DNA of 64,000 nt from Fervidobacterium nodosum Rt17-B1 (GTDB lineage Bacteria > Thermotogota > Thermotogae > Thermotogales > Fervidobacteriaceae). A program made the position numbers and the translations under genes. The first letter of the stretch is position 1. The number at the start of each line of letters is the position of its first letter. Location: the NCBI RefSeq assembly GCF_000017545.1, contig NC_009718.1:1240001-1304000 (forward strand), in the 5' to 3' direction. Positions 1-64,000 of the stretch are shown here, piece after piece. The notes under the pieces are model-generated. The model had not been told where the DNA came from. It worked only from the letters and a program-made list of their open reading frames with translations, and did no database searches.

Positions 1-40
1 CGATTAAAAAGACCAAAAAAATAAGTTTTGAATTTCTCAT
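1..40 (-). CDS. 5' end of a secreted or membrane protein gene (partial)
   Basis: An ATG at 38-40 on the minus strand is preceded by a good ribosome binding site (GAGGGGTG at about 48-55). The thirteen visible codons read MRNSKLIFLVFLI, a short basic start followed by a hydrophobic run, as in a signal peptide or membrane anchor. The gene leaves the window at its left edge and nothing more can be said about function. It lies downstream of the SurA-like gene in the same direction and could be cotranscribed with it. Confidence 0.6.
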   Translation of the reverse strand, partial: MRNSKLIFLVFLI

Positions 41-70
41 ATTAAACACCCCTCATTCTCCTATGAAATT

Positions 71-95
71 ATCCCCCGCACTATTCGCGGGGGAT
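71..95 (-). terminator. GC-rich hairpin after the SurA-like gene
   Basis: A stem of about ten pairs (ATCCCCCGCG / TGCGGGGGAT with a short loop) follows the stop codon of the minus-strand gene. On the minus strand the bases after the stem are AATTTCAT, a poor U-tract, so this may only attenuate transcription into the next gene. On the plus strand the hairpin is followed by TATTTTTTG, a better tract, but no plus-strand gene precedes it. Confidence 0.5.
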
Positions 96-107
96 TATTT
101 TTTGCCC

Positions 108-1790
108 TTATTTACCTGTATTTGTGCTCTCGTTTGTTGTATTTGTACTTTGTTGCGATGCTTCTTGCTGTTTAATCATTTCATCAAGTTCCTTTTCAGC
201 TTTTTCAAAATCCAAGCTGTAATCAGGTTTGATTTCTTTTAATTTCGTAAGGTATTGTTTGGCTACTTTTGGTTCGTCAAGCGCTTTGTTCATATCGTAC
301 AACTTGTAAATAGAATCAGCTCTTATATTTAGTTCCGTTGAGGTAGAATCAGCAAGATCAGCAAAACCTTGATATACTTCAAACAGTTGATTCATTACAT
401 ATTGAGCTCCACCAATTGATAAGTATGGTTTTATTTCATCGTACAGTTTTGAGTAATAATCAAACGCGATCTGTTTGTTTTCCGGATTGTATTCTTTCAT
501 CCTTCTAAGAATTTCTTTTGACGAACCTTTTGTTGCTTCATAGATTGAAGATACGATTTTCCTTTCAAATCCTTTTACGTCCTCTTTTACTTTCTCAAGA
601 GCTGTATCCGTGCTTTCAACTATTCTATCTGCAACTACCAAGAAGGCTGCTTTTTGTTCATTTGCAATATCTGTTCTTACTTCACCTTTTTCATCGAATA
701 ATTGTTCATAAAATTCCTTATAAACACTTAAAAGGTCTTTGTTTTCTGAACTAAGTGCTTTGTACCATGCCTTGTAAACCGGATCTCTCAATTCAAATGA
801 GACTTTGTTTTCGTCTTTCCATTTTTTGAAATTATCAGAGAATTTTTTGTTTATAAGTTCAGTTCTAACTTCTGTATAACCATCTGTCTTGACAAAGTTT
901 TCATAAGTATCAGCTTTTTGGACACTTTTTACATTGAAAACAAAGAATGAATTGTTGTACGGTAAAGAAACTAAAGTTGACGTTGCATCAAATATTTCTT
1001 TTTCAAGCTCCTCAGGTAATGTACCTTTTTGTAATGTGTACGGTGAAAGTGTAACTGAGAGTTCGGAAGCAGCTTGAGTTACTCCTTTTTCTGTTGCAAG
1101 TTTAACAAAATTTTCCATTTCATCTTTTGAATTAAACGTTGCATACTCTACTTCCGCTTTTGTGTATTTTTGTACTATGTCATTTTTGTTTTCATTATAA
1201 TATTTTTTGATTTCGTCCTCACTAATGGCACCAAGCTTTTCTTTAACGGCAGATATAATCAACTCTTGTTCTTTGTTTTTTCTGAATTCTTTCTCATAAT
1301 TTGACAAACTTCCATATTGTGCTTTTATTTGTTGTGATTTCGCTTGATCTTTCTTTATATTATCCATTTCCTTTTTAACTTCTTCATCGAGTTTTTTCTT
1401 ATCTGCCTTTATATCATTAACTTTCGCGTAATAAAGCATTGCCTTATTATTTAAAAAGTAAACAGCGATAAGCGTTTTAACGTATGGTTCTTCAATAACA
1501 GGGTCAATTTGTGGATTTCCATACGCAGCAAGTAAGTCTCCATATTTTTGTTCTACTTCTTCTGGGAATACCCAATATGATTGATCTTTTGATGGTTCGC
1601 CACTAATTGTTAAATATCCTACAGTTTCTTCTATTGTTCTCTTAACTTTCTTTGCACCAGGCGCATAGTTAACTGCAAGTGCCCAAAGAGCGATACCAGC
1701 AACGAATGCAATAGCAACAATCCAAATGAATATCTCTTGCCATCTCTTAATGGTTTTCCTCACTTTAACATCTTTGCTTTCCTTACTCAT
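108..1790 (-). CDS. Membrane-anchored SurA/PpiC-like foldase
   Basis: A 560-residue protein with one N-terminal transmembrane segment (about residues 19-42) and a large extracytoplasmic part. Residues about 85-200 are a charged helical region with the look of SurA/PrsA N-terminal chaperone domains. Residues about 205-300 resemble a degenerate parvulin (PpiC) fold. The C-terminal 200 residues are helical and TPR-like, ending in a low-complexity Q/S/T/N tail. The likely role is folding or quality control of exported proteins. Its ATG overlaps the lysS stop codon by four bases and follows an AAGAAGGGGG binding site, so it is translationally coupled to lysS. The parvulin assignment is by general resemblance; I see no clear catalytic residues. 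Confidence 0.65.
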
Positions 1791-3316
1791 GCTTTATTTC
1801 CCCCTTCTTTTTCTATGATTTCAGATTTTTCTAAATCGGTGTAATCTTCAATATCTATATCTCCTTCTGGTCTCACAAGTGGGAATGCTATAACGTCCCT
1901 TATATTAGCACTGTCTGTAAGCAGCATTACCAATCTATCTATTCCTATTCCGAGTCCTCCAGTTGGTGGCATTCCATATTCCAGAGCTCTTACAAAGTCT
2001 TTATCTAGCATTTGAGCTTCCTGATCGCCAAGGTCTCTAAGTCTCAGTTGGTTCATAAATCTTTCAAGTTGGTCAACAGGATCGTTCAATTCACTGAATG
2101 CATTGGCCATTTCTCTACCATAAATTATAAGTTCAAATCTTTCCGTTACCCTTGGATCTTCTCTGTGCTTTTTGGCAAGTGGTGATATTTCAACAGGATG
2201 TTCGAGTAAGAACGTTGGTTGAATAACTTTGTCTTCAACAAGATCCCAAAGTTTCTCTATCATATGGCCTCTATCGTTTATATCAACTTCCACTCCATTT
2301 TCTGCAAGCACTTTTGCCATTGTTTCATCACTATCTTCTATGATATCAACACCAAGATTTTCTTTTATGAAATCTCTCATCTTTACTCTTCTCCAAGGTC
2401 TTGTAAAATCAATCTCTTGACCTTGATATGTTATCTTAGTTGTACCGTATAGTTGCTCAACAAGGTATGTTATAAGTTCTTCCGTAAGGTTCATCATATC
2501 TTCGTAATCAGCGTAAGCTTGATAAAGTTCTATTGATGTAAATTCTGGGTGATGTTTGTAGGAAATCCCTTCGTTTCTGAATATTTTACCAATCTCGTAA
2601 ACCTTATCAAAACCTCCGACTATAAATCTCTTAAGGTGTAATTCCGTGGCAATTCTAAGATACATGTCTATATCAAGAGCATTTAAATGTGTAATAAATG
2701 GCCTTGCAGATGCACCACCCGTAAGGTATTGAAGTATTGGCGTTTCAACTTCAAAAAATCCTTTCTTTGTAAGAAACTCTCTAATCATCCTTATAATATC
2801 CGATCTCATTCTAAATCTCTTAATTGTTTCGTCGTTTGCAATCATATCAACATATCTTTGCCTGTAAAGTACTTCCTTGTCCTTTATACCGTGCCATTTT
2901 TCAGGCATTGGTCTTAAAGGTTTAACCAGAAGTTCAAACTTTTCCACAAGTATGGTGATTTCACCAGTATTGCTCTTAAATACTATACCTTCAACACCAA
3001 CTATATCACCAACTGTGACACGCTCTTTGAAAAATTCGTAATTCTCTGTTTTGTCTTTTCTAATGTAAGCTTGGATTCTTCCATATGTATCCTTTATATG
3101 GAAAAAAGCACTTTTTCCGTGTTCCCTTATTGACATTATTCTACCAGCAGTTGAAACTCTTTTATCGGTTACTTCACCGTTAGAAAGATGTTCAAACTGC
3201 TTTTTGATGTCTTCCGTTGTATGTGTTTTATTGTAAGAATACGGATAAGGGTTAATTCCTAAATTACGAAGTTCATCTATTTCTTTAATCCTTGCTTCTC
3301 TAAAATCCTTAAGCAA
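1787..3316 (-). CDS. lysS: Lysyl-tRNA synthetase, class II
   Basis: Charges tRNA-Lys. At 509 residues the length is normal for the bacterial class II enzyme. An N-terminal OB-fold for anticodon binding is visible at about residues 55-135 ([20 protein letters not shown]). Motif 2 is [20 protein letters not shown] and motif 3 is [14 protein letters not shown]. The start is TTG at 3314-3316, supported by an AAGGAGGGAG site a few bases upstream. It is downstream of greA in the same direction with a gap of about 40 bases, probably in one transcript with greA and the SurA-like gene. Confidence 0.97.
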
Positions 3317-3358
3317 AATACTCCCTCCTTAGACAGATTAACAGTTTTTATAATTTTC

Positions 3359-3829
3359 TTATCTTGAGTTTATCTCAATAACTTGATATTTCACTATCCC
3401 TTTTGGTGCCTTGATTTTTACGGTTTGACCTTTCTTTGCGCCATTAACTCCTCTTCCAAGGGGCGATTCTATGCTTATTTTATTCGCAAATATATCTGCC
3501 TCTTGCGGGTTCACAAGTTGTATTTTCATTTCTTCACCGGTATCTAAGTTTTTAAGAATGACCCAGTCACCAAGATTAACAGTTGATGAATTGGAAGCTT
3601 CCGTTATAATCTCTGCATTCATTAACATCTGCTCAAGTTCATTTATTCTCGATGCTATTCTACCTTGCTCATTTTTCGCTTCTTGGTATTCAGAGTTTTC
3701 TGACAAATCACCAAGTTCTCTCGCAGCTTTTATTCTTTCAGGAATTTCAAACATGAGTTGTCGTTTTAATTCATCAAGTTCTTTTTTTAGAAGCTCGTAG
3801 CCTTCTTTCGTAAGTTTAACTTTTTCCAT
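3359..3829 (-). CDS. greA: Transcription elongation factor GreA
   Basis: Rescues backtracked RNA polymerase by stimulating transcript cleavage through the secondary channel. The 156-residue length is typical. The N-terminal antiparallel coiled coil carries the acidic tip motif GDLSENSEYQEAK at about residues 41-53, followed by the FKBP-like C-terminal domain with a conserved SPLGRG-type loop. The start ATG follows a TAGGAGGGA site. It sits between nrdR and lysS in a minus-strand run of information-processing genes. Confidence 0.96.
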   Translation of the reverse strand: MEKVKLTKEGYELLKKELDELKRQLMFEIPERIKAARELGDLSENSEYQEAKNEQGRIASRINELEQMLMNAEIITEASNSSTVNLGDWVILKNLDTGEEMKIQLVNPQEADIFANKISIESPLGRGVNGAKKGQTVKIKAPKGIVKYQVIEINSR

Positions 3830-3865
3830 CTAAATCCCTCCTAAAGTTTCTAAAAGTTTATATTA

Positions 3866-4327
3866 TTATATTTGTCCCTCGTTTCTTAATTCTTTTATAA
3901 CCTCGATAAACTGGTCAATTTCTCTAAAATCTTTATATACAGACGCAAATCTTACATAAGCTACCTGATCCACTTTTCTCAATTCTTCCATAACTAACTT
4001 TCCAATTAACTCAGATGGTACCTCAAGTGTACCACTTTTTTGTAATTGCGAAACTATGTTGTCAACAATTCTTTCCATATCATCTACAGTAATAGGTCTT
4101 TTTTCAAAAGCCTTTAGTAAGCCGTTCAGAATTTTCTTTCTATCGAATTTTTCTCTCCGCCCATCTTTTTTTATAACAGTTATTGGTCCAGTTTCATACC
4201 TTTCATATGTTGTAAACCTTGCATGGCATTGTGGACATTCTCTTCTTCTTCTTATAGCTCTTCCCTCACTTAATTCTCGTGAGTCAAGGACTCTTGTATC
4301 TTCGTATCCACAAAATGGGCAACGCAT
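3866..4327 (-). CDS. nrdR: Transcriptional repressor NrdR
   Basis: A 153-residue regulator of ribonucleotide reductase genes that senses ATP/dATP. The N-terminal zinc ribbon is intact ([15 protein letters not shown] and later [15 protein letters not shown], four cysteines), followed by an ATP-cone domain from about residue 49. No ribonucleotide reductase gene is in the window, so its targets must lie elsewhere. Downstream of whiA with a short gap of about 35 bases. Confidence 0.95.
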
Positions 4328-4362
4328 TTTCTACACCTGCCTTATTACTTTAAAGAACTATA

Positions 4363-5289
4363 TTATTCATTATTATTCATTTTTCCGTCGTTTCTAATAT
4401 TTTCTGCAATTTCAAATATTTTCTTTATTCTATTATAGACCATACTTTTTGTCAGTGGCGGATCAAATAGCTCCCCAATCTCGGTTAAAGACAAATCCTC
4501 GTTTTCTAACCTCAACTTAGCCAATCTTCTCAAATCTGGAGGAATAGCGTCTAAACCTATGGTGTCTTTTATAAAATTTATCGTTTCTATTTGTTTTGCA
4601 TTGCTTTCTCCCGTTCTTTTAGCGTTAGCTGTGATAAAATTCAACGAACGATTTATATCGCTTTTTATTTCTCTAGAAGTTAATATTTTTTCAAAATGAG
4701 CAGCGCCTCTAATGGCGCCCATAAGTTCTAAGATTTCCTGAATATCTCTACCTCTCTTTATATAATACCTATAATTATAATTCATCTTTGAAATTTTCCC
4801 TGACACACCAAGCATTTCATCTAACAGTTCATCAACATATCTTAATAGAGATTCATTATACGACACAAACTCAAGATGATAATGTTTCGAAGGATCAGTT
4901 ACAGAACCTGAAGAAACAAATAAACCTCTGAGAAAAGCCCCAAAATAGCCTATATCTTTTTCTATTATACCAGGTAATTTTAAAATAGAAATTCCCAGTT
5001 TGTCCAAAATACTAACTGGGATAAATATTTGCACTCTCTTTTTTTGCAACTTATTCTTGAGTAAGGTCAGTCGCTTTTTATCAACACCAAGATAGTGCAT
5101 TAAATTCATTATTCGTCTTGCTGCTGGAATGAAACCAACTTCAAGTTGTATATAAACATCTGTGGAACTTTTTACGATAATGCCTTTTCCTTTTAAATAA
5201 CCGATAAGCTCAGTTTGAGCTTCTTTACTATCAAACATTTCAATTTGGCACAATTCACCTTTTACTTCTTCTGAAAATGAATATCTCAC
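4363..5289 (-). CDS. whiA: WhiA-family DNA-binding regulator
   Basis: A 308-residue protein with the WhiA architecture: a degenerate LAGLIDADG endonuclease-like N-terminal domain (about residues 1-200) and a C-terminal helix-turn-helix region (DLSLTEIGELFDPPLTKSMV, about residues 265-284). WhiA affects sporulation in actinobacteria and cell division in Bacillus. The start is GTG at 5287-5289 with GAGGTG just upstream. It sits two bases after yvcK, completing the rapZ-yvcK-whiA order that is conserved in many Gram-positive bacteria. Confidence 0.93.
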   Translation of the reverse strand: MRYSFSEEVKGELCQIEMFDSKEAQTELIGYLKGKGIIVKSSTDVYIQLEVGFIPAARRIMNLMHYLGVDKKRLTLLKNKLQKKRVQIFIPVSILDKLGISILKLPGIIEKDIGYFGAFLRGLFVSSGSVTDPSKHYHLEFVSYNESLLRYVDELLDEMLGVSGKISKMNYNYRYYIKRGRDIQEILELMGAIRGAAHFEKILTSREIKSDINRSLNFITANAKRTGESNAKQIETINFIKDTIGLDAIPPDLRRLAKLRLENEDLSLTEIGELFDPPLTKSMVYNRIKKIFEIAENIRNDGKMNNNE

Positions 5290-5291
5290 AT

Positions 5292-6248
5292 TTACACCTC
5301 ATTAGTTAACACTTTCTTTGATATTTCAAATAGAGCTTTTGCAATCAAAAACGAATCATGACGTATACGTGGTTCGTTCTCAAGTATGATTTTTGAAAAG
5401 TGCCCAGCGATTACACGATGATCATTTATATCAAGCTCAACGGGTACAGAGTTCCTGATTTTGTATTTTTCTAAGACTTCTGCTTGAGATGGTGGGAAAG
5501 AATATATTACAAAATCAAGCTTTTGCTCCAAATATTTTTCTATTTCCAATACATGATCATTTAACTTATACCCAAATGTTTCCCCTGGCTGAGTCATTAT
5601 GTTTGCGATATATATTTTTATAGCCTTTGATTTCTTGACAGCTTCTTTGAAACCATCTACTATAAGATTTGCAATTATACTTGTATAAAGGCTCCCTGGA
5701 CCAAAAACAAGCACATCGCTTTGAACAATAGCATCATAACAACTTGGATTAATCTGAATTGGTGTTTCAAGTTTCAGCTCAACTATTTTTCTCATTGATT
5801 TTTTTCCGTAATCTACGATTTTTGTCTCGCCCGCGACAGTTTGACCGTCTTCAAAAACGGCAACAAGTCTTGCCATTTTATCCGATACGGGAAGCACGCG
5901 CCCTTTAATAGCCAGTATATCTGCAGCTTTTGCTACGGCTTCTGGAAAACTACCCGTGAGTTTTGTAAGAGCAGCTAGAATTATGTTACCGACCGCATGA
6001 CCATTTAAACTCCCGTTTTTGAATCTATAGTTAAAAAGCTTGCCAAGAATATCTTCATCATTGGCAAGAGCAACCAAATTATTGCGTACATCACCAGGTG
6101 GTGGTACGTTCAATTCTTCTCGCAATATTCCGGAGCTTCCACCTTCATCGGTAATAGTCACAACAGCTGTTAGATCCGACGAATATAGCTTTAAGCCTCT
6201 TAATAAAGTAGAAAGACCTGTTCCTCCGCCGATTGCTGTTATTTTCAT
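5292..6248 (-). CDS. yvcK: YvcK/CofD-like gluconeogenesis factor
   Basis: A 318-residue member of the UPF0052 family, related to CofD phospholactate transferases. The N-terminal nucleotide-binding signature GGGTGLSTLLRGLK and a second glycine-rich loop (DEGGSSGILRE) are clear, as is VFGPGSLYTSI in the middle. In Bacillus the protein is needed for growth on gluconeogenic carbon sources, binds UDP-sugars and influences cell-wall synthesis. Its ATG overlaps the rapZ stop (ATGA), and whiA follows after two bases, so the three genes are translationally coupled. Confidence 0.94.
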   Translation of the reverse strand: MKITAIGGGTGLSTLLRGLKLYSSDLTAVVTITDEGGSSGILREELNVPPPGDVRNNLVALANDEDILGKLFNYRFKNGSLNGHAVGNIILAALTKLTGSFPEAVAKAADILAIKGRVLPVSDKMARLVAVFEDGQTVAGETKIVDYGKKSMRKIVELKLETPIQINPSCYDAIVQSDVLVFGPGSLYTSIIANLIVDGFKEAVKKSKAIKIYIANIMTQPGETFGYKLNDHVLEIEKYLEQKLDFVIYSFPPSQAEVLEKYKIRNSVPVELDINDHRVIAGHFSKIILENEPRIRHDSFLIAKALFEISKKVLTNEV

Positions 6249-7093
6249 CCAAGTTCTACATCCCTATGTTCAATGGTAACTTTGTAATCTTTATTCAAGA
6301 ACATCTGCCCAAGTTCTTCGGCAAAATAGACAGACCTGTGCTTTCCTCCTGTACATCCTATTGCTACAGTTATCTCTTTACGTCCTTCAGTCTCGTACCT
6401 TGAAATAGCTATGTTAATTAATTCATAAATTTTATTCAGATATTCAGAAACACCATCAATTTTCCTAAGAAATTCTTTGACTTCTTCATCTTTACCTGTT
6501 TTTGGCCGTAATTCATTTATGTAAAATGGATTTGGGAAAAATCTAGCATCGAAGACAAAATCAGCATCTAAAGGCATACCATACTTGAAGCCAAAGCTGA
6601 TAACATGCACAACAAAAGTCTTTTCGGATTTTTCTTCAAGAAAAGTTGTAAGTTTTGTCCTTAATTGATGGGGATTTAACATGGTAGTATCTATAACTAA
6701 ATCTGCGATTTCCATGATTTCTTTCATAATTTCAAACTCGAGTTCTATTGCTTCGCCTATCGAATTGGTCTGCTTTGAAAGAGGATGTGAGCGTCTGGTG
6801 TGAGCAAATCTTTGTATGAGGGTGTCTTTAGCCGCAGTCAAAAATAATACCTTTGTAAAAGGATATCTTTCTTTAACATCTTTTATAGCATTTTGAATAT
6901 TCCCAAAAAGATAACTTCTAATATCAAGAACAATCGCAAGCTTATCGACATTGTTAGATAATATGCTCGCAACTTGATAAACCACTTCCGGAGGAAGATT
7001 ATCTATGCAAAAAAAACCTAGGTCTTCAAGTAGTCCCGCCGCTGTCGATTTGCCCGCTCCCGAATGACCCGTCAATATTACAAGCTCTTTCAA
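6245..7093 (-). CDS. rapZ: RapZ/YvcJ nucleotide-binding protein
   Basis: A 282-residue P-loop protein. Walker A is GHSGAGKS at residues 9-16, and the C-terminal hallmark GCTGGKHRSVYFAEEL is intact. In enterobacteria RapZ directs RNase E to small RNAs; in Firmicutes YvcJ hydrolyses nucleotides and its role is less clear. The start is TTG at 7091-7093 with an AGAAGGTG site (7101-7108) seven bases upstream, so I accept this start even though it lies 68 bases inside murI. That overlap means the Walker A codons are also read in another frame as the end of MurI. Confidence 0.94.
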   Translation of the reverse strand: MKELVILTGHSGAGKSTAAGLLEDLGFFCIDNLPPEVVYQVASILSNNVDKLAIVLDIRSYLFGNIQNAIKDVKERYPFTKVLFLTAAKDTLIQRFAHTRRSHPLSKQTNSIGEAIELEFEIMKEIMEIADLVIDTTMLNPHQLRTKLTTFLEEKSEKTFVVHVISFGFKYGMPLDADFVFDARFFPNPFYINELRPKTGKDEEVKEFLRKIDGVSEYLNKIYELINIAISRYETEGRKEITVAIGCTGGKHRSVYFAEELGQMFLNKDYKVTIEHRDVELG

Positions 7094-7856
7094 AATAAAC
7101 CACCTTCTGTTCTAACTCAGAAATTTCAAGATGTTTAATCTGGTAAGGATGCCTAAACCCAATTTTTTTAATTTTTCTTTCAAATTCATCCGGATTACTG
7201 GTTACGTAAAACTCCACAAATGGTCTTCCATTTAAAACTAAGTGTGAAACCTCACGTACAAGTTCATCAGCCGGATCGATAACTCTTACATTTCCCATAA
7301 CTCTCATAATAATATCCTTCAAAAATGGGAAGTGAGTACAACCTAAAATCAACTCATCTGGTTTAAATTTTCTAAATGGCTCAAGATAAAACTTAACTAC
7401 AGCTTCTACCATGTTCCCATAAAATATTCCTTCTTCAACAAGAGATACAAAAAGTTGAGCTGGTCTTTGCATCACTTTTTTCCCTTTGGCTTCAAGTGCA
7501 TTTTTATATATACCACTCTGTACAGTTGTATGAGTACCTATCACAGCAACTCGTTCATATTTTGATGCACTAACGCCTGCTTGAATTATACTGTGATAAG
7601 GAATTCTGAAGTTATTTCTGTATTTTGAAAGTGTTGAATCTGATGTATTACATGCAGCAAAAATACGCTCGACTTTCTTTTCCATAAGAAAGCCGATAAT
7701 TTCTCTACTGAAAGTTTCTATCGTTTCACTTGATTTCGTACCGTATGGAGCGCGCATAGTATCAGCTACGTAAATATAATGTGCTGGAAGCGTTTCTATG
7801 AGCTTTTTTAGAACAGACAAGCCACCAATTCCTGAATCAAATAACCCTATGTTCAT
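7026..7856 (-). CDS. murI: Glutamate racemase
   Basis: Supplies D-glutamate for peptidoglycan. The N-terminus IGLFDSGIGGLSVLKK and the two catalytic cysteine motifs (AACNTSDS and ILGCTHFPFL) are present. I start it at ATG 7854-7856, giving the usual family N-terminus; a GTG 15 bases upstream lies inside the probable ribosome binding site (GGAAGGTG). The last 68 bases overlap rapZ in a different frame. The extra C-terminal residues (FERACNIDGSFGSGQIDSGG) are probably not part of the fold. Confidence 0.95.
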   Translation of the reverse strand: MNIGLFDSGIGGLSVLKKLIETLPAHYIYVADTMRAPYGTKSSETIETFSREIIGFLMEKKVERIFAACNTSDSTLSKYRNNFRIPYHSIIQAGVSASKYERVAVIGTHTTVQSGIYKNALEAKGKKVMQRPAQLFVSLVEEGIFYGNMVEAVVKFYLEPFRKFKPDELILGCTHFPFLKDIIMRVMGNVRVIDPADELVREVSHLVLNGRPFVEFYVTSNPDEFERKIKKIGFRHPYQIKHLEISELEQKVVYFERACNIDGSFGSGQIDSGGTT

Positions 7857-7882
7857 GTTAGATGTTTTCACCTTCCATTTTT

Positions 7883-8140
7883 TTACTGCAATACATTTTT
7901 AAGTTTTTCTTTCAGTCTAAAAAGTGTACTTTCAATATTCTTTTTAAGATTATACTCTTGTTCAAGTAAATCACATAACATTAATACGAGGAGTTCGTCA
8001 AACGGAATCTCCTCGTACAAATTCTTATAGTTTAGCTGAAGGTCCTTAATTCTTCTATTTACATAGTTTATTAATTCTTCAGATCCATCAGTTGCGAATT
8101 CATAACTTTTTCCATATAGCGTTATACTAACCCTCTTCAT
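7883..8140 (-). CDS. zapA: ZapA-like cell-division protein
   Basis: An 85-residue protein matching the small ZapA family, which bundles FtsZ filaments at the division site. It begins RVSITLYGKSYEFATDGSEE, the typical beta-strand region with a Gly-Lys-Tyr turn, and ends in a long helix suited to a dimeric coiled coil. Its start overlaps the end of the preceding coiled-coil gene by 14 bases. Position just upstream of murI ties it to envelope growth and division. Confidence 0.8.
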   Translation of the reverse strand: MKRVSITLYGKSYEFATDGSEELINYVNRRIKDLQLNYKNLYEEIPFDELLVLMLCDLLEQEYNLKKNIESTLFRLKEKLKNVLQ

Positions 8141-8378
8141 GGTAATTCACATCCAAGACTTTCATAAGGTCTTTAACCCTTATGACTAGCTTGTTCATTA
8201 CCTCTTCATTATTTTTGAGAACTTCTTCGAGCTGTCGCTTTTCGTTCTCCAAAGTGTTTATTTTCTCAATAGCCTGGTTTAACTCATTCCATAAGCTTTC
8301 GTTCTCACTCTTAAGTTCCTTATAAATTGTTATTAACCCTTCCACTAAGCGTTCTAATTCTTGCATCTTATCATCCAT
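8127..8378 (-). CDS. Small coiled-coil protein coupled to zapA
   Basis: An 83-residue, almost wholly helical and highly charged protein with heptad-like spacing (LERLVEGLITIYKELKSENE and LENEKRQLEEVLKNNEEVMN). It has no signal peptide or membrane segment. The length, composition and overlap with zapA recall ZapB of enterobacteria, which partners ZapA, but coiled coils are easily mimicked by composition and I do not assign that name. The start ATG follows a GAGGAGTGG site. A role in the divisome is an inference from context. Confidence 0.7.
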   Translation of the reverse strand: MDDKMQELERLVEGLITIYKELKSENESLWNELNQAIEKINTLENEKRQLEEVLKNNEEVMNKLVIRVKDLMKVLDVNYHEEG

Positions 8379-8402
8379 TTTACCACTCCTCCCCGTGTTT
8401 TA

Positions 8403-9014
8403 CTAGTTTCGAAATGTAATAAAGTTTGTTACATTTGTGATAAATAAACTCAAAGGCTGCATTATCATAGGCAAAATCCACAGCACAAGCAGCCCTATCA
8501 TAAATATGATACCATAAAAACTAAATTTTAAGTACCATTCATAATATTTTGATGGAAGAAATGAAAGAATAATTCTTGAACCATCAAGCGAAGGAATTGG
8601 GAATAATGATATTATAGCCAATGTCAAACTCCACTTGGCTGAAGTATAGAATAAATTAAACAAAAGTGCGTTATTCAAAACCCTACATAAATAAGCGTAC
8701 AAAAAAAATAGTATGAAGCTCGATATTATTCCAAATATAGAGTATATGAATAATTTTTTTCCCTTAGTTTTTGAATAATCAATTGCAGGTTGATGAATCC
8801 AACCAAAGTCAAAAAATATAAATGTCAGTAAACCGATTGGATCAACATATTTAAAAAGGCCATTCTTTTTGAGAAATACTACTTTATCATCGGTCCTAAT
8901 ATTTATAAGTTTCATAAAAAAATTTCTTAACCATTCCCGTGGTAAACTAATTAAAAGGTAAGCAATTAAGCCAATTATAATATTTTTAATAACAGATATA
9001 AGCAAAGCTGACAA
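8403..9014 (-). CDS. M50-like membrane protein lacking the zinc-protease motif
   Basis: A 203-residue polytopic membrane protein. It resembles the short, PDZ-less site-2 protease family: a DPIGLLTFIFFDFGW segment corresponds to the family's DPIG...GFGW region, and SLFPIPSLDGSRII corresponds to the N-L-L-P-I-P-P-L-D-G-S motif near the second metal site. Where the family has HExxH in its first membrane helix, this protein reads LISLPREWLRNFF, so both zinc-binding histidines and the catalytic glutamate are absent. It is probably a non-catalytic relative. The start is TTG at 9012-9014 with GGGGGGAT upstream; an IS6-like element begins 25 bases upstream of that start. Confidence 0.7.
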   Translation of the reverse strand: MSALLISVIKNIIIGLIAYLLISLPREWLRNFFMKLINIRTDDKVVFLKKNGLFKYVDPIGLLTFIFFDFGWIHQPAIDYSKTKGKKLFIYSIFGIISSFILFFLYAYLCRVLNNALLFNLFYTSAKWSLTLAIISLFPIPSLDGSRIILSFLPSKYYEWYLKFSFYGIIFMIGLLVLWILPMIMQPLSLFITNVTNFITFRN

Positions 9015-9030
9015 GAAAATCCCCCCTATC

Positions 9031-9038
9031 TATTAAAT
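9031..9038. repeat. Target-site duplication, left, of IS6-like copy 1
   Basis: TATTAAAT here is repeated exactly at 10085-10092 on the other side of the element. An 8-bp duplication is characteristic of IS6-family transposition. Confidence 0.9.
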
Positions 9039-10084
9039 GATTTTGTTAACCAAAGGTATTGATAAATTTCAAAAACCATATTATCTTCTTAAAGAGGGGA
9101 CACCCCCCAATATACTCTCAATAAGGAGGTATCCCGACATGACTAATATCCAACTCAAATGCCCTCATTGCGGCTCTTCTAACTTCATCAAAAATGGTCA
9201 TGATAAGTTCAAAAACCAAATCTTCTTTTGCAAAGACTGCAAGCGTTACTTTAAACTTTCTTTCACCAAAAAACACAAACTTTTCTCTTTCCCTTACCCT
9301 CGTTGTGTTCATTGTAACCATGTCATGGAAATTTACAAAATCCGCCGTTATTTCGTTCGTTTCAGATGCAGAAAGTGCAACTTCAAAACTTCTGTTCCAC
9401 TTTCTCTTCCTCAGCCTGTGCCTTTCAACTTTCATCCTTTCAAATTCTTCCGTTTCCCTATCTATATCATTCTCAAAGCTTTCATATTGTACTTCAAATA
9501 CAACCTTTCTCTTCGTGCTATTAAAGCTTGCTTGAATATCAATGTCTCTCATGTCGCTATTTACAAATGGATTATCAAGTTATCTTCTGTTATTTCGCTT
9601 TTTGAGTTTGAGAATGTATTTAAAGTTCATGGTGATGAAACAGTTATTGTATTTCGAGACAAAAAGTACTATGTGTGGCTATTAGTTGAGCATGGTACGA
9701 ATTTAATAGTAGCTTGGCATGTATCAAGATATCGTGATATGTCACAAGTTAAGATATTGTTAGATAAATACTTTAGTCAAAGAAAACAAAACACACAAAT
9801 AGAGTTAATAACCGATGGACTAAAAGCGTACGAGATAGCAGTAAAACTAAATTTTGATAATGTTGAGCACAGAGAAGTAAGACTAGGTAAAAACAACGAA
9901 TGTGAATCGAAATTTTCGTTATTTAAGATGTTTGTTAGAGCGAAAAGGAGCTTCAAGAAATTTAGCAACATACGGTACTATGTAAATGGTTTTTGTGTAG
10001 TAAGGAACCTATGCAAGTTATATGAGAACGAAAATGAGATGATTACAGCTTTAGCTTCCATCATCACTACTAGTTAACAGCATC
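9039..10084 (+). mobile_element. IS6-like insertion sequence, copy 1 (1046 bp)
   Basis: Bounded by short inverted repeats, GATTTTGTTAAC at the left and GATGCTGTTAAC (read inward) at the right, ten of twelve matching. It is flanked by a perfect 8-bp duplication TATTAAAT. It encodes one transposase on the plus strand. A second copy of identical length lies at 50893-51938 in opposite orientation, with mostly synonymous differences. The insertion separates the radical SAM gene (10113) from the M50-like gene (9014), and so may have split a longer minus-strand operon. Confidence 0.93.
9139..10077 (+). CDS. DDE transposase of IS6-like element, copy 1
   Basis: A 312-residue transposase. I start it at ATG 9139, directly after a strong AAGGAGG site; upstream in-frame starts fall in the terminal region. 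Two zinc-ribbon-like units occupy the N-terminus (CPHCGSSNF with CKDCKRYF, and CVHCNHVM with CRKCNF). A catalytic DDE core follows, with probable acidic residues in KVHGDETVIVF, ELITDGLKAY and NNECESKFSLFKMF. The layout, single ORF and 8-bp target duplication suit an IS6-type element, though the double zinc ribbon is not typical of all members. It appears intact. Confidence 0.88.
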   Translation: MTNIQLKCPHCGSSNFIKNGHDKFKNQIFFCKDCKRYFKLSFTKKHKLFSFPYPRCVHCNHVMEIYKIRRYFVRFRCRKCNFKTSVPLSLPQPVPFNFHPFKFFRFPIYIILKAFILYFKYNLSLRAIKACLNINVSHVAIYKWIIKLSSVISLFEFENVFKVHGDETVIVFRDKKYYVWLLVEHGTNLIVAWHVSRYRDMSQVKILLDKYFSQRKQNTQIELITDGLKAYEIAVKLNFDNVEHREVRLGKNNECESKFSLFKMFVRAKRSFKKFSNIRYYVNGFCVVRNLCKLYENENEMITALASIITTS

Positions 10085-10092
10085 TATTAAAT
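10085..10092. repeat. Target-site duplication, right, of IS6-like copy 1
   Basis: TATTAAAT, identical to 9031-9038. The perfect pair shows this copy arrived by simple insertion and that its flanks have not been recombined since. Confidence 0.9.
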
Positions 10093-10112
10093 TATATCAA
10101 AACTTAACTAAA

Positions 10113-11483
10113 TTAAAGCGATTCTCGTGTATATAACCTTCTTTTCTCTTGAGCGTATTCTTTTAATCTTCTTATTTGTTCTATTCTCATATTATCCCAC
10201 CAGTAAGGTAGTATTGTGTTGTTAAGCAACAAAGGATCTTCTGTACCTTTCAATAAACCTTTATTCACAAGCTCAATCCATATATCTGTTCCAACAATAG
10301 GTGTAAACTCGTTTAAAGAATAATCTATGCCAACAGAAGAACAAACATCAACAGCATTCTTAACATCTTCTTCTGTCTGTCCTGGAAGATTAATCATTAT
10401 ATACGCACTGACTTCTTTGTAAGTAAAGCCTGCACTTCTAAGTATTTCTGCAGCTCTTACAACATCTTCATCCCTAACTTTACCACCTGTTTCAAGTTGA
10501 AGCTTACCAGATGTTTCATATCCAAGTTTTATCGTTTTAAAATTAGCTTCGTAAAGTAAATTGGCAACTTCTTCGTTTAGCAATTTTGCATGGATACCGT
10601 TTGGAAGATGAAATCGTATTTTTTTGTTTAAACCTCGTGCGATAATCTCAGATAGTATTACTTTCAAATGTTTTTGCCATTTTATCAATATCGCATCATC
10701 GAAAAATACTATATCTTGGATTTTCAACAATTCTGAAAACTTCTCTATCTCATCTAATACTCTGTATGGGTCTTTGAATTTCATCCGTTCCCAATTTCGA
10801 TGAGCAATACAGTAAGTACATTTGTAGGGGCATCCAAGCGTTGTTAAAAGAACAACGTAGCCTATTCGTTCGTAAAGCTCATAAGCAGGTGATAGTTCCA
10901 AAAACCAATCTTTTTCAGAATTTTGGAGATTCCAGCCAAGTAAATCATTTAAAAACTTTGGTAAAAATCTTAAATCCGTTTTCGTAAATATATAAGCACC
11001 ACTTTTTTTCGCTATGTGCGGCTGGTTCCTTACAAAAAAGCCGCCAAAAACTATTGGTACATCTAGTTCCTGCCTTAATACATTTATTGTATCAAAATAC
11101 CCCGGATACCAATAAGTGAGAGTTGAAGTAACGAAAATGGCGTCTATACTGCCATTTTCTTTTATTTTTTGCAATTTTTTCCTAAATAATTCTTCTGGCA
11201 TCCCATACCTTTTATATTTCCTTGGTACAAAACTGAGAATTTTAGGTTTTTCTATTTCTATGTGTGGAAATTTACCGGTACCGTAAAATTTATCCTTTGG
11301 AACCTTTGTATAATCTGATAATTCTGGATCGTATCTATTCATTAAATCAATTAATTCAACTTCTATGCCTAAAGATTTAAGGAAAGAACCGACATATAAA
11401 AGGCCAACAGGCTTGAGCCAAAAATCGTAAGCTGCGAAATCCTCTATCCATGGATTAACAAGCAGAATTCTTTTTCTCTTCAT
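10113..11483 (-). CDS. B12-binding-domain radical SAM protein
   Basis: A 456-residue protein. The N-terminal part (about residues 1-170) has the Rossmann-like layout of cobalamin-binding domains (RILLVNPWIEDFAAYDFWLK, then LLYVGSFLKSLGIEVELIDL). The radical SAM cluster motif CPYKCTYC is at about residues 218-225, followed by a TIM-barrel-like region with AYIMINLPGQTEEDV. It is likely an oxygen-sensitive enzyme or methyltransferase of unknown substrate. A specific reaction cannot be read from sequence. Its start overlaps coaX by 29 bases, so the two are cotranscribed; the IS6-like element follows its 3' end. Confidence 0.85.
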   Translation of the reverse strand: MKRKRILLVNPWIEDFAAYDFWLKPVGLLYVGSFLKSLGIEVELIDLMNRYDPELSDYTKVPKDKFYGTGKFPHIEIEKPKILSFVPRKYKRYGMPEELFRKKLQKIKENGSIDAIFVTSTLTYWYPGYFDTINVLRQELDVPIVFGGFFVRNQPHIAKKSGAYIFTKTDLRFLPKFLNDLLGWNLQNSEKDWFLELSPAYELYERIGYVVLLTTLGCPYKCTYCIAHRNWERMKFKDPYRVLDEIEKFSELLKIQDIVFFDDAILIKWQKHLKVILSEIIARGLNKKIRFHLPNGIHAKLLNEEVANLLYEANFKTIKLGYETSGKLQLETGGKVRDEDVVRAAEILRSAGFTYKEVSAYIMINLPGQTEEDVKNAVDVCSSVGIDYSLNEFTPIVGTDIWIELVNKGLLKGTEDPLLLNNTILPYWWDNMRIEQIRRLKEYAQEKRRLYTRESL

Positions 11484-12213
11484 AAAAATAATACATCCCT
11501 CTCAATGTAAGATCCCTATCTACGACTCCATCAACAATTTTCTGAACATACAAAGCATGACCACCAGTATGAATTATAACAGGTGGAGTATTATACTCTT
11601 TCGTTATATTTTCCACAACATATTTAATCGCACCAACTGTTGCATTTATCGTTCCTATTCTTATATTCGATTCCGTGTCTTTTCCAATGAAACCATCGTA
11701 CGGCTTAACCTCAACAAGCGGCAGTTTAGCAGTACCCTTAAAAAGCGCGTTTATCATCATTGCGAATCCAGGCATTATAACTCCGCCTTCGTAAACACCA
11801 TCTTTTAGCACGTCAATAGTTATAGCTGTTCCGTAATCTATAATTATACAATCTTTTCCATACTCTTTGTACGCTGCTATAACATCGCATACCCTATCTG
11901 CTCCCAATTCCTTTGGATAATTTATATTCCATACAATTTTATTGTAATCCGTCGAACTGACAAAGTAAACATTTCCATCACCATATTTATTCGCAAAGTA
12001 CTCAAAAACAATATTTAAAGAAGGAACAACAGAAGAAACAACAGTTGCAATACCTTCTATTACTGTGCCACCATATAAACTCTTTAAGAAAACGTAAAGT
12101 TCGTCTTCTGTTTCATACTTTTTTGTTGATATCCTGTATTTTTCAAACATTTTTCCATCTCTTGTCAAAGCTACAGTGGTATGTGTATTTCCAACGTCAA
12201 ATAATAAGAGCAT
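11455..12213 (-). CDS. coaX: Type III pantothenate kinase
   Basis: Phosphorylates pantothenate in the first step of coenzyme A synthesis. The P-loop-like DVGNTHTTVAL at the N-terminus, the ELGADRVCDVIAAY motif and DYGTAITIDV are the expected ASKHA-superfamily motifs of CoaX. I place the start at ATG 12211-12213 because an AAGGGAG site lies seven bases upstream; an in-frame ATG 21 bases earlier lies before that site. The product is 252 residues, the normal length. It overlaps the radical SAM gene downstream. Confidence 0.93.
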   Translation of the reverse strand: MLLLFDVGNTHTTVALTRDGKMFEKYRISTKKYETEDELYVFLKSLYGGTVIEGIATVVSSVVPSLNIVFEYFANKYGDGNVYFVSSTDYNKIVWNINYPKELGADRVCDVIAAYKEYGKDCIIIDYGTAITIDVLKDGVYEGGVIMPGFAMMINALFKGTAKLPLVEVKPYDGFIGKDTESNIRIGTINATVGAIKYVVENITKEYNTPPVIIHTGGHALYVQKIVDGVVDRDLTLRGMYYFYEEKKNSAC

Positions 12214-12269
12214 TGAATACACTCCCTTCATCATTTAAAAGACCATTTTGAAAATTCAAATGATTTATT

Positions 12270-13766
12270 CTACCATCTTGTTGTTATCTCTGTAACCGTT
12301 TCAGGTAACATCTTATACTTTTCAAGAATCTCTCTAACATCTTTTGTCACATAAATGCGTATTATCTGTATAAGGTTGCTTTTCATAAAATTGTAAGCTG
12401 GGTAATTTTTTACATACTCCTCGAATGTCATAAGATGATTTTTCTTGATAATGTATATGTTACTTCTCAAAAATTCCTCAGGATGAACTATGGTAAGCTT
12501 GTAAGGGGTGTCTATCCTAAAAACATCATCGAAGTTATTAATCATATACAGAATTATTCTTTTATCTTCTTCATCTGCAATTTCATAAGACCTTTCGAGT
12601 TTCAACCTTATTTTCTGTAATAAATCACTTGCTATTCCTTGACTAACGAGTGAGGGGTCAACTCCTTCTATTGAAAACGGGGTTTCGAGAACTAACTTCC
12701 ATAAATTTCTCGACTTCAATCTCTCAACAATCTCGTACGCCATAACGATATCAAGTTCAAGTGGTTGTAAATCTATTTCGTATTTTAATAAACTTTGCTT
12801 TGTCTCTTCATCACCGCCGTATTGTTCAACCAAATCATTAAATTTATAAATAACTTCGTTTATAATCGTCTGGTCCGTTAAATCAAGGAAAGAATGTATA
12901 TTCATTACCCTTTCATCTAGTCTCAAAGCTTTATATGATAGCTCCAAGAGTTCCTGTATCATCATATCCGCAGCACGTGATGTTTTATGAAAATAAACAT
13001 TTTTATACATCATAAATCTTCCAAAAAGTATGGTGTATATCTCATCAACAACTTTTGAATCATACGCTAAAATACTTTCATTATCTTTGTTGACTATCAT
13101 AGCATTCCTTATGAGTCTGTCAATTGCACCTGTTCCAAATCCACGCGTGCCAGCGTAATACGAATCTCTTAATACAAAATCCAACCTATCTGCGCCAAGA
13201 GGACCCTGAACTATCGCGAAATCTATAGTTCCATGTTCTTCACCTTCGTAGACTTTGATGACCTCTTCCATTAACTGAGCAAAATTATCTTCCATATTAT
13301 TTGATAATTCACCCAACGTAATTTCTAAGTCTTCTATAACTGCTTTTTTCAATTTAGCTGGCGCTTCATCATACTTTTTTTTCATCTCTTTTGGGAAATA
13401 TTCCCTCAATAACCTATGTCTGTATTCATCATGACCATCTTTAAATCCAAGTTTTTTGTAAACTACGTCGTCAAATTGATGGCTAAAAGGTCCATGACCA
13501 ATATCGTGAAGTAGACCTGCCAACCTAAGAATTCTAACTTTATCGGGAGTATCGTAAAGATGTTCGGCATACACACCGGAAAGGTGCATAACACCAAGTG
13601 AATGCGCAAACCTGGTATGTGTAGCTCCAGGATAAACATACTCAGAACCTACGAGTTGGCTTAAATATCTCAAACGCTGCATTGCTTTTGTATCAATTAC
13701 AAGAATCTCCAAAGGGTAAAGCAAAATTTCGGAGTAAATCGGATCCCGGGAAACTTTATAATACAC
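12270..13766 (-). CDS. HD-domain phosphohydrolase (dGTPase/SAMHD1-like)
   Basis: A protein of about 498 residues with an N-terminal HD domain: FAHSLGVMHLSG and LAGLLHDIGHGPFSHQFDD supply the metal-binding His/Asp residues. The remaining 300 residues are the helical extension typical of dNTPase-like HD proteins. The family hydrolyses dNTPs or related nucleotides; the exact substrate is not readable. The start is GTG at 13764-13766, seven bases after GGAGGTG; an earlier in-frame TTG falls inside that site. It is the promoter-proximal gene of the minus-strand run and diverges from the ABC importer. Confidence 0.82.
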   Translation of the reverse strand: MYYKVSRDPIYSEILLYPLEILVIDTKAMQRLRYLSQLVGSEYVYPGATHTRFAHSLGVMHLSGVYAEHLYDTPDKVRILRLAGLLHDIGHGPFSHQFDDVVYKKLGFKDGHDEYRHRLLREYFPKEMKKKYDEAPAKLKKAVIEDLEITLGELSNNMEDNFAQLMEEVIKVYEGEEHGTIDFAIVQGPLGADRLDFVLRDSYYAGTRGFGTGAIDRLIRNAMIVNKDNESILAYDSKVVDEIYTILFGRFMMYKNVYFHKTSRAADMMIQELLELSYKALRLDERVMNIHSFLDLTDQTIINEVIYKFNDLVEQYGGDEETKQSLLKYEIDLQPLELDIVMAYEIVERLKSRNLWKLVLETPFSIEGVDPSLVSQGIASDLLQKIRLKLERSYEIADEEDKRIILYMINNFDDVFRIDTPYKLTIVHPEEFLRSNIYIIKKNHLMTFEEYVKNYPAYNFMKSNLIQIIRIYVTKDVREILEKYKMLPETVTEITTRW

Positions 13767-13859
13767 AAATATCACCTCCAATTATATTTTATCATATAAT
13801 GTTAGAAATATGCAAAGAAATGCTTGAAAAAGCTTCCGAAAATTTGTTTCAATTACAAT

Positions 13860-13889
13860 TTGCAAAAGTTTATGAAATTATTGTATAAT
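13860..13889 (+). promoter_or_regulatory. Promoter of the family-5 ABC operon
   Basis: TTGCAA at 13860-13865 and TATAAT at 13884-13889 with an 18-base spacer, about 55 bases upstream of the binding-protein ATG. The same 180-base region also holds a weaker divergent candidate for the HD gene (TTGCAT and TAAAAT, 18-base spacer, minus strand). Confidence 0.75.
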
Positions 13890-13945
13890 ATATTCGAAAA
13901 AAATTTCAAGGTGGTTCCCACACTAAAAAGAAGGAGGGGTTAGCT

Positions 13946-15766
13946 GTGAAGAAACTTGTTGTATTTTTAGCAGTACTTTTTGTAGTTTCGCTTTTTGCAG
14001 TGCAAGTAAACTACGGTATATTCTCTGATATTACAACAACAAACATTTGGAACTTACTCGGTTCAGGTTCGTCTTCCTGGAACTTCGTTGTCCAACTTTG
14101 GAAATATCCATCACTACTTGGTATGAACAAAGAAGGTCAGCTCATACCATCCGCAGCTGCCGATATTCCAAAAATCGTTAAAGAAGGAAATATGTACACC
14201 GTTACAGTGAAACTCAGAAAAGATATGCGCTGGTCAAACGGTGCACCATTTACAGCAGACGATGTTGTTTTTACGTACACAACGGTTAAAGGCATGGAAA
14301 TACCAGGTGGTAACTGGGGCGGAGCTTACGAACCAGAAAAAGTTGAAAAAATCGACACATGGACAGTAAAATTCTACTTCAAGGAAAAGAAGACAATGAC
14401 AATTTACTATGACACATTAATGACGGCAATTGTCTGTAGCAACTATTGGAAACCTATAGTAGATAAGGCAAAGAAACAGAAAGATCCAGTTAAATGGTTA
14501 CTCTCTCAAGAAGTTATAGACCCAGGTATAACAGCACTCAACCTTGGCAAAATTGAAAAAGGTGCGTTCGTACAAGTTGTAAAACAAATTTCAAATGATA
14601 AATATTGGTCATACGGAGAAAAGAACTTATACTACAAAAACGGCGGTTTTTCAATTGTTAACCCAAAGACAGGTTTCAAATGGTCAACAACAGATCCAAA
14701 ACCGGCTGGCGATGTAGCTCTCGAAGTTGTTAATGGACCATTTGTAGACACAATAGTTTACAAAGTTTACGGTAACAAACAAGTTGCTATTCAAGCACTT
14801 ATCGCCGGTGACATTGACTACATTTACAACCCAGTTGGACTAACGGCAGGTGAAGCAGAGCAACTCAAGGGACAGAAAGATATAAAGATAGTTTCCAACC
14901 CACAACTTGGTTTCAGATACCTTGCATTCAACATGAGAAAATTCCCAATGAACGTGAAAGAATTCAGACAAGCATTGGCAGCATTAATCGACCGCGATTT
15001 CATATGTAACCAAGTGCTCCAAGGTAGAGCTATTCCACTTGCAACACCAGTGCCACCAGCCAACACATTCTGGTACAATTCCGCAGTTAAAACTATCGGT
15101 GAAGGACTCAGTATGGGTGAAAGATATCAACTTGCAATCAATTTACTTAAGAAAGCCGGCTTCAAATGGGACGTTGAACCCGTTATCGATCCAAAAGATA
15201 CAAAAAACCCAGTTAAAACACAAGGTAAGGGCTTAAAAGGTCCAGATGGCAAACCAGTACCAACACTTACCCTCTTATCACCAGGTATGGATTACGACCC
15301 AATGAGGGCACAAACAGCTATGTATATTGAACAATGGGCAAAGAACATCGGTATGCCAATTAACCTTAAACTTACAGATTTCAACGAAATTTCAACAAAA
15401 GCATTCGATGATGTTGACTTCGATATGTACATACTCGGTTGGGGTGTCGGAAGAGTTCCAACATACTTCAAATCATTCTGGCACAGTGGAGAAATGGCAC
15501 CAGATGGATTTAACACACCAGGTTACAAAAACCCAGAATTTGATGCTCTTGTAGAAGAATTTGAATATGCCGATGACTTCAATCAAGCAAGAAAGGCAAT
15601 ATTTGAAGCACAAAAGATACTCGCAGACGATCTCCCATACATAATCCTCTTCACAAATCCAATGATAGAAGCATATAGGACCTCCATTAAATTCCCATTC
15701 GACAATATGCTTGATGGTATCCAAGGTTACTACGGATTCCCAGAAGGAGTAAAGAAAGCACAATAA
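13946..15766 (+). CDS. ABC transporter solute-binding protein, family 5
   Basis: A 606-residue extracytoplasmic binding protein with a classic signal peptide (KKLVVFLAVLFVVSLFA) and no lipobox cysteine. The family-5 fold is evident from the N-terminal KLRKDMRWSNGAPFTADDVV motif and LAFNMRKFPMNVKEFRQALA in the middle. Family 5 binds peptides, but many Thermotogales members bind oligosaccharides, so the ligand cannot be called. It heads an operon with two permeases and two ATPases, and a hairpin follows it at 15788-15809. Confidence 0.92.
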   Translation: MKKLVVFLAVLFVVSLFAVQVNYGIFSDITTTNIWNLLGSGSSSWNFVVQLWKYPSLLGMNKEGQLIPSAAADIPKIVKEGNMYTVTVKLRKDMRWSNGAPFTADDVVFTYTTVKGMEIPGGNWGGAYEPEKVEKIDTWTVKFYFKEKKTMTIYYDTLMTAIVCSNYWKPIVDKAKKQKDPVKWLLSQEVIDPGITALNLGKIEKGAFVQVVKQISNDKYWSYGEKNLYYKNGGFSIVNPKTGFKWSTTDPKPAGDVALEVVNGPFVDTIVYKVYGNKQVAIQALIAGDIDYIYNPVGLTAGEAEQLKGQKDIKIVSNPQLGFRYLAFNMRKFPMNVKEFRQALAALIDRDFICNQVLQGRAIPLATPVPPANTFWYNSAVKTIGEGLSMGERYQLAINLLKKAGFKWDVEPVIDPKDTKNPVKTQGKGLKGPDGKPVPTLTLLSPGMDYDPMRAQTAMYIEQWAKNIGMPINLKLTDFNEISTKAFDDVDFDMYILGWGVGRVPTYFKSFWHSGEMAPDGFNTPGYKNPEFDALVEEFEYADDFNQARKAIFEAQKILADDLPYIILFTNPMIEAYRTSIKFPFDNMLDGIQGYYGFPEGVKKAQ

Positions 15767-15787
15767 TTCCAAGCTTTAAAATCCCTT

Positions 15788-15809
15788 CAGTCCCCCGGAA
15801 GGGGGACTG
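15788..15809 (+). terminator. Intercistronic hairpin after the binding-protein gene
   Basis: A perfect nine-pair GC-rich stem (CAGTCCCCC / GGGGGACTG) closed by a GGAA loop, followed only by TTTAG. In binding-protein-first ABC operons such hairpins usually protect the upstream mRNA or partly terminate, giving more binding protein than permease. Here that is an inference. Confidence 0.75.
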
Positions 15810-15859
15810 TTTAGTTCAAAAATATAAACTAATTTTAAAAATTCAAAGGAGAGGTGAAG

Positions 15860-17242
15860 ATGACAAAACAAGTACTATTAACTATATTTGGAGTAATTGT
15901 TCCACTAATTGGTGTGTATTATTCTGTAAAAAAAGGTAAAAAACCACTTAATTACATATTTTTGTTAATTTCTCTCGCACTATACTACGGTGCTCTTTTC
16001 AATGTAAAATACCTTTATTTATTCAGTCCAAGATTCAACTTTATCATCGCTCCAATTGTTTATTTCTATTCATTCGACTTACCGGGTCTTGCAAAGTTCA
16101 TAAGAAATCGCTTGGCTCAAATTGTGCTCTTACTTGTAATCTACGTAACCGTGGTATTTTTCATTTTCTTAGCAATGCCTGGTGATTACACAACAAAATT
16201 CTTGGATCCAAAATTAATGAGAAACCCTGAGATGTACGAACGGATGAAACAACTCTTTGGAGTCGAAGACCCGTGGTATGTAAAATACTACAAACATATG
16301 AAAAACTTCTTCAATTTGGAAATGGGAATTTCGTTTAGTGAATATCCCAAAAAAGTTGAAGAAATTATAGCCGAAAGGTTGCCAAGAACACTATTTTTAT
16401 TCTTAGCAAGTTCAGTACTTTCCTTCTTGTTAGGATTTGACCTTGGAAAAAGAATAGCATGGAAACGTGGAGGAATAACCGATAAAGCGGCAACACTTGT
16501 CGGTATTATCTTTTGGACAATATTTACTCCATTTTACATGCTTATAATAATATGGCTCTTCGCAGTTACTTTGAAATGGTTCCCACTTTCCGGATTCGTT
16601 ACTCCATCAAAATGGTTTAATGCTCCATTCAGCGCACAAAACGTTTTCATAAGATTACTTTGGACAGAACTATTCTTACTCATCATGTGGATAATGGGTA
16701 TAGCCATAGCAAGTAAGTTAAAAACAATAAAAGCCAAAAAAACCGCGATATGGTCATCAGTAATAGCTGGAATTGCTTTGTCTATAATTTACTGGCTAAC
16801 AAACGGTATGGGAAGTTATGCTCTGGACATAATTTACCATTTAGCACTCCCAACAATCGCTCTTGTCACATTACACTTTGCAGGAGACATGTTAGTTATG
16901 AGAGACACCATGCTTGAAGTTATTAAAGAAGACTATATCACAACCGCACGCGCAAAAGGTTTGCCAGATAAAGTAATAAGAGACAAACATGCTGCGAGAA
17001 CGGCTTTACTACCGTTGATGACCAGCTTTGTCATAGGTCTTGCCTCAACTGTCAGTGGTGGAGTCATCACTGAAACTATGTTCTCTTGGAAAGGTATGGG
17101 ATTAACGTTGCTCGAAGCAACAACCGCGCAAGATACACCTCTTGCAATTGGATGTCTTGTCTTTACAGGTGTGCTCGTACTTTTTGCACACCTTATAGCG
17201 GATATACTGTACGCATTCTTAGATCCACGAATCAGATACTGA
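15860..17242 (+). CDS. ABC transporter permease, DppB/OppB type
   Basis: A 460-residue permease. The C-terminal two thirds match DppB, ending with the EAA-type cytoplasmic loop (DYITTARAKGLPDKVIRDKH). There are about 90 extra residues at the N-terminus with two or three added membrane helices (residues about 5-22, 31-47 and 57-75) before the usual first helix. It also has an added pair of helices before the binding-protein-dependent transport domain is completed. I start it at ATG 15860 after AAAGGAG; an in-frame GTG six bases earlier sits in the binding site. Confidence 0.9.
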   Translation: MTKQVLLTIFGVIVPLIGVYYSVKKGKKPLNYIFLLISLALYYGALFNVKYLYLFSPRFNFIIAPIVYFYSFDLPGLAKFIRNRLAQIVLLLVIYVTVVFFIFLAMPGDYTTKFLDPKLMRNPEMYERMKQLFGVEDPWYVKYYKHMKNFFNLEMGISFSEYPKKVEEIIAERLPRTLFLFLASSVLSFLLGFDLGKRIAWKRGGITDKAATLVGIIFWTIFTPFYMLIIIWLFAVTLKWFPLSGFVTPSKWFNAPFSAQNVFIRLLWTELFLLIMWIMGIAIASKLKTIKAKKTAIWSSVIAGIALSIIYWLTNGMGSYALDIIYHLALPTIALVTLHFAGDMLVMRDTMLEVIKEDYITTARAKGLPDKVIRDKHAARTALLPLMTSFVIGLASTVSGGVITETMFSWKGMGLTLLEATTAQDTPLAIGCLVFTGVLVLFAHLIADILYAFLDPRIRY

Positions 17243-17266
17243 TGGTAGCAAGAGAGGTGATATGAA

Positions 17267-19759
17267 ATGGCAAACAAAATTAATCAATCAGTGGAAAGCC
17301 AAAATAGAAAAGAATCAATTGCTAAGATAAAGTTTAAACTCTTTATCAAGAATTTTAAGAAAAATTGGGCATTATTTAAAGAGAGTAAAATGGGAATGTT
17401 TGGGTTATGGGTCATTATAGCGTTTGGTATATTCGGCGCATTATCACCAATTGTTTTAAGAGTGCTTGACCCAAGCATATACGACCCTGTCGTTGGCCTT
17501 GATTCGAGAATACTCTCAACAAAGTACATAACCGATCATCTCTCAACACAAAATTTGGTTAAGGGTATAGAAATCCCATCCGCTCAACTTTGGGTTTACT
17601 CTTTCATGGATAAAGGAGAAGCGTTTAAATCTTCAATGGAGAACCTCGTTAGAAATTCCCAGTACGAGATAATGACAACATACGCACCAGATAGCTTTAG
17701 ACACCTACTTGACACAATTGCAGATAGTTACATACCAACAAAGGAAAGATTGTATTTCCAAACAAGTGTTTCAGAACTCGTCGACCATGGCTTTATAAAA
17801 TTTTCGCCAATTTCCTCAGCAAAAGATATAGGCAACAGGGATAAATTTTCATTTTCTGATTTCTCTGAATTATTACAAAAAATTGATTATAAAACTCTTG
17901 CCATTGCGCTTTCAAACTATAAAGATTCTGATGAAGTATCACGCGTTATCCTTTGGTTCAGAAGCTTAAATAGAGACAAACCAGAAGTTGTTGAAGAATT
18001 CAATAATCTCCTCATGCAAACATATTCAAGCGAAGAAGTCGAAAATGCAGAAAAGCAAGTATTAGAAGTAGCTAAAAGTGTTGCAAATGTAAGTACAACT
18101 GGACAGTTGTATGTGCAATCTGATACACAACTTTCAGAAGTTATTCAAAATAACATAGTACCAGTTGAATCGTTAGTCTATGCTGCAGCATTTAACGTTA
18201 TTCCAGATTTACTTGTTCTATCAAAAGAAAATGGAAAAATTGAGGAACAGATAAGCAACAGTAAATTCTCTGTTTTACTCAATTATGCAAAATCGAAACT
18301 TTCAGATCTTTCAAATAAAGATATATACACCTCAGCGCTTTCAAAGGCTAATAGAACAATAAAAACAATTGAAGAAGAAATGAAATCCATAGGACTTGAA
18401 GTATCACACGAAAATACCGCTGAATTCCTCGAAATTTACGCAGGTATTGTTTTATCAAAAGTTTCAATAGATCTAAATCCTGAGTTAAGAGCAAAACTGG
18501 AAAATGAGCTTGGAGAATATTCCTCAAATGTTAGAAAGGGATTTGTCTATGAATTGAACAACGCATTTATAAAAATAGCTACAGCGAGGTCATTTATGGC
18601 TTCTTTACTTAACGACGAAAACATACCAGATAATTACGAAATGTTAGGTAGTAAAGTTATAAAAGTTCTTTCAGACCCAATAACATCCTTAATGGCTTAC
18701 GCATACCAAGGAACGAAAAAACTAGACAAAGTTATAGCAAATATTGAAAATTCTCAGCTTGATGATTTCAAACGTTTAGATATAGTTGAAAAATTAAAGA
18801 GCTATAAAGAGCCTGTTGAAGCTGCAAGATTTTTAATCGGTGAAGGTGATATAAACGATAATATTTACTATAGAATGTTAAATGAACACAAACAATACTT
18901 GAGTGATACATCCGCATGGGCAAATATTAAAGATATAAAAGATTACGAAAAGCCACAGAAAACAAATTGGTCGAAAGAATTTGCGGAAAAGAAACTTGTT
19001 GAAATATTTAACACACTTTCTATAACAAATAAAATAGGTGTTGGACATCCACTCCCACCAAGTAGATGGCATTGGCTTGGTACAGACCCAGTTGGTAGAG
19101 ATATCTTCGTCCAACTTATGGTTAGTACCCCGAGTGAATTTGTACTTGGTGTTCTTGCTGCTTTGATTACTGTCGTAATCGGTACAATTATAGGTACAGC
19201 AGCCGCATACTACGGTGGTGCTGTTGACATCATATTCATGCGAATAGCGGACCTTATGATGCTCTTCCCATCAACAGCATTCTTAATTGTTCTTTCCGGC
19301 TTCATGACGATGAATCTGTTCAAACTCGCAATTATTCTCGGTTTACTCGGTGGTTTTGGTGGCATAACACTTGTTCTCAAAGCTCAAGCTTTAACGATAA
19401 AAGTTAAGCCATATATTGATGCTGCGAGAGTATCTGGTGGAAGCCACGGATACATAATATTCAATCACATAATTCCAAATGTTATGCCACTTTCATTCCT
19501 ATACATGATGTTCAATGTAACTGGTGCTGTCTTCTCCGAAGCAGTGCTCAGCTTCTTTGGGCTTATGAAAGTTAGAATGTCATGGGGATTGATGATAAAT
19601 ACAGTTTGGAGTTCAGGATATCTCGGCTCTGGCAACATAGGTGCTTATTGGTGGATGTGGGTACCAGCAGGTGGAGCTATTACACTGCTGTGTGCAGCAT
19701 TCTACTTCCTCGGAAGAGGTCTTGAAGAAATCGTCAACCCAAGACTTAGAAAGAGGTGA
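17267..19759 (+). CDS. ABC permease, DppC type, with a roughly 515-residue insertion
   Basis: At 830 residues this is more than twice the usual DppC length of about 280-330. An N-terminal helix (about residues 46-66, GLWVIIAFGIFGALSPIVLR) is followed by a long, soluble, mainly helical segment to about residue 590. The standard domain then resumes with HWLGTDPVGRDIFVQLM, five membrane helices and an EAA loop (DAARVSGGSHGYIIFNHIIP). The insertion replaces the short extracytoplasmic loop between helices 1 and 2, so it should face the binding protein. No stop or frame change interrupts it. The flanking operon genes are normal. Confidence 0.88.
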   Translation: MANKINQSVESQNRKESIAKIKFKLFIKNFKKNWALFKESKMGMFGLWVIIAFGIFGALSPIVLRVLDPSIYDPVVGLDSRILSTKYITDHLSTQNLVKGIEIPSAQLWVYSFMDKGEAFKSSMENLVRNSQYEIMTTYAPDSFRHLLDTIADSYIPTKERLYFQTSVSELVDHGFIKFSPISSAKDIGNRDKFSFSDFSELLQKIDYKTLAIALSNYKDSDEVSRVILWFRSLNRDKPEVVEEFNNLLMQTYSSEEVENAEKQVLEVAKSVANVSTTGQLYVQSDTQLSEVIQNNIVPVESLVYAAAFNVIPDLLVLSKENGKIEEQISNSKFSVLLNYAKSKLSDLSNKDIYTSALSKANRTIKTIEEEMKSIGLEVSHENTAEFLEIYAGIVLSKVSIDLNPELRAKLENELGEYSSNVRKGFVYELNNAFIKIATARSFMASLLNDENIPDNYEMLGSKVIKVLSDPITSLMAYAYQGTKKLDKVIANIENSQLDDFKRLDIVEKLKSYKEPVEAARFLIGEGDINDNIYYRMLNEHKQYLSDTSAWANIKDIKDYEKPQKTNWSKEFAEKKLVEIFNTLSITNKIGVGHPLPPSRWHWLGTDPVGRDIFVQLMVSTPSEFVLGVLAALITVVIGTIIGTAAAYYGGAVDIIFMRIADLMMLFPSTAFLIVLSGFMTMNLFKLAIILGLLGGFGGITLVLKAQALTIKVKPYIDAARVSGGSHGYIIFNHIIPNVMPLSFLYMMFNVTGAVFSEAVLSFFGLMKVRMSWGLMINTVWSSGYLGSGNIGAYWWMWVPAGGAITLLCAAFYFLGRGLEEIVNPRLRKR

Positions 19760-19764
19760 TAACT

Positions 19765-20769
19765 GTGGCGATATTAAAAGTTGAAAATCTCAAAATGCAT
19801 TATAAAACAAAGAAAGGTTACGTTAAAGCCGTTGATGGTATCTCATTTGAATTGGAATCGGGCGAAAGCCTTGGTATAGTGGGTGAATCCGGTTGTGGTA
19901 AAACTTCTGTTTCAATGACCTTATTAAGAATACTACCTGAGAACGCTCAATTCATGGGCGGACATGTTTGGTTCAACGATAATGGAAAAATGGTTGACTT
20001 AGTTTCTCTCCAAGAAGACGAAATGAGACACTACAGATGGAAAGGCATATCGATGGTCTTCCAAGCAGCTATGAACTCACTAAATCCCGTTTACAAAGTC
20101 GGTGACCAAATTGTTGAAGCTATATTGAACCACTATCCTGATACACCCATTGATGAAGCAAAAGCAAAAGTCGCAAAACTTTTCGAGTTAGTTACACTCG
20201 ACCCTAAACGCATGGAACAATACCCACACCAATACAGCGGTGGTATGAAACAAAGGGCTGTTATAGCCTTGTCCCTTGCTTGTGACCCAAAAGTAATCAT
20301 TGCAGATGAACCTACAACAGCTCTTGATGTTATTGTACAAGATAAAATACTAAGAGAAATGAAGAAAATACAAAAAGAGCTAAACATGGCAATGATATAC
20401 ATCTCTCACGACATCGCAGTTATAGCAGAAGTCAGTGATAAAATCGCGGTAATGTACGCTGGCAAATTTGTCGAGCAAGCTGACTCTACGACTATATTCA
20501 AAAGACCAATGCATCCTTATACATTTTTACTCATGAACGCATTCCCAAGCCACGTTGGTGAAAAAAGAAAACTATTCACTATTCCAGGTGAACCACCTGA
20601 CTTATTGAATCCGCCAACTGGTTGTAGATTCGCCCCGAGATGTCCTTGGGCAACGGATAAATGTAGGACAACCGAACCTGAATACGTAGAAGTTGAGAAG
20701 GGCCATTTCCTTGCTTGCTGGCATCCACTTACAGAAGAGGTGAGACAGAATGAGTTCAAAAAACAATAG
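19765..20769 (+). CDS. ABC transporter ATPase, DppD/OppD type
   Basis: Walker A is GESGCGKTSVS, the signature motif YSGGMKQRAVIAL, Walker B KVIIADEPTTALD, and the C-terminal oligopeptide-ABC extension with its cysteine cluster (CRFAPRCPWATDKC) is present. Members of this subgroup often bind an iron-sulfur cluster there. I start it at GTG 19765 after AGAGGTG; an upstream in-frame GTG at 19756 lies inside that site and overlaps the permease stop. Confidence 0.93.
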   Translation: MAILKVENLKMHYKTKKGYVKAVDGISFELESGESLGIVGESGCGKTSVSMTLLRILPENAQFMGGHVWFNDNGKMVDLVSLQEDEMRHYRWKGISMVFQAAMNSLNPVYKVGDQIVEAILNHYPDTPIDEAKAKVAKLFELVTLDPKRMEQYPHQYSGGMKQRAVIALSLACDPKVIIADEPTTALDVIVQDKILREMKKIQKELNMAMIYISHDIAVIAEVSDKIAVMYAGKFVEQADSTTIFKRPMHPYTFLLMNAFPSHVGEKRKLFTIPGEPPDLLNPPTGCRFAPRCPWATDKCRTTEPEYVEVEKGHFLACWHPLTEEVRQNEFKKQ

Positions 20770-21751
20770 AAACAACGTATTACTTGAAGTCAAGAACTTA
20801 AAAAAGTTCTTTGCATCAGAGAGAGCTCTCTTTTCGAGAGCCAAGCACTTTGTCCATGCTGTTGATGACATCTCTTTTGAAATAAAAGAAGGAGAATCTT
20901 TAGGATTAGTTGGAGAATCTGGATGTGGTAAAACAACTACGGGTAGGATGGTCGTAAGGTTAGAACAACCAACGGAAGGAACAATAAAACTACTTGGAAA
21001 ACCAATTGAAGAATACGAAAGAATGGAATACCACGCACAAGTCCAAATGATATTCCAAGACCCATACGAATCACTAAATCCAAGAATGACAATATTCGAT
21101 ATAATTGCCGAACCTTTGAATATTCATAATGTTGGAACTTTAGAAGAAAGAGAAGAAAAAGTATCAAACTTGCTCCAAGAAGTTGGACTAACACCTCCAG
21201 AAAGCTTTTTGTGGAGATATCCGCACGAATTATCTGGTGGTCAAAGGCAAAGAGTCGCAATAGCACGTGCACTTATATTAAATCCAAAACTAATCGTCGC
21301 CGATGAGCCAACATCAATGCTTGACGTTTCTGTAAGAACAGGTGTTATGCACCTCATGATGGAACTCCAACAAAAGCACAATATGAGCTATTTGTATATC
21401 ACACACGACCTTGCTGTTGCAAGATACATGGTTAACAGAATCGCTGTTATGTACCTTGGTAAAATAGTTGAACTTGCTGAAACGGAAGAACTGCTTCACA
21501 ATCCTATGCACCCGTATACAAGAGCACTCATGGACGCTGTTCCAGTTCCAGATCCAGAATATAAAAGAGCTGAACCAAACATAATTGGAAACATAAGCGT
21601 TCCAATAGACCCACCACCAATTTGTAGATTTTACGATAGATGCCCATTCAAAGAAGAACGTTGTAAAACTGACCCGCATCCAGAATTAAAAGAAGTAGCA
21701 CCAGGACATTTTGTTGCTTGCTATCCTGTACAAGAAGGAAAACTTAGATAA
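20750..21751 (+). CDS. ABC transporter ATPase, DppF/OppF type
   Basis: A 333-residue ATPase partner of the preceding gene, which it overlaps by 20 bases. Walker A is GESGCGKTTTG, signature LSGGQRQRVAIARAL, Walker B KLIVADEPTSMLD, and a C-terminal CRFYDRCPFKEERC cluster. The start ATG follows AGAAGAGGTG. It is the last gene of the importer operon and is followed by a strong terminator. Confidence 0.93.
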   Translation: MSSKNNRNNVLLEVKNLKKFFASERALFSRAKHFVHAVDDISFEIKEGESLGLVGESGCGKTTTGRMVVRLEQPTEGTIKLLGKPIEEYERMEYHAQVQMIFQDPYESLNPRMTIFDIIAEPLNIHNVGTLEEREEKVSNLLQEVGLTPPESFLWRYPHELSGGQRQRVAIARALILNPKLIVADEPTSMLDVSVRTGVMHLMMELQQKHNMSYLYITHDLAVARYMVNRIAVMYLGKIVELAETEELLHNPMHPYTRALMDAVPVPDPEYKRAEPNIIGNISVPIDPPPICRFYDRCPFKEERCKTDPHPELKEVAPGHFVACYPVQEGKLR

Positions 21752-21762
21752 GAAATTAAATA

Positions 21763-21797
21763 AAAAAGGCTTCGGTGATTAACCGAAGCCTTTTTTT
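21763..21797 (+). terminator. Rho-independent terminator of the ABC operon
   Basis: Stem AAAAAAGGCTTCGGT / ACCGAAGCCTTTTTTT with a short AT loop and a run of seven T residues. It probably works in both directions, also closing the minus-strand flavodoxin gene. Confidence 0.93.
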
Positions 21798-21815
21798 CAA
21801 TTCAAATAAAATATT

Positions 21816-22274
21816 TTAAAAAGCCATTTTCCTTGCAAATTCCGCGGCAGCATTTAAATCAGACTCATCTGGTCTATCCGGATTGACTCCGCCTTTCTTT
21901 CCAAAAATCAATCCAAAATAAGAACCAGGGCAATTAAATTCACCAATCAAGTTAAAATTCTTTTTTTCTAAAAGTCTTATCATACTTTTGTGATACTTCT
22001 TCCCATCCAAATCCGCTGAAGTTGAAAATAAAAATACCTTCTTCCCATCGCCATCTTTGACCTTTTTAATTAACCTCTTTAATGATCTGTGCATACCAAA
22101 AGCATAAATACCTGAACCCAAACCAATAATATCGTATTTTAAAATCTCTTCAGGGCTTATTTCTTTAGGACCTTTAACTTCACATTTCAAAACCTCAGCC
22201 ATCTTATTAGCAATTTTTAAAGTATTTCCTTGATGTTTAGACACACAAATTATAATCGCATTCTTCCCTTCCAT
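21816..22274 (-). CDS. Flavodoxin-family protein
   Basis: A 152-residue flavodoxin-like protein. The N-terminal phosphate-binding region of the FMN site reads VSKHQGNTLKIANKMAEVL, and IIGLGSGIYAFGMHRSLKRL is the second flavin loop. The C-terminus (GEFNCPGSYFGLIFGKKGGV) resembles flavodoxin-domain proteins that act as small electron carriers or reductases. The partner is unknown. Preceded by a GGGGGGATT site and flanked by terminators on both sides, it is probably a single-gene unit. Confidence 0.85.
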   Translation of the reverse strand: MEGKNAIIICVSKHQGNTLKIANKMAEVLKCEVKGPKEISPEEILKYDIIGLGSGIYAFGMHRSLKRLIKKVKDGDGKKVFLFSTSADLDGKKYHKSMIRLLEKKNFNLIGEFNCPGSYFGLIFGKKGGVNPDRPDESDLNAAAEFARKMAF

Positions 22275-22350
22275 CAGAATCCCCCCTCTTCATTTTTTAA
22301 AAAAGCTTAAAAAGTCTAATAATTATTTTACCACAATTTGAAGAAAATAA

Positions 22351-22383
22351 AAAAGAGATTGTGCACAAGGCACAATCTCTTTT
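22351..22383 (-). terminator. Terminator of the alcohol dehydrogenase gene
   Basis: A perfect 14-pair inverted repeat (AAAAGAGATTGTGC / GCACAATCTCTTTT) around a five-base loop. On the minus strand it lies 35-67 bases after the ADH stop and is followed by T-rich sequence. Confidence 0.9.
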
Positions 22384-22417
22384 CATTAAAATCACTATGA
22401 GTTCTTACATTGATTTC

Positions 22418-23626
22418 TCACATTCTTCTCAAAGAATTCTTGTATATTCTTGCTATAACTTCCCTTTCAGCCTTTATAGGTGCCACGCTGAGCAATAAAT
22501 CAAGAGAAGGAGTTGTAAGCGCAAGATTGGTAAGCTTTTCAATATCTGAGTCTTTAAATCCTTCATCCTCAAGTTTTTGTGTAACTCCCATGGCAAATAA
22601 CCAGTCCTCTATACCTTTTGCAATTTTCTCAGCTTCCGCAGGATTACCTTTTAAGCCAGGGACAATAGGTTCGTACACTTCAGCAAGAATTTCTGCAGTT
22701 GATGGGTAAATTTCCTTAACAACAGCTGGTAAAAGCATAGCAAGTCCCAAACCGTGAGCAAGCTCAGGTTTAACAGCACTTAAAGGATGTTCTAAAGCAT
22801 GTGTGAAATGCAAAAGTCCATTATCAAAAGATATACCTGCTATCGCCGAAGCATAGAGTAAATAGTATCTTGCATTTAAATCGTTCGGATTACTCAAAGC
22901 TTGTGGCAGATATGTCGCAATCAATCTAACAGTTTCTTTTGCAAGGAGTATCGAATATGGATTCCTTGCCAGTGTTGTTGCTGCCTCTGTTATATGATTA
23001 AGTGCATCAATAGACGTATATAGCGTTTGCTTATACGGTAGAGTAACCATAAGTTGTGGGTCGTCTATGGCGAATGTTGGATAAATAACATCGTACGCAA
23101 TAGCTGGTTTATATTCCTTCTCCAATATCGACGCAACGGCGAATCTATCAACCTCTGTACCAGTACCATGAGTTGTATTGATGGCAATTATAGGTTTTGC
23201 CCTCTCTGGTATAAACTTTCCTTCGTAAAGTTCTCGCGCATTCTTATCTTTATGCTCAAGTAACACAGCTACACTTTTTGCCGTATCAATAGGACTTCCC
23301 CCACCTATACCGATAACCGCTTCTGCTCCAAAATCTCTTCCAATTTTCGTTGCTTCATCAATTTGATCCGTTGTCGGATTTGGCGTTACCTTATCGTATA
23401 AAACATATCCAATGTTCCTTTCCTTAAGCGCCTTTTCCACTTTGTCCCATGCCCCTGTGACCTTATACGCAACAGGGTCAGAAACTATCAAAACTTTATC
23501 TTTTTTACTAGAAGAAAGCCACTCGGCAATATCTTTTATTTTCTCGATCGCACCAACACCAAAGTAACACGTTGTCTTACACCTAAGCTCAAAAACATTG
23601 TAAATGTTGACTTTTCTTTCCCACAT
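22418..23626 (-). CDS. Iron-containing alcohol dehydrogenase
   Basis: A 402-residue group III dehydrogenase. The NAD(P)-binding GGGSPIDTAKS motif is at about residues 109-119, and the metal-binding region is represented by SIDALNHITEAA and LLHFTHALEHPLSA. It probably reduces acetaldehyde or another aldehyde to recycle NAD(P)H during fermentation; substrate and cofactor preference are not readable. A Rex-like operator lies 61 bases upstream of the start. ATG start with a GAGGATGG site. Confidence 0.92.
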   Translation of the reverse strand: MWERKVNIYNVFELRCKTTCYFGVGAIEKIKDIAEWLSSSKKDKVLIVSDPVAYKVTGAWDKVEKALKERNIGYVLYDKVTPNPTTDQIDEATKIGRDFGAEAVIGIGGGSPIDTAKSVAVLLEHKDKNARELYEGKFIPERAKPIIAINTTHGTGTEVDRFAVASILEKEYKPAIAYDVIYPTFAIDDPQLMVTLPYKQTLYTSIDALNHITEAATTLARNPYSILLAKETVRLIATYLPQALSNPNDLNARYYLLYASAIAGISFDNGLLHFTHALEHPLSAVKPELAHGLGLAMLLPAVVKEIYPSTAEILAEVYEPIVPGLKGNPAEAEKIAKGIEDWLFAMGVTQKLEDEGFKDSDIEKLTNLALTTPSLDLLLSVAPIKAEREVIARIYKNSLRRM

Positions 23627-23686
23627 ACTTCTTCCATCCTCGATAGTATTTTAATAATCGTAAATTCCTGAAATCACTCTAGCTAT

Positions 23687-23704
23687 TTGTGAAAAAAATC
23701 ACTT
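23687..23704 (-). promoter_or_regulatory. Rex-like redox operator upstream of the ADH gene
   Basis: TTGTGA-AAAAAA-TCACTT matches ten of the twelve fixed positions of the Rex consensus TTGTGA-N6-TCACAA. It lies just downstream of a TATAAT element (minus strand, 23713-23718), over the expected transcription start, where a repressor would block initiation. Rex releases DNA when NADH is high, and alcohol dehydrogenases are common Rex targets. Binding here is inferred. Confidence 0.7.
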
Positions 23705-23806
23705 ACAACAATATTATAACTTAGGCAAAATTAATTTGTGTTAATACGTGAATAATTTTACGAAACAACAATGTAAAATATAAAATAACCAAAGCATAAA
23801 AAATAA

Positions 23807-23829
23807 GAAGTGCCCACCTAGGGCACTTC
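23807..23829 (-). terminator. Terminator of the lactate dehydrogenase gene
   Basis: A nine-pair stem (GAAGTGCCC / GGGCACTTC) followed on the minus strand by TTATTTTTTATG, about 30 bases after the ldh stop codon. Confidence 0.88.
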
Positions 23830-23860
23830 AGATGATTGGGTAATTTGTGAATAATATTAA

Positions 23861-24793
23861 TTAAAAAATCTTACTTTTTATCTCCTCAATAGATTTTTGT
23901 ATAACACTTCTTGAGTATTGAAATTTCTTTTCTTCGTCTTCGCTCAAGTTCAATCTTAAAACTTTTTCCACTCCACTTTTACCGATAACTGAAGGATAAC
24001 CGATATATATACCATCAACCAAAACAGATATCGTCCATACTCTTTTTTCGTTTCGCCACATACTTGAAATTAATCGTGCGGTTACAGCACCAATAGCGAG
24101 GTTAGTCGCTCCTTTTCGTTCAATTATTTCATATGCTGCTTTTCTAACTTTTTCCTCAATTATTTTAAGATTTAAACAAAAGCCTTGTTCAGAATTATTT
24201 TCACACAACTTACAGTAATCTATTAACTTTAACCCGCCTATGGTTGCATTGGAGAATGGTACAAATTCGCTATCTCCATGTTCACCGATAACGTAAGCAT
24301 GTATACTCGCCGGAGATATACCACATTGCTGGGAAAGTAAAACTCTCAAACGAGCGGTATCTAAAGTGGTTCCTGTACCAATAACTCTTTGCGATGGTAA
24401 ATTAGTAAATTGCCAAATAAAATATGTCAGAACATCTACTGGGTTTGTCACATTTATAATTATACTATTTGGTGAATATTTGACTATATCTTCAGATATT
24501 TCTTTCATTATACGCACATTATCTCCAAGAAGTTCCAGCCTTGTCTCACCAGGTCTTTGACTTCTACCAGCGGTTATAACTATGAAATCGCTATCTTCAA
24601 TATCTTTTGAGTCTCCAGCCCAAATATTGCATGATTTAAACATAGAAGATGAATGGAGCAAATCTAGAGCTTCACCTTCTGCCCTTTTCTTATCTATATC
24701 TATCAAAACCATTTCATCAACAAGACTTGTATGCAAAAGCGAAAAAGCAATACTAACTCCAACTCTCCCTGCTCCATAAATTGAAACTTTCAT
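23861..24793 (-). CDS. ldh: L-lactate dehydrogenase
   Basis: A 310-residue member of the lactate/malate dehydrogenase family. The dinucleotide-binding site is GAGRVGVSIAFSL and the active-site histidine lies in GEHGDSEF. The substrate-specificity loop reads SQRPGETRLELL; glutamine in this position favours lactate, whereas malate dehydrogenases carry arginine (ARKPG). It would reduce pyruvate to lactate and regenerate NAD+. It has its own promoter with a palindrome over the start site and is divergent from the GH13 gene. Confidence 0.93.
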   Translation of the reverse strand: MKVSIYGAGRVGVSIAFSLLHTSLVDEMVLIDIDKKRAEGEALDLLHSSSMFKSCNIWAGDSKDIEDSDFIVITAGRSQRPGETRLELLGDNVRIMKEISEDIVKYSPNSIIINVTNPVDVLTYFIWQFTNLPSQRVIGTGTTLDTARLRVLLSQQCGISPASIHAYVIGEHGDSEFVPFSNATIGGLKLIDYCKLCENNSEQGFCLNLKIIEEKVRKAAYEIIERKGATNLAIGAVTARLISSMWRNEKRVWTISVLVDGIYIGYPSVIGKSGVEKVLRLNLSEDEEKKFQYSRSVIQKSIEEIKSKIF

Positions 24794-24811
24794 TTTATCA
24801 CCCCTTTATGA

Positions 24812-24827
24812 ATTAGTCTAAACTAAT
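24812..24827 (-). promoter_or_regulatory. Palindrome over the ldh transcription start
   Basis: ATTAGT-CTAA-ACTAAT has perfect six-base arms and touches the downstream end of the ldh -10 element. A repressor bound there would block initiation. It does not match the Rex consensus. The protein that would bind is unknown. Confidence 0.5.
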
Positions 24828-24853
24828 TATAACATAAATTGATAATATTTCAA
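24826..24853 (-). promoter_or_regulatory. ldh promoter
   Basis: Minus strand: -35 TTGAAA (24848-24853) and -10 TATAAT (24826-24831) with a 16-base spacer, about 33 bases before the ATG. Confidence 0.75.
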
Positions 24854-24908
24854 ATAAAAAACCAGTGGAAATTTCCAAGAAGAAAATTCTTAAACAATCT
24901 TCAAAAGT

Positions 24909-24914
24909 TATAAT
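24909..24914 (+). promoter_or_regulatory. Candidate -10 element of the GH13 gene
   Basis: TATAAT 36 bases upstream of the ATG. The matching -35 is weak (TTCTTA with a 16-base spacer). Confidence 0.5.
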
Positions 24915-24949
24915 AATAATAATTGAAATTTTGAATTGGAGGCTTTGCT

Positions 24950-26893
24950 ATGAAAAAAAACACCGCGAATTTTAGCTTCATTTTTATAGTGTTAATGTTA
25001 ATTTTCTCACTTTCATCTTGCTTTTACACAATTAGGGAAGAAGAAAGTTTCGTAAAAAACATCAAAGCATCCTACAATACTGACACAAACGAATTGCGTA
25101 TTAATTGGGACGTTGGAACTTTAAATACCAACACTGATATTAAATATTATGTGCTCAAGAAACTGAAAAATGAAAATCAATATCGTAAAATAGGGGAAGC
25201 CAACGGAAAATTCTTTGGATTGAATAACTTTTCAGGAAAAGACTTCTGGAACATTGAAAAAATCGGAATAAAAGCTATTGTAAATGGAAAAGAAAGCGAA
25301 ATCATCGAAATTTCAAAGGAAAGTATAGATCTTATATCTTTGGACGTTCCACTCACTTCTTCAACGATGTACACATTGTTTATCCGCTCTTTCTATGATA
25401 CAAATGGAGATGGAGTGGGAGATTTTAATGGGGTCTTACAGAAAGTTAATTATCTAAAATCTCTTGGAATTGATACTGTTTGGTTTTTGCCATTTAATAA
25501 AAGCAAATCCTACCACGGATACGATGTGGAAGATTATTACGATGCGGAACCAGATTATGGAACATTGGAAGATTTAGACAACATGATAAAAGTTTTAAAT
25601 GAAAACGGAATAAAAGTTGTAATGGATTTAGTTATTAACCACACATCTGATACTCATCCTTGGTTCTTAGATGCGATTGAAAAAACAAAAAACTCTCCAT
25701 ATTGGAATTACTACATAATGAGTCTGCAACAACCATCAAATACTAATCACTGGCATTACAAAATAAATTCAAAAGGGCAGAAAGTATGGTACTTCGGATT
25801 ATTTGATTCATCGATGCCTGATTTGAATTACGCTAATCCAGAAGTTTTGAACGAAGTCAAAAAAATAATAGATTTCTGGATAACAATGGGAGTGGATGGT
25901 TTCAGATTGGACGCAGCAAAGCACTACTATGGATGGGATTGGAATGATGGAATAGACTCTTCAACAAGTGTTGCGAAGGCAATAGAAAATTACGTTAGAA
26001 CTAAACTTGGAAATGACGCTATCGTTGTGAGTGAAGTTTACGATGGTTCTCCTGATGTACTTACTAAATTCACACCCATGCCTGTTTTTAATTTTACGTT
26101 TATGTACAATATAAGACAAAACTACGAAGAAAGAGATTATTTACTTCACGATTCAATTAATTGGATAAATCCTTCATCGTACTACTTAAACACCTATCAT
26201 TTCCCTTTTATCGACAGCCATGATTTAAACAGATCTATATCTGAGCTTGTTGATTCCAAATATTCTGGAGATGTTCAATCGGCTACAAAGCAGTATTTAC
26301 TTTTGAATGCGTTACTACTTTCACTAAATGGTATGCCAACGATATACTACGGTGACGAAATAGGCCTACGTGGTTGGAAATGGAACTCATATCCATGGGA
26401 CTTACCCGTTCGCGAACCGATGCAATGGTATGCAACACAAAATGGCAGTGGTCAAACATATTGGACAAAGAGCTTTTACACAGGTATTATAAATGGCAAC
26501 GCCAAAAACGATGGAGCAATTTACGACGATCCAAACGATGGCATATCCGTTGAAGAACAAGAAAGTGGATATACAATTTTGAATTTCTTTAGAGAATTCA
26601 TAAATTTAAGAAAAACATATCCAGCATTAGCATTTGGAAATGCAACAATTGAAAGAGATTGGAAAAACCTGTACGTTTTGAAAAAGTCTTATGGTTCACA
26701 GGAAGTGTTTGTGTTAATAAACCTTGACCCAACATATTCAAATAATTATGAAATACCAGCAGGATACACGTGGATTTGGTATGCTTTCTTTAACGAAAGC
26801 TCTTTTGAATTTAGTCCAAAAAACATTCAGATTTTTCAAAACACACAATGGATCATAAACTCAAGGCAAGTTTATGTTTTCGTTAAGCAGTAA
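24950..26893 (+). CDS. Cell-surface GH13 alpha-amylase-type lipoprotein
   Basis: A 647-residue lipoprotein: signal peptide and lipobox FSLSSC (Cys about residue 24). An N-terminal beta-sandwich-like domain (about 35-125) precedes a GH13 barrel. Conserved regions are visible: MDLVINHTSD (region I), GFRLDAAKH with the nucleophile Asp near residue 320, VVSEVYD with the acid/base Glu near 361, and FIDSHDLNRS with the transition-state Asp near 424. The DTNGDGVGDFNGV loop suggests calcium binding. It should cleave alpha-1,4-glucans outside the cytoplasmic membrane; the product pattern is unknown. It begins a cluster of surface glucan-binding proteins. Confidence 0.93.
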   Translation: MKKNTANFSFIFIVLMLIFSLSSCFYTIREEESFVKNIKASYNTDTNELRINWDVGTLNTNTDIKYYVLKKLKNENQYRKIGEANGKFFGLNNFSGKDFWNIEKIGIKAIVNGKESEIIEISKESIDLISLDVPLTSSTMYTLFIRSFYDTNGDGVGDFNGVLQKVNYLKSLGIDTVWFLPFNKSKSYHGYDVEDYYDAEPDYGTLEDLDNMIKVLNENGIKVVMDLVINHTSDTHPWFLDAIEKTKNSPYWNYYIMSLQQPSNTNHWHYKINSKGQKVWYFGLFDSSMPDLNYANPEVLNEVKKIIDFWITMGVDGFRLDAAKHYYGWDWNDGIDSSTSVAKAIENYVRTKLGNDAIVVSEVYDGSPDVLTKFTPMPVFNFTFMYNIRQNYEERDYLLHDSINWINPSSYYLNTYHFPFIDSHDLNRSISELVDSKYSGDVQSATKQYLLLNALLLSLNGMPTIYYGDEIGLRGWKWNSYPWDLPVREPMQWYATQNGSGQTYWTKSFYTGIINGNAKNDGAIYDDPNDGISVEEQESGYTILNFFREFINLRKTYPALAFGNATIERDWKNLYVLKKSYGSQEVFVLINLDPTYSNNYEIPAGYTWIWYAFFNESSFEFSPKNIQIFQNTQWIINSRQVYVFVKQ

Positions 26894-26901
26894 AATTTCT
26901 T

Positions 26902-26914
26902 TGGAACGTTTCCA
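26902..26914 (+). promoter_or_regulatory. Palindromic candidate operator between the GH13 and CBM9-like genes
   Basis: TGGAA-CGT-TTCCA is an exact inverted repeat with a three-base centre, starting eight bases after the GH13 stop and about 33 bases upstream of a -10 hexamer. LacI-family sugar regulators use sites with a central CG and similar arms, but those usually have even symmetry. No regulator gene is adjacent. Confidence 0.45.
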
Positions 26915-26946
26915 TGATGAGTTATTTATATAATAACAAAAAGTGG

Positions 26947-26952
26947 TATAAT
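26947..26952 (+). promoter_or_regulatory. Candidate -10 element for the glucan-binding genes
   Basis: TATAAT 44 bases before the ATG at 26997. No convincing -35 is present at 16-18 bases, so activation or a weak promoter is possible. Confidence 0.5.
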
Positions 26953-26996
26953 TTTTATGCTCAAGTTCTACACTTCACAGCAAGGAGGGGTAAGGT

Positions 26997-27671
26997 ATGA
27001 AAAAGGCACTTTTTATAACTCTATCGGTATTACTAGTTGTATTCTTGACAAACTGTGCATTATTTGAAAAACCACCGCTATTGAAAACTATAACGGTTGA
27101 TGCGACATTAACAGATTGGGAAAATTATGTTCATAATGACGCAACAGACTCACAATGGGGATCTAACAACGAAATCTACAAAGCTGGTATACTCTTCGAC
27201 GCAAGTAATCTTTATATTGCCGGAGAATATACAAAGGAAGGATACAACAATTTTATGGTAATAGTTGACTTGTCTGGTGTAAATGGCGCGGCTGACACTT
27301 CAAAACATCCTTGGAACAGGCAATACAAATTTGAAAAAGGTGATGTCGATTTCGTTCTTGAAACATGGGGTGATAATGATAATTACGGAGCATGGAGATT
27401 CACAACAGATGCAGCCACAGTTACAGGAACACTTGCTTCCACAGAAGTCGAGGGAAGAAAAAGATTCGAGTTTGCAATTCCTCTTGAAAAACTTGGGGTA
27501 ACAGATCCAAATAAACTTTCGGTAAAAGCGGTATTTGTACTCACCGGAAGTGCTGATTCAGGCAAACAGTGGGCAGGAGATTTCTATCCAGATCAAGGAT
27601 TCGAAACAGGTAACGGTGGATACACTGCTCCAGTGGTTATAAAGAGAGTAATAGAAAATCCAAAGAAGTAA
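26997..27671 (+). CDS. Lipoprotein with a CBM9/DOMON-like carbohydrate-binding domain
   Basis: A 224-residue lipoprotein (lipobox LTNC, Cys about residue 18). The mature part is one beta-sandwich domain that opens ITVDATLTDWENYVH and continues with AGILFDASNLYIAGEY. This is the pattern of CBM9-like and glucodextranase-type DOMON domains, which bind sugars in a surface cleft. It has no catalytic motif. The likely role is binding glucan or maltodextrin at the cell surface beside the GH13 enzyme. A strong AAGGAGGGG site precedes the ATG, and a hairpin follows the gene. Confidence 0.72.
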   Translation: MKKALFITLSVLLVVFLTNCALFEKPPLLKTITVDATLTDWENYVHNDATDSQWGSNNEIYKAGILFDASNLYIAGEYTKEGYNNFMVIVDLSGVNGAADTSKHPWNRQYKFEKGDVDFVLETWGDNDNYGAWRFTTDAATVTGTLASTEVEGRKRFEFAIPLEKLGVTDPNKLSVKAVFVLTGSADSGKQWAGDFYPDQGFETGNGGYTAPVVIKRVIENPKK

Positions 27672-27694
27672 AAACAATTGATATCAATAATATC

Positions 27695-27714
27695 AAGGGG
27701 GCTTTGTGCCCCCT
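27695..27714 (+). terminator. Hairpin after the CBM9-like gene
   Basis: AAGGGGGC / GCCCCCTT stem with a short TTTGT loop, followed by ATTTATAG. The weak T-tract suggests partial termination, with reduced read-through to the next three genes. Confidence 0.75.
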
Positions 27715-27763
27715 TATTTATAGGGAATTTCAAACTTTATAACTTTTTAGGAGGTGAATTTGG

Positions 27764-28495
27764 TTGAAAAGCAAAATTTACTTTGCCATTTTGCTGAGTT
27801 TGTCTTTTGTCTTACTTTTTTCCACAGGTTGTATGAAATTACTCAATATCCAAATTCCAGATGGAGTTTACGTTGTTGGCGATTGGAACAGCTGGATTCC
27901 TACCGAGAAGGATCAGATGGCATTTGATTCAGTAGAAGGATGCTACAAATTTGAACTACCAACCGCTTCGATGACATTTAAAGCAAGCAGATCAGGAACT
28001 GAATACTCAATCGGATGGTATAAGGTTATATATAAATCTGGTGGAGTAACGAAAGTCTCTGCCTCCATTCCTGTTTGGAAGGAAAACTTAAATTCAGATT
28101 CTTTAACTATATACGCAAGCCCAACAATTATGATTAACGGACAAGCGGTAGGTGTTGGAGATACCGAGAAATTTCAAACGAAAAAAAGCAAATGGTACGT
28201 TGGTGGAAAATTCAATAGCTGGAACTTAAGCAACGGTGAAATGACTTGGGATGATTCTAAAAAAGTTTTTAAATATACATTAACCAACTTCAATGCAAAT
28301 GAAAAAAGTTACCAGTTCAAAGTAACAAGAAACATGGGTGGTTGGAAACCTTGGGAATTCAATTACGACGGCAAAAAATACGATGCAGGATTTGACAATA
28401 ACACACTATCTCTAGAAAGTACGGGTCAAGTAGACATAGAAATAACTTTTAATCCAAAGTTTTCACTCATTGAAGCAATAGCAACTCCAAAGTAA
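27764..28495 (+). CDS. Lipoprotein with two starch-binding-like modules
   Basis: A 243-residue lipoprotein (lipobox STGC, Cys about residue 23). Two units are visible, one beginning DGVYVVGDWNSWIPTEKDQM (about residues 32-51) and one KWYVGGKFNSWNLSNGEMTW (about 145-164). The G-x-[WF]-N-x-W turn followed by a folded-strand pattern is typical of CBM20/CBM48/SusE-type starch-binding modules. No enzyme motif is present. It would act as a surface glucan-binding accessory. Start TTG at 27764, seven bases after GGAGGTG. Confidence 0.7.
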   Translation: MKSKIYFAILLSLSFVLLFSTGCMKLLNIQIPDGVYVVGDWNSWIPTEKDQMAFDSVEGCYKFELPTASMTFKASRSGTEYSIGWYKVIYKSGGVTKVSASIPVWKENLNSDSLTIYASPTIMINGQAVGVGDTEKFQTKKSKWYVGGKFNSWNLSNGEMTWDDSKKVFKYTLTNFNANEKSYQFKVTRNMGGWKPWEFNYDGKKYDAGFDNNTLSLESTGQVDIEITFNPKFSLIEAIATPK

Positions 28496-28516
28496 TATAC
28501 AAGTGAGGTGAAGATC

Positions 28517-29683
28517 GTGAAACATAAACATGCCAAATTTTTTAATATCTTGATTTTAATCATCTTCTCATTCACCACTTTGTTTGCTCTTCAAATAAAT
28601 TATTCCACAAAATTTTCAATGAGCTTTGATTTTTCAGAAGAACAATTAAAAACATATTTTGGCTCGGAGTTTCGAATGGCAGGTAGTTCTTTTGGTTCAG
28701 GATACGATTTATCGTTTAACCTCAATGGAACAAACTTAGAATCTGCAAAGCTTGTTTTAAAATTTGACACATTAAAATTATCTTTGTACGATAACACTAT
28801 TTTTGGTTCCACAAATGACCCAATTGAAACTTACAAAATTGATAGTGGTAAAAACGGTATAGAGATAGAATATTCTTCTTTCAAATTTGTGCTTTTTAAC
28901 AATTTTGATTTGATGTACGTTTCCTCAAATTTATCAGATTACTACATTGTTATAGGTAAGCGGGGTAAGATCTTTGATACAGCATTATCTTATTCATCAA
29001 AGTTTTTAAATAACGATTTAAAAGCTGAAGTTGCCGTAAAAGATATAGCAAATTTTGACGTAAAAAATGCACTCTTATTTGGCCAACTTGCAGACGGAAG
29101 TTACAATTGGGGGATAACATATAAATTCATAGGTTCTGACGAAAAGCAGAATGCTGTAAATTTGTGGTATAAGTTCGGGAACATACCTTCATTCAATACA
29201 TATTTAAATACTCAATTTGGAATAGATAATCTTACACAAGATTTACTAAGCAATGCAGAAGTTGGGATTGATGTTAATTTGAATCAGTTCAATTTAAGCT
29301 TGAAAAAGATGAATTTAACAACCTTTTCTGGATTAATGCCAACTCAGTGGGGAGAGTTTTCAATATCCTTTGGCACGAAATTTTCTTTAGCTGAATTTAA
29401 CGGAAGCTTGAAATATACTTTTGGTAAACCAATTCATAGTTCTGTCAACACTATAGGTGAAATATTCTATGGTGAGATTGGGAGGAACCTTGGAAATATT
29501 TCACTCTTTGCAAAGTACCAGAAGATTATAGGTTACTATGAAGAGAAAGATTTTCTTTACTCCGAAGTTAAGTTTACTGGTTTTTCTTTGGGTGAAGTCA
29601 AATTCTGGATCGGTAATGGTGAATTTGATAAGAATAACCCATTTACCCCTATTCTTGGCGTAGAATTGAATCTCTGGTGGTAA
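28517..29683 (+). CDS. Secreted protein with beta-barrel character
   Basis: About 388 residues with a signal peptide (FFNILILIIFSFTTLFA) and no lipobox. The mature part consists of alternating polar and hydrophobic strands with few long helices, and it ends GVELNLWW. A terminal aromatic after an alternating strand is the usual outer-membrane barrel signal. It may be a toga-embedded porin for sugar passage. I recognise no family. Start GTG at 28517, six bases after GAGGTG; an upstream in-frame GTG is inside that site. It lies between two glucan-binding genes. Confidence 0.6.
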   Translation: MKHKHAKFFNILILIIFSFTTLFALQINYSTKFSMSFDFSEEQLKTYFGSEFRMAGSSFGSGYDLSFNLNGTNLESAKLVLKFDTLKLSLYDNTIFGSTNDPIETYKIDSGKNGIEIEYSSFKFVLFNNFDLMYVSSNLSDYYIVIGKRGKIFDTALSYSSKFLNNDLKAEVAVKDIANFDVKNALLFGQLADGSYNWGITYKFIGSDEKQNAVNLWYKFGNIPSFNTYLNTQFGIDNLTQDLLSNAEVGIDVNLNQFNLSLKKMNLTTFSGLMPTQWGEFSISFGTKFSLAEFNGSLKYTFGKPIHSSVNTIGEIFYGEIGRNLGNISLFAKYQKIIGYYEEKDFLYSEVKFTGFSLGEVKFWIGNGEFDKNNPFTPILGVELNLWW

Positions 29684-29726
29684 ATCCATATTTAATTATT
29701 AGCAAAATAATCAGGAGGTGCTGTGG

Positions 29727-31673
29727 ATGAAAGGTTATAAGCTACTCATAGTTTTAGTTATTTCAGTTTTGCTAATATCTGTTACTTCAATCTTTGCGGG
29801 TGTAAAGTTTGTAAATGGCAAAGTTGTCTTTACTTTCAAAGCCGAAGCCAACGTTGTATATCTGGCAGGTAACTTTAACAATTGGAATCCAACCGCTTGG
29901 CCTATGAAACTTACCGATGGTGTTTGGACTTACGAAGTTGAACTTAAACCTGGTAGTTATCAGTATAAATACGTAATAGATGGCAAAACTTGGAAAGAAG
30001 ATCCTGAAGCTCCTGCGTATGTGGACGACGGGTTTGGTGGAAAAAATGGAGCATTCACATTGACAGCTGATGGAAAAATCCTTGGTGAACAAGGTACACA
30101 ACAATCCCAAGGCAAGAAATACGAATTGAATGAAAAACGAGAGAACACAATATTCGTTGACCCAGATGGATACGTTGTGATAAGGATAAATGCACCAGGT
30201 GCCAAGCATGTTTTCATAGCAGGTTCATTCAATAATTGGAACGATAAAGATACCGAATGTTATTATGTCGATGCTGGTTGGTGGGAAGCAGTTTTAGAAT
30301 TGTCACCTGGAATTTACGAATATAAGTTTATAATCGATGGAAATTGGACAGTAGATCCAAATGCGTTTGGGTATACAGATGATGGTTTTGGTGGAAAAAA
30401 TGCTGTCCTCGAAGTTGCGAAAGAAGGCGGAAAATTAATCGTTAGAGCTCCTCAAAATGCTACAAAATCTGAAGGAGCAAAGGAGGAAAAAACACAAGAG
30501 CAAGTAACTACAGCTGAAACAGTAAAACCAGGATTATCTATAGATGGAAATAAAGTTATCTTCGCCGTTAAAAAAGAAAATGCCCAAGAAGCTTATCTTG
30601 CAGGTTCATTCAACAGTTGGAATCCAAAAGCATTGAAAATGCAACTTGTAAACGGATACTGGGTTGCCAGCTTAGTATTACAACCAGGAACTTACGAGTA
30701 TAAATACGTCTTTTTAATTGGTGGAAACTATGTATGGGAAGAAGATCCAAATGCACCAGGTTATAAATCAGACGGTTACGGCGGAAAAAATGGAATTTTC
30801 AAACTTGTCCAAAAAGATGGAAAGATTTCTATAGAAGAACTACAGCAAACAGCGGGTGGTTTACCCGTAAAAGGAGAATACAAATTCAAATACGAATTCA
30901 AAACCGACAGCACAAAATTCTTAGTTGGCAGTGCATTTTCTAATACACTAACATTATTATTCCAACCAAACGAGGAAATTTCTCTTGGAATTACTTACGA
31001 TGGTGCAAATATATCAAATGCAAATGTCAAATTATACAAAGATAACTACGGTTTTGAATTATTCTACAAATCTCCTTTTGCTTATGTATCAGATGATTCG
31101 CTTTATTCAATTGGAAAAAATACAGGTGCTCTTTTTAAATACTCTCTTGGCGATTATTTACTTATAACAGGTGTGGGATACGAAAGTGGAAAACTCCCAT
31201 GGATAGTAGGTATAGATGGCAAGATGTATAAATTATACGTGTCGCAAGACTATTTCTCAAGTGATGTAGCTATTGTTGGAGAAATTTCACTACCAGAGAC
31301 ATTCGGACTTTCAATTTGCGGAATGTACAGTTTGGATCAAACATTCTTTGTAAGTACCACATTTTCACTTAACGCATTTGGGATTTATGCATCATTTGAT
31401 GGAACAAACATATACGGTAAGATAAGAACAACATTAGGAAAAGATACAATTTCACTAGATGGAAGATACGATATAAGTTATTCAAGTATAAATGTATCAG
31501 CAACCTACGCAACGGAAGGAATAGAATATTACATTGGTACAGACCTTTCAAATGTAGATGCAAAAGTAACATTTATTATGAAAGATAAAAAGTTATCACT
31601 TGGACTAAAAACTGATATTAGTGATTTCATTAATAGAACTTATTTATCTCTCTCCGGAGAAGTTAATTTCTAA
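29727..31673 (+). CDS. Triple CBM48-like modules fused to a beta-barrel-like domain
   Basis: A 648-residue secreted protein with a signal peptide. Three AMPK/CBM48-type glycogen-binding modules are present at about residues 30-112, 160-237 and 285-365. Each has the same landmarks: [VF][YF][LI]AG[NS]FN[NS]WN, then a YEYK[YF]-type strand, then DP[EN]A..Y..DG[FY]GGKN. A Q/E/T-rich linker separates modules 2 and 3. The remaining 280 residues are strand-rich without cysteine or enzyme motifs and end LSLSGEVNF, with the C-terminal Phe expected of an outer-membrane barrel. Start ATG 29727 after GGAGGTG. It is the last gene of the glucan cluster. Confidence 0.8.
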   Translation: MKGYKLLIVLVISVLLISVTSIFAGVKFVNGKVVFTFKAEANVVYLAGNFNNWNPTAWPMKLTDGVWTYEVELKPGSYQYKYVIDGKTWKEDPEAPAYVDDGFGGKNGAFTLTADGKILGEQGTQQSQGKKYELNEKRENTIFVDPDGYVVIRINAPGAKHVFIAGSFNNWNDKDTECYYVDAGWWEAVLELSPGIYEYKFIIDGNWTVDPNAFGYTDDGFGGKNAVLEVAKEGGKLIVRAPQNATKSEGAKEEKTQEQVTTAETVKPGLSIDGNKVIFAVKKENAQEAYLAGSFNSWNPKALKMQLVNGYWVASLVLQPGTYEYKYVFLIGGNYVWEEDPNAPGYKSDGYGGKNGIFKLVQKDGKISIEELQQTAGGLPVKGEYKFKYEFKTDSTKFLVGSAFSNTLTLLFQPNEEISLGITYDGANISNANVKLYKDNYGFELFYKSPFAYVSDDSLYSIGKNTGALFKYSLGDYLLITGVGYESGKLPWIVGIDGKMYKLYVSQDYFSSDVAIVGEISLPETFGLSICGMYSLDQTFFVSTTFSLNAFGIYASFDGTNIYGKIRTTLGKDTISLDGRYDISYSSINVSATYATEGIEYYIGTDLSNVDAKVTFIMKDKKLSLGLKTDISDFINRTYLSLSGEVNF

Positions 31674-31688
31674 ATTATCAATCTAAAC

Positions 31689-31726
31689 AAAAACTCCTCC
31701 CTAAGATTCTTTGGGAGGAGTTTTTT
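31689..31726 (+). terminator. Bidirectional terminator closing the glucan cluster
   Basis: AAAACTCCTCCC / TGGGAGGAGTTTTTT stem with a ten-base loop and T-runs on both strands, located between convergent genes. Confidence 0.93.
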
Positions 31727-31733
31727 ATTTTAT

Positions 31734-32210
31734 TTATCTTTTCCTTGCTTTGCCACTGACGTATTCTATCTCAATTTTTATAACCCCAGTTGCTTTTCCA
31801 GAATCATTAATTTCCTTCTCTATCTTTTCCAAATTATTTGAATACTTCATGCCAAGAGTTCTCAGCACGGTTATTTTTTCTTCTCCTTCGATTAAGCTTG
31901 CTTTACCAAAAACAATAGCGCTTTGGTAAGCTGTACTAAGCTCATCTGGTAAAATTTCATAGTTTTTAACAACTGTAAAACAAACTTTTGGATGTTTTTT
32001 TATATTTTCTATCTTGTGGCCCTCAAGTGCACAGTGAATATATATAGCTTTACCGTCAAAAACATAGTTCACAGGAACTCCATAAGGGTATTCACCATTG
32101 TAAGTAGAAAGCACTCCATAATCAGCAGATTTTAAAATTTCATAAGCCTCTTCCTCGCTTAACTCTCTATCTTTTCTGCGCATACTCGGAAAATTTGGCG
32201 AATTATTCAT
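31734..32210 (-). CDS. Flavin-binding pyridoxamine 5'-phosphate oxidase-like protein (NimA type)
   Basis: A 158-residue split-barrel flavoprotein of the NimA/PNPOx-like group. Landmarks are MRRKDRELSEEEAYEILKSA at the N-terminus, YGVLSTYNGEYPYGVPVNYV and IYIHCALEGHKIENIKKHP. The conserved histidine in ALEGHK is usual for the group. Members bind FMN or haem and some reduce nitroimidazoles; the physiological substrate is unknown. The start has an AAAAGGAGTG site. Confidence 0.85.
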   Translation of the reverse strand: MNNSPNFPSMRRKDRELSEEEAYEILKSADYGVLSTYNGEYPYGVPVNYVFDGKAIYIHCALEGHKIENIKKHPKVCFTVVKNYEILPDELSTAYQSAIVFGKASLIEGEEKITVLRTLGMKYSNNLEKIEKEINDSGKATGVIKIEIEYVSGKARKR

Positions 32211-32249
32211 CGTCTTTTCACTCCTTTTGTTTTTCTATACTTAAAAAAA

Positions 32250-32285
32250 GAAAGTCACTCCCTCGAATTAAGGAAGTGACTTTTC
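32250..32285 (-). terminator. Terminator of the aminotransferase gene
   Basis: AAAGTCACT / AGTGACTTTT arms around a 16-base loop, with TTCTTTTTTT following on the minus strand, eleven bases after the stop codon of the aminotransferase. Confidence 0.85.
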
Positions 32286-32295
32286 GATTGTATTA

Positions 32296-33483
32296 TTATC
32301 TTCCGTTGTATTTCTTAATACCTTCACCAAGTATTTTTACAGCATCAGCTAATTTATCAGCTTCGAGTACATATGCTATCCTTATTTCACTCATTCCCGC
32401 ACCGGGTGTCGCATAGAATCCGCTGAGTGGTGATACCATCGTTGTTTTTCCATCAACGTTGAATTCTTTGAGCATCCATATGATAAAATCTTCGGCATTT
32501 TCTACAGGCAATTTAGCTGATAGATAGAATGCACCTTCTGGTTTGTGAACAACAACACCTGGTATTTCTTTCATAGCATTGTATGTTGCATCTCTTCTTT
32601 TTTGGTATTCATCTCTTACCTCGTCTGTGTATTCCTTACCTAGCGTTAATAATCCAATAGCACCAAATTGCGTGGTTTCCGCAGGACAAAGTCTTGCTTG
32701 AGCGAATTTCAGAGCGTTTTTATAAAATTCTTTATTTTTTGTAACGAACGTACCAATTCTTGCGCCACAGGCACTGTAACGTTTTGAAATACTATCAACC
32801 ATTATCAATTGTTCTTCTATGCCTTCGAAATGGAATGCGGAGATGTGCTTTCTACCATCGAATGTAAATTCCCTATAAACCTCATCAGAAATAATAACAA
32901 GATTGTGTTTTTTTGCAAAATCAACAATCTGTTTCATTTCCTCATAAGTATAAACCGTACCTGTTGGATTTGATGGATTAGAGAATAATATCGCCCTTGT
33001 CTTAGGTGAAACTACTTTTTCAAACGCCTCCATAGGTGGAAGTCTGTATCCATCTTCCGGATGAGCTGTAACTGGCACAAGTTTGATGTTCAAATATGAG
33101 GCAAATCCCATGTAATTTGCATAAAACGGCTCTATAGTTATAACCTCATCACCTGGGTCACAGACAACACCGAGCGCAAACATTATAGCTTCGCTACCAC
33201 CATTTGTAACCATTATTTCATCAGGGGTTACGTTAATGTTGTGTTGAGCATAGTATTTAGAGAAAGCTTCCCTCAACTCGAGTAAACCTTGAGAATGTGT
33301 ATATGCAACCACTTCTGGCTTGAATTTTTCTATATATTCGTACCATACCTTTGGAGTCTTTATATCTGGTTGCCCAATGTTCAAATAATAAATTTTAATA
33401 CCACGTTTCTTTGCTTCATCTGCGTACGGAACAAGTCTTCTAATAGGACTCGCTGGTGTTTCAATAGCTCTTTTGGAAATCAT
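32296..33483 (-). CDS. Class I/II PLP-dependent aminotransferase
   Basis: A 395-residue fold-type I aminotransferase. The substrate and PLP sites are visible in YYLNIGQPDIKTP, NPSNPTGTVYT and IISDEVYREFTFDG; the Schiff-base lysine is in VDSISKRYSACGARIG. It is closest in appearance to AspC-like or broad-range amino acid aminotransferases; substrate preference cannot be read. ATG start with AAGGAGGC. Confidence 0.92.
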   Translation of the reverse strand: MISKRAIETPASPIRRLVPYADEAKKRGIKIYYLNIGQPDIKTPKVWYEYIEKFKPEVVAYTHSQGLLELREAFSKYYAQHNINVTPDEIMVTNGGSEAIMFALGVVCDPGDEVITIEPFYANYMGFASYLNIKLVPVTAHPEDGYRLPPMEAFEKVVSPKTRAILFSNPSNPTGTVYTYEEMKQIVDFAKKHNLVIISDEVYREFTFDGRKHISAFHFEGIEEQLIMVDSISKRYSACGARIGTFVTKNKEFYKNALKFAQARLCPAETTQFGAIGLLTLGKEYTDEVRDEYQKRRDATYNAMKEIPGVVVHKPEGAFYLSAKLPVENAEDFIIWMLKEFNVDGKTTMVSPLSGFYATPGAGMSEIRIAYVLEADKLADAVKILGEGIKKYNGR

Positions 33484-33526
33484 TTCTGTATGCCTCCTTT
33501 TTAAATATAATTACTCAATTCAAAAC

Positions 33527-34129
33527 TTATATGTACACTTCCTCTGTGCTTTCAACTTCACTTATATCTAATGGTTTATCATAAATTACCTCAAGATAAG
33601 CATAAGCTTCGGTGTACGAAATATCAAGTATGGTCACTCCCATATAAATGAGTTGTTGCATTTTCTTACCATATGAAGAAAAATCTATCTTCAATTTTTG
33701 CTTGTATGCTCTTTTTTTCACGACTATGCTTTTCATATCAACCGCTTTGTCAATAACTTCTTGAACTGCTTGTGAATAAGCATCTATTAAACCGCGCACG
33801 CCAAGTTTTACACCACCGAAATATCTAGTAACTACAACGGCTACGTTGAGAAGCTCATTTTTCCTGAGTGTATTAAGCATTGGTAACCCAGCTGTTCCGG
33901 AAGGCTCTCCCGCATCTGAAGAAAATTCCAATATATTACCATTTTCTATAACTCTGTAGGCAGGGCAGTTGTGCGTCGCATCTTTATATCTTTTAGATAT
34001 TTCTGATATAAATTCTTTTGCTTTTCTTTCGTCTTCAACATATGAAAGCGTAGCGATAAATATAGAGCGTTCTATATTTATTTTGGTTTCAATTACTCCT
34101 TTAACAGTTTTGAATCTTTCAATGTCCAT
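33527..34129 (-). CDS. YigZ/IMPACT-family protein
   Basis: A 200-residue protein of the YigZ (UPF0029/IMPACT) family. The core motif DAGEPSGTAGLPML and VVTRYFGGVKLGVRGLIDAY are diagnostic, and the C-terminal ferredoxin-like domain is present. The bacterial function is uncertain; a translation-related role has been proposed from the eukaryotic relative. It overlaps the YfcE-like gene upstream by 37 bases. ATG start after GGAGGGAAA. Confidence 0.9.
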   Translation of the reverse strand: MDIERFKTVKGVIETKINIERSIFIATLSYVEDERKAKEFISEISKRYKDATHNCPAYRVIENGNILEFSSDAGEPSGTAGLPMLNTLRKNELLNVAVVVTRYFGGVKLGVRGLIDAYSQAVQEVIDKAVDMKSIVVKKRAYKQKLKIDFSSYGKKMQQLIYMGVTILDISYTEAYAYLEVIYDKPLDISEVESTEEVYI

Positions 34130-34683
34130 TTTCCCTCCATGTACACCTGCCCGTTGTCTAAATTGTAAAACTCCGCACTGAATGTATTATCCTTGACTTC
34201 TATTACCATCACACTTCTTGGAGTGTCACCTTTTGGAAGAGAAGTGCTTCCCGGATTAAGAATGTATTTTCCATCGATTTCTTCTATCTTTGATATATGT
34301 GTATGCCCATGAATAAGAAAATGGACATTTTTATCCTTAAGAAAATCCTTAACATCATTTTCTTCGAGTATCTCTCCATGAATGAGTAAAAGAGAGAAAT
34401 CACCGAAATATTCCATAACCATCTTTGGCATTTCTTGAACCTCAAGCACTTTCAAATCAACATCCGCATCGCAATTCCCTCTTATGTATTTTATATCGTA
34501 TTTTTTTAACATATCAATTAATGTCTTCGGATCATATGCATCAGGTAATTTATTTCGCGGACCATGATAAAGTACATCTCCAAGATGAAAAATATCGTCA
34601 AATTCATCAAGTTTAAAAAGCTTTTCAATATCTTCCCAAGCCTTAGCAGATCCGTGAGTATCACTAACAAACAAAAATTTCAT
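34093..34683 (-). CDS. YfcE-type metallophosphodiesterase
   Basis: A 196-residue calcineurin-like phosphoesterase of the YfcE/MJ0936 group. Metal ligands are in FVSDTHGS, IFHLGDVLYHG, YIRGNCDAD, LIHGE and HFLIHGHTHISK. Members hydrolyse phosphodiesters in vitro; the natural substrate is unknown. I start at ATG 34681-34683 after GGAGGAAG; an in-frame upstream start adds 18 residues with no family match. Confidence 0.92.
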   Translation of the reverse strand: MKFLFVSDTHGSAKAWEDIEKLFKLDEFDDIFHLGDVLYHGPRNKLPDAYDPKTLIDMLKKYDIKYIRGNCDADVDLKVLEVQEMPKMVMEYFGDFSLLLIHGEILEENDVKDFLKDKNVHFLIHGHTHISKIEEIDGKYILNPGSTSLPKGDTPRSVMVIEVKDNTFSAEFYNLDNGQVYMEGKWTLKDSKLLKE

Positions 34684-34749
34684 ACTTTCTTCCTCCCTGG
34701 GGTTTAAAAAATTTTCAGAAATGTTCAAATATATCAAAGTGTATCAAAA

Positions 34750-35544
34750 CTATCCAAGATTATCTAAGAGATTCCTATACTTATTCACTGTTCTTCTTGA
34801 AATATTTATTCCAAGAGATTTTAAAAGTATCACCAACTGCTTATCTGTTAATTTGCTGTCTATTTTAAGTAATTCTTTTATCTCATTCATCACAAGTTTT
34901 GGGTTCAACAATCTTCCAAAGAATATTCTGAGTGGTAATACCCCTATCGGTGTGTTAACGTATTTTCTATTTACTGCTCGACTAACCGTTGAGACATGTA
35001 AACCTACCAAATTAGCAACGTATTTCATAGTCACTACGTGTGGATATTTTCGATAGCCTCTTAGAAATGGTTCATTTATCTTTCTAACAATCTCACATAT
35101 TTTTCTTAACGTTTCTTCTCTCATTTCTATCGCTTTCATAACGACAGGATCTTTTACCTCAATCTTTCTAACTTCGACGTAATCAGGCATTATTGCAACA
35201 TCCGGAAGGATGTAATTTTCTTCATCTTCTGAAGATAATTGATTAATCTCATCTGAAAATGCTTCGTAGATAGTATCTATTATCTCTCGTGCTTTCTCAA
35301 CTGATACACCAAATTTTTGAGCAACTTCTTGCGCCGAAACTCTCAATTTTCCTTTGCTATCTATGTTGTATATAACATATTCAGCTATTTTTTCGTCTTC
35401 ATCCTCTAATCCTAAAAAAGGAATCATCATCTCAAGTCGTTGATGCAAGTCCTCATGTATAGGATAATAACTATCTTCGATTTCAATGCTTATTTCCCTC
35501 TGTCCGTACTTTTCAAATAACAAATAAATAGGTGCTTCGAGCAC
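34750..35544 (-). CDS. rpoN: Sigma-54-like factor, N-terminus removed by an IS
   Basis: A 264-residue remnant of a compact sigma-54. A core-binding-like region is at about 28-100 (IAEYVIYNIDSKGKLRVSAQ). The DNA-binding part is VTMKYVANLVGLHVSTVSRA followed by RKYVNTPIGVLPLRIFF, and the RpoN box is SRRTVNKYRN near the C-terminus. The frame runs upstream into an ISL3 element at 35567-37049. Joining the flanks restores a further 31 codons with the region I motif IEQKLILTNKEK, from an ATG at 37126-37128. The only plausible start now is GTG 35542-35544, with a poor binding site. Sigma-54 initiates at -24/-12 promoters under AAA+ activators, and region I mediates that control. Confidence 0.82.
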   Translation of the reverse strand: MLEAPIYLLFEKYGQREISIEIEDSYYPIHEDLHQRLEMMIPFLGLEDEDEKIAEYVIYNIDSKGKLRVSAQEVAQKFGVSVEKAREIIDTIYEAFSDEINQLSSEDEENYILPDVAIMPDYVEVRKIEVKDPVVMKAIEMREETLRKICEIVRKINEPFLRGYRKYPHVVTMKYVANLVGLHVSTVSRAVNRKYVNTPIGVLPLRIFFGRLLNPKLVMNEIKELLKIDSKLTDKQLVILLKSLGINISRRTVNKYRNLLDNLG

Positions 35545-35558
35545 CTCGATATAGATTT

Positions 35559-35566
35559 TTTCTTTA
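35559..35566. repeat. Target-site duplication, left, of the ISL3 element
   Basis: TTTCTTTA, repeated exactly at 37050-37057. Eight bases is the normal duplication for ISL3 elements. Confidence 0.92.
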
Positions 35567-35609
35567 GGCTCTATAATAAATATTGGGGTGGGTAAAAAGG
35601 AAAAAATAT

Positions 35610-35698
35610 AGCACTTATTCTGAATGCCTGCTATAATAAAAACTGTTTTATGACAAAAAAAACACTCAAAAAGAAAGGAGGCATCCAGAATAAGTGCT
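35610..35698 (+). promoter_or_regulatory. Fold-back hairpin and internal promoter of the ISL3 transposase
   Basis: The 19-base arms at 35610-35628 and 35680-35698 are inverted copies with a single mismatch. The right arm contains the GTG start (35694-35696) and abuts the AAAGGAGG site. An extended -10 promoter (TGCTATAAT, 35629-35637) lies between the arms. Transcripts entering from outside would fold and hide the start; transcripts from the internal promoter would lack the left arm. This resembles the fold-back inhibition known for IS10 and IS50. Confidence 0.72.
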
Positions 35699-36881
35699 CA
35701 AATCTAATTATATCACTGAACTTTTAAAATCGAAAGATATTATTCTTCACCAAATGAATGAGAATGAAAGTGAAATAGAACTTCACATAAGTCAGGTACA
35801 AAAGCCCCACAAATGTCCTAAATGTGGTAATATTACAAGTAAGGTACATGATTATCACACACAGAAGGTAAAAGACGTACCTATAATGGGCAAGAAAACA
35901 TATTTGATTATAAGAAAGAGAAGATATGTCTGCAAAGCATGTGGGAAGAAGTTTTTTGAACACATAAGTTTTTTAGGCAAATCTCAAAGGATGACAAATA
36001 GACTTGCAGCATATATTATAAGTCAACTTGGAAGTTTAACAAGTATGAAGGAGGTAGCAAAATACACAAATGTTTCAGTGACAACAGTTATGAGATTGTT
36101 TGATAAAGTAAATCCAGGTCAAACTGTAGATGAGTTTTCTTCTGAAGCAATATGTGTAGACGAGTTTAAAGGCAATGCAGGTGGAGCAAAATATCAATGT
36201 ATATTTGTAGATCCTGTAAAAGGGCAAATAATCGAGATTTTGAAAGATAGAAAGCAAAATATTTTAATTGAGTATTTTAAGAGGCTGAAAGGTAGAGATA
36301 AAGTAAAATATTTTATCTGTGATATGTGGAGACCATTTGTAGAGGTAGCAAAAACATATTTTAAAAACGCTAAAATAGTGATAGACAAATTTCATTTTAC
36401 CCGATACGTTTATTGGGCTTTAGAAAATGTGAGGAAAAGGGTACAAAAGGAATTAGGAAGTAATTTGAGGAGATATTTTAAGAGGAGTAGGAAGTTGTTA
36501 TTGAAGAATTATGAAGAACTTGAGCCTGAGCAAAGAGAAGAATTAGAAGTAATGTTTTGGTATAGTCAAGATTTGAGGAAAGCCCATCAACTCAAAGAAG
36601 AATTTAAGAGAGTGTTAAAGAGCAGTAATTCTGAAGAAGCAAGACTCGTATTAAAAAAGTGGATAGAGAGAGCAGAGCAAAGTGGACTTTCTGAATTTAT
36701 GAGATGTGTAAAGGTTTTTAGGAGCTGGTTTTCTGAGATAGTAAATGCATTTGATGTTCCATATACGAATAGTACGACAGAGGGTTTTAACAACAAGATA
36801 AAAGTATTAAAGAGGAATGGATTTGGATACAGGAATTTTGAAAGATTCAGGAAGAGGATTTTGTACAGTTGTGGTAGATAA
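35694..36881 (+). CDS. ISL3-family transposase
   Basis: A 395-residue transposase that appears intact. The N-terminus has the ISL3 zinc-binding region (HKCPKCGNITSKVHDYHTQK and YVCKACGKKFFEH). A helix-turn-helix-like stretch follows (TSMKEVAKYTNVSVTTVMRL), then the DDE_Tnp_ISL3 core: AICVDEFKG, KYFICDMWRPFVEVAKTYF, and a C-terminal STTEGFNNKIKVLKRNGFGY with the last catalytic acid. GTG start with a ribosome site inside a hairpin. Confidence 0.93.
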   Translation: MLKSNYITELLKSKDIILHQMNENESEIELHISQVQKPHKCPKCGNITSKVHDYHTQKVKDVPIMGKKTYLIIRKRRYVCKACGKKFFEHISFLGKSQRMTNRLAAYIISQLGSLTSMKEVAKYTNVSVTTVMRLFDKVNPGQTVDEFSSEAICVDEFKGNAGGAKYQCIFVDPVKGQIIEILKDRKQNILIEYFKRLKGRDKVKYFICDMWRPFVEVAKTYFKNAKIVIDKFHFTRYVYWALENVRKRVQKELGSNLRRYFKRSRKLLLKNYEELEPEQREELEVMFWYSQDLRKAHQLKEEFKRVLKSSNSEEARLVLKKWIERAEQSGLSEFMRCVKVFRSWFSEIVNAFDVPYTNSTTEGFNNKIKVLKRNGFGYRNFERFRKRILYSCGR

Positions 36882-37049
36882 GTTGAAAAAGTTGAATATT
36901 TAAAAACCCACTATATGAGTGGGCAAAAGTGGTATTAGTTTTTTTAGATTTGATTGCCTATAATATACATTAATAACATTTAATGTATGCTTGAAAAAGC
37001 TAAAAAGGTGGGCATTCAGAATACCCACCCCACTACTTGACAAAGAGCC

Positions 37050-37057
37050 TTTCTTTA
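37050..37057. repeat. Target-site duplication, right, of the ISL3 element
   Basis: TTTCTTTA, identical to 35559-35566. Removing the element and one copy joins the sigma-54 reading frame without a stop. Confidence 0.92.
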
Positions 37058-37128
37058 TTTGTTAGAATAAGTTTTTGCTCTATTTTAGGTTTTAAGCCAT
37101 TGTCTTTAGACTTTTTGCTATCTGGCAT
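37058..37128 (-). pseudogene. rpoN: Detached 5' end of the sigma-54 gene
   Basis: On the minus strand, ATG at 37126-37128 opens a frame reading MPDSKKSKDNGLKPK then IEQKLILTN, running into the ISL3 right flank. It continues in frame at 35558 after removal of the element and one duplication. The first 37 bases overlap the end of psuG. The QKLILT motif is the hallmark of sigma-54 region I. I see no strong ribosome site before this ATG, so translation may have been coupled to psuG. Confidence 0.72.
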
Positions 37129-37982
37129 GCTAAAAGTACGTTATTTTTGAGCAGTTCTATATTTGAAGTCAATGTTTTCCCATTACTTAGTTGTGCAATT
37201 CTTGAAAGAAGATAAGGAGTTACAGCTTTGCCTGTTATTCCTTTTTCAAAGCATTCACTCAATGCTTGCTTCATATACCCATCGACTTCCTGTTCTGATA
37301 TGACAAATTCCTGTGGGATTGGATTTGCAACAAGTAACGCTCCTTCAATACCCAATGATTTTTTAGCTCTAAATATCTTTGCAATATCTTCAGGGCTATC
37401 AACACGATGCTCTAAGTTAAAGTCTGATAATCCTTCGTAAAAAATTGGAAACTTATTTGTTTTATACCCAACAACAGTTACCTGGAAAGTTTCAAGGAAT
37501 TCTATAGTTTTTTTCACATCAAGGATGGATTTACACCCAGCGCTAACTACAATAACATCGCTTTTTGCCATCTCGGTAATATCTTGGGAAACGTCCCAGT
37601 CACCGATATGCACACCACCAATACCACCCGTTGCAAAAACATCAATTCCTGCAATTTTTGCAATTCTCATCGTAGCACTAACGGTAGTTGCAGCGCTCTT
37701 TTTCATACCGACTGCGTATGGGATTTCCCTTGTTCCGATCTTCAAGGGTTCGTCAGCTAGCATCTCGTTTATTTGTTCTTGAGACATTCCAACAATAATT
37801 TCACCTTTTAAAATGCCAATTGTTGCTGGGACCACTCCGTTTTCTAAAGCCATCTCCTCAAGCATTTTAGCTGTTTCCACGTTATGTGGATACGGTAAGC
37901 CATGCGCAATCACTGTACTTTCCAACGCAATTACTGGAATACCATCCTCAAGTGCCTTTTTCACTTTTTCTGAAATAATCAT
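37092..37982 (-). CDS. psuG: Pseudouridine-5'-phosphate glycosidase
   Basis: A 296-residue member of the PsuG/IndA family, which reversibly splits pseudouridine 5'-phosphate into uracil and ribose 5-phosphate. Family landmarks: IALESTVIAHGLPYPHNVET at residues 18-37, FATGGIGGVHIGDWDVSQD, and VVSAGCKSILDVKKTIEFLE. No pseudouridine kinase (psuK) is beside it. The gene ends just before the ISL3 insertion, which starts 42 bases downstream. ATG start with GAGAAGGTG. Confidence 0.94.
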   Translation of the reverse strand: MIISEKVKKALEDGIPVIALESTVIAHGLPYPHNVETAKMLEEMALENGVVPATIGILKGEIIVGMSQEQINEMLADEPLKIGTREIPYAVGMKKSAATTVSATMRIAKIAGIDVFATGGIGGVHIGDWDVSQDITEMAKSDVIVVSAGCKSILDVKKTIEFLETFQVTVVGYKTNKFPIFYEGLSDFNLEHRVDSPEDIAKIFRAKKSLGIEGALLVANPIPQEFVISEQEVDGYMKQALSECFEKGITGKAVTPYLLSRIAQLSNGKTLTSNIELLKNNVLLACQIAKSLKTMA

Positions 37983-38006
37983 AGTAACACCTTCTCTAAA
38001 TTCAAT

Positions 38007-38810
38007 TTATTTAACTTTTAACGTGGAGATGAACTCTCCTAAATCTTCTATATTAACATAGATATCGTATTCTCCAACTGGAAGTTTTCCAAGTGAAATA
38101 GTTTTTGAAGGTGTCGTAAACGCTTGAGTTACCATATCTCCTTTACCCGGTCTATAGAATTTACCTGTAATCGTTATTTTACCACGTTTTCCAGTGATTG
38201 GAAATACGATATCTGGCTCATTCAACTCTAATCTATAACCACCTGTTGGGAAAGTACCAGCAATAATTTGGATGAATATTTCTTCGTCTTTCGAGGCAAA
38301 ATCATTCTCGGAAATTTCTCTATATCCACTTCCCGCTCTTTGTAATACTTTCATTACTGCGCCTCCTAAATCTCCAGTTTGCACTGGGAGGATTATTTCT
38401 TCGCTCTTAGTTTTTTCCTCTGGAATGAGTTCATTGTTTATAAATATCTTCATACTACTTGGGCATAGTACAAATACTGGTTTTAGTCTAAAATATGACT
38501 TATCCTTTATACCTTGAAATTCGTAAACGTACTCTTTCTTATTTTTTTCATCCACAAGCCTCACTTTAAATTTGAAAACTCCACTGGTTACACTACTTGG
38601 TTGAAAATACCAAGCTTTAATTATGTAAGCTTTTGCTTCGTTATCGGAGAAAAGCTTTAAATACTGAATATTGAATGTTTTACTCCCCGTTGACTTAAAA
38701 AGTGAATCTGGCAATGAAGCATCTATTGGTTTAACTAAGATTTGAACTGTTTGAGCGAACGAAAGAACAATTAATACCGTAACAAATAAAAATCCAAACA
38801 CCTTTTTCAT
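38007..38810 (-). CDS. Secreted protein with a PrcB-like C-terminal domain
   Basis: A 267-residue protein with a signal peptide (KKVFGFLFVTVLIVLSFA). The C-terminal half has the pattern of the PrcB C-terminal domain: AGTFPTGGYRLELNEPDIVF, then a strand and a P-x-x-x-D-M-V-T-Q-A-F-T-T-P segment. PrcB stabilises the PrcA/PrtP protease of Treponema, but the domain is widespread with other roles. The N-terminal half is not recognised. It follows the diguanylate cyclase gene with a four-base overlap, so the two are coupled. Confidence 0.6.
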   Translation of the reverse strand: MKKVFGFLFVTVLIVLSFAQTVQILVKPIDASLPDSLFKSTGSKTFNIQYLKLFSDNEAKAYIIKAWYFQPSSVTSGVFKFKVRLVDEKNKKEYVYEFQGIKDKSYFRLKPVFVLCPSSMKIFINNELIPEEKTKSEEIILPVQTGDLGGAVMKVLQRAGSGYREISENDFASKDEEIFIQIIAGTFPTGGYRLELNEPDIVFPITGKRGKITITGKFYRPGKGDMVTQAFTTPSKTISLGKLPVGEYDIYVNIEDLGEFISTLKVK

Positions 38811-40339
38811 AGTTTTCCCCTCCTTCTTCTTTCTTTCATTTCATACATAACCTTATCCGCCTGTGCATAAGCTTCATCAAAATTTGTGAAAGCCGCAAAA
38901 CCGTAAGAAAAACCTAAACCCAGCTCATTTCTTGAAGCATTGTATATCCTTTCCATCATACCTTTAATATCTACTGATTTTGTTATTATACAAAACTCAT
39001 CTCCGCCGAGCCTTATAAAATAATCTTCGCCACTTCTAATATTTTGCTTTACAATATCCGCAAAACGTTTTAATATTTTATCACCGTGGATGTGACCATA
39101 AATATCGTTAACCTCTTTAAAGTTATCTAAATCAAGTATAACAAGAATTCCTTCTGGTTTTATATACTCTATTATCTTACGATTGTACGCACCAGTTAAC
39201 TTGTCAATAAGATTTTCTTGCTCTAAAATTCTTTTAATTTCCGATATATTTTTGAATTTCTTGATAGTTAACGTACCAATGTAAATTGAAAATACAATTC
39301 GACCATAAACTATCATTAACTCACCTGGTAGCTGATTAACCAGAACATACAAAGTTTGAAGTGCGGTTGTTGTAAGAAAGAGTATTGGAAAATAATATTC
39401 CTTCATTTGGTAACGAACTATCAAGAACAGTGTTAAAAAAACCATCAAAAACGAATAAAGCTCTACAAGGCTTACTAAATTATTATACATCGAAATTCTG
39501 TTAAAAGAAAAAATTGGAATAGTAAGTAAAATAGGAGTAAAAATTAAAACATTCTTCCAGAATAATTTAATTTCTCGCTTAACTAATGAATTTAATCCAA
39601 AATATATAAATGTTATACCAAACAACGGAGAAATTGTACTCAATTTTTCTAATATTAAATACATAAATTGACTACCAGAAGTTTCCCTGTAAATGAATTG
39701 TATAAGGGATAGAATTGTGAAAAAAATTGAATATCCAATGTTTAAATACAATTTCTTATCGGCAAAATCTAATAAAGAATAACTAAAAAGAAGTATATAC
39801 ACAATTATCATCGCGCTTCCCATTGCAATTAAAGCTATATTGTTCCTTAATAAAGTAATCCAATACGCTGTTTTTCTTGCTATATTTGCTTCGGTTATGT
39901 ACGGATTATACGAAATGCCATATCCAACAGTTCCATAAATTACTAATTTCAATGTATTCTCTTCTTTCAAAACCTCTTTTGGTAATTCTTGAACAATCGC
40001 GCTAGGCCATAAATTACCACTTTTCGCGTCCCCAAAAGCATTTATAAATTTATCATTAACGTATATTTCTAACCTATTTACAATTGCTTTCTGAAAAACA
40101 ATAGCCAAATCTTTTTTTAAGTTGTTTTCGTCAATTCTAAAATGTCCTGCAAGTTCTAACTTACCAGGATTATCAATTCTTTCATAAAACGGAATAGTAT
40201 GGTTCCAGTTTGAGATTAATATACCTCTTGGCTTATTAAGTAAATGCATAAAAAAATCTAAGATGGCAAATATGGAAATACAAATTAATAAAACAATAAA
40301 TAAAGGTAATACCAAACTAAATTTTTCCTTTATTTTCAT
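38807..40339 (-). CDS. Membrane GGDEF diguanylate cyclase with extracytoplasmic sensor domain
   Basis: A protein of about 510 residues. After one membrane helix comes an extracytoplasmic beta-rich domain of about 130 residues (RLEIYVNDKFINAFGDAKSG), then six or seven membrane helices, as in 7TMR-DISM sensors, and a cytoplasmic GGDEF domain at the C-terminus. FIRLGGDEFCII is intact and LDLDNFKEVNDIYGHIHGD has the metal-binding Asp, so it should make cyclic di-GMP. The usual RxxD inhibitory site is not in register (RSGED). I start at ATG 40337-40339 after GGTGGGTGA; in-frame starts upstream add 17 residues. Confidence 0.85.
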   Translation of the reverse strand: MKIKEKFSLVLPLFIVLLICISIFAILDFFMHLLNKPRGILISNWNHTIPFYERIDNPGKLELAGHFRIDENNLKKDLAIVFQKAIVNRLEIYVNDKFINAFGDAKSGNLWPSAIVQELPKEVLKEENTLKLVIYGTVGYGISYNPYITEANIARKTAYWITLLRNNIALIAMGSAMIIVYILLFSYSLLDFADKKLYLNIGYSIFFTILSLIQFIYRETSGSQFMYLILEKLSTISPLFGITFIYFGLNSLVKREIKLFWKNVLIFTPILLTIPIFSFNRISMYNNLVSLVELYSFLMVFLTLFLIVRYQMKEYYFPILFLTTTALQTLYVLVNQLPGELMIVYGRIVFSIYIGTLTIKKFKNISEIKRILEQENLIDKLTGAYNRKIIEYIKPEGILVILDLDNFKEVNDIYGHIHGDKILKRFADIVKQNIRSGEDYFIRLGGDEFCIITKSVDIKGMMERIYNASRNELGLGFSYGFAAFTNFDEAYAQADKVMYEMKERRRRGKL

Positions 40340-40525
40340 AACTAAAATCACCCACCACATGAATAAGTTCGCAATATAAACAAAAATCAATAGAAAACTA
40401 CTATTTAAATTATATCACTAAGCATGTTTAAGATGTAAAATTAACAAAATATTTACACAATTAAACTTTCTACTACAACAAATTGTATGAGAATTGAAAA
40501 ATATTCAGAACAAACAAAAACAAAA

Positions 40526-40554
40526 ACCCCCTGAATCGAAATGATTCAGGGGGT
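40526..40554 (-). terminator. Terminator of the rRNA operon
   Basis: A perfect 12-pair stem (ACCCCCTGAATC / GATTCAGGGGGT) followed on the minus strand by TTTTTGTTTTTGTTTG, shortly after the 5S gene. Confidence 0.95.
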
Positions 40555-40569
40555 GAGGATTTAAGAAAT

Positions 40570-40687
40570 CCTGGGCACTACCTACTCTCGCAAGCGGTCG
40601 CCCGCTTACTACCATCGGCCCACGGTGGCTTAGCGGCCAGGTTCGGAATGGTTCTGGGCGTTTCCCACCGTAGTATCGGCACCCAGG
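40570..40687 (-). rRNA. rrf: 5S ribosomal RNA
   Basis: About 117 bases on the minus strand, with complementary 5' and 3' ends (CCTGGGTGCC / GTGCCCAGG) and the central CCGAACC loop sequence typical of bacterial 5S. Exact ends are estimated. Confidence 0.95.
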
Positions 40688-40707
40688 TCATTCAAAAGTG
40701 CATAGGG
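40688..40707 (-). repeat. 3' arm of the 23S processing stalk
   Basis: Pairs with 43645-43664 at 19 of 20 positions, so the flanks of 23S form a long RNase III-type processing helix. Confidence 0.85.
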
Positions 40708-43644
<2,937 letters not shown>

Positions 43645-43664
43645 CCCTATGCACTTTTCAATGA
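43645..43664 (-). repeat. 5' arm of the 23S processing stalk
   Basis: Complement of 40688-40707 at 19 of 20 positions; lies between tRNA-Ala and 23S. Confidence 0.85.
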
Positions 43665-43674
43665 CCTGTCCCAT

Positions 43675-43750
43675 TGGTGGAGACAAGGGGATTCGAACCC
43701 CTGACCCCCTGCTTGCAAAGCAGGTGCTCTCCCAGCTGAGCTATGTCCCC
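43675..43750 (-). tRNA. tRNA-Ala (TGC)
   Basis: 76 bases including an encoded CCA. Acceptor GGGGACA pairs with TGTCTCC, the anticodon loop is CTTTGCAAG (anticodon TGC) and the T-loop is GGTTCGAATCC. In the spacer between 16S and 23S. Confidence 0.97.
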
Positions 43751-43755
43751 ACCCA

Positions 43756-43832
43756 TGGTGGGCTCGGGAGGAATCGAACCTCCGACCTCACGCTTATCAG
43801 GCGTGCGCTCTGACCTTCTGAGCTACGAGCCC
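43756..43832 (-). tRNA. tRNA-Ile (GAT)
   Basis: 77 bases including encoded CCA. Acceptor GGGCTCG pairs with CGAGCCC, the anticodon loop is CTGATAA (anticodon GAT) and the T-arm is GGTTCGATTCC. Only five bases separate it from tRNA-Ala, the usual Ile-Ala spacer pair. Confidence 0.97.
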
Positions 43833-43840
43833 AATCACTC

Positions 43841-43860
43841 AAATACGAATAGCAGCCACC
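43841..43860 (-). repeat. 3' arm of the 16S processing stalk
   Basis: Complementary to 45419-45438 at 19 of 20 positions, so the 16S flanks form a long processing helix. Confidence 0.85.
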
Positions 43861-43870
43861 TGTCTCTCCT

Positions 43871-45382
<1,512 letters not shown>

Positions 45383-45418
45383 ATCTTCAGGTTCAACCCT
45401 GCTCTTTATCTTTTTTTC

Positions 45419-45438
45419 GGTGGCTGCTATTCATATTT
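45419..45438 (-). repeat. 5' arm of the 16S processing stalk
   Basis: In the leader, 37 bases before the 16S 5' end; pairs with 43841-43860. Confidence 0.85.
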
Positions 45439-45495
45439 CAATGACCGGACTCTTTCCTTCACTTCATCGTGTCAATCTTTTATCGCGCGTTTCAT

Positions 45496-45524
45496 ACTTT
45501 ACCACGTTCGCTTATTTTTGTCAA
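45496..45524 (-). promoter_or_regulatory. rRNA promoter P2
   Basis: Minus strand: TTGACA (45519-45524), 17-base spacer, TAAAGT (45496-45501). The spacer resembles that of P1 (AAAATAAGCGAACGTGG against AAAACAAGTGAATGTGG), so the pair looks like a promoter duplication. Confidence 0.9.
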
Positions 45525-45574
45525 GGGGTATTTTTATTCGTTTTTTCATTTCGCTTTTTTCTCAAGCGTTTCTT

Positions 45575-45603
45575 AATTTACCACATTCACTTGTTTTTGT
45601 CAA
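45575..45603 (-). promoter_or_regulatory. rRNA promoter P1 with A-rich upstream element
   Basis: Minus strand: consensus TTGACA (45598-45603), 17-base spacer, TAAATT (45575-45580). Directly upstream (45604-45630) are runs of A, as in an UP element. The rest of the leader and upstream DNA (45383-45808) holds no gene; a further TTGACA near 45472 has no partner -10, and a GC-rich inverted repeat lies at about 45634-45663. Confidence 0.9.
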
Positions 45604-45808
45604 CTGACTTTTTTATTTTTTTGTTTTTCTTTTTCTTGCGCTTTGCTTTTTCGCAGCGCGAGTTTCATTCTACACCATCTTTTGTTAACTGTAAAGCCTT
45701 CTCGCGTAACAACTATACTCATTTATTTGTTACAAATTGCATTATATTTCCTACTACTCAGGCGTTTAATAAATCTTTAAAGCTTATGGATAAAAGAAAA
45801 ATAAAATT

Positions 45809-46390
45809 TTACACACCTAAAAGTTTCAGAAAAAGATTAACGAATACGGGTACTAAAATTGAAACTACAAACCCATGGCCAAACGAAATAAGTGCTGTTT
45901 CTCTATCGCTATACATAGAAATAATTCCTAATAAGGTATCCATTGATGTAGCACCAGCAACGGATATAGTACCATATCTGCTTTTTTTCAAAGCAAACGG
46001 CGAAATGATTATAGCTATCAATTCCCTAAGTACATTCGCAAAGAAAGAAATGCTCCCAATATACGCACTGTATGTACTGGTAATTATAACCGCTGATAAG
46101 CTATACCAACCAAAGCCAGATGCCGCAAGAAGTGTTTCAAGCTTTTTCAGTGGTAAAAATAGCGAAAGTATAAATGCGAATATTAGAGTCCCCACTATTG
46201 TCGAAATTATTGTCATGAGTATACCTTTTAAAAATCTCTTCTCTATTTTTTCTTTACTTAAATCAAGACCAACTAAAAAAACAAGCGCATAAAGAATTAT
46301 TTCAACCGCTTTACCATGTAATTCAAAATGAGTTAGTCTTCCTATAAAAAGACCTGATATAACTGATAAAATTAGGAATAAAGCACTCAT
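45809..46390 (-). CDS. LysO-family lysine exporter, C-terminal part
   Basis: A 193-residue membrane protein of the LysO/YbjE (DUF340) family, about six helices. ASGFGWYSLSAVIIT and ANVLRELIAIIISPF are typical, as is AGATSMDTLLGII. In E. coli one 299-residue protein exports lysine and the antimetabolite thialysine. Here the protein is split; the upstream gene supplies the N-terminal helices and the two overlap by four bases (ATGA). Confidence 0.87.
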   Translation of the reverse strand: MSALFLILSVISGLFIGRLTHFELHGKAVEIILYALVFLVGLDLSKEKIEKRFLKGILMTIISTIVGTLIFAFILSLFLPLKKLETLLAASGFGWYSLSAVIITSTYSAYIGSISFFANVLRELIAIIISPFALKKSRYGTISVAGATSMDTLLGIISMYSDRETALISFGHGFVVSILVPVFVNLFLKLLGV

Positions 46391-46662
46391 TTTTTCCGCC
46401 CTGCCTTTTCAAAAAGTTTTTCGGAAATGTAACCAAATAAAAAGCTCCCGATACTTCCAAATAAAGCTATAAGAAATGCATAAAGAAATATCTCATCAAT
46501 CTTTTTGAAAAGCTCATCGTTGGCACCTATCTCAAGACCTAATGAAAACAGCAAGAGCATAGTCAAAATTATAACGACTTTGAATTTGCTTATCCATTCA
46601 GTTTTGATGAATTTCCCTATAAAGAAACCTGCAAAGAATACTATCAAAACATACCATATCAT
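46387..46662 (-). CDS. LysO-family lysine exporter, N-terminal part
   Basis: A 91-residue protein with about three membrane helices (MIWYVLIVFFAGFFIGKF, VVIILTMLLLFSLGLEIGAN, FLYAFLIALFGSIGSFLFGY) matching the N-terminal third of LysO. I start at ATG 46660-46662 after AAAAAGGTG; a GTG nine bases upstream is inside that site. Translational coupling to the second half suggests a two-subunit exporter rather than a broken gene. Confidence 0.82.
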   Translation of the reverse strand: MIWYVLIVFFAGFFIGKFIKTEWISKFKVVIILTMLLLFSLGLEIGANDELFKKIDEIFLYAFLIALFGSIGSFLFGYISEKLFEKAGRKK

Positions 46663-46788
46663 TTTTCTCACCTTTTTCAGTTATTTTTTGAGCGCTTGTA
46701 ACTATTCTGGATAGTCAATTTTTTCCCAAATTTTGCCAGTTTCAGTTATTGTACAAAACTAATTAAATTTTATCATTTTTGAACTGTT

Positions 46789-46816
46789 TTGAAAATATAT
46801 TTTTTCATGATATAAT
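46789..46816 (+). promoter_or_regulatory. Promoter of the radical SAM repair-like gene
   Basis: TTGAAA (46789-46794) and TATAAT (46811-46816) with a 16-base spacer, 31 bases before the ATG. Confidence 0.7.
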
Positions 46817-46846
46817 ATATACAAAAGTATACTTGGAGGGGTTGGT

Positions 46847-48007
46847 ATGACGCTTGAAGAAAAATTGAGTATTCTTTCTGCTGCTGCAAAATATGATGTT
46901 TCATGCTCTTTTGGGGAAAGAAGAAAAAATTTTGTATATTACAGCGCAGCAAACGGTAAATACATTCCCATACTAAAGATATTACTTTCAAATGCGTGCA
47001 TATATGACTGTGCGTACTGTATAAACAGAAAATCAAATAACATAAGACGAGCAACGTTTACAGTCGATGAGGTGGTAAAATTAACTCTAGATCTTTACAA
47101 AAGGAATTATATAGAAGGTCTTTTTTTGAGTTCGGCAATAATAAGGGACCCAAATTACACTATGGAACAAATGATTAAAGTTGCAAAAAAACTCAAGGAA
47201 GAAGAAAAATTTCCTGGATATATCCACTTAAAGATAATTCCTGGCGCAGATGAAAAATTGATTGAAAAAGCAGGAATGTTTGCAGACAGGGTAAGTATAA
47301 ATGTTGAATTTTTGAAAAAAGAGGCGTTTTTCAATCTCACACCTGAAAAAAAACCGGAAGAAATACAAAGGCCTTTACATATTTCCTCAATTAAATATCT
47401 TCAATACGTTGAAGAAAAAAAGAGGCACCCACATGTAAATCCATATTCTCCTCTCGGACAAACAACACAAATAATAGTTGGTGCAACTAACGAATCAGAT
47501 AAAAAAATAATAGAGTTTTCAAATAAGCTCTATAAAGTGTATAAACTTAAGAGGGTATACTATTCAGGATATGTTGCTATAAATAACGATGAAAGACTTC
47601 CTCAAAAGAGCGAAAATCCCTTAAGAGAACATAGACTATACCAAGCAGACTTTCTCATAAGATTTTACAATTACTCTATAGAAGAAATTTTTGATAATTC
47701 GGAAAATCTAGACTTAAATATTGATCCGAAAACGCTTTGGGCATTAAAACATCCAGAGCTCTTTCCAATAGATATATCAAGAGCAAAATTTGATGAATTA
47801 ATAAGGATTCCAGGGATTGGTTTGAAATCTGCCAGAAAAATAATTGAACTAAGAAAGTACGGAACACTTAACCTTGATGCTCTAGAAAAAATAGGAGTTT
47901 CGCTAAAAAGAGCTAAAGACTTTATAACCGTTAAAGGTAAAACATTTAAGGATTTAAAAACTTATATGCCTTTGTTTGAATTTTCTCAAAATGAGTACGA
48001 TTCGTAA
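46847..48007 (+). CDS. Putative DNA modification/repair radical SAM protein
   Basis: A 386-residue radical SAM protein of the TIGR03916-type family. The N-terminus (EEKLSILSAAAKYDVSCSFG) and cluster motif CIYDCAYC at about residues 52-59 are characteristic. The C-terminus carries a helix-hairpin-helix (LIRIPGIGLKSARKIIELRK), which suggests DNA contact. The family often sits beside a DUF4130/uracil-DNA-glycosylase-like partner, and none is adjacent here. The reaction is unknown. The ATG follows TGGAGGGG, and a terminator follows the gene. Confidence 0.88.
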   Translation: MTLEEKLSILSAAAKYDVSCSFGERRKNFVYYSAANGKYIPILKILLSNACIYDCAYCINRKSNNIRRATFTVDEVVKLTLDLYKRNYIEGLFLSSAIIRDPNYTMEQMIKVAKKLKEEEKFPGYIHLKIIPGADEKLIEKAGMFADRVSINVEFLKKEAFFNLTPEKKPEEIQRPLHISSIKYLQYVEEKKRHPHVNPYSPLGQTTQIIVGATNESDKKIIEFSNKLYKVYKLKRVYYSGYVAINNDERLPQKSENPLREHRLYQADFLIRFYNYSIEEIFDNSENLDLNIDPKTLWALKHPELFPIDISRAKFDELIRIPGIGLKSARKIIELRKYGTLNLDALEKIGVSLKRAKDFITVKGKTFKDLKTYMPLFEFSQNEYDS

Positions 48008-48028
48008 TTGTTTAATATTTATATTAAA

Positions 48029-48067
48029 AAAACCCGTTTCTAGTTCGCTACTACTAGAAACGGGGTT
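48029..48067 (-). terminator. Bidirectional terminator between the radical SAM gene and asnS
   Basis: A 14-pair stem (AACCCGTTTCTAGT / ACTAGAAACGGGGTT) with TTTTTTT following on the minus strand; it lies between convergent genes. Confidence 0.9.
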
Positions 48068-48090
48068 ATTAAAAATTTGGCTTATAGTTA

Positions 48091-49389
48091 TTAAGGATGG
48101 ACTCTGTACAACGTTCTTGCAAATGGTATGGCTTCTCTTATGTGTTCTAAACTAGCAATCCATGCAATTGTCCTCTCAACACCAAGACCAAATCCACTGT
48201 GAGGAACACTTCCGAACTTTCGTAAGTCTAAGTACCAGTCGTATTTTTCAACAGGCAAATTGTTTTCTTTCAGTCTTTCAACCATAAGATCGTAATCGTG
48301 TATACGTTGCGATGCGCCTATAATTTCTCCATAGCCTTCCGGTGCCAATAAGTCATCGCACAACACAACTTCTGGGTTGTTAGGATCAGGTTGCATATAA
48401 AATGCTTTTGCTTGCCTTGGATAATGAGTTACAAATAATGGGCTGTCAAATTGTTTTGCCAACACCGTTTCTTCATCTCCTCCAAAATCATCGCCCCATT
48501 TTATATCAAAACCTTGCTTCTGAAGGAATTTAACAGCTTCCGTGTAAGTCATCCTTGGGAATGGCTTTTGGACTTTTTCAAGCTTTGATACATCTCTTCC
48601 AATTGCGACCAAATCGTCGTATACATTATTTAGAACGTACTGGACTATATAGTAAACAAGATCTTCCTGGAGTTTGACATTATCTTCATGTTCATAGTAA
48701 GCGACTTCTGCTTCGTTCATCCAAAATTCGATAAGATGTCTTCGCGTTTTGGACTTTTCTGCCCTGAATGTTGGGCCAAGGTTGAATACTTTACCCAAAG
48801 CCATACAAGCGGCCTCAAGATAAAGTTGACCAGTTTGTGTAAGATAAACTTTTCCATAATCGAAGTAATCTACTTCAAACAAATTACCAGCTGTTTCACC
48901 TATCGCGCCTGTAAATATAGGCGTATCAACTTGGACAAAATCCCTTTCCCAATAGAATTTCCTTATAGCTTTTATAACCGCATCCCTTATTCTCAGTATG
49001 TGGAATTGTCTTTTGGCTCTAAGCCATAGGTGTCTGTGTTCCATCAAGTATTCTATACTGTGATCTGGTTTTTGAATTGGGAAATCCTCAGTCGGTATTT
49101 GAACAGGAACAACTTCATTAGCAAGAATCTCAACACCATTAGGTGCTCTTTCATCACTTCTTACCTTACCACGAACAATTAAAGATGATTCTAGTCTAAG
49201 TTTATCTGCTTTCTCAAAATTTTCGTCACCAACTATTGATTTTTCAATTACTACTTGAACAAAGCCCGTTCCATCTCTCATTTCAACAAAAGTAATTTTT
49301 CCACTCGATCTTTTCCTTCTAACCCAACCTCTTAGCTCGATATCTTGACCTATATAATTCTTAAGATCCTTGATGTAAACCCATTCCAT
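48091..49389 (-). CDS. asnS: Asparaginyl-tRNA synthetase
   Basis: A 432-residue class IIb enzyme. The N-terminal OB-fold begins YIGQDIELRGWVRRKRSSGK. Motif 2 is GPTFRAEKSKTRRHLIEFW and motif 3 is GFGLGVERTIAWIAS. The GEIIGASQRIHDYD segment and the short length separate it from AspRS, though the archaeal AspRS group is close. It is alone between its own terminator and a divergent gene. ATG start with GGAGGTTTG. Confidence 0.94.
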   Translation of the reverse strand: MEWVYIKDLKNYIGQDIELRGWVRRKRSSGKITFVEMRDGTGFVQVVIEKSIVGDENFEKADKLRLESSLIVRGKVRSDERAPNGVEILANEVVPVQIPTEDFPIQKPDHSIEYLMEHRHLWLRAKRQFHILRIRDAVIKAIRKFYWERDFVQVDTPIFTGAIGETAGNLFEVDYFDYGKVYLTQTGQLYLEAACMALGKVFNLGPTFRAEKSKTRRHLIEFWMNEAEVAYYEHEDNVKLQEDLVYYIVQYVLNNVYDDLVAIGRDVSKLEKVQKPFPRMTYTEAVKFLQKQGFDIKWGDDFGGDEETVLAKQFDSPLFVTHYPRQAKAFYMQPDPNNPEVVLCDDLLAPEGYGEIIGASQRIHDYDLMVERLKENNLPVEKYDWYLDLRKFGSVPHSGFGLGVERTIAWIASLEHIREAIPFARTLYRVHP

Positions 49390-49548
49390 CTCATCAAACC
49401 TCCTTAACCAGCGCGGATTATAAATTAAAAACTAAATTGATTATACCATAATCAGATGACAAAATACACAGGGTTTTTAAAATTTTTGTGATATAATATT
49501 TTTTAGTTAAATGCTGAAATATCGAAAAATCAAGGAGGAACAATTTTT

Positions 49549-50079
49549 ATGAGAAGATTTAATGTGATAGCGACTATTAGTCTATTAGTTATATTTACTA
49601 TATCATCATTTTCTTTCACTACAAGAGAATTAACAAATTCTGAAATTGAGCAAATATTCAATATACTTTCAAAACTGAAAGGTACTCCATATGTCTGGGG
49701 TGGAACAAGCGAATCCGGAATAGACTGTAGCGGCCTCATCATATTTCTGCTTAATCAAATTGGTTTTAAAAAAATGATATACAAACAAACACTAGTATAC
49801 GATGTGACAGCTGATAACTTTTACAAATATAACACCAAACCTATCCAAAACATAAAAGAGCTAAAAAAAGGGGATTTAATATTTTTTGATATGAACGAAG
49901 ATAGTGTTTTCGACCACGTTGTTATATTCGAAATGATTGACCCATACGGTAAAATATGGGTATGGGACGCAGCCGAGATGCCAGATGGTATCCATCAAAA
50001 TAAAGTCGATAGGCGCCCACTTTCTTTAATTAATGCAAGGAAATATGCTTTTGGAAGAATTATCGTAGCAATTGAATAA
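49549..50079 (+). CDS. Secreted NlpC/P60 cysteine peptidase
   Basis: A 176-residue protein with a signal peptide and an NlpC/P60 domain. GTPYVWGGTSESGIDCSGLI holds the catalytic Cys (about residue 64), VFDHVVIFEMI the His, and WVWDAAEMP probably the third polar residue. The family cleaves D-gamma-glutamyl-meso-diaminopimelate or related bonds in peptidoglycan. No cell-wall-binding domain is fused. The ATG follows AAGGAGGA. Confidence 0.9.
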   Translation: MRRFNVIATISLLVIFTISSFSFTTRELTNSEIEQIFNILSKLKGTPYVWGGTSESGIDCSGLIIFLLNQIGFKKMIYKQTLVYDVTADNFYKYNTKPIQNIKELKKGDLIFFDMNEDSVFDHVVIFEMIDPYGKIWVWDAAEMPDGIHQNKVDRRPLSLINARKYAFGRIIVAIE

Positions 50080-50110
50080 AGGCTAATTTGGAATTAAAGG
50101 CGATAAAATT

Positions 50111-50704
50111 ATGGAAAAATTATATTACTATGTCAGGCGTATATTTGACAAAGCTATCAATTTCCTTAATTTAATAATCAAAAAGAAGAATCATCGAAAA
50201 GTTATAACACTTGCAATTATACATTTCGATGGTATGGATTTGAAAAGGCTTATAAATGAGTTTAGAGCTGAGTTAAAATCGGCAGATATAATCATCGGTA
50301 AAAACTTGAAATCAGCCGAATTGAAGAAAAATAGTATCCAATTAAAGGGCAAAAATTTTATTTTTCTAAATAAAGATTCAAAAGAAATGGAAGTATCAGG
50401 TCAAATGGTAGATTTTATTGATAACTTTGATGTAAAAAAATTACGCTCGTTTGAAAGACGTGGTGTAAAGGTTGTGACCGTAAATGATAAAAAAACTGCA
50501 TGGATGATAAGCCAAATGTTCGCTTTTTATTGCGTAGTTCCTTCCGAACCATTCCAAGAGTGTGTGATAACTTCCCCTATCCCTCTCACGCGTAACTCCG
50601 ACGGATACTATTTTACTAAGATTGCATATAGAAACCAAGTAACTTTAGTAGATTTGAATATCGAAATTCTAAATGATTTTAGAAATCCTCAACAACAAGA
50701 GTAA
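50111..50704 (+). CDS. Protein of unknown function
   Basis: A 197-residue basic protein with no signal peptide or clear membrane segment. The middle (LKSADIIIGKNLKSAELKKN) and the stretch SFERRGVKVVTVNDKKTAWM look like alternating strands and helices, perhaps a Rossmann-like fold. I do not recognise the family. It follows the NlpC/P60 gene by 31 bases, so a shared transcript is likely. The ribosome site is weak (AAAGGCG). The 188 bases after it, up to the IS element, hold nothing I can support. Confidence 0.6.
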   Translation: MEKLYYYVRRIFDKAINFLNLIIKKKNHRKVITLAIIHFDGMDLKRLINEFRAELKSADIIIGKNLKSAELKKNSIQLKGKNFIFLNKDSKEMEVSGQMVDFIDNFDVKKLRSFERRGVKVVTVNDKKTAWMISQMFAFYCVVPSEPFQECVITSPIPLTRNSDGYYFTKIAYRNQVTLVDLNIEILNDFRNPQQQE

Positions 50705-50892
50705 CGAGTTGAAAACATTTCCACAAAACCACATAAAAAATGTATAGAAAACTTTCTTATTTTTCAATCCTTTCCTAATACGCCTCTATCTTTTCATTTG
50801 CTTTTCATTTTTTCTATTTTATATAAGTATGCTCAACATTGTAACATTTTTATTAATCGTAAATGGGTGGTAAAATTCTTGTATGAACTTTT

Positions 50893-51938
50893 GATGCTGT
50901 TAACTAGTAGTGATGATGGAAGCTAAAGCTGTAATCATCTCATTTTCGTTCTCATATAACTTGCATAGGTTCCTTACTACACAAAAACCATTTACATAGT
51001 ACCGTATGTTGCTAAATTTCTTGAAGCTCCTTTTCGCTCTAACAAACATCTTAAATAACGAAAATTTCGATTCACATTCGTTGTTTTTACCTAGTCTTAC
51101 TTCTCTGTGCTCAACATTATCAAAATTTAGTTTCACTGCTATCTCGTACGCTTTTAGTCCATCGGTTATTAACTCTATTTGTGTGTTTTGTTTTCTTTGA
51201 CTAAAGTATTTATCTAACAATATCTTAACTTGTGACATATCACGATATCTTGATACATGCCAAGCTACTATTAAATTCGTACCATGCTCAACTAATAGCC
51301 ACACATAGTACTTTTTGTCTCGAAATACAATAACTGTTTCATCACCGTGAACTTTAAATACATTCTCAAACTCAAAAAGCGAAATAACAGAAGATAACTT
51401 GATAATCCATTTGTAAATAGCAACATGAGAGACATTGATATTCAAGCAAGCTTTAATAGCACGAAGAGAAAGGTTGTATTTGAAGTACAAGATGAAAGCT
51501 TTGAGAATGATATAGATAGGGAAACGAAAGAATTTGAAGGGATGAAAGTTGAAAGGTACAGGCTGAGGAAGAGAAAGCGGAACAGAAGTTTTGAAGTTGC
51601 ACTTTCTGCATCTGAAACGAACGAAATAACGGCGGATTTTGTAAATTTCCATGACATGGTTACAATGAACACAACGAGGGTAAGGGAAAGAGAAGAGTTT
51701 GTGTTTTTTGGTAAAAGAAAGTTTAAAGTAACGCTTGCAGTCTTTGCAAAAGAAGATTTGGTTTTTGAACTTATCATGACCGTTTTTGATGAAGTTAGAA
51801 GAGCCACAATGAGGGCATTTGAGTTGGACATTAACCATATCGGGATACCTCCTTATTGAGAGTATATTGGGGGGTGTCCCCTATTTAAGAAGATAATATG
51901 GTTTTTGAAATTTATCAATACCTTTGGTTAACAAAATC
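50893..51938 (-). mobile_element. IS6-like insertion sequence, copy 2 (1046 bp)
   Basis: Same length and same terminal repeats as copy 1 (GATGCTGTTAAC at the left, GATTTTGTTAAC reading inward at the right), opposite orientation. The flanking octamers differ (GAACTTTT at 50885-50892 against TAATAATC at 51939-51946), so there is no target duplication. It ends 24 bases before the start codon of the acetyltransferase gene. Confidence 0.92.
50900..51838 (-). CDS. DDE transposase of IS6-like element, copy 2
   Basis: 312 residues, nearly identical to copy 1 (start MVNVQLK instead of MTNIQLK) with scattered, mostly silent base changes concentrated in the first 430 bases. Zinc-ribbon cysteines and the DDE residues are all retained, so it may be active. 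Confidence 0.88.
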   Translation of the reverse strand: MVNVQLKCPHCGSSNFIKNGHDKFKNQIFFCKDCKRYFKLSFTKKHKLFSFPYPRCVHCNHVMEIYKIRRYFVRFRCRKCNFKTSVPLSLPQPVPFNFHPFKFFRFPIYIILKAFILYFKYNLSLRAIKACLNINVSHVAIYKWIIKLSSVISLFEFENVFKVHGDETVIVFRDKKYYVWLLVEHGTNLIVAWHVSRYRDMSQVKILLDKYFSQRKQNTQIELITDGLKAYEIAVKLNFDNVEHREVRLGKNNECESKFSLFKMFVRAKRSFKKFSNIRYYVNGFCVVRNLCKLYENENEMITALASIITTS

Positions 51939-51962
51939 TAATAATCTTTGGGAGTGATTTTT

Positions 51963-52559
51963 ATGGAAAATATCAGAAAAGCAAATGTTTCAGATTCTGA
52001 TGTTGTCGCAACACTTATTTTGGAGACCGGGTTTCGATTTTTACCTCTGATTTTTGGACCACATGTTAAATTAATACTTGGAAGATTAATTAAAACTCCA
52101 GGAACAGTGTATTACTTAGATAACATATACGTTCTTGAATTAGACGAAAGTAAAGTTGTTGGAGTTATAGTTTGTTATCCTGGAGGGGTTATAAGAAAAA
52201 GAGCACTAAAGACCGCGGCGGTTTTATTTCAGTTAATGGGGTTCGAACTTATAAAACGTTTAGGAATTTTCAGATTAGTTTGGACGAGAAACAAAGTAAG
52301 CAAAAATGAATTTTACATATCTAACGTAGCTGTAGATAAAAACCATCGCGGTATGGGTTATGGTAAGAAGTTGATGCTTTACGCCGAAAAACTTGCACAT
52401 GAAAATGGGTTTTCAAAAATCACATTAGATGTGGAAAATACAAATACGGCAGCGATAGATTTATATAAGCGAATCGGTTACGTTGGAAAAAGTGTCAAAA
52501 GGATAAATATAAAAGGGAATAAATTTGTTTTTGTAAGAATGGAAAAGAAATTATCGTAA
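51963..52559 (+). CDS. GNAT-family N-acetyltransferase
   Basis: A 198-residue acetyltransferase. The acetyl-CoA-binding motif is ISNVAVDKNHRGMGYGKKLM (R/Q-x-x-G-x-G/A type: HRGMGYGK), followed by LDVENTNTAAIDLYKRIGY. The substrate is unknown. I start at ATG 51963 after GGGAGTG; the IS copy 2 end is directly upstream, so its native promoter may be displaced. Confidence 0.88.
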   Translation: MENIRKANVSDSDVVATLILETGFRFLPLIFGPHVKLILGRLIKTPGTVYYLDNIYVLELDESKVVGVIVCYPGGVIRKRALKTAAVLFQLMGFELIKRLGIFRLVWTRNKVSKNEFYISNVAVDKNHRGMGYGKKLMLYAEKLAHENGFSKITLDVENTNTAAIDLYKRIGYVGKSVKRINIKGNKFVFVRMEKKLS

Positions 52560-52593
52560 AAAATACCGAAGAAAATTATTGCGAGGTGCTGTA

Positions 52594-53724
52594 ATGAGCA
52601 AAGCATTTCAAACGATTGAAAAATGTCCAGGATGTGGCTCAAAAATTCAACACGATAAACCAGGAAAGCCTGGTTTTATACCAGCTGATGTTTATGAAAG
52701 ACGCTTAAAAGAAGGAAAAGAAATACTTTGCCAAAGATGCTTTAAATTAAAACATTACGGTATGCTTGTTGGAGAAGTTGACGAAGATGAAATAATAGAT
52801 TTTTTAAGAAAAACCGTTACAAAATTCCGTAATTTTATGTACGTTTTAGACATATTTGATTTCGAGGGAACTTATAGACCCGAGATTAATGAGATGATTA
52901 AAGATAAGAATGTAATCTACGTTGTAAATAAATTCGACATATTACCAAAATCCGTTAGCGGCGCACAGCTCAAAAAATGGTTAACAGATAGAATAAATAA
53001 CGCAAATAGTGATAATATATTTATAACGAGCACAAAAAACGAATTCGGAATTAGTAAATTAAAAAAGTACCTTGAAAATCTCCGTGGCGAGATGTTAGTT
53101 TTAGGCGTAACAAACGTTGGAAAGTCTTCTTTGCTTAAAAAATTAACAAATTCGAAGGTAACAGTTTCGCCATATCCTGGGACAACCATAGGAATAGTAA
53201 AACATAAGTTGAAAAATTTGAAAGTTTACGATACCCCAGGTATAATTGTTAATGATAGAATGATAGATTTATTTGACGCAGAGTGCCAAGCAAAAATTCT
53301 TGCAAAAGGTGAAGTTAACAGAAAAACATTTAAACCTTATCCAGAAGAGGTTATTTTTATCGGTGGTCTGTGTAAGATAAGTGCCAAAATGAAAAATGAA
53401 GAAAGTCTGAGACCTATATTTCAAATATTTGCTCCAGAAAATGTATCATTCCACAAAACCAAGAACAAAAATTTCATAGATAACTTTCCAAAATACTTTG
53501 GAAAAGAACTTGTTCCACCATGCAAAAAGATGGATATAAGCGGTTTGAATTTTAAAAATTTAAGTATAGAAGTTAATGAAGGGTTTGAATTATCAATCCC
53601 CGGATTGTGTTGGATAAATATTAAGCGTGGGCCAGTTCAATTCGATGTGTACTTGCCAGAAAACGTTTCAGTATACATACGTCCTTCATTAATACAACCG
53701 AAAAGAAAATTTAAAAATAGTTAA
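52594..53724 (+). CDS. yqeH: YqeH-type circularly permuted GTPase
   Basis: Involved in 30S ribosome assembly in Bacillus. An N-terminal zinc finger (CPGCGSKIQ and CQRCFKLKHY) precedes a permuted G domain: G4 NKFD first, then G1 GVTNVGKSS, and G3 DTPG. A C-terminal domain of about 130 residues follows. I start at ATG 52594 after GCGAGGTG; an in-frame TTG lies 15 bases upstream. It follows the GNAT gene closely and is probably cotranscribed with it. Confidence 0.94.
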   Translation: MSKAFQTIEKCPGCGSKIQHDKPGKPGFIPADVYERRLKEGKEILCQRCFKLKHYGMLVGEVDEDEIIDFLRKTVTKFRNFMYVLDIFDFEGTYRPEINEMIKDKNVIYVVNKFDILPKSVSGAQLKKWLTDRINNANSDNIFITSTKNEFGISKLKKYLENLRGEMLVLGVTNVGKSSLLKKLTNSKVTVSPYPGTTIGIVKHKLKNLKVYDTPGIIVNDRMIDLFDAECQAKILAKGEVNRKTFKPYPEEVIFIGGLCKISAKMKNEESLRPIFQIFAPENVSFHKTKNKNFIDNFPKYFGKELVPPCKKMDISGLNFKNLSIEVNEGFELSIPGLCWINIKRGPVQFDVYLPENVSVYIRPSLIQPKRKFKNS

Positions 53725-53764
53725 CATTAATATCCCATTAGATTTCAGAGAGGAGGAGTATCAT

Positions 53765-54352
53765 ATGAAAAAGAAGGAGATGCCCATTGTTGCAGGGGTA
53801 AGTAACAGACATGTTCACCTTTCAAGAGAAGATGTTGAAATTCTCTTTGGAAAAGATTATCAACTCACGCCAATAAAAGATTTAGGTCAACCAGGACAAT
53901 TCGCATGTAAAGAAACAGTAATTATCGCTGGACCGAAAGGTACAATCGAAGGCGTAAGGGTCCTTGGACCAGAAAGAAAGGAAACACAGGTTGAAATTTC
54001 CCTTACTGACGCTTTTAAACTTGGTGTAATGCCGCCTGTCAGAGATAGTGGTGATTTAGAAGGCACCCCTGGAATAACAATTATTGGTCCAAAAGGTACC
54101 GTTGTTAAAAACAAGGGAGTTATAATCGCTAAAAGACACATACACATGCATACAAGCGATGCGGAAAAGTTTGGAGTAAAAGATAAGGATATAGTTAAGG
54201 TTATAGTCGAAAAGGGCGATAGAAAATTAATATTCGACGATGTACTTATAAGAGTTAGTGAAAAGTTTGCTCTCGAATTCCATGTTGATACGGATGAAGC
54301 GAATGCTGCTATGCTTAAAACAGGAGATTACGTTTATATCGTAGAAGAATAA
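53765..54352 (+). CDS. pduL: PduL-type phosphate acyltransferase
   Basis: A 195-residue phosphotransacylase of the PduL family, which interconverts acyl-CoA and acyl phosphate. VSNRHVHLSREDVEILFG and IIAKRHIHMHTSDAEKFG contain the zinc-binding histidines; IKDLGQPGQFACKETVIIAG is also characteristic. It lacks the N-terminal extension used to target microcompartments, and no shell genes are nearby, so it is probably the housekeeping enzyme for acetate formation. RBS AGAGGAGGAG. Confidence 0.94.
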   Translation: MKKKEMPIVAGVSNRHVHLSREDVEILFGKDYQLTPIKDLGQPGQFACKETVIIAGPKGTIEGVRVLGPERKETQVEISLTDAFKLGVMPPVRDSGDLEGTPGITIIGPKGTVVKNKGVIIAKRHIHMHTSDAEKFGVKDKDIVKVIVEKGDRKLIFDDVLIRVSEKFALEFHVDTDEANAAMLKTGDYVYIVEE

Positions 54353-54389
54353 ATATATTTAAGTTTAATTATTTGCCTATGCCTTCGAG

Positions 54390-54587
54390 GTGATTTATCT
54401 GAAAGTGTACTATGAGTTTAAAGTTTATGAATTCGAGGAATCTTTTAGAGGATATGAATTATTGAAACGTCTGAATTTAAATAAAGAAGAACACTTAATT
54501 GTTGTAGATGGAGAGCTTTACACAGAAGATAGGGTTATAAAGAAGGATAAAGAAGTTAAAATCGTTAAAGTAACAAGCAGTGGATAA
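54390..54587 (+). CDS. Small beta-grasp protein (ThiS/MoaD/TtuB-like)
   Basis: About 60-65 residues with the beta-grasp pattern: two strands, a helix (FRGYELLKRLNLNKEEHLIV), then VDGELYTEDRVIKKDKEVKI and a flexible end KVTSSG. Sulfur carriers of this fold normally end in Gly-Gly; here only one glycine is terminal. The start is uncertain: GTG 54390 is inside the GAGGTG site, and a CTG (54402) and GTG (54408) follow. It lies 37 bases after pduL. A carrier for tRNA or cofactor thiolation is possible but unproved. Confidence 0.65.
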   Translation: MIYLKVYYEFKVYEFEESFRGYELLKRLNLNKEEHLIVVDGELYTEDRVIKKDKEVKIVKVTSSG

Positions 54588-54626
54588 TTCCATTCTAAAA
54601 TAAAAATTCATCCAGGAGGTTTAGCA

Positions 54627-55651
54627 GTGGACATTTTTCTAACAACTATTGCAATTAGTTCTGCGTCTTTAAACATATTTTTGCTTTTTTGGATGAGAAA
54701 GAAGAATAAGAAAATAAAATACCTATCTTCTCAACTTCAAAAATTCAGAGATTTATCAACCAAGTTTAGAGATATAGTTGTACAGAGGGAAGAGTTATTC
54801 TACAAAAACATACATGAAGTATCTCTAAGTTTTGTCAATGATGTAGAAAACAGTTGTTTAGTTACGTTCGAAGGTGAAAATGGTAAGATCGTTTCATATA
54901 AAGGAAAAATTTTCAACCCATCTATAATTTCTTCTAAAAAAGTTAAAAAAACCGATTTCCCTTACTCTGCCGAAAGGGTTTATGTAACAGATAGAAAGAA
55001 ATTTGCAGATATTTTCGATAATTCAACAAACTCAGATTCCAAAGTGTTGGTATCAGATATACATAGTTTATAGCAACGCATACTTATCTTTCAAACCAAG
55101 GAAGATTTCAAAAAGACATGATAATAACTATGATAAGAATCCTCGAGTACCACGATCCTTATACAAAAGGTCATTCAAAAAATGTCGCTAATTTAGCTTC
55201 TTTACTTGCGGAAAAATTAGGTTTGAGTGATGAGATAATTAAAAAAACTTATTGGGCTGCACTGGTTCATGATATTGGAAAAATTGTTATACCATCTTCT
55301 ATACTAAATAAAGAAGGAAAGCTAACAATCGAGGAATTTGAAGTAATAAAAAAACATCCAGTTTATGGTCATGACTTTTTATCAACTTCTGATGAATTAA
55401 AAGAACTCGGAAAATATGTTTTACACCATCATGAAAGATGGGATGGAAAAGGATACCCCGCAGGTCTTTCGAAAGAAGATATACCATTGATATCCAGAAT
55501 TATATCCGTTGTAGATGCTTGGGATGCTATGAGAAGTGATAGACCTTACAGAAAAGGTTTACCTGAAGAAATAGCAAAAAAAGAATTAATAGAACATTCT
55601 GGGGTTCAATTTGATCCAAATATTGTGAAAGCATTTTTGGAAATTGTATAA
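54627..55651 (+). pseudogene. Membrane-anchored HD-GYP phosphodiesterase with a frameshift
   Basis: The first part (54627-55073, 148 codons) has one N-terminal membrane helix (FLTTIAISSASLNIFLLFW) and a coiled coil, and stops at TAG 55071-55073. The second part, open in the -1 frame from about 55066, continues without a break into an HD-GYP domain: EYHDPYTKGHS, WAALVHDIGKI, YVLHHHERWDGKGYP. Adding one T in the AGTTTA at 55065-55070 fuses them into a product of about 342 residues with a natural join. An internal ATG at 55118 could yield a soluble HD-GYP protein. The intact gene would degrade cyclic di-GMP. Confidence 0.8.
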
Positions 55652-55689
55652 AGATAAATTGTAAGTTGTGAATGAAAGGGGGACAAGTA

Positions 55690-56793
55690 ATGTTGAAGTT
55701 CACTGTCAGTAAATCGGAAATTGAAAAGAAAATCTCAATTGCTTCTTCAGCAATCGGTTCACGAACGGTTGATCCTATTCTCCAATGTTTACTTTTTAAA
55801 CCATTAAATGGGCATATAAATATATACGCAACGGACTTGCAAACTTCTGTTATTTCTCAGGTTCAAGTTGGAGAATATGAAGGTAATGATGCTTTTGCAG
55901 TAGATGCTGAATTAGTTGATGATATTGTCCGAAATTTGCCAGAAGATGAGTTTATATTCGAATATAGCAATGGGAAATTGTTGGTTAGAAGCGGGAAGGC
56001 AAAATATAATATTACAACGGTTTCAGATATAGAAAGATTTCCTATAGTCGACACAGATGAAAGTGGAATAAAATTTTCCGTAGAAACTTCCATACTTGAG
56101 GAAATGTTGGATAAAGTCAGTTTTTGTGCTTCGAGCGAGAGCGCAATGAGGGCTTTGAATGGTGTGTATTGGGAAATTCACGGTGGATTTTTGAGGTTGG
56201 TAGCAAGTGATGGTTACAGATTAGGGTTAGCAGAGCAAAAATTAAACTTAGAAAACGAATTTGATTTTATAATCGCACTCAAAAGTATAAAAGAGTTGGA
56301 AAAGCTTTTATCCAGTACAACAGAACCGGTAATAAATATAACGTACGATCATTCTCTTGTATCATTTAACGCAGGTGATGTAACAACTATCGTTAGAACC
56401 GTTGAAGAAACATTCCCAGATTACAAACGCGTATTGCCAAAGGCGTTTAAGACCAGAGTGATTTTAAATTTAGATGATTTTTCAGAGGCACTAAAACGTG
56501 TAATGGTAATATCAAAGAGAGGAAACGAGAAAGTTCAACTAAAAATAACAGACGATTTAATGGAACTTACAAGCCAAAGTTCTGACTTTGGGGAGGCTGT
56601 TGAAAGTATTCCAATAACAAAAGATGGAGAAGATCTTATAGTTAACTTCAACCCCAAATTCCTAAATGAGCCGTTAAAGCATATCGATGAGAAAGAAATC
56701 GAATTTAACTTTGTTGACAATCTTAGCCCACTTCAGATAAATCCAAGAAATGTAGGAGGTTATATATACATTGTTCTACCGGTAAGAGCATAG
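55690..56793 (+). CDS. dnaN: DNA polymerase III beta clamp
   Basis: The sliding clamp, 367 residues with the three-fold-repeat layout. The start LKFTVSKSEIEKKISIASSA and the C-terminal YIYIVLPVRA correspond to the family's conserved ends. I start at ATG 55690 after AAAGGGGGA; an upstream in-frame start adds six residues. It is not beside dnaA or recF here; its neighbours are an HD-GYP gene and a pilin-like gene. Confidence 0.95.
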   Translation: MLKFTVSKSEIEKKISIASSAIGSRTVDPILQCLLFKPLNGHINIYATDLQTSVISQVQVGEYEGNDAFAVDAELVDDIVRNLPEDEFIFEYSNGKLLVRSGKAKYNITTVSDIERFPIVDTDESGIKFSVETSILEEMLDKVSFCASSESAMRALNGVYWEIHGGFLRLVASDGYRLGLAEQKLNLENEFDFIIALKSIKELEKLLSSTTEPVINITYDHSLVSFNAGDVTTIVRTVEETFPDYKRVLPKAFKTRVILNLDDFSEALKRVMVISKRGNEKVQLKITDDLMELTSQSSDFGEAVESIPITKDGEDLIVNFNPKFLNEPLKHIDEKEIEFNFVDNLSPLQINPRNVGGYIYIVLPVRA

Positions 56794-56819
56794 TCTATTG
56801 ATTTAAGAAGGTGAGAGCA

Positions 56820-57221
56820 TTGAAAAAAGGGTTTACACTCATCGAATTGTTAATAGTTCTTTCAATAATCGCTGCACTGATGTCGGTAGCAACACCTGTA
56901 GGTATTAATGCTCTTGCCCAAGCAAAAGCAACAAATGTTGCTGGAAATTTTAGAACACTCTATCAAGCTGTTGTTCAAATGTTAATGTTAGAACAAAATC
57001 CACCCACAAGTGGTGATATATTAGATTATCTTGTAAAGAATAATTACATATCAACTAAACCGAATGGATTTGAAATAACTTATAAAGTTGAGAATGGTAA
57101 AGAATTTTATAGGATACGTTACATAAATTCAGACGTAGATGTGCTTAAGGTAAAATCCGTAAACACAATGATAAGCTTGGATGAATCCAATAAACTTATA
57201 ATAGATATACCGAGAAAGTAA
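56820..57221 (+). CDS. Type IV pilin-like protein (pseudopilin)
   Basis: A 133-residue protein with a class III signal: short basic leader KKG then FTLIELLIVLSIIAALMSVA, giving Phe at the mature N-terminus and Glu at position 5. The C-terminal domain is short, with one helix and a strand region. It could be a minor pilin or part of a secretion or DNA-uptake system, but no other pilus gene is in the window. TTG start at 56820 after AAGGTG; an upstream GTG lies inside that site. Confidence 0.88.
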   Translation: MKKGFTLIELLIVLSIIAALMSVATPVGINALAQAKATNVAGNFRTLYQAVVQMLMLEQNPPTSGDILDYLVKNNYISTKPNGFEITYKVENGKEFYRIRYINSDVDVLKVKSVNTMISLDESNKLIIDIPRK

Positions 57222-57250
57222 ATAAAATTAAAGGGGATAAATAAAAACGT

Positions 57251-58078
57251 ATGCTTAAATTAATAAACCTATCGAAAGAATTTCTGGATGAAAACGGACA
57301 AAAGAAAATAGCTTTAAAAAATATAAATGCCGAGTTTGATTATGGAAATGTTGTTGCTGTAATAGGCGAAAATGGTAGTGGTAAAAGTACACTATTAAAT
57401 ATTATTGCTACTTTTTTAAAACCATCAAATGGTTTGGTTCTTTTAAATGAAAAAAATATATTTGAAGATATTAAGAAGTACAGAGAAATGGTATCATACG
57501 TCTCTGAAAAAGGCACATTCATAACTGAACTTAGTGTTGAAGATAATCTCATTTATTTCAGTAAAATCTTTAAATCAAATGCAAATATTAAAGATATATT
57601 AGAAAGAGTTGGAATCACCCATATTTTGAAAAACAAACCAAGTAGTCTTTCAAAAGGACAGCGGCAAAGACTTTCTCTTGCAATTAGTATGTTGAAAAAT
57701 CCAAAAATCGTTTTATTAGATGAACCGGCTGAAGGACTTGACGTAGAAACCAAAGAGGTTGTAAAATCTTTAGTTAGCGAGTATAAAAACACAGGTAAGT
57801 TGGTATTTTACGTCACACACGATGAAGATGAAATAGAAGATGTTTGTGACAAAATTCTTGTTTTAAAATCTGGTGAAAGCTTATTTTGCGGTAGCGTAGA
57901 AGATTTTTGGAGAGAATATGAAAAATTCTATAGAGTTACTTATATCTTTGGTGGAGAAAAGAGAACAAAGATAATGAACCTTCAAGAATTGAACAAAATT
58001 AGTGGTCAATTGAATATCGTTCATGTGCGCAATTTAGGCTTGAGAGAAATAATCAATTTGGATGAAAAAAATAATTAG
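57251..58078 (+). CDS. ABC transporter ATPase without adjacent permease
   Basis: A 275-residue ATPase of the exporter or NatA-like type. Walker A is GENGSGKSTLL, signature SLSKGQRQRLSLAI, Walker B PKIVLLDEPAEGLD, H-loop VTHDEDEIEDV. The last 50 residues are an extra tail. No membrane component lies next to it; GNAT and protease genes follow. The partner must be elsewhere, or the protein is not a transporter. Ribosome site AAGGGGA is rather far from the ATG. Confidence 0.88.
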   Translation: MLKLINLSKEFLDENGQKKIALKNINAEFDYGNVVAVIGENGSGKSTLLNIIATFLKPSNGLVLLNEKNIFEDIKKYREMVSYVSEKGTFITELSVEDNLIYFSKIFKSNANIKDILERVGITHILKNKPSSLSKGQRQRLSLAISMLKNPKIVLLDEPAEGLDVETKEVVKSLVSEYKNTGKLVFYVTHDEDEIEDVCDKILVLKSGESLFCGSVEDFWREYEKFYRVTYIFGGEKRTKIMNLQELNKISGQLNIVHVRNLGLREIINLDEKNN

Positions 58079-58092
58079 AAGGGAGCTTCATA

Positions 58093-58629
58093 ATGATTAT
58101 TAAAGGAAAAATTTCAAAAATAAGGCCTCTTGAAATAGGTGATTCGAAAATACTCGTTGAATACCTAAATAATGAGGAAGTAAAAGAATACCTAAGTCTT
58201 GTCTTCCCAATTAACAACTTCTTGGAAGAAGAGTGGATAAAAAGAAACGCCATTTCACATAATAACTTGACATTCGCGATAGAAGCTGACAATAAAATTA
58301 TTGGAACAGTTGGATTCAAGGATATAGATTGGATAGCCCGTAGTGCGGAATATGGCATAGCTATATATACACCGGAATATTGGAACAAAGGTATAGGCAC
58401 CGAAGTTACACAATTGATGCTTAGATATGGTTTCGAATACTTAAATCTCAATCGAATTTGGTTGAGAGTTTTTGAAAATAATCCAAGAGCTCAAAGGGTC
58501 TATGAAAAATGTGGTTTTATCCAAGAAGGAAGGGAAAGACAAGGCAGATACTATAAAGGGCATTACTGGGACGTAATTCGTATGAGCATACTTGCTGAAG
58601 AGTATTGGAGAATAATGAGTGAGTATTAA
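58093..58629 (+). CDS. RimJ/RimL-like N-acetyltransferase
   Basis: A 178-residue GNAT protein of the ribosomal-protein-acetyltransferase type: IRPLEIGDSKILVEYLNNEE at the start, IYTPEYWNKGIGTEVTQLML for acetyl-CoA binding, and VFENNPRAQRVYEKCGFIQE near the end. The substrate is unknown. It lies 14 bases after the ABC ATPase gene, with an AGAAGGGAG site. Confidence 0.9.
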   Translation: MIIKGKISKIRPLEIGDSKILVEYLNNEEVKEYLSLVFPINNFLEEEWIKRNAISHNNLTFAIEADNKIIGTVGFKDIDWIARSAEYGIAIYTPEYWNKGIGTEVTQLMLRYGFEYLNLNRIWLRVFENNPRAQRVYEKCGFIQEGRERQGRYYKGHYWDVIRMSILAEEYWRIMSEY

Positions 58630-58667
58630 GAGAATAAAACATAAATTCTTCTAGGAGGTGAAACTGT

Positions 58668-59348
58668 ATGTTCTTTTTCGATCCAACGTTTATACTTTTA
58701 ATTCCAGCTTTACTACTTGCATTGTGGGCACAAATTATGGTTCAGTCTAATTTTTCAAAATATTCTAACGTGCGTTCACGAATAGGTATGACTGGTTCTG
58801 AATTAGCAAGATTTATATTAGACTCCGCGGGCCTTTACGATGTAAGAATTGAAAGCATACCGGGGACGTTAACCGACCACTATGATCCAAGAACAAAGGT
58901 TGTAAGGTTATCACAATCAACTTACAATAGTTATTCTGTTGCTGCTTTAGGTGTTGTAGCCCACGAAATCGGGCACGCTATTCAACATGCGAATCACTAC
59001 GTACCATTGGTTGTAAGAAATGCTATAGCCCCTGTCGCAAGTTTTTCATCAAATCTTGCTTGGATATTCTTCATAATTGGTATATTTACAGGTGCAATGG
59101 GGCTCGCGCAATTTGGAATACTTCTCTTCCTAGCGGTTGTATTATTTTCCATAATAACACTACCTGTTGAATTCAATGCAAGTAGTAGAGCTCTGAAAAT
59201 TCTTGAGAGAAACCTGCTCATGTCAAAAGATGAGTTAAAGGGTGTTAAAGCTGTACTCTCGGCAGCAGCAATGACATATGTGGCAGATACACTAATGGCC
59301 ATTATGCAGCTTATAAGAATGTTATTAATAGCTAGAAATAGAGATTGA
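58668..59348 (+). CDS. YugP-like zinc metallopeptidase
   Basis: A 226-residue membrane protein of the YugP (M-family neutral zinc peptidase) group. VAHEIGHAIQHANHY holds the HExxH motif, and PVEFNASSRALKIL supplies the likely third ligand (Glu). There is one N-terminal helix and two or three central ones. The physiological substrate is unknown. The ATG follows TAGGAGGTGA, and a strong terminator follows the gene. Confidence 0.92.
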   Translation: MFFFDPTFILLIPALLLALWAQIMVQSNFSKYSNVRSRIGMTGSELARFILDSAGLYDVRIESIPGTLTDHYDPRTKVVRLSQSTYNSYSVAALGVVAHEIGHAIQHANHYVPLVVRNAIAPVASFSSNLAWIFFIIGIFTGAMGLAQFGILLFLAVVLFSIITLPVEFNASSRALKILERNLLMSKDELKGVKAVLSAAAMTYVADTLMAIMQLIRMLLIARNRD

Positions 59349-59360
59349 AAGAAAGATAAA

Positions 59361-59400
59361 AACAAAAGACCGCTGAGATTTTCAGCGGTCTTTTGTTTTT
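59361..59400 (+). terminator. Bidirectional terminator between the YugP-like and LCP genes
   Basis: A perfect stem AAAAGACCGCTGA / TCAGCGGTCTTTT with a six-base loop, and AAAAAC / GTTTTT flanks on both sides. Confidence 0.95.
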
Positions 59401-59402
59401 GT

Positions 59403-60395
59403 TCATCTTGTTTTAAGAAACTTTACCAGTTCTTGCTTGTTTTTTTCGATGTCAATTTTCAACACCCATAAATTGGTGTTTTCACGTTCGATGAATTCAG
59501 TTGTTTCTTCAAAAAAACCACTGACTGGTATTCTGAATGTTTCAAGCTTATAATTTGTAATGTTTATTAGTGCAAGAGAAAGTAATTCCGAAGGTCTTAT
59601 GTTTGTTTCAATATTTTCAAAAATTATTTCGATTAAATACATCTTTTTATCAATCGGCAAAGTCTTGACTTTTTCAAATATCTTTGACAACAAATACCTT
59701 TGACGTGACGTTCTTTCGAAATCACCATTTCCAGCATAACGAATTCTTGCGTAGGCAAGCGCTTGCCTTCCATTTAAACGATAAACTCCGGGTTCCTGTA
59801 TTGTTTCAGCTGGTACTCCTCCGTTTACTCTATTAAGTTCCCTTGTGCTAATATTAAATTGTTCAACCTCGTAATCTTTTATTTCTACATCTACCCCACC
59901 AATTGAATCGACAATTTTTTCGAATGTTTTAAAATCAATAGAAACATATTTCGTTATACTCAGTCCAAGTATTTTGTTTAGGACTGTAATAGCCAATTTG
60001 GGTCCTCCAAGTGCGTATGCGCTATTCAATTTTTCCTTACCGTAATTCGGTATTTCAACGAGAATGTCTCTCATAACAGATACAATTTTTATCGTTTTAT
60101 TTTTTTGATCTAAGGCAACAATCATTATAGTATCACTTCTTGGTATTTCGTAACCAATTCTTTTATCTACGCCAAAGACTGCGACCATTAACTGCTGTGA
60201 GTTACTAATTTTTCGTTTATCTATTTCAGAGGTTACCCCGTATATTTTACTATTTTGAGTATTTTGTACACCAACATCTTCTGGTGAAAAGGTATTTGTG
60301 AATTTTATCTTAGAGAACAGATAATTAAGATAGATAATACCAACCAAGGTCGCAACACCAACACTTATCAAGATACCTGTAAAAACTTTCCTCAC
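59403..60395 (-). CDS. LytR-CpsA-Psr (LCP) family protein
   Basis: A 330-residue membrane-anchored protein: one helix at about 6-28 then an LCP domain. VFGVDKRIGYEIPRSDTIMI and IVSVMRDILVEIPNYGKEKL carry the conserved Arg/Asp residues that bind the polyprenyl pyrophosphate, and LNGRQALAYARIRYAGNGDF is the C-terminal motif. LCP enzymes attach glycopolymers to peptidoglycan; which polymer applies here is unknown. GTG start after GGAGGTGAG. Confidence 0.92.
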   Translation of the reverse strand: MRKVFTGILISVGVATLVGIIYLNYLFSKIKFTNTFSPEDVGVQNTQNSKIYGVTSEIDKRKISNSQQLMVAVFGVDKRIGYEIPRSDTIMIVALDQKNKTIKIVSVMRDILVEIPNYGKEKLNSAYALGGPKLAITVLNKILGLSITKYVSIDFKTFEKIVDSIGGVDVEIKDYEVEQFNISTRELNRVNGGVPAETIQEPGVYRLNGRQALAYARIRYAGNGDFERTSRQRYLLSKIFEKVKTLPIDKKMYLIEIIFENIETNIRPSELLSLALINITNYKLETFRIPVSGFFEETTEFIERENTNLWVLKIDIEKNKQELVKFLKTR

Positions 60396-60448
60396 TTACT
60401 CACCTCCAAATGATATTTTATCGTTGTTATTATAACATTAGTAATTAA

Positions 60449-60486
60449 AAAAGCGTAGGGAAATTTTTAAATCTCCCTACGCTTGG
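60449..60486 (-). terminator. dnaK terminator
   Basis: AAGCGTAGGGA / TCCCTACGCTT stem with an A/T loop, followed by TTTTTTAAT on the minus strand, 21 bases after the dnaK stop. Confidence 0.93.
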
Positions 60487-60506
60487 TTGCTTGTTAAATT
60501 TAAAAC

Positions 60507-62297
60507 TTATTCAGCAGATGAGCCAGTTTGGCCTTGTGCTTGTTGTTTGTAGAGATATTCTCCAATTTTCATGCTCTCTCTTTGTAAATCATCGTAAAGC
60601 ATTTTAATCTTCGCAATATCGTCTTTGTTTATAGCATCCCTAAGGTCTCTAATTATTTCTTCAAGTCTTGATTTCGTGTCAACTGGTATCTTGTCTTCGT
60701 TTTCTTTTATGATTTTCTCAATATGGTAAGCTGTGTCATCAGCTCTGTTCTTGAGTTCAACCTCTTCTCTCTTCCTCTTATCTTGTTCTTCGTACATCTG
60801 AGCTTCTTTAATCATTCTTTCGATATCTTCATTGTTGAGTTGATGTCTTCCCGTCACAACCATCGATTGTTCTTTTCCAGTACCGAGATCTTTAGCTGAA
60901 ACGTGTACTATACCGTCTGAGTCTATATCAAAGGTAACTTCGATTTGTGGCACACCTCTTGGTGCTGGTGGAATACCTACAAGTTGGAAGCTTCCAAGGA
61001 ATATGTTGTCCCTCGCCATCGCACGTTCACCTTGGTAAACCCTAACTTCAACACTTGTCTGACCATCTTCCGCAGTTGTGAATATCTTACTCTTCTTAAC
61101 AGGAATAGTTGTATTTCTTGGAATAATCGGTTCAAGCAATCCACCCTTTACTTCCACACCAAGTGTTAAAGGTGTTACATCAACAAGTACAACATCCTTA
61201 TCCTTTGCACCTTCTGTACCACCAAGAATAGCCGCTTGAATAGCTGCACCTATTGCAACCGCTTCGTCTGGGTTAACGTTCTTATTTGGATCTTTTCCAA
61301 ATATATCTTTTATGAATTTCTGTACCATTGGAACTCTTGTCATACCACCAACAAGTATTATTTCATCGATATCTTGCGGTTTAAGTTTGGCATCGTTCAA
61401 GGCTCTTTCTATAGGTTCTCTTGTTTTTTCAACAAGATCCCTTGTTAACGATTCAAACATCGCTCTTGTTAATTTCATTTCTAAGTGAAGTGGTCCTTCG
61501 GCTGTTGCTGTAATGTATGGTAAGCTTATATCCGTTTCTAGTTTTGAAGAAAGTTCGATCTTCGCTTTTTCTGCTGCATCTCTCAATCTTTGGAGAGCTT
61601 GCTTATCGTTTCTTAAATCAATACCATATTGTTTTTTAAACTCCTCCGCTAAGTAATCTATAATCCTCTGGTCAAAATCATCTCCACCAAGGTGGTTGTT
61701 ACCGCTCGTTGCTATAACTTGTATTACGCCTCCACCTATTTCAAGAATAGAAACGTCGAATGTACCACCACCAAGGTCGTAAACAAGTACTTTTCTTTCA
61801 CCTTCCATCTTATCCAAACCATACGCAAGAGCTGCGGCAGTTGGCTCGTTTATAATTCTTAAAACTTCAAGCCCAGCTATGATACCAGCTTCTTTTGTTG
61901 CTTGTCGTTGAGCGTCGTTGAAGTAAGCTGGACAAGTAATAACTGCCTTTTTAATTTCACCACCGAGATATTCTTCCGCGTCTTTTTTGAGCTTTTTGAG
62001 TATGTACGCACTGATTTCTTGGGGAGTGTACTCTTTGTCATCGATCCTCACCTTATAATCTGATCCCATCTTTCTTTTGATAGATTTTATAGTTCTATCT
62101 GAGTTAAGAATAAGTTGTCTCTTGGCTGGTTCACCAACAAGAATTTCACCGGATTTTGTGAACGAAACAATGGAAGGGGTTGTTCTACTACCTTCTGCAT
62201 TTGGAATAACCTCCACACTTCCATCTGGCTTCATCCATGCTATAACCGAGTTTGTCGTACCAAGGTCAATACCAACTACAAACTCTTTCTTTGACAT
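60507..62297 (-). CDS. dnaK: Hsp70 chaperone DnaK
   Basis: A 596-residue Hsp70. ATPase motifs are [29 protein letters not shown] and [13 protein letters not shown]; the substrate-binding domain and helical lid follow, ending in a Q/G/S tail. The length is slightly under the typical 610-640. ATG start after TTGGAGGTG. No grpE or dnaJ gene is adjacent; the gene stands alone between its CIRCE-controlled promoter and its own terminator. Confidence 0.97.
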
Positions 62298-62341
62298 ATA
62301 TCTTCACCTCCAAAAAATTTTTATTTTTTTAGTCCAGTTAT

Positions 62342-62379
62342 ATTTTACAAGATTAGCAATCATTTGTCAAGAGTGATAA
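62342..62379 (-). promoter_or_regulatory. dnaK promoter with CIRCE operator
   Basis: Minus strand: TTGACA (62365-62370) and TAAAAT (62342-62347) with a 17-base spacer. The inverted repeat TTAGCAATC, nine bases, GAGTGATAA (62353-62379) matches the HrcA operator CIRCE (TTAGCACTC-N9-GAGTGCTAA) with one mismatch per arm. The -35 hexamer lies in the central spacer, so HrcA binding would occlude RNA polymerase. Confidence 0.9.
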
Positions 62380-62409
62380 TTAAAAAATCAAAAAATTTTT
62401 CGGAGATGA

Positions 62410-62444
62410 AAAAGTCAGCCTAAATGATTAAATGGCTGACTTGA
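62410..62444 (-). terminator. galM terminator
   Basis: AAGTCAGCC / GGCTGACTT arms around a 13-base AT loop, followed by TTTCATC on the minus strand, between the galM stop and the dnaK promoter. Confidence 0.82.
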
Positions 62445-62481
62445 TATGATTTATTAAATTTAATAAATCAATTTAAATAAT

Positions 62482-63525
62482 TTAAATGATACCAAACTTA
62501 AAAACAGAACGATGCTTATAAATTTCTCCCGGTCTTAGCACCGTGTTTGGGAAGTTTTCATGGTTTGGTGAATCTGGAAAATGTTGTGTTTCAAGACAAA
62601 ATCCCGTATGTGCATCGTAATTCTGTCCTCTTTTTCCATTTAATCCCGGCAAATAATTACCTGTATAGAATTGAAGACCTGGCTGAGTCGTGTAGAGTTC
62701 CATTGATATACCAGTTGATGGTTCATATACTTTCGCGGCAAATTCAGAATTCAATACGAAGTTGTTGTCGTAACCTTTAGCATTTGAATTTTTCAATTTT
62801 TCTATTGCGTCTCCAAGCCTTGTTTCCTTCCTCAAATCGTATAAAGTATCTTCAACAGGCATAATATCACCAGTTGGAATTAGATTTTCATTAACAGGCG
62901 TGTATTTATCGGCATTCAAAACAACAATATGATCGTATATTTTTCCACCACCAGCTAAGTTAAAATAGGTATGTTGGGTGAGATTAACTATCGTAGGTCT
63001 ATTTGTTGTGGCCGTGTAATCAATTTTAAGCTCGTTCTCGTTTGTTAGTGTGTAAGTAACAGAAACATCTAAGTCCCCTGGGAAGCCTTCGTCACCATCA
63101 TGGCTAAAATATTTCAAAGTTAGGATTGGGCCGTTTGGCGTTATCTCATCAAAAGCTTTCCAAACTTTTTTATTGAATCCCTTATATCCGCCGTGTAAAG
63201 CGTTTGGCCTTCCTTTATCGTTCAAAGCCAATTGATAAGTTACGCCATCTATTTCAAATTTTCCGTAAGCTATTCTATTTGCGAATCTTCCTATTAAAGC
63301 CCCAAGATAACCTGGATTTCTTTCGTATTCTTCTAAAGAATCGAATCCAAGGACTATATCCACAAAATTCCCATTTTTATCTGGAACCCATAGTTCCCTT
63401 ATGATTCCTCCGTATGTTAAGACCTTCATCATAACTCCGTTTTTATTCACTAATGTATATTCCTGCACGGCTATACCTTCGGTAGTTGCACCGAATTCTC
63501 TTTTGTCTATTGAGCCAAAGAACAT
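62482..63525 (-). CDS. galM: Aldose 1-epimerase (mutarotase)
   Basis: A 347-residue enzyme that interconverts alpha and beta anomers of hexoses such as glucose and galactose. The catalytic His lies in VNLTQHTYFNLAG and the catalytic Glu in GFCLETQHFPDSPN; IGRFANRIAYGKF near the N-terminus is also typical. It would serve sugars released from polysaccharides. ATG start after GAAGGAGTG. Confidence 0.94.
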   Translation of the reverse strand: MFFGSIDKREFGATTEGIAVQEYTLVNKNGVMMKVLTYGGIIRELWVPDKNGNFVDIVLGFDSLEEYERNPGYLGALIGRFANRIAYGKFEIDGVTYQLALNDKGRPNALHGGYKGFNKKVWKAFDEITPNGPILTLKYFSHDGDEGFPGDLDVSVTYTLTNENELKIDYTATTNRPTIVNLTQHTYFNLAGGGKIYDHIVVLNADKYTPVNENLIPTGDIMPVEDTLYDLRKETRLGDAIEKLKNSNAKGYDNNFVLNSEFAAKVYEPSTGISMELYTTQPGLQFYTGNYLPGLNGKRGQNYDAHTGFCLETQHFPDSPNHENFPNTVLRPGEIYKHRSVFKFGII

Positions 63526-63558
63526 TTCAACTCACTCCTTCGCTTGAAGCGTTATATG

Positions 63559-63870
63559 TTATTTTTTATTTTTAAATTTTTCTATCTCTTCTTCTACCTC
63601 TTTAGCACCTTCTTCGTAAAATTTTTCTTCTTCTGGGTCTAACTCTTTCAGAAGTCTTAGGAATTCCCCAGCGTGAACCCTCTCTTCGTTTGCGATATCG
63701 ATCAGAACTTCTTTAGCTAACTCATTATCTGTAGATTCAGCTAATTGCATGTAAAGTTGAATTGCCTCATACTCAGCCGCAATCATAAAGCGAATTGCCC
63801 TTATTAATTCTTCATGAGTTAATTTTCTTTCAGATTTTAATCCAGAAAACGCATTAGAAAATTCTGGCAT
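63559..63870 (-). CDS. Short ferritin-like protein (encapsulated-ferritin type)
   Basis: A 103-residue helical protein: LIRAIRFMIAAEYEAIQLYM supplies Glu, and VLIDIANEERVHAGEFLRLL supplies the E-x-x-H pair. That gives one half of a diiron site, so a dimer or higher oligomer should complete it. The size and sequence resemble the ferritin-like cargo of encapsulins in Thermotoga. The C-terminus (EEEIEKFKNKK) shows no obvious encapsulin-targeting tail, and no shell gene is visible beside it. I start at ATG 63868-63870 after GGAGGTG. Confidence 0.82.
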   Translation of the reverse strand: MPEFSNAFSGLKSERKLTHEELIRAIRFMIAAEYEAIQLYMQLAESTDNELAKEVLIDIANEERVHAGEFLRLLKELDPEEEKFYEEGAKEVEEEIEKFKNKK

Positions 63871-63907
63871 TTTTTCACCTCCGCATTTTTGCATATATTT
63901 TTATATT

Positions 63908-64000
63908 TCACTCAAATCTTACAAATTCGTCTACAGCTTTTTCTATTACTGAGAGTGAGTTTTTCCAAAATTCCTCTTTTTGAATATCTATTCCAACGCT
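63908..64000 (-). CDS. 3' end of an M3-family oligopeptidase gene (partial)
   Basis: The minus strand has an open frame that enters from the right edge and ends at TGA 63908-63910. The visible residues include VGIDIQKEEFWKNSLSVIEK, which fits the conserved C-terminal end of oligoendopeptidase F-like proteins (G-x-D-x-x-x-x-E-F-W). The catalytic region is outside the window, so the call rests on about 30 residues. Confidence 0.6.
   Translation of the reverse strand, partial: SVGIDIQKEEFWKNSLSVIEKAVDEFVRFE

Follow-up and report, generated by a model that had tools for sequence, protein, structure and literature searches.

Locus Organization and Gene Content

The analysed window is a 64,000-nucleotide stretch of the Fervidobacterium nodosum Rt17-B1 genome (NC_009718.1, positions 1,240,001 to 1,304,000); all coordinates below are given relative to its first nucleotide. 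Five open reading frames, designated P1 to P5, were confirmed at 24950-31673, all on the plus strand and separated by gaps of 103, 92, 12 and 34 bp. The signal peptides and lipoboxes, GH13 motifs and repeated CBM landmarks listed for these genes in an initial annotation, made from the sequence alone, were likewise found. The features of the locus are as follows:

13946..21751, plus strand: Opp-type ABC transporter (SBP_bac_5, two permeases, two ATPases; Pfam), probable partner of the cluster
24950..26893, plus strand: P1, GH13 alpha-amylase lipoprotein, AmyA (TM1840) orthologue (PF00128, 5m99, lipobox LSSC)
26997..27671, plus strand: P2, lipoprotein with one possible DOMON/CBM9-like domain (invariant lipobox Cys20, weak profile similarity)
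27764..28495, plus strand: P3, lipoprotein with two CBM48-like modules (invariant Cys23, profile similarity to P5 CBM48)
28508..29683, plus strand: P4, protein of a new family ending in NLWW, predicted to form an outer-membrane beta-barrel (structure model, fold matches)
29718..31673, plus strand: P5, three CBM48 modules and a C-terminal predicted beta-barrel (profile matches, model)
29802..30068, plus strand: P5 CBM48 module 1, residues 29-117 (AMPK1_CBM/CBM48; W56, K84, W92 and N110 invariant in 17 sequences)
30144..30446, plus strand: P5 CBM48 module 2, residues 143-243 (AMPK beta2 glycogen-binding domain, E 1.5e-10; W174, K203, W210 and N228 invariant)
30531..30842, plus strand: P5 CBM48 module 3, residues 272-375 (AMPK1_CBM; W301, K329, W340 and N358 invariant)
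30867..31670, plus strand: P5 C-terminal predicted beta-barrel, residues 384-651 (model; terminal Phe invariant)

Three minus-strand genes lie between the Opp-type transporter and P1 in F. nodosum; four gene maps from other Fervidobacterium place such a transporter immediately upstream of P1. These flanking uptake genes, together with malEFG2 and a pullulanase in Thermotoga, had been overlooked in the initial annotation. Promoter and terminator scans in F. nodosum stayed at about chance level and gave no clear operon signal. Starch is known to support growth of the organism (table in PMC7795431).

Amylase and Lipoproteins

P1 matched PF00128 with an E-value of 7.7e-72 and contains the GH13 motifs FRLDAAKH, SEVYD and FIDSHD in addition to the lipobox LSSC. 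Its best PDB match was the Thermotoga-type amylase 5m99 (545 bits), with SusG matched far lower (163 bits), and it shares 52-53% identity with the Thermotoga copies. Judged at the sequence level by orthology, catalytic motifs and lipobox, P1 is an AmyA-type GH13 lipoprotein amylase. The orthologue TM1840 was reported as a toga protein (PMC3387000), a location recorded for TM1840 only and not for P1 itself.

The lipobox cysteine of P2 (Cys20) is invariant among 13 relatives, in agreement with its earlier description as a lipoprotein. The CBM9/DOMON-like part of that description stands less firmly: no Pfam or other curated family, CBM9 and DOMON included, was matched above its cut-off, no significant PDB match was obtained with either the sequence or the profile of P2, and the assignment comes from a single profile match of modest strength, to a domain associated with GH57/glucodextranase (E 1.9e-4). 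Further starch-binding-like domains are present in relatives of P2.

In P3, the lipobox Cys23 and residues N151, W153, K186 and W194 are invariant across 17 sequences. The two starch-binding-like modules proposed for this protein were recovered by profile comparison with P5 CBM48 (E 2.8e-11), but single CBM48 matches all fell below the curated cut-off. By the profile match, P3 and P5 have the CBM48 fold in common. Similarity of P3 to SusF was non-significant (E 0.055).

CBM48 Modules and Predicted Barrels

P5 carries a signal peptide and matched AMPK1_CBM over three stretches (E 1.4e-36); scores of 87.5 bits for PF02922 and 125 bits for PF16561 passed the curated CBM48 cut-off. A W/K/W/N set of glucan-binding-type residues is invariant in each of the three modules, and we take it to be equivalent to AMPK W100/K126/W133/N150. 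Modules 1-2 show 52-62% identity to those of GH57 amylopullulanases from other members of the taxonomic order.

Structure models of low-to-moderate confidence, each built on a four-sequence alignment, were obtained for P4 (~24 strands, pLDDT 72, pTM 0.56) and for P5, whose C-terminal region was all-beta with ~20 strands (pLDDT mostly 70-88, pTM 0.40). The top 50 fold matches of P4 were all outer-membrane barrel proteins, and those of the P5 C-terminus were porins and VDAC/Tom40, in both cases with low TM-scores. The earlier reading of P4 as barrel-like, and of P5 as three CBM48 modules followed by a barrel-like C-terminus, agrees with the models and profile matches. P4 also has a signal peptide and a conserved terminal W. 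None of its 17 members matched a Pfam family, porin families included, and the P4 profile gave no significant match to PDB sequences; the P5 C-terminus likewise had no significant Pfam match. P4 is therefore predicted to be an outer-membrane beta-barrel of a new family. The P5 barrel diverges faster than the CBM48 arms, with 18-44% identity for the barrel alone versus 38-59% for the whole protein.

Comparison of the P4 profile with the P5 barrel profile gave an E-value of 9.3e-6. The reversed profile gave 0.29 and 20 block-shuffled profiles gave 0.056-0.8; rotated profiles, in which long unshuffled stretches are kept, were intermediate (up to 2e-5). Given the reversed and shuffled controls, composition alone is an unlikely source of the similarity, and the two barrels look homologous, probably as paralogues. 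The initial claim that every part comes from its own protein family is consequently too strong, both for P4 and P5 and for the CBM48 fold common to P3 and P5. Kinship of P4 or P5 with OmpB found no support, as the best match of their profiles to the Thermotoga ompA1-ompB locus, taken at its expected place, was non-significant (E 0.18).

Conservation Across Thermotogota

P3, P4 and P5 were each found in the same 21 of 45 genomes of the order, with P4 identity as low as 26%. In gene maps drawn from fetched regions rather than whole genomes, almost every cluster shows P2-P5 as direct neighbours in one constant order (16 genomes; Fervidobacteriaceae and Thermotoga), so that the gene-order conservation named as a check in the initial annotation was observed. 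A scan of named genomes with the P4 profile, which used one strict peptide pattern, yielded three loci.

One Thermotoga genome carries amyA, P2, P3, P4, P5 and a pullulanase gene in succession, the gaps measuring 12, 4, -11, 15 and 17 bp; the signal peptide of the pullulanase lacks a lipobox. This six-gene run matches TM1840-TM1845, which adjoins the mal2 maltose ABC transporter (PMC2246101, Table 1).

The GH13 gene adjoins the cluster in ~13 of the 21 genomes and is unlinked in several Thermosipho-like ones. Three genomes possess the GH13 gene and no intact P2-P5, and other relatives have P2-P5 without an adjacent GH13 gene. Since each occurs apart from the other, neither strictly requires its counterpart. 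In a second lineage of the class, a diverged core occurs with another GH13 amylase and a P5 containing one CBM48 and a barrel-like end; here the module is retained and the enzyme exchanged.

Proposed Function

We propose, with a probability of roughly 70%, that the cluster is an outer-membrane (toga) system for alpha-glucan capture, cleavage and entry in Thermotogota. AmyA (P1) would cleave starch or glycogen at the envelope surface, where P2 and P3 may bind the glucan. The predicted barrels of P4 and the P5 C-terminus, putative paralogues, would let malto-oligosaccharides through. With its three CBM48 arms, which most probably lie in the periplasm, P5 would keep glucan beside the pore and could thereby supply debranching enzymes of the periplasm as well as an ABC transporter: Mal2 in the case of Thermotoga, and probably the adjacent Opp-type transporter in Fervidobacterium. 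Because no TonB-dependent receptor barrel was found, passage would presumably be driven by diffusion.

More tentatively, and at somewhat below even odds, the cluster may represent an independent TonB-free class of polysaccharide importer. Such an importer would comprise a pair of paralogous barrels from a new family, one of them bearing a triple CBM48 arm, which cooperate with starch-binding lipoproteins and an amylase at the surface; its fixed core would be made up of barrels and binding proteins, with the amylase interchangeable.

In standard barrel topology, an N-terminal domain ahead of an even-stranded C-terminal barrel is periplasmic. The even, although uncertain, count of ~20 strands in P5 would thus place the CBM48 arms in the periplasm, contrary to the surface position initially assigned to them. 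The same count could be taken further: the P5 arms and some lipoproteins may be turned towards the periplasm and retain dextrins or stored glucan there, with surface capture of minor importance, and the lipobox-free Thermotoga pullulanase would suit such a role. We consider this unlikely, as the product of the first gene, AmyA, is a reported toga protein (PMC3387000) and the strand number in P5 is insecure.

Slightly more doubtful still is a function restricted to binding and cleavage, where the lipoproteins and P5 arms would tether the cell or the amylase to starch granules, the barrels would be anchors, and products would enter via OmpB, already an abundant general toga porin (PMC3387000). 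The position of P4 and P5 outside the OmpB and maltoporin families and the faster evolution of the P5 barrel are compatible with anchoring. However, both lineages retain two full-size barrels together with the binding proteins, and P4, lacking a binding domain, would have nothing to hold as a mere anchor. That the genes are neighbours with no common job is highly improbable: GH13 is unlinked in several genomes, but the gene order recurs in two of the order's families and in another lineage of the class, at low sequence identity.

Under the preferred reading of a glucan entry system, the surface-amylase part is already known from TM1840; a literature search found no study of TM1841-TM1844, and apart from the enzyme the genes of the cluster seem unstudied. 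Few toga proteins have been named: OmpA, OmpB, an amylase and a xylanase (PMC3387000). In T. maritima, TM1840-TM1845 gives future work six clearly delimited genes to aim at, including predicted barrels that seem unstudied. The joining of a starch-binding arm to a predicted outer-membrane pore is unusual as an architecture and directly testable.

Comparison with Known Systems

In the Sus system of Bacteroides thetaiotaomicron (SusCDEFG), a surface GH13 lipoprotein, small starch-binding lipoproteins and an outer-membrane barrel are encoded together; this cluster resembles that arrangement with a GH13 lipoprotein, small putative starch-binding lipoproteins and predicted barrels. The Sus barrel family is unrelated to the predicted P4/P5 barrels. 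As initially stated, neither SusC (PF00593; control genomes matched) nor SusD/RagB (PF07980; Bacteroides control matched) had a match in the whole F. nodosum genome. Unlike in Sus, glucan binding is here assigned to CBM48-type modules, one set of which appears fused to a barrel. The initially proposed Sus analogy is supported by the conserved module, starch-related families, predicted barrel folds and the reported toga location of TM1840, but glucan passage is the part that we infer. The cluster suggests that Sus logic (surface amylase, starch-binding lipoproteins, barrel) is achievable without SusC/SusD.

Within the phylum, the T. maritima toga porin OmpB (TM0476) is an outer-membrane barrel protein with an aromatic C-terminus, as is predicted for P4 and P5. 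Thermotoga AmyA (TM1840; relative 5m99) is, like P1, a lipoprotein amylase and is reported on the toga; published work covers the enzyme, and its neighbours TM1841-TM1844 appear as unnamed ORFs only (PMC2246101).

The enterobacterial maltodextrin system, with the maltoporin LamB and the periplasmic MalE and MalS, leads from a passive outer-membrane channel to an ABC transporter, a logic likely followed by this cluster. LamB was not matched by P4 or P5, nor was any Pfam porin, and LamB itself has no starch-binding modules. AMPK-type binding residues are conserved in the CBM48 modules of P5; in GH57 amylopullulanases and AMPK beta CBM48 is fused to an enzyme or a kinase subunit, respectively, whereas in P5 it is joined to a predicted beta-barrel.

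The P1–P5 locus and its glucan-binding modules

The F. nodosum genome is a single contig of 1,948,941 bp. ORF calling exactly reproduced the coordinates of the five genes proposed in the initial annotation as a starch-uptake cluster:

24950-31673, plus strand: P1 (GH13 amylase lipoprotein), P2 and P3 (lipoproteins), P4 (predicted barrel), P5 (three CBM48 modules and a predicted barrel)

Intergenic gaps from P1 to P5 were 103, 92, 12 and 34 bp, respectively. As annotated, P1 is an alpha-amylase of family GH13 (PF00128, E = 7.7e-72) that carries both GH13 motifs and a lipobox; its nearest solved structure by far was the Thermotoga-type amylase 5m99 (545 bits). P2 was correctly called a lipoprotein, while its DOMON/CBM9-like assignment remains a lead: no curated family matched, and similarity by profile was modest (E = 1.9e-4), to the part of GH57 enzymes that adjoins their C-terminal, glucodextranase-type module. 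The P2 domain is present twice in Thermotoga (profile E = 1.4e-11). P3, likewise a lipoprotein, carries CBM48-like modules: the starch-binding-like modules claimed for it gave only sub-threshold single-sequence CBM48 matches but were recovered by a profile match to the P5 CBM48 region (E = 2.8e-11).

All three CBM48 modules of P5 were clear by profile search. In each, the residues aligned to the Trp/Lys/Trp/Asn set with which AMPK binds glycogen were invariant (17 sequences; AMPK beta alignment). Modules 1 and 2 share 52–62% identity with those of same-order GH57 amylopullulanases and their GH57-less derivatives, and in one draft genome (L148) a P5-like gene adjoins such an enzyme. The full GH57 amylopullulanase is present in Thermosipho-like relatives, whereas Fervidobacterium has a form lacking the GH57 domain:

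L141:5532-7523 (G000:C1 about 1763532-1765523) and L142:5750-7747: two CBM48 modules and Glucodextran_C

One genome (G016) encodes near the cluster an additional short exported protein with two CBM48 modules, 62% identical to P5 (L127:15978-16727).

Predicted barrels of P4 and P5

P4 has a signal peptide and matched no known family in any of 17 relatives. P5 comprises a signal peptide, the three CBM48/AMPK-type modules and a 270-residue C-terminal region. The C-terminal residues of both proteins are aromatic and conserved. AlphaFold2 models, built from alignments of four sequences, contained about 24 strands for P4 (pLDDT 72, pTM 0.56) and about 20 for the P5 C-terminus (pLDDT mostly 70–88, overall pTM 0.40). 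The top 50 PDB fold matches of P4 were all outer-membrane barrels (porins, ushers, siderophore receptors, AlgE), with TM-scores of only 0.2–0.5; fold matches of the P5 C-terminus included porins, VDAC and Tom40 (the latter two with TM-scores, normalised to target, of 0.53 and 0.46). These results support predicted barrels for P4 and the P5 C-terminus, both noted initially as having barrel-like ends, in models of low-to-moderate confidence that do not fix pore size or strand number.

The two barrel profiles matched each other with E = 5.8e-7 (9.3e-6 on repeat), well beyond shuffled (0.056–0.8) and reversed (0.29) profile controls; the barrels are therefore probable old paralogues. Neither profile significantly matched the toga porin OmpB.

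Conservation of the module

Searches of 45 genomes from the order found P3 in 21, P4 in 21 and full-length P5 in the same 21; P2 was recognised in 19. The expected conservation of gene order was borne out: P2–P5 were contiguous and co-oriented in the 16 of these genomes that were mapped, except that two of them had either a substitute for P2 or no recognisable P2. A GH13 gene adjoins the cluster in about 13 of the 21 genomes and is elsewhere unlinked or missing. Since family f2, part of the order, lacks the module and G025 has lost P2–P4 and the CBM48 modules, retaining only a piece of the P5 barrel (L180:7854-8606), the module is accessory, not essential.

The 1,860,725-bp Thermotoga genome, taken here as T. 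maritima MSB8, carries an almost gapless run of amyA, P2, P3, P4, P5 and pullulanase beside divergent maltose-region genes. The published TM1839–TM1845 layout agrees with this run (PMC2246101). The toga location of AmyA is already known (PMC3387000); for TM1841–TM1844, the P2–P5 counterparts, no function-assigning paper was found in the freely accessible literature.

When the phylum was searched with the P4 profile, more distant relatives turned up in a second family of the class, where three genera have them. At the four mapped loci P3, P4 and P5 are contiguous, a starch-binding-like lipoprotein occupies the P2 position, and P5 has one CBM48 module and a barrel-like end. Two of the four include an amylase that is also GH13 but differs in type, and one of these two genes reads as interrupted. 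As GH13 type and presence vary while this run persists, the binding proteins and barrels appear to be the stable core and the amylase exchangeable. In G081 the GH13 gene by the diverged cluster reads as two ORFs (L167:12538-14078), with stops following in the frame of the first, as in a frameshift or pseudogene.

Probable inner-membrane partner

The maps of four other Fervidobacterium genomes place an Opp-type ABC transporter immediately 5' of P1 and in the same orientation. ORF calling and Pfam identified the same transporter in F. nodosum, separated from the cluster by three genes that intervene in this genome alone among the Fervidobacterium maps compared:

13946-21751: Opp-type ABC transporter
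21816-24793, minus strand: three genes, by eye flavodoxin-, iron alcohol dehydrogenase- and lactate dehydrogenase-like

Because oligosaccharides are frequent substrates of the Opp family in Thermotogales, it is a plausible candidate maltodextrin importer; most of the closest solved structures are annotated as peptide-binding. The OppC-type permease (17267-19759; 830 aa) has several hundred extra residues ahead of BPD_transp_1 (639-829), an extension conserved in other Fervidobacterium.

Proposed mechanism and comparison with Sus

P1–P3 would capture and cleave glucan at the surface, P4 and P5 would provide the entry route through the outer membrane, and products would then be handed over to the periplasmic pullulanase and ABC transporter. 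As the whole F. nodosum genome has no TonB-dependent receptor barrel, passage would be diffusive and sharpened by binding. The CBM48 arms of P5, initially placed at the surface, are N-terminal to the barrel and would be periplasmic if its strand number is even.

The SusC and SusD families, reported missing in the initial annotation, are absent from the entire F. nodosum genome (positive controls matched). The cluster is therefore not Sus, yet its working outline is similar.
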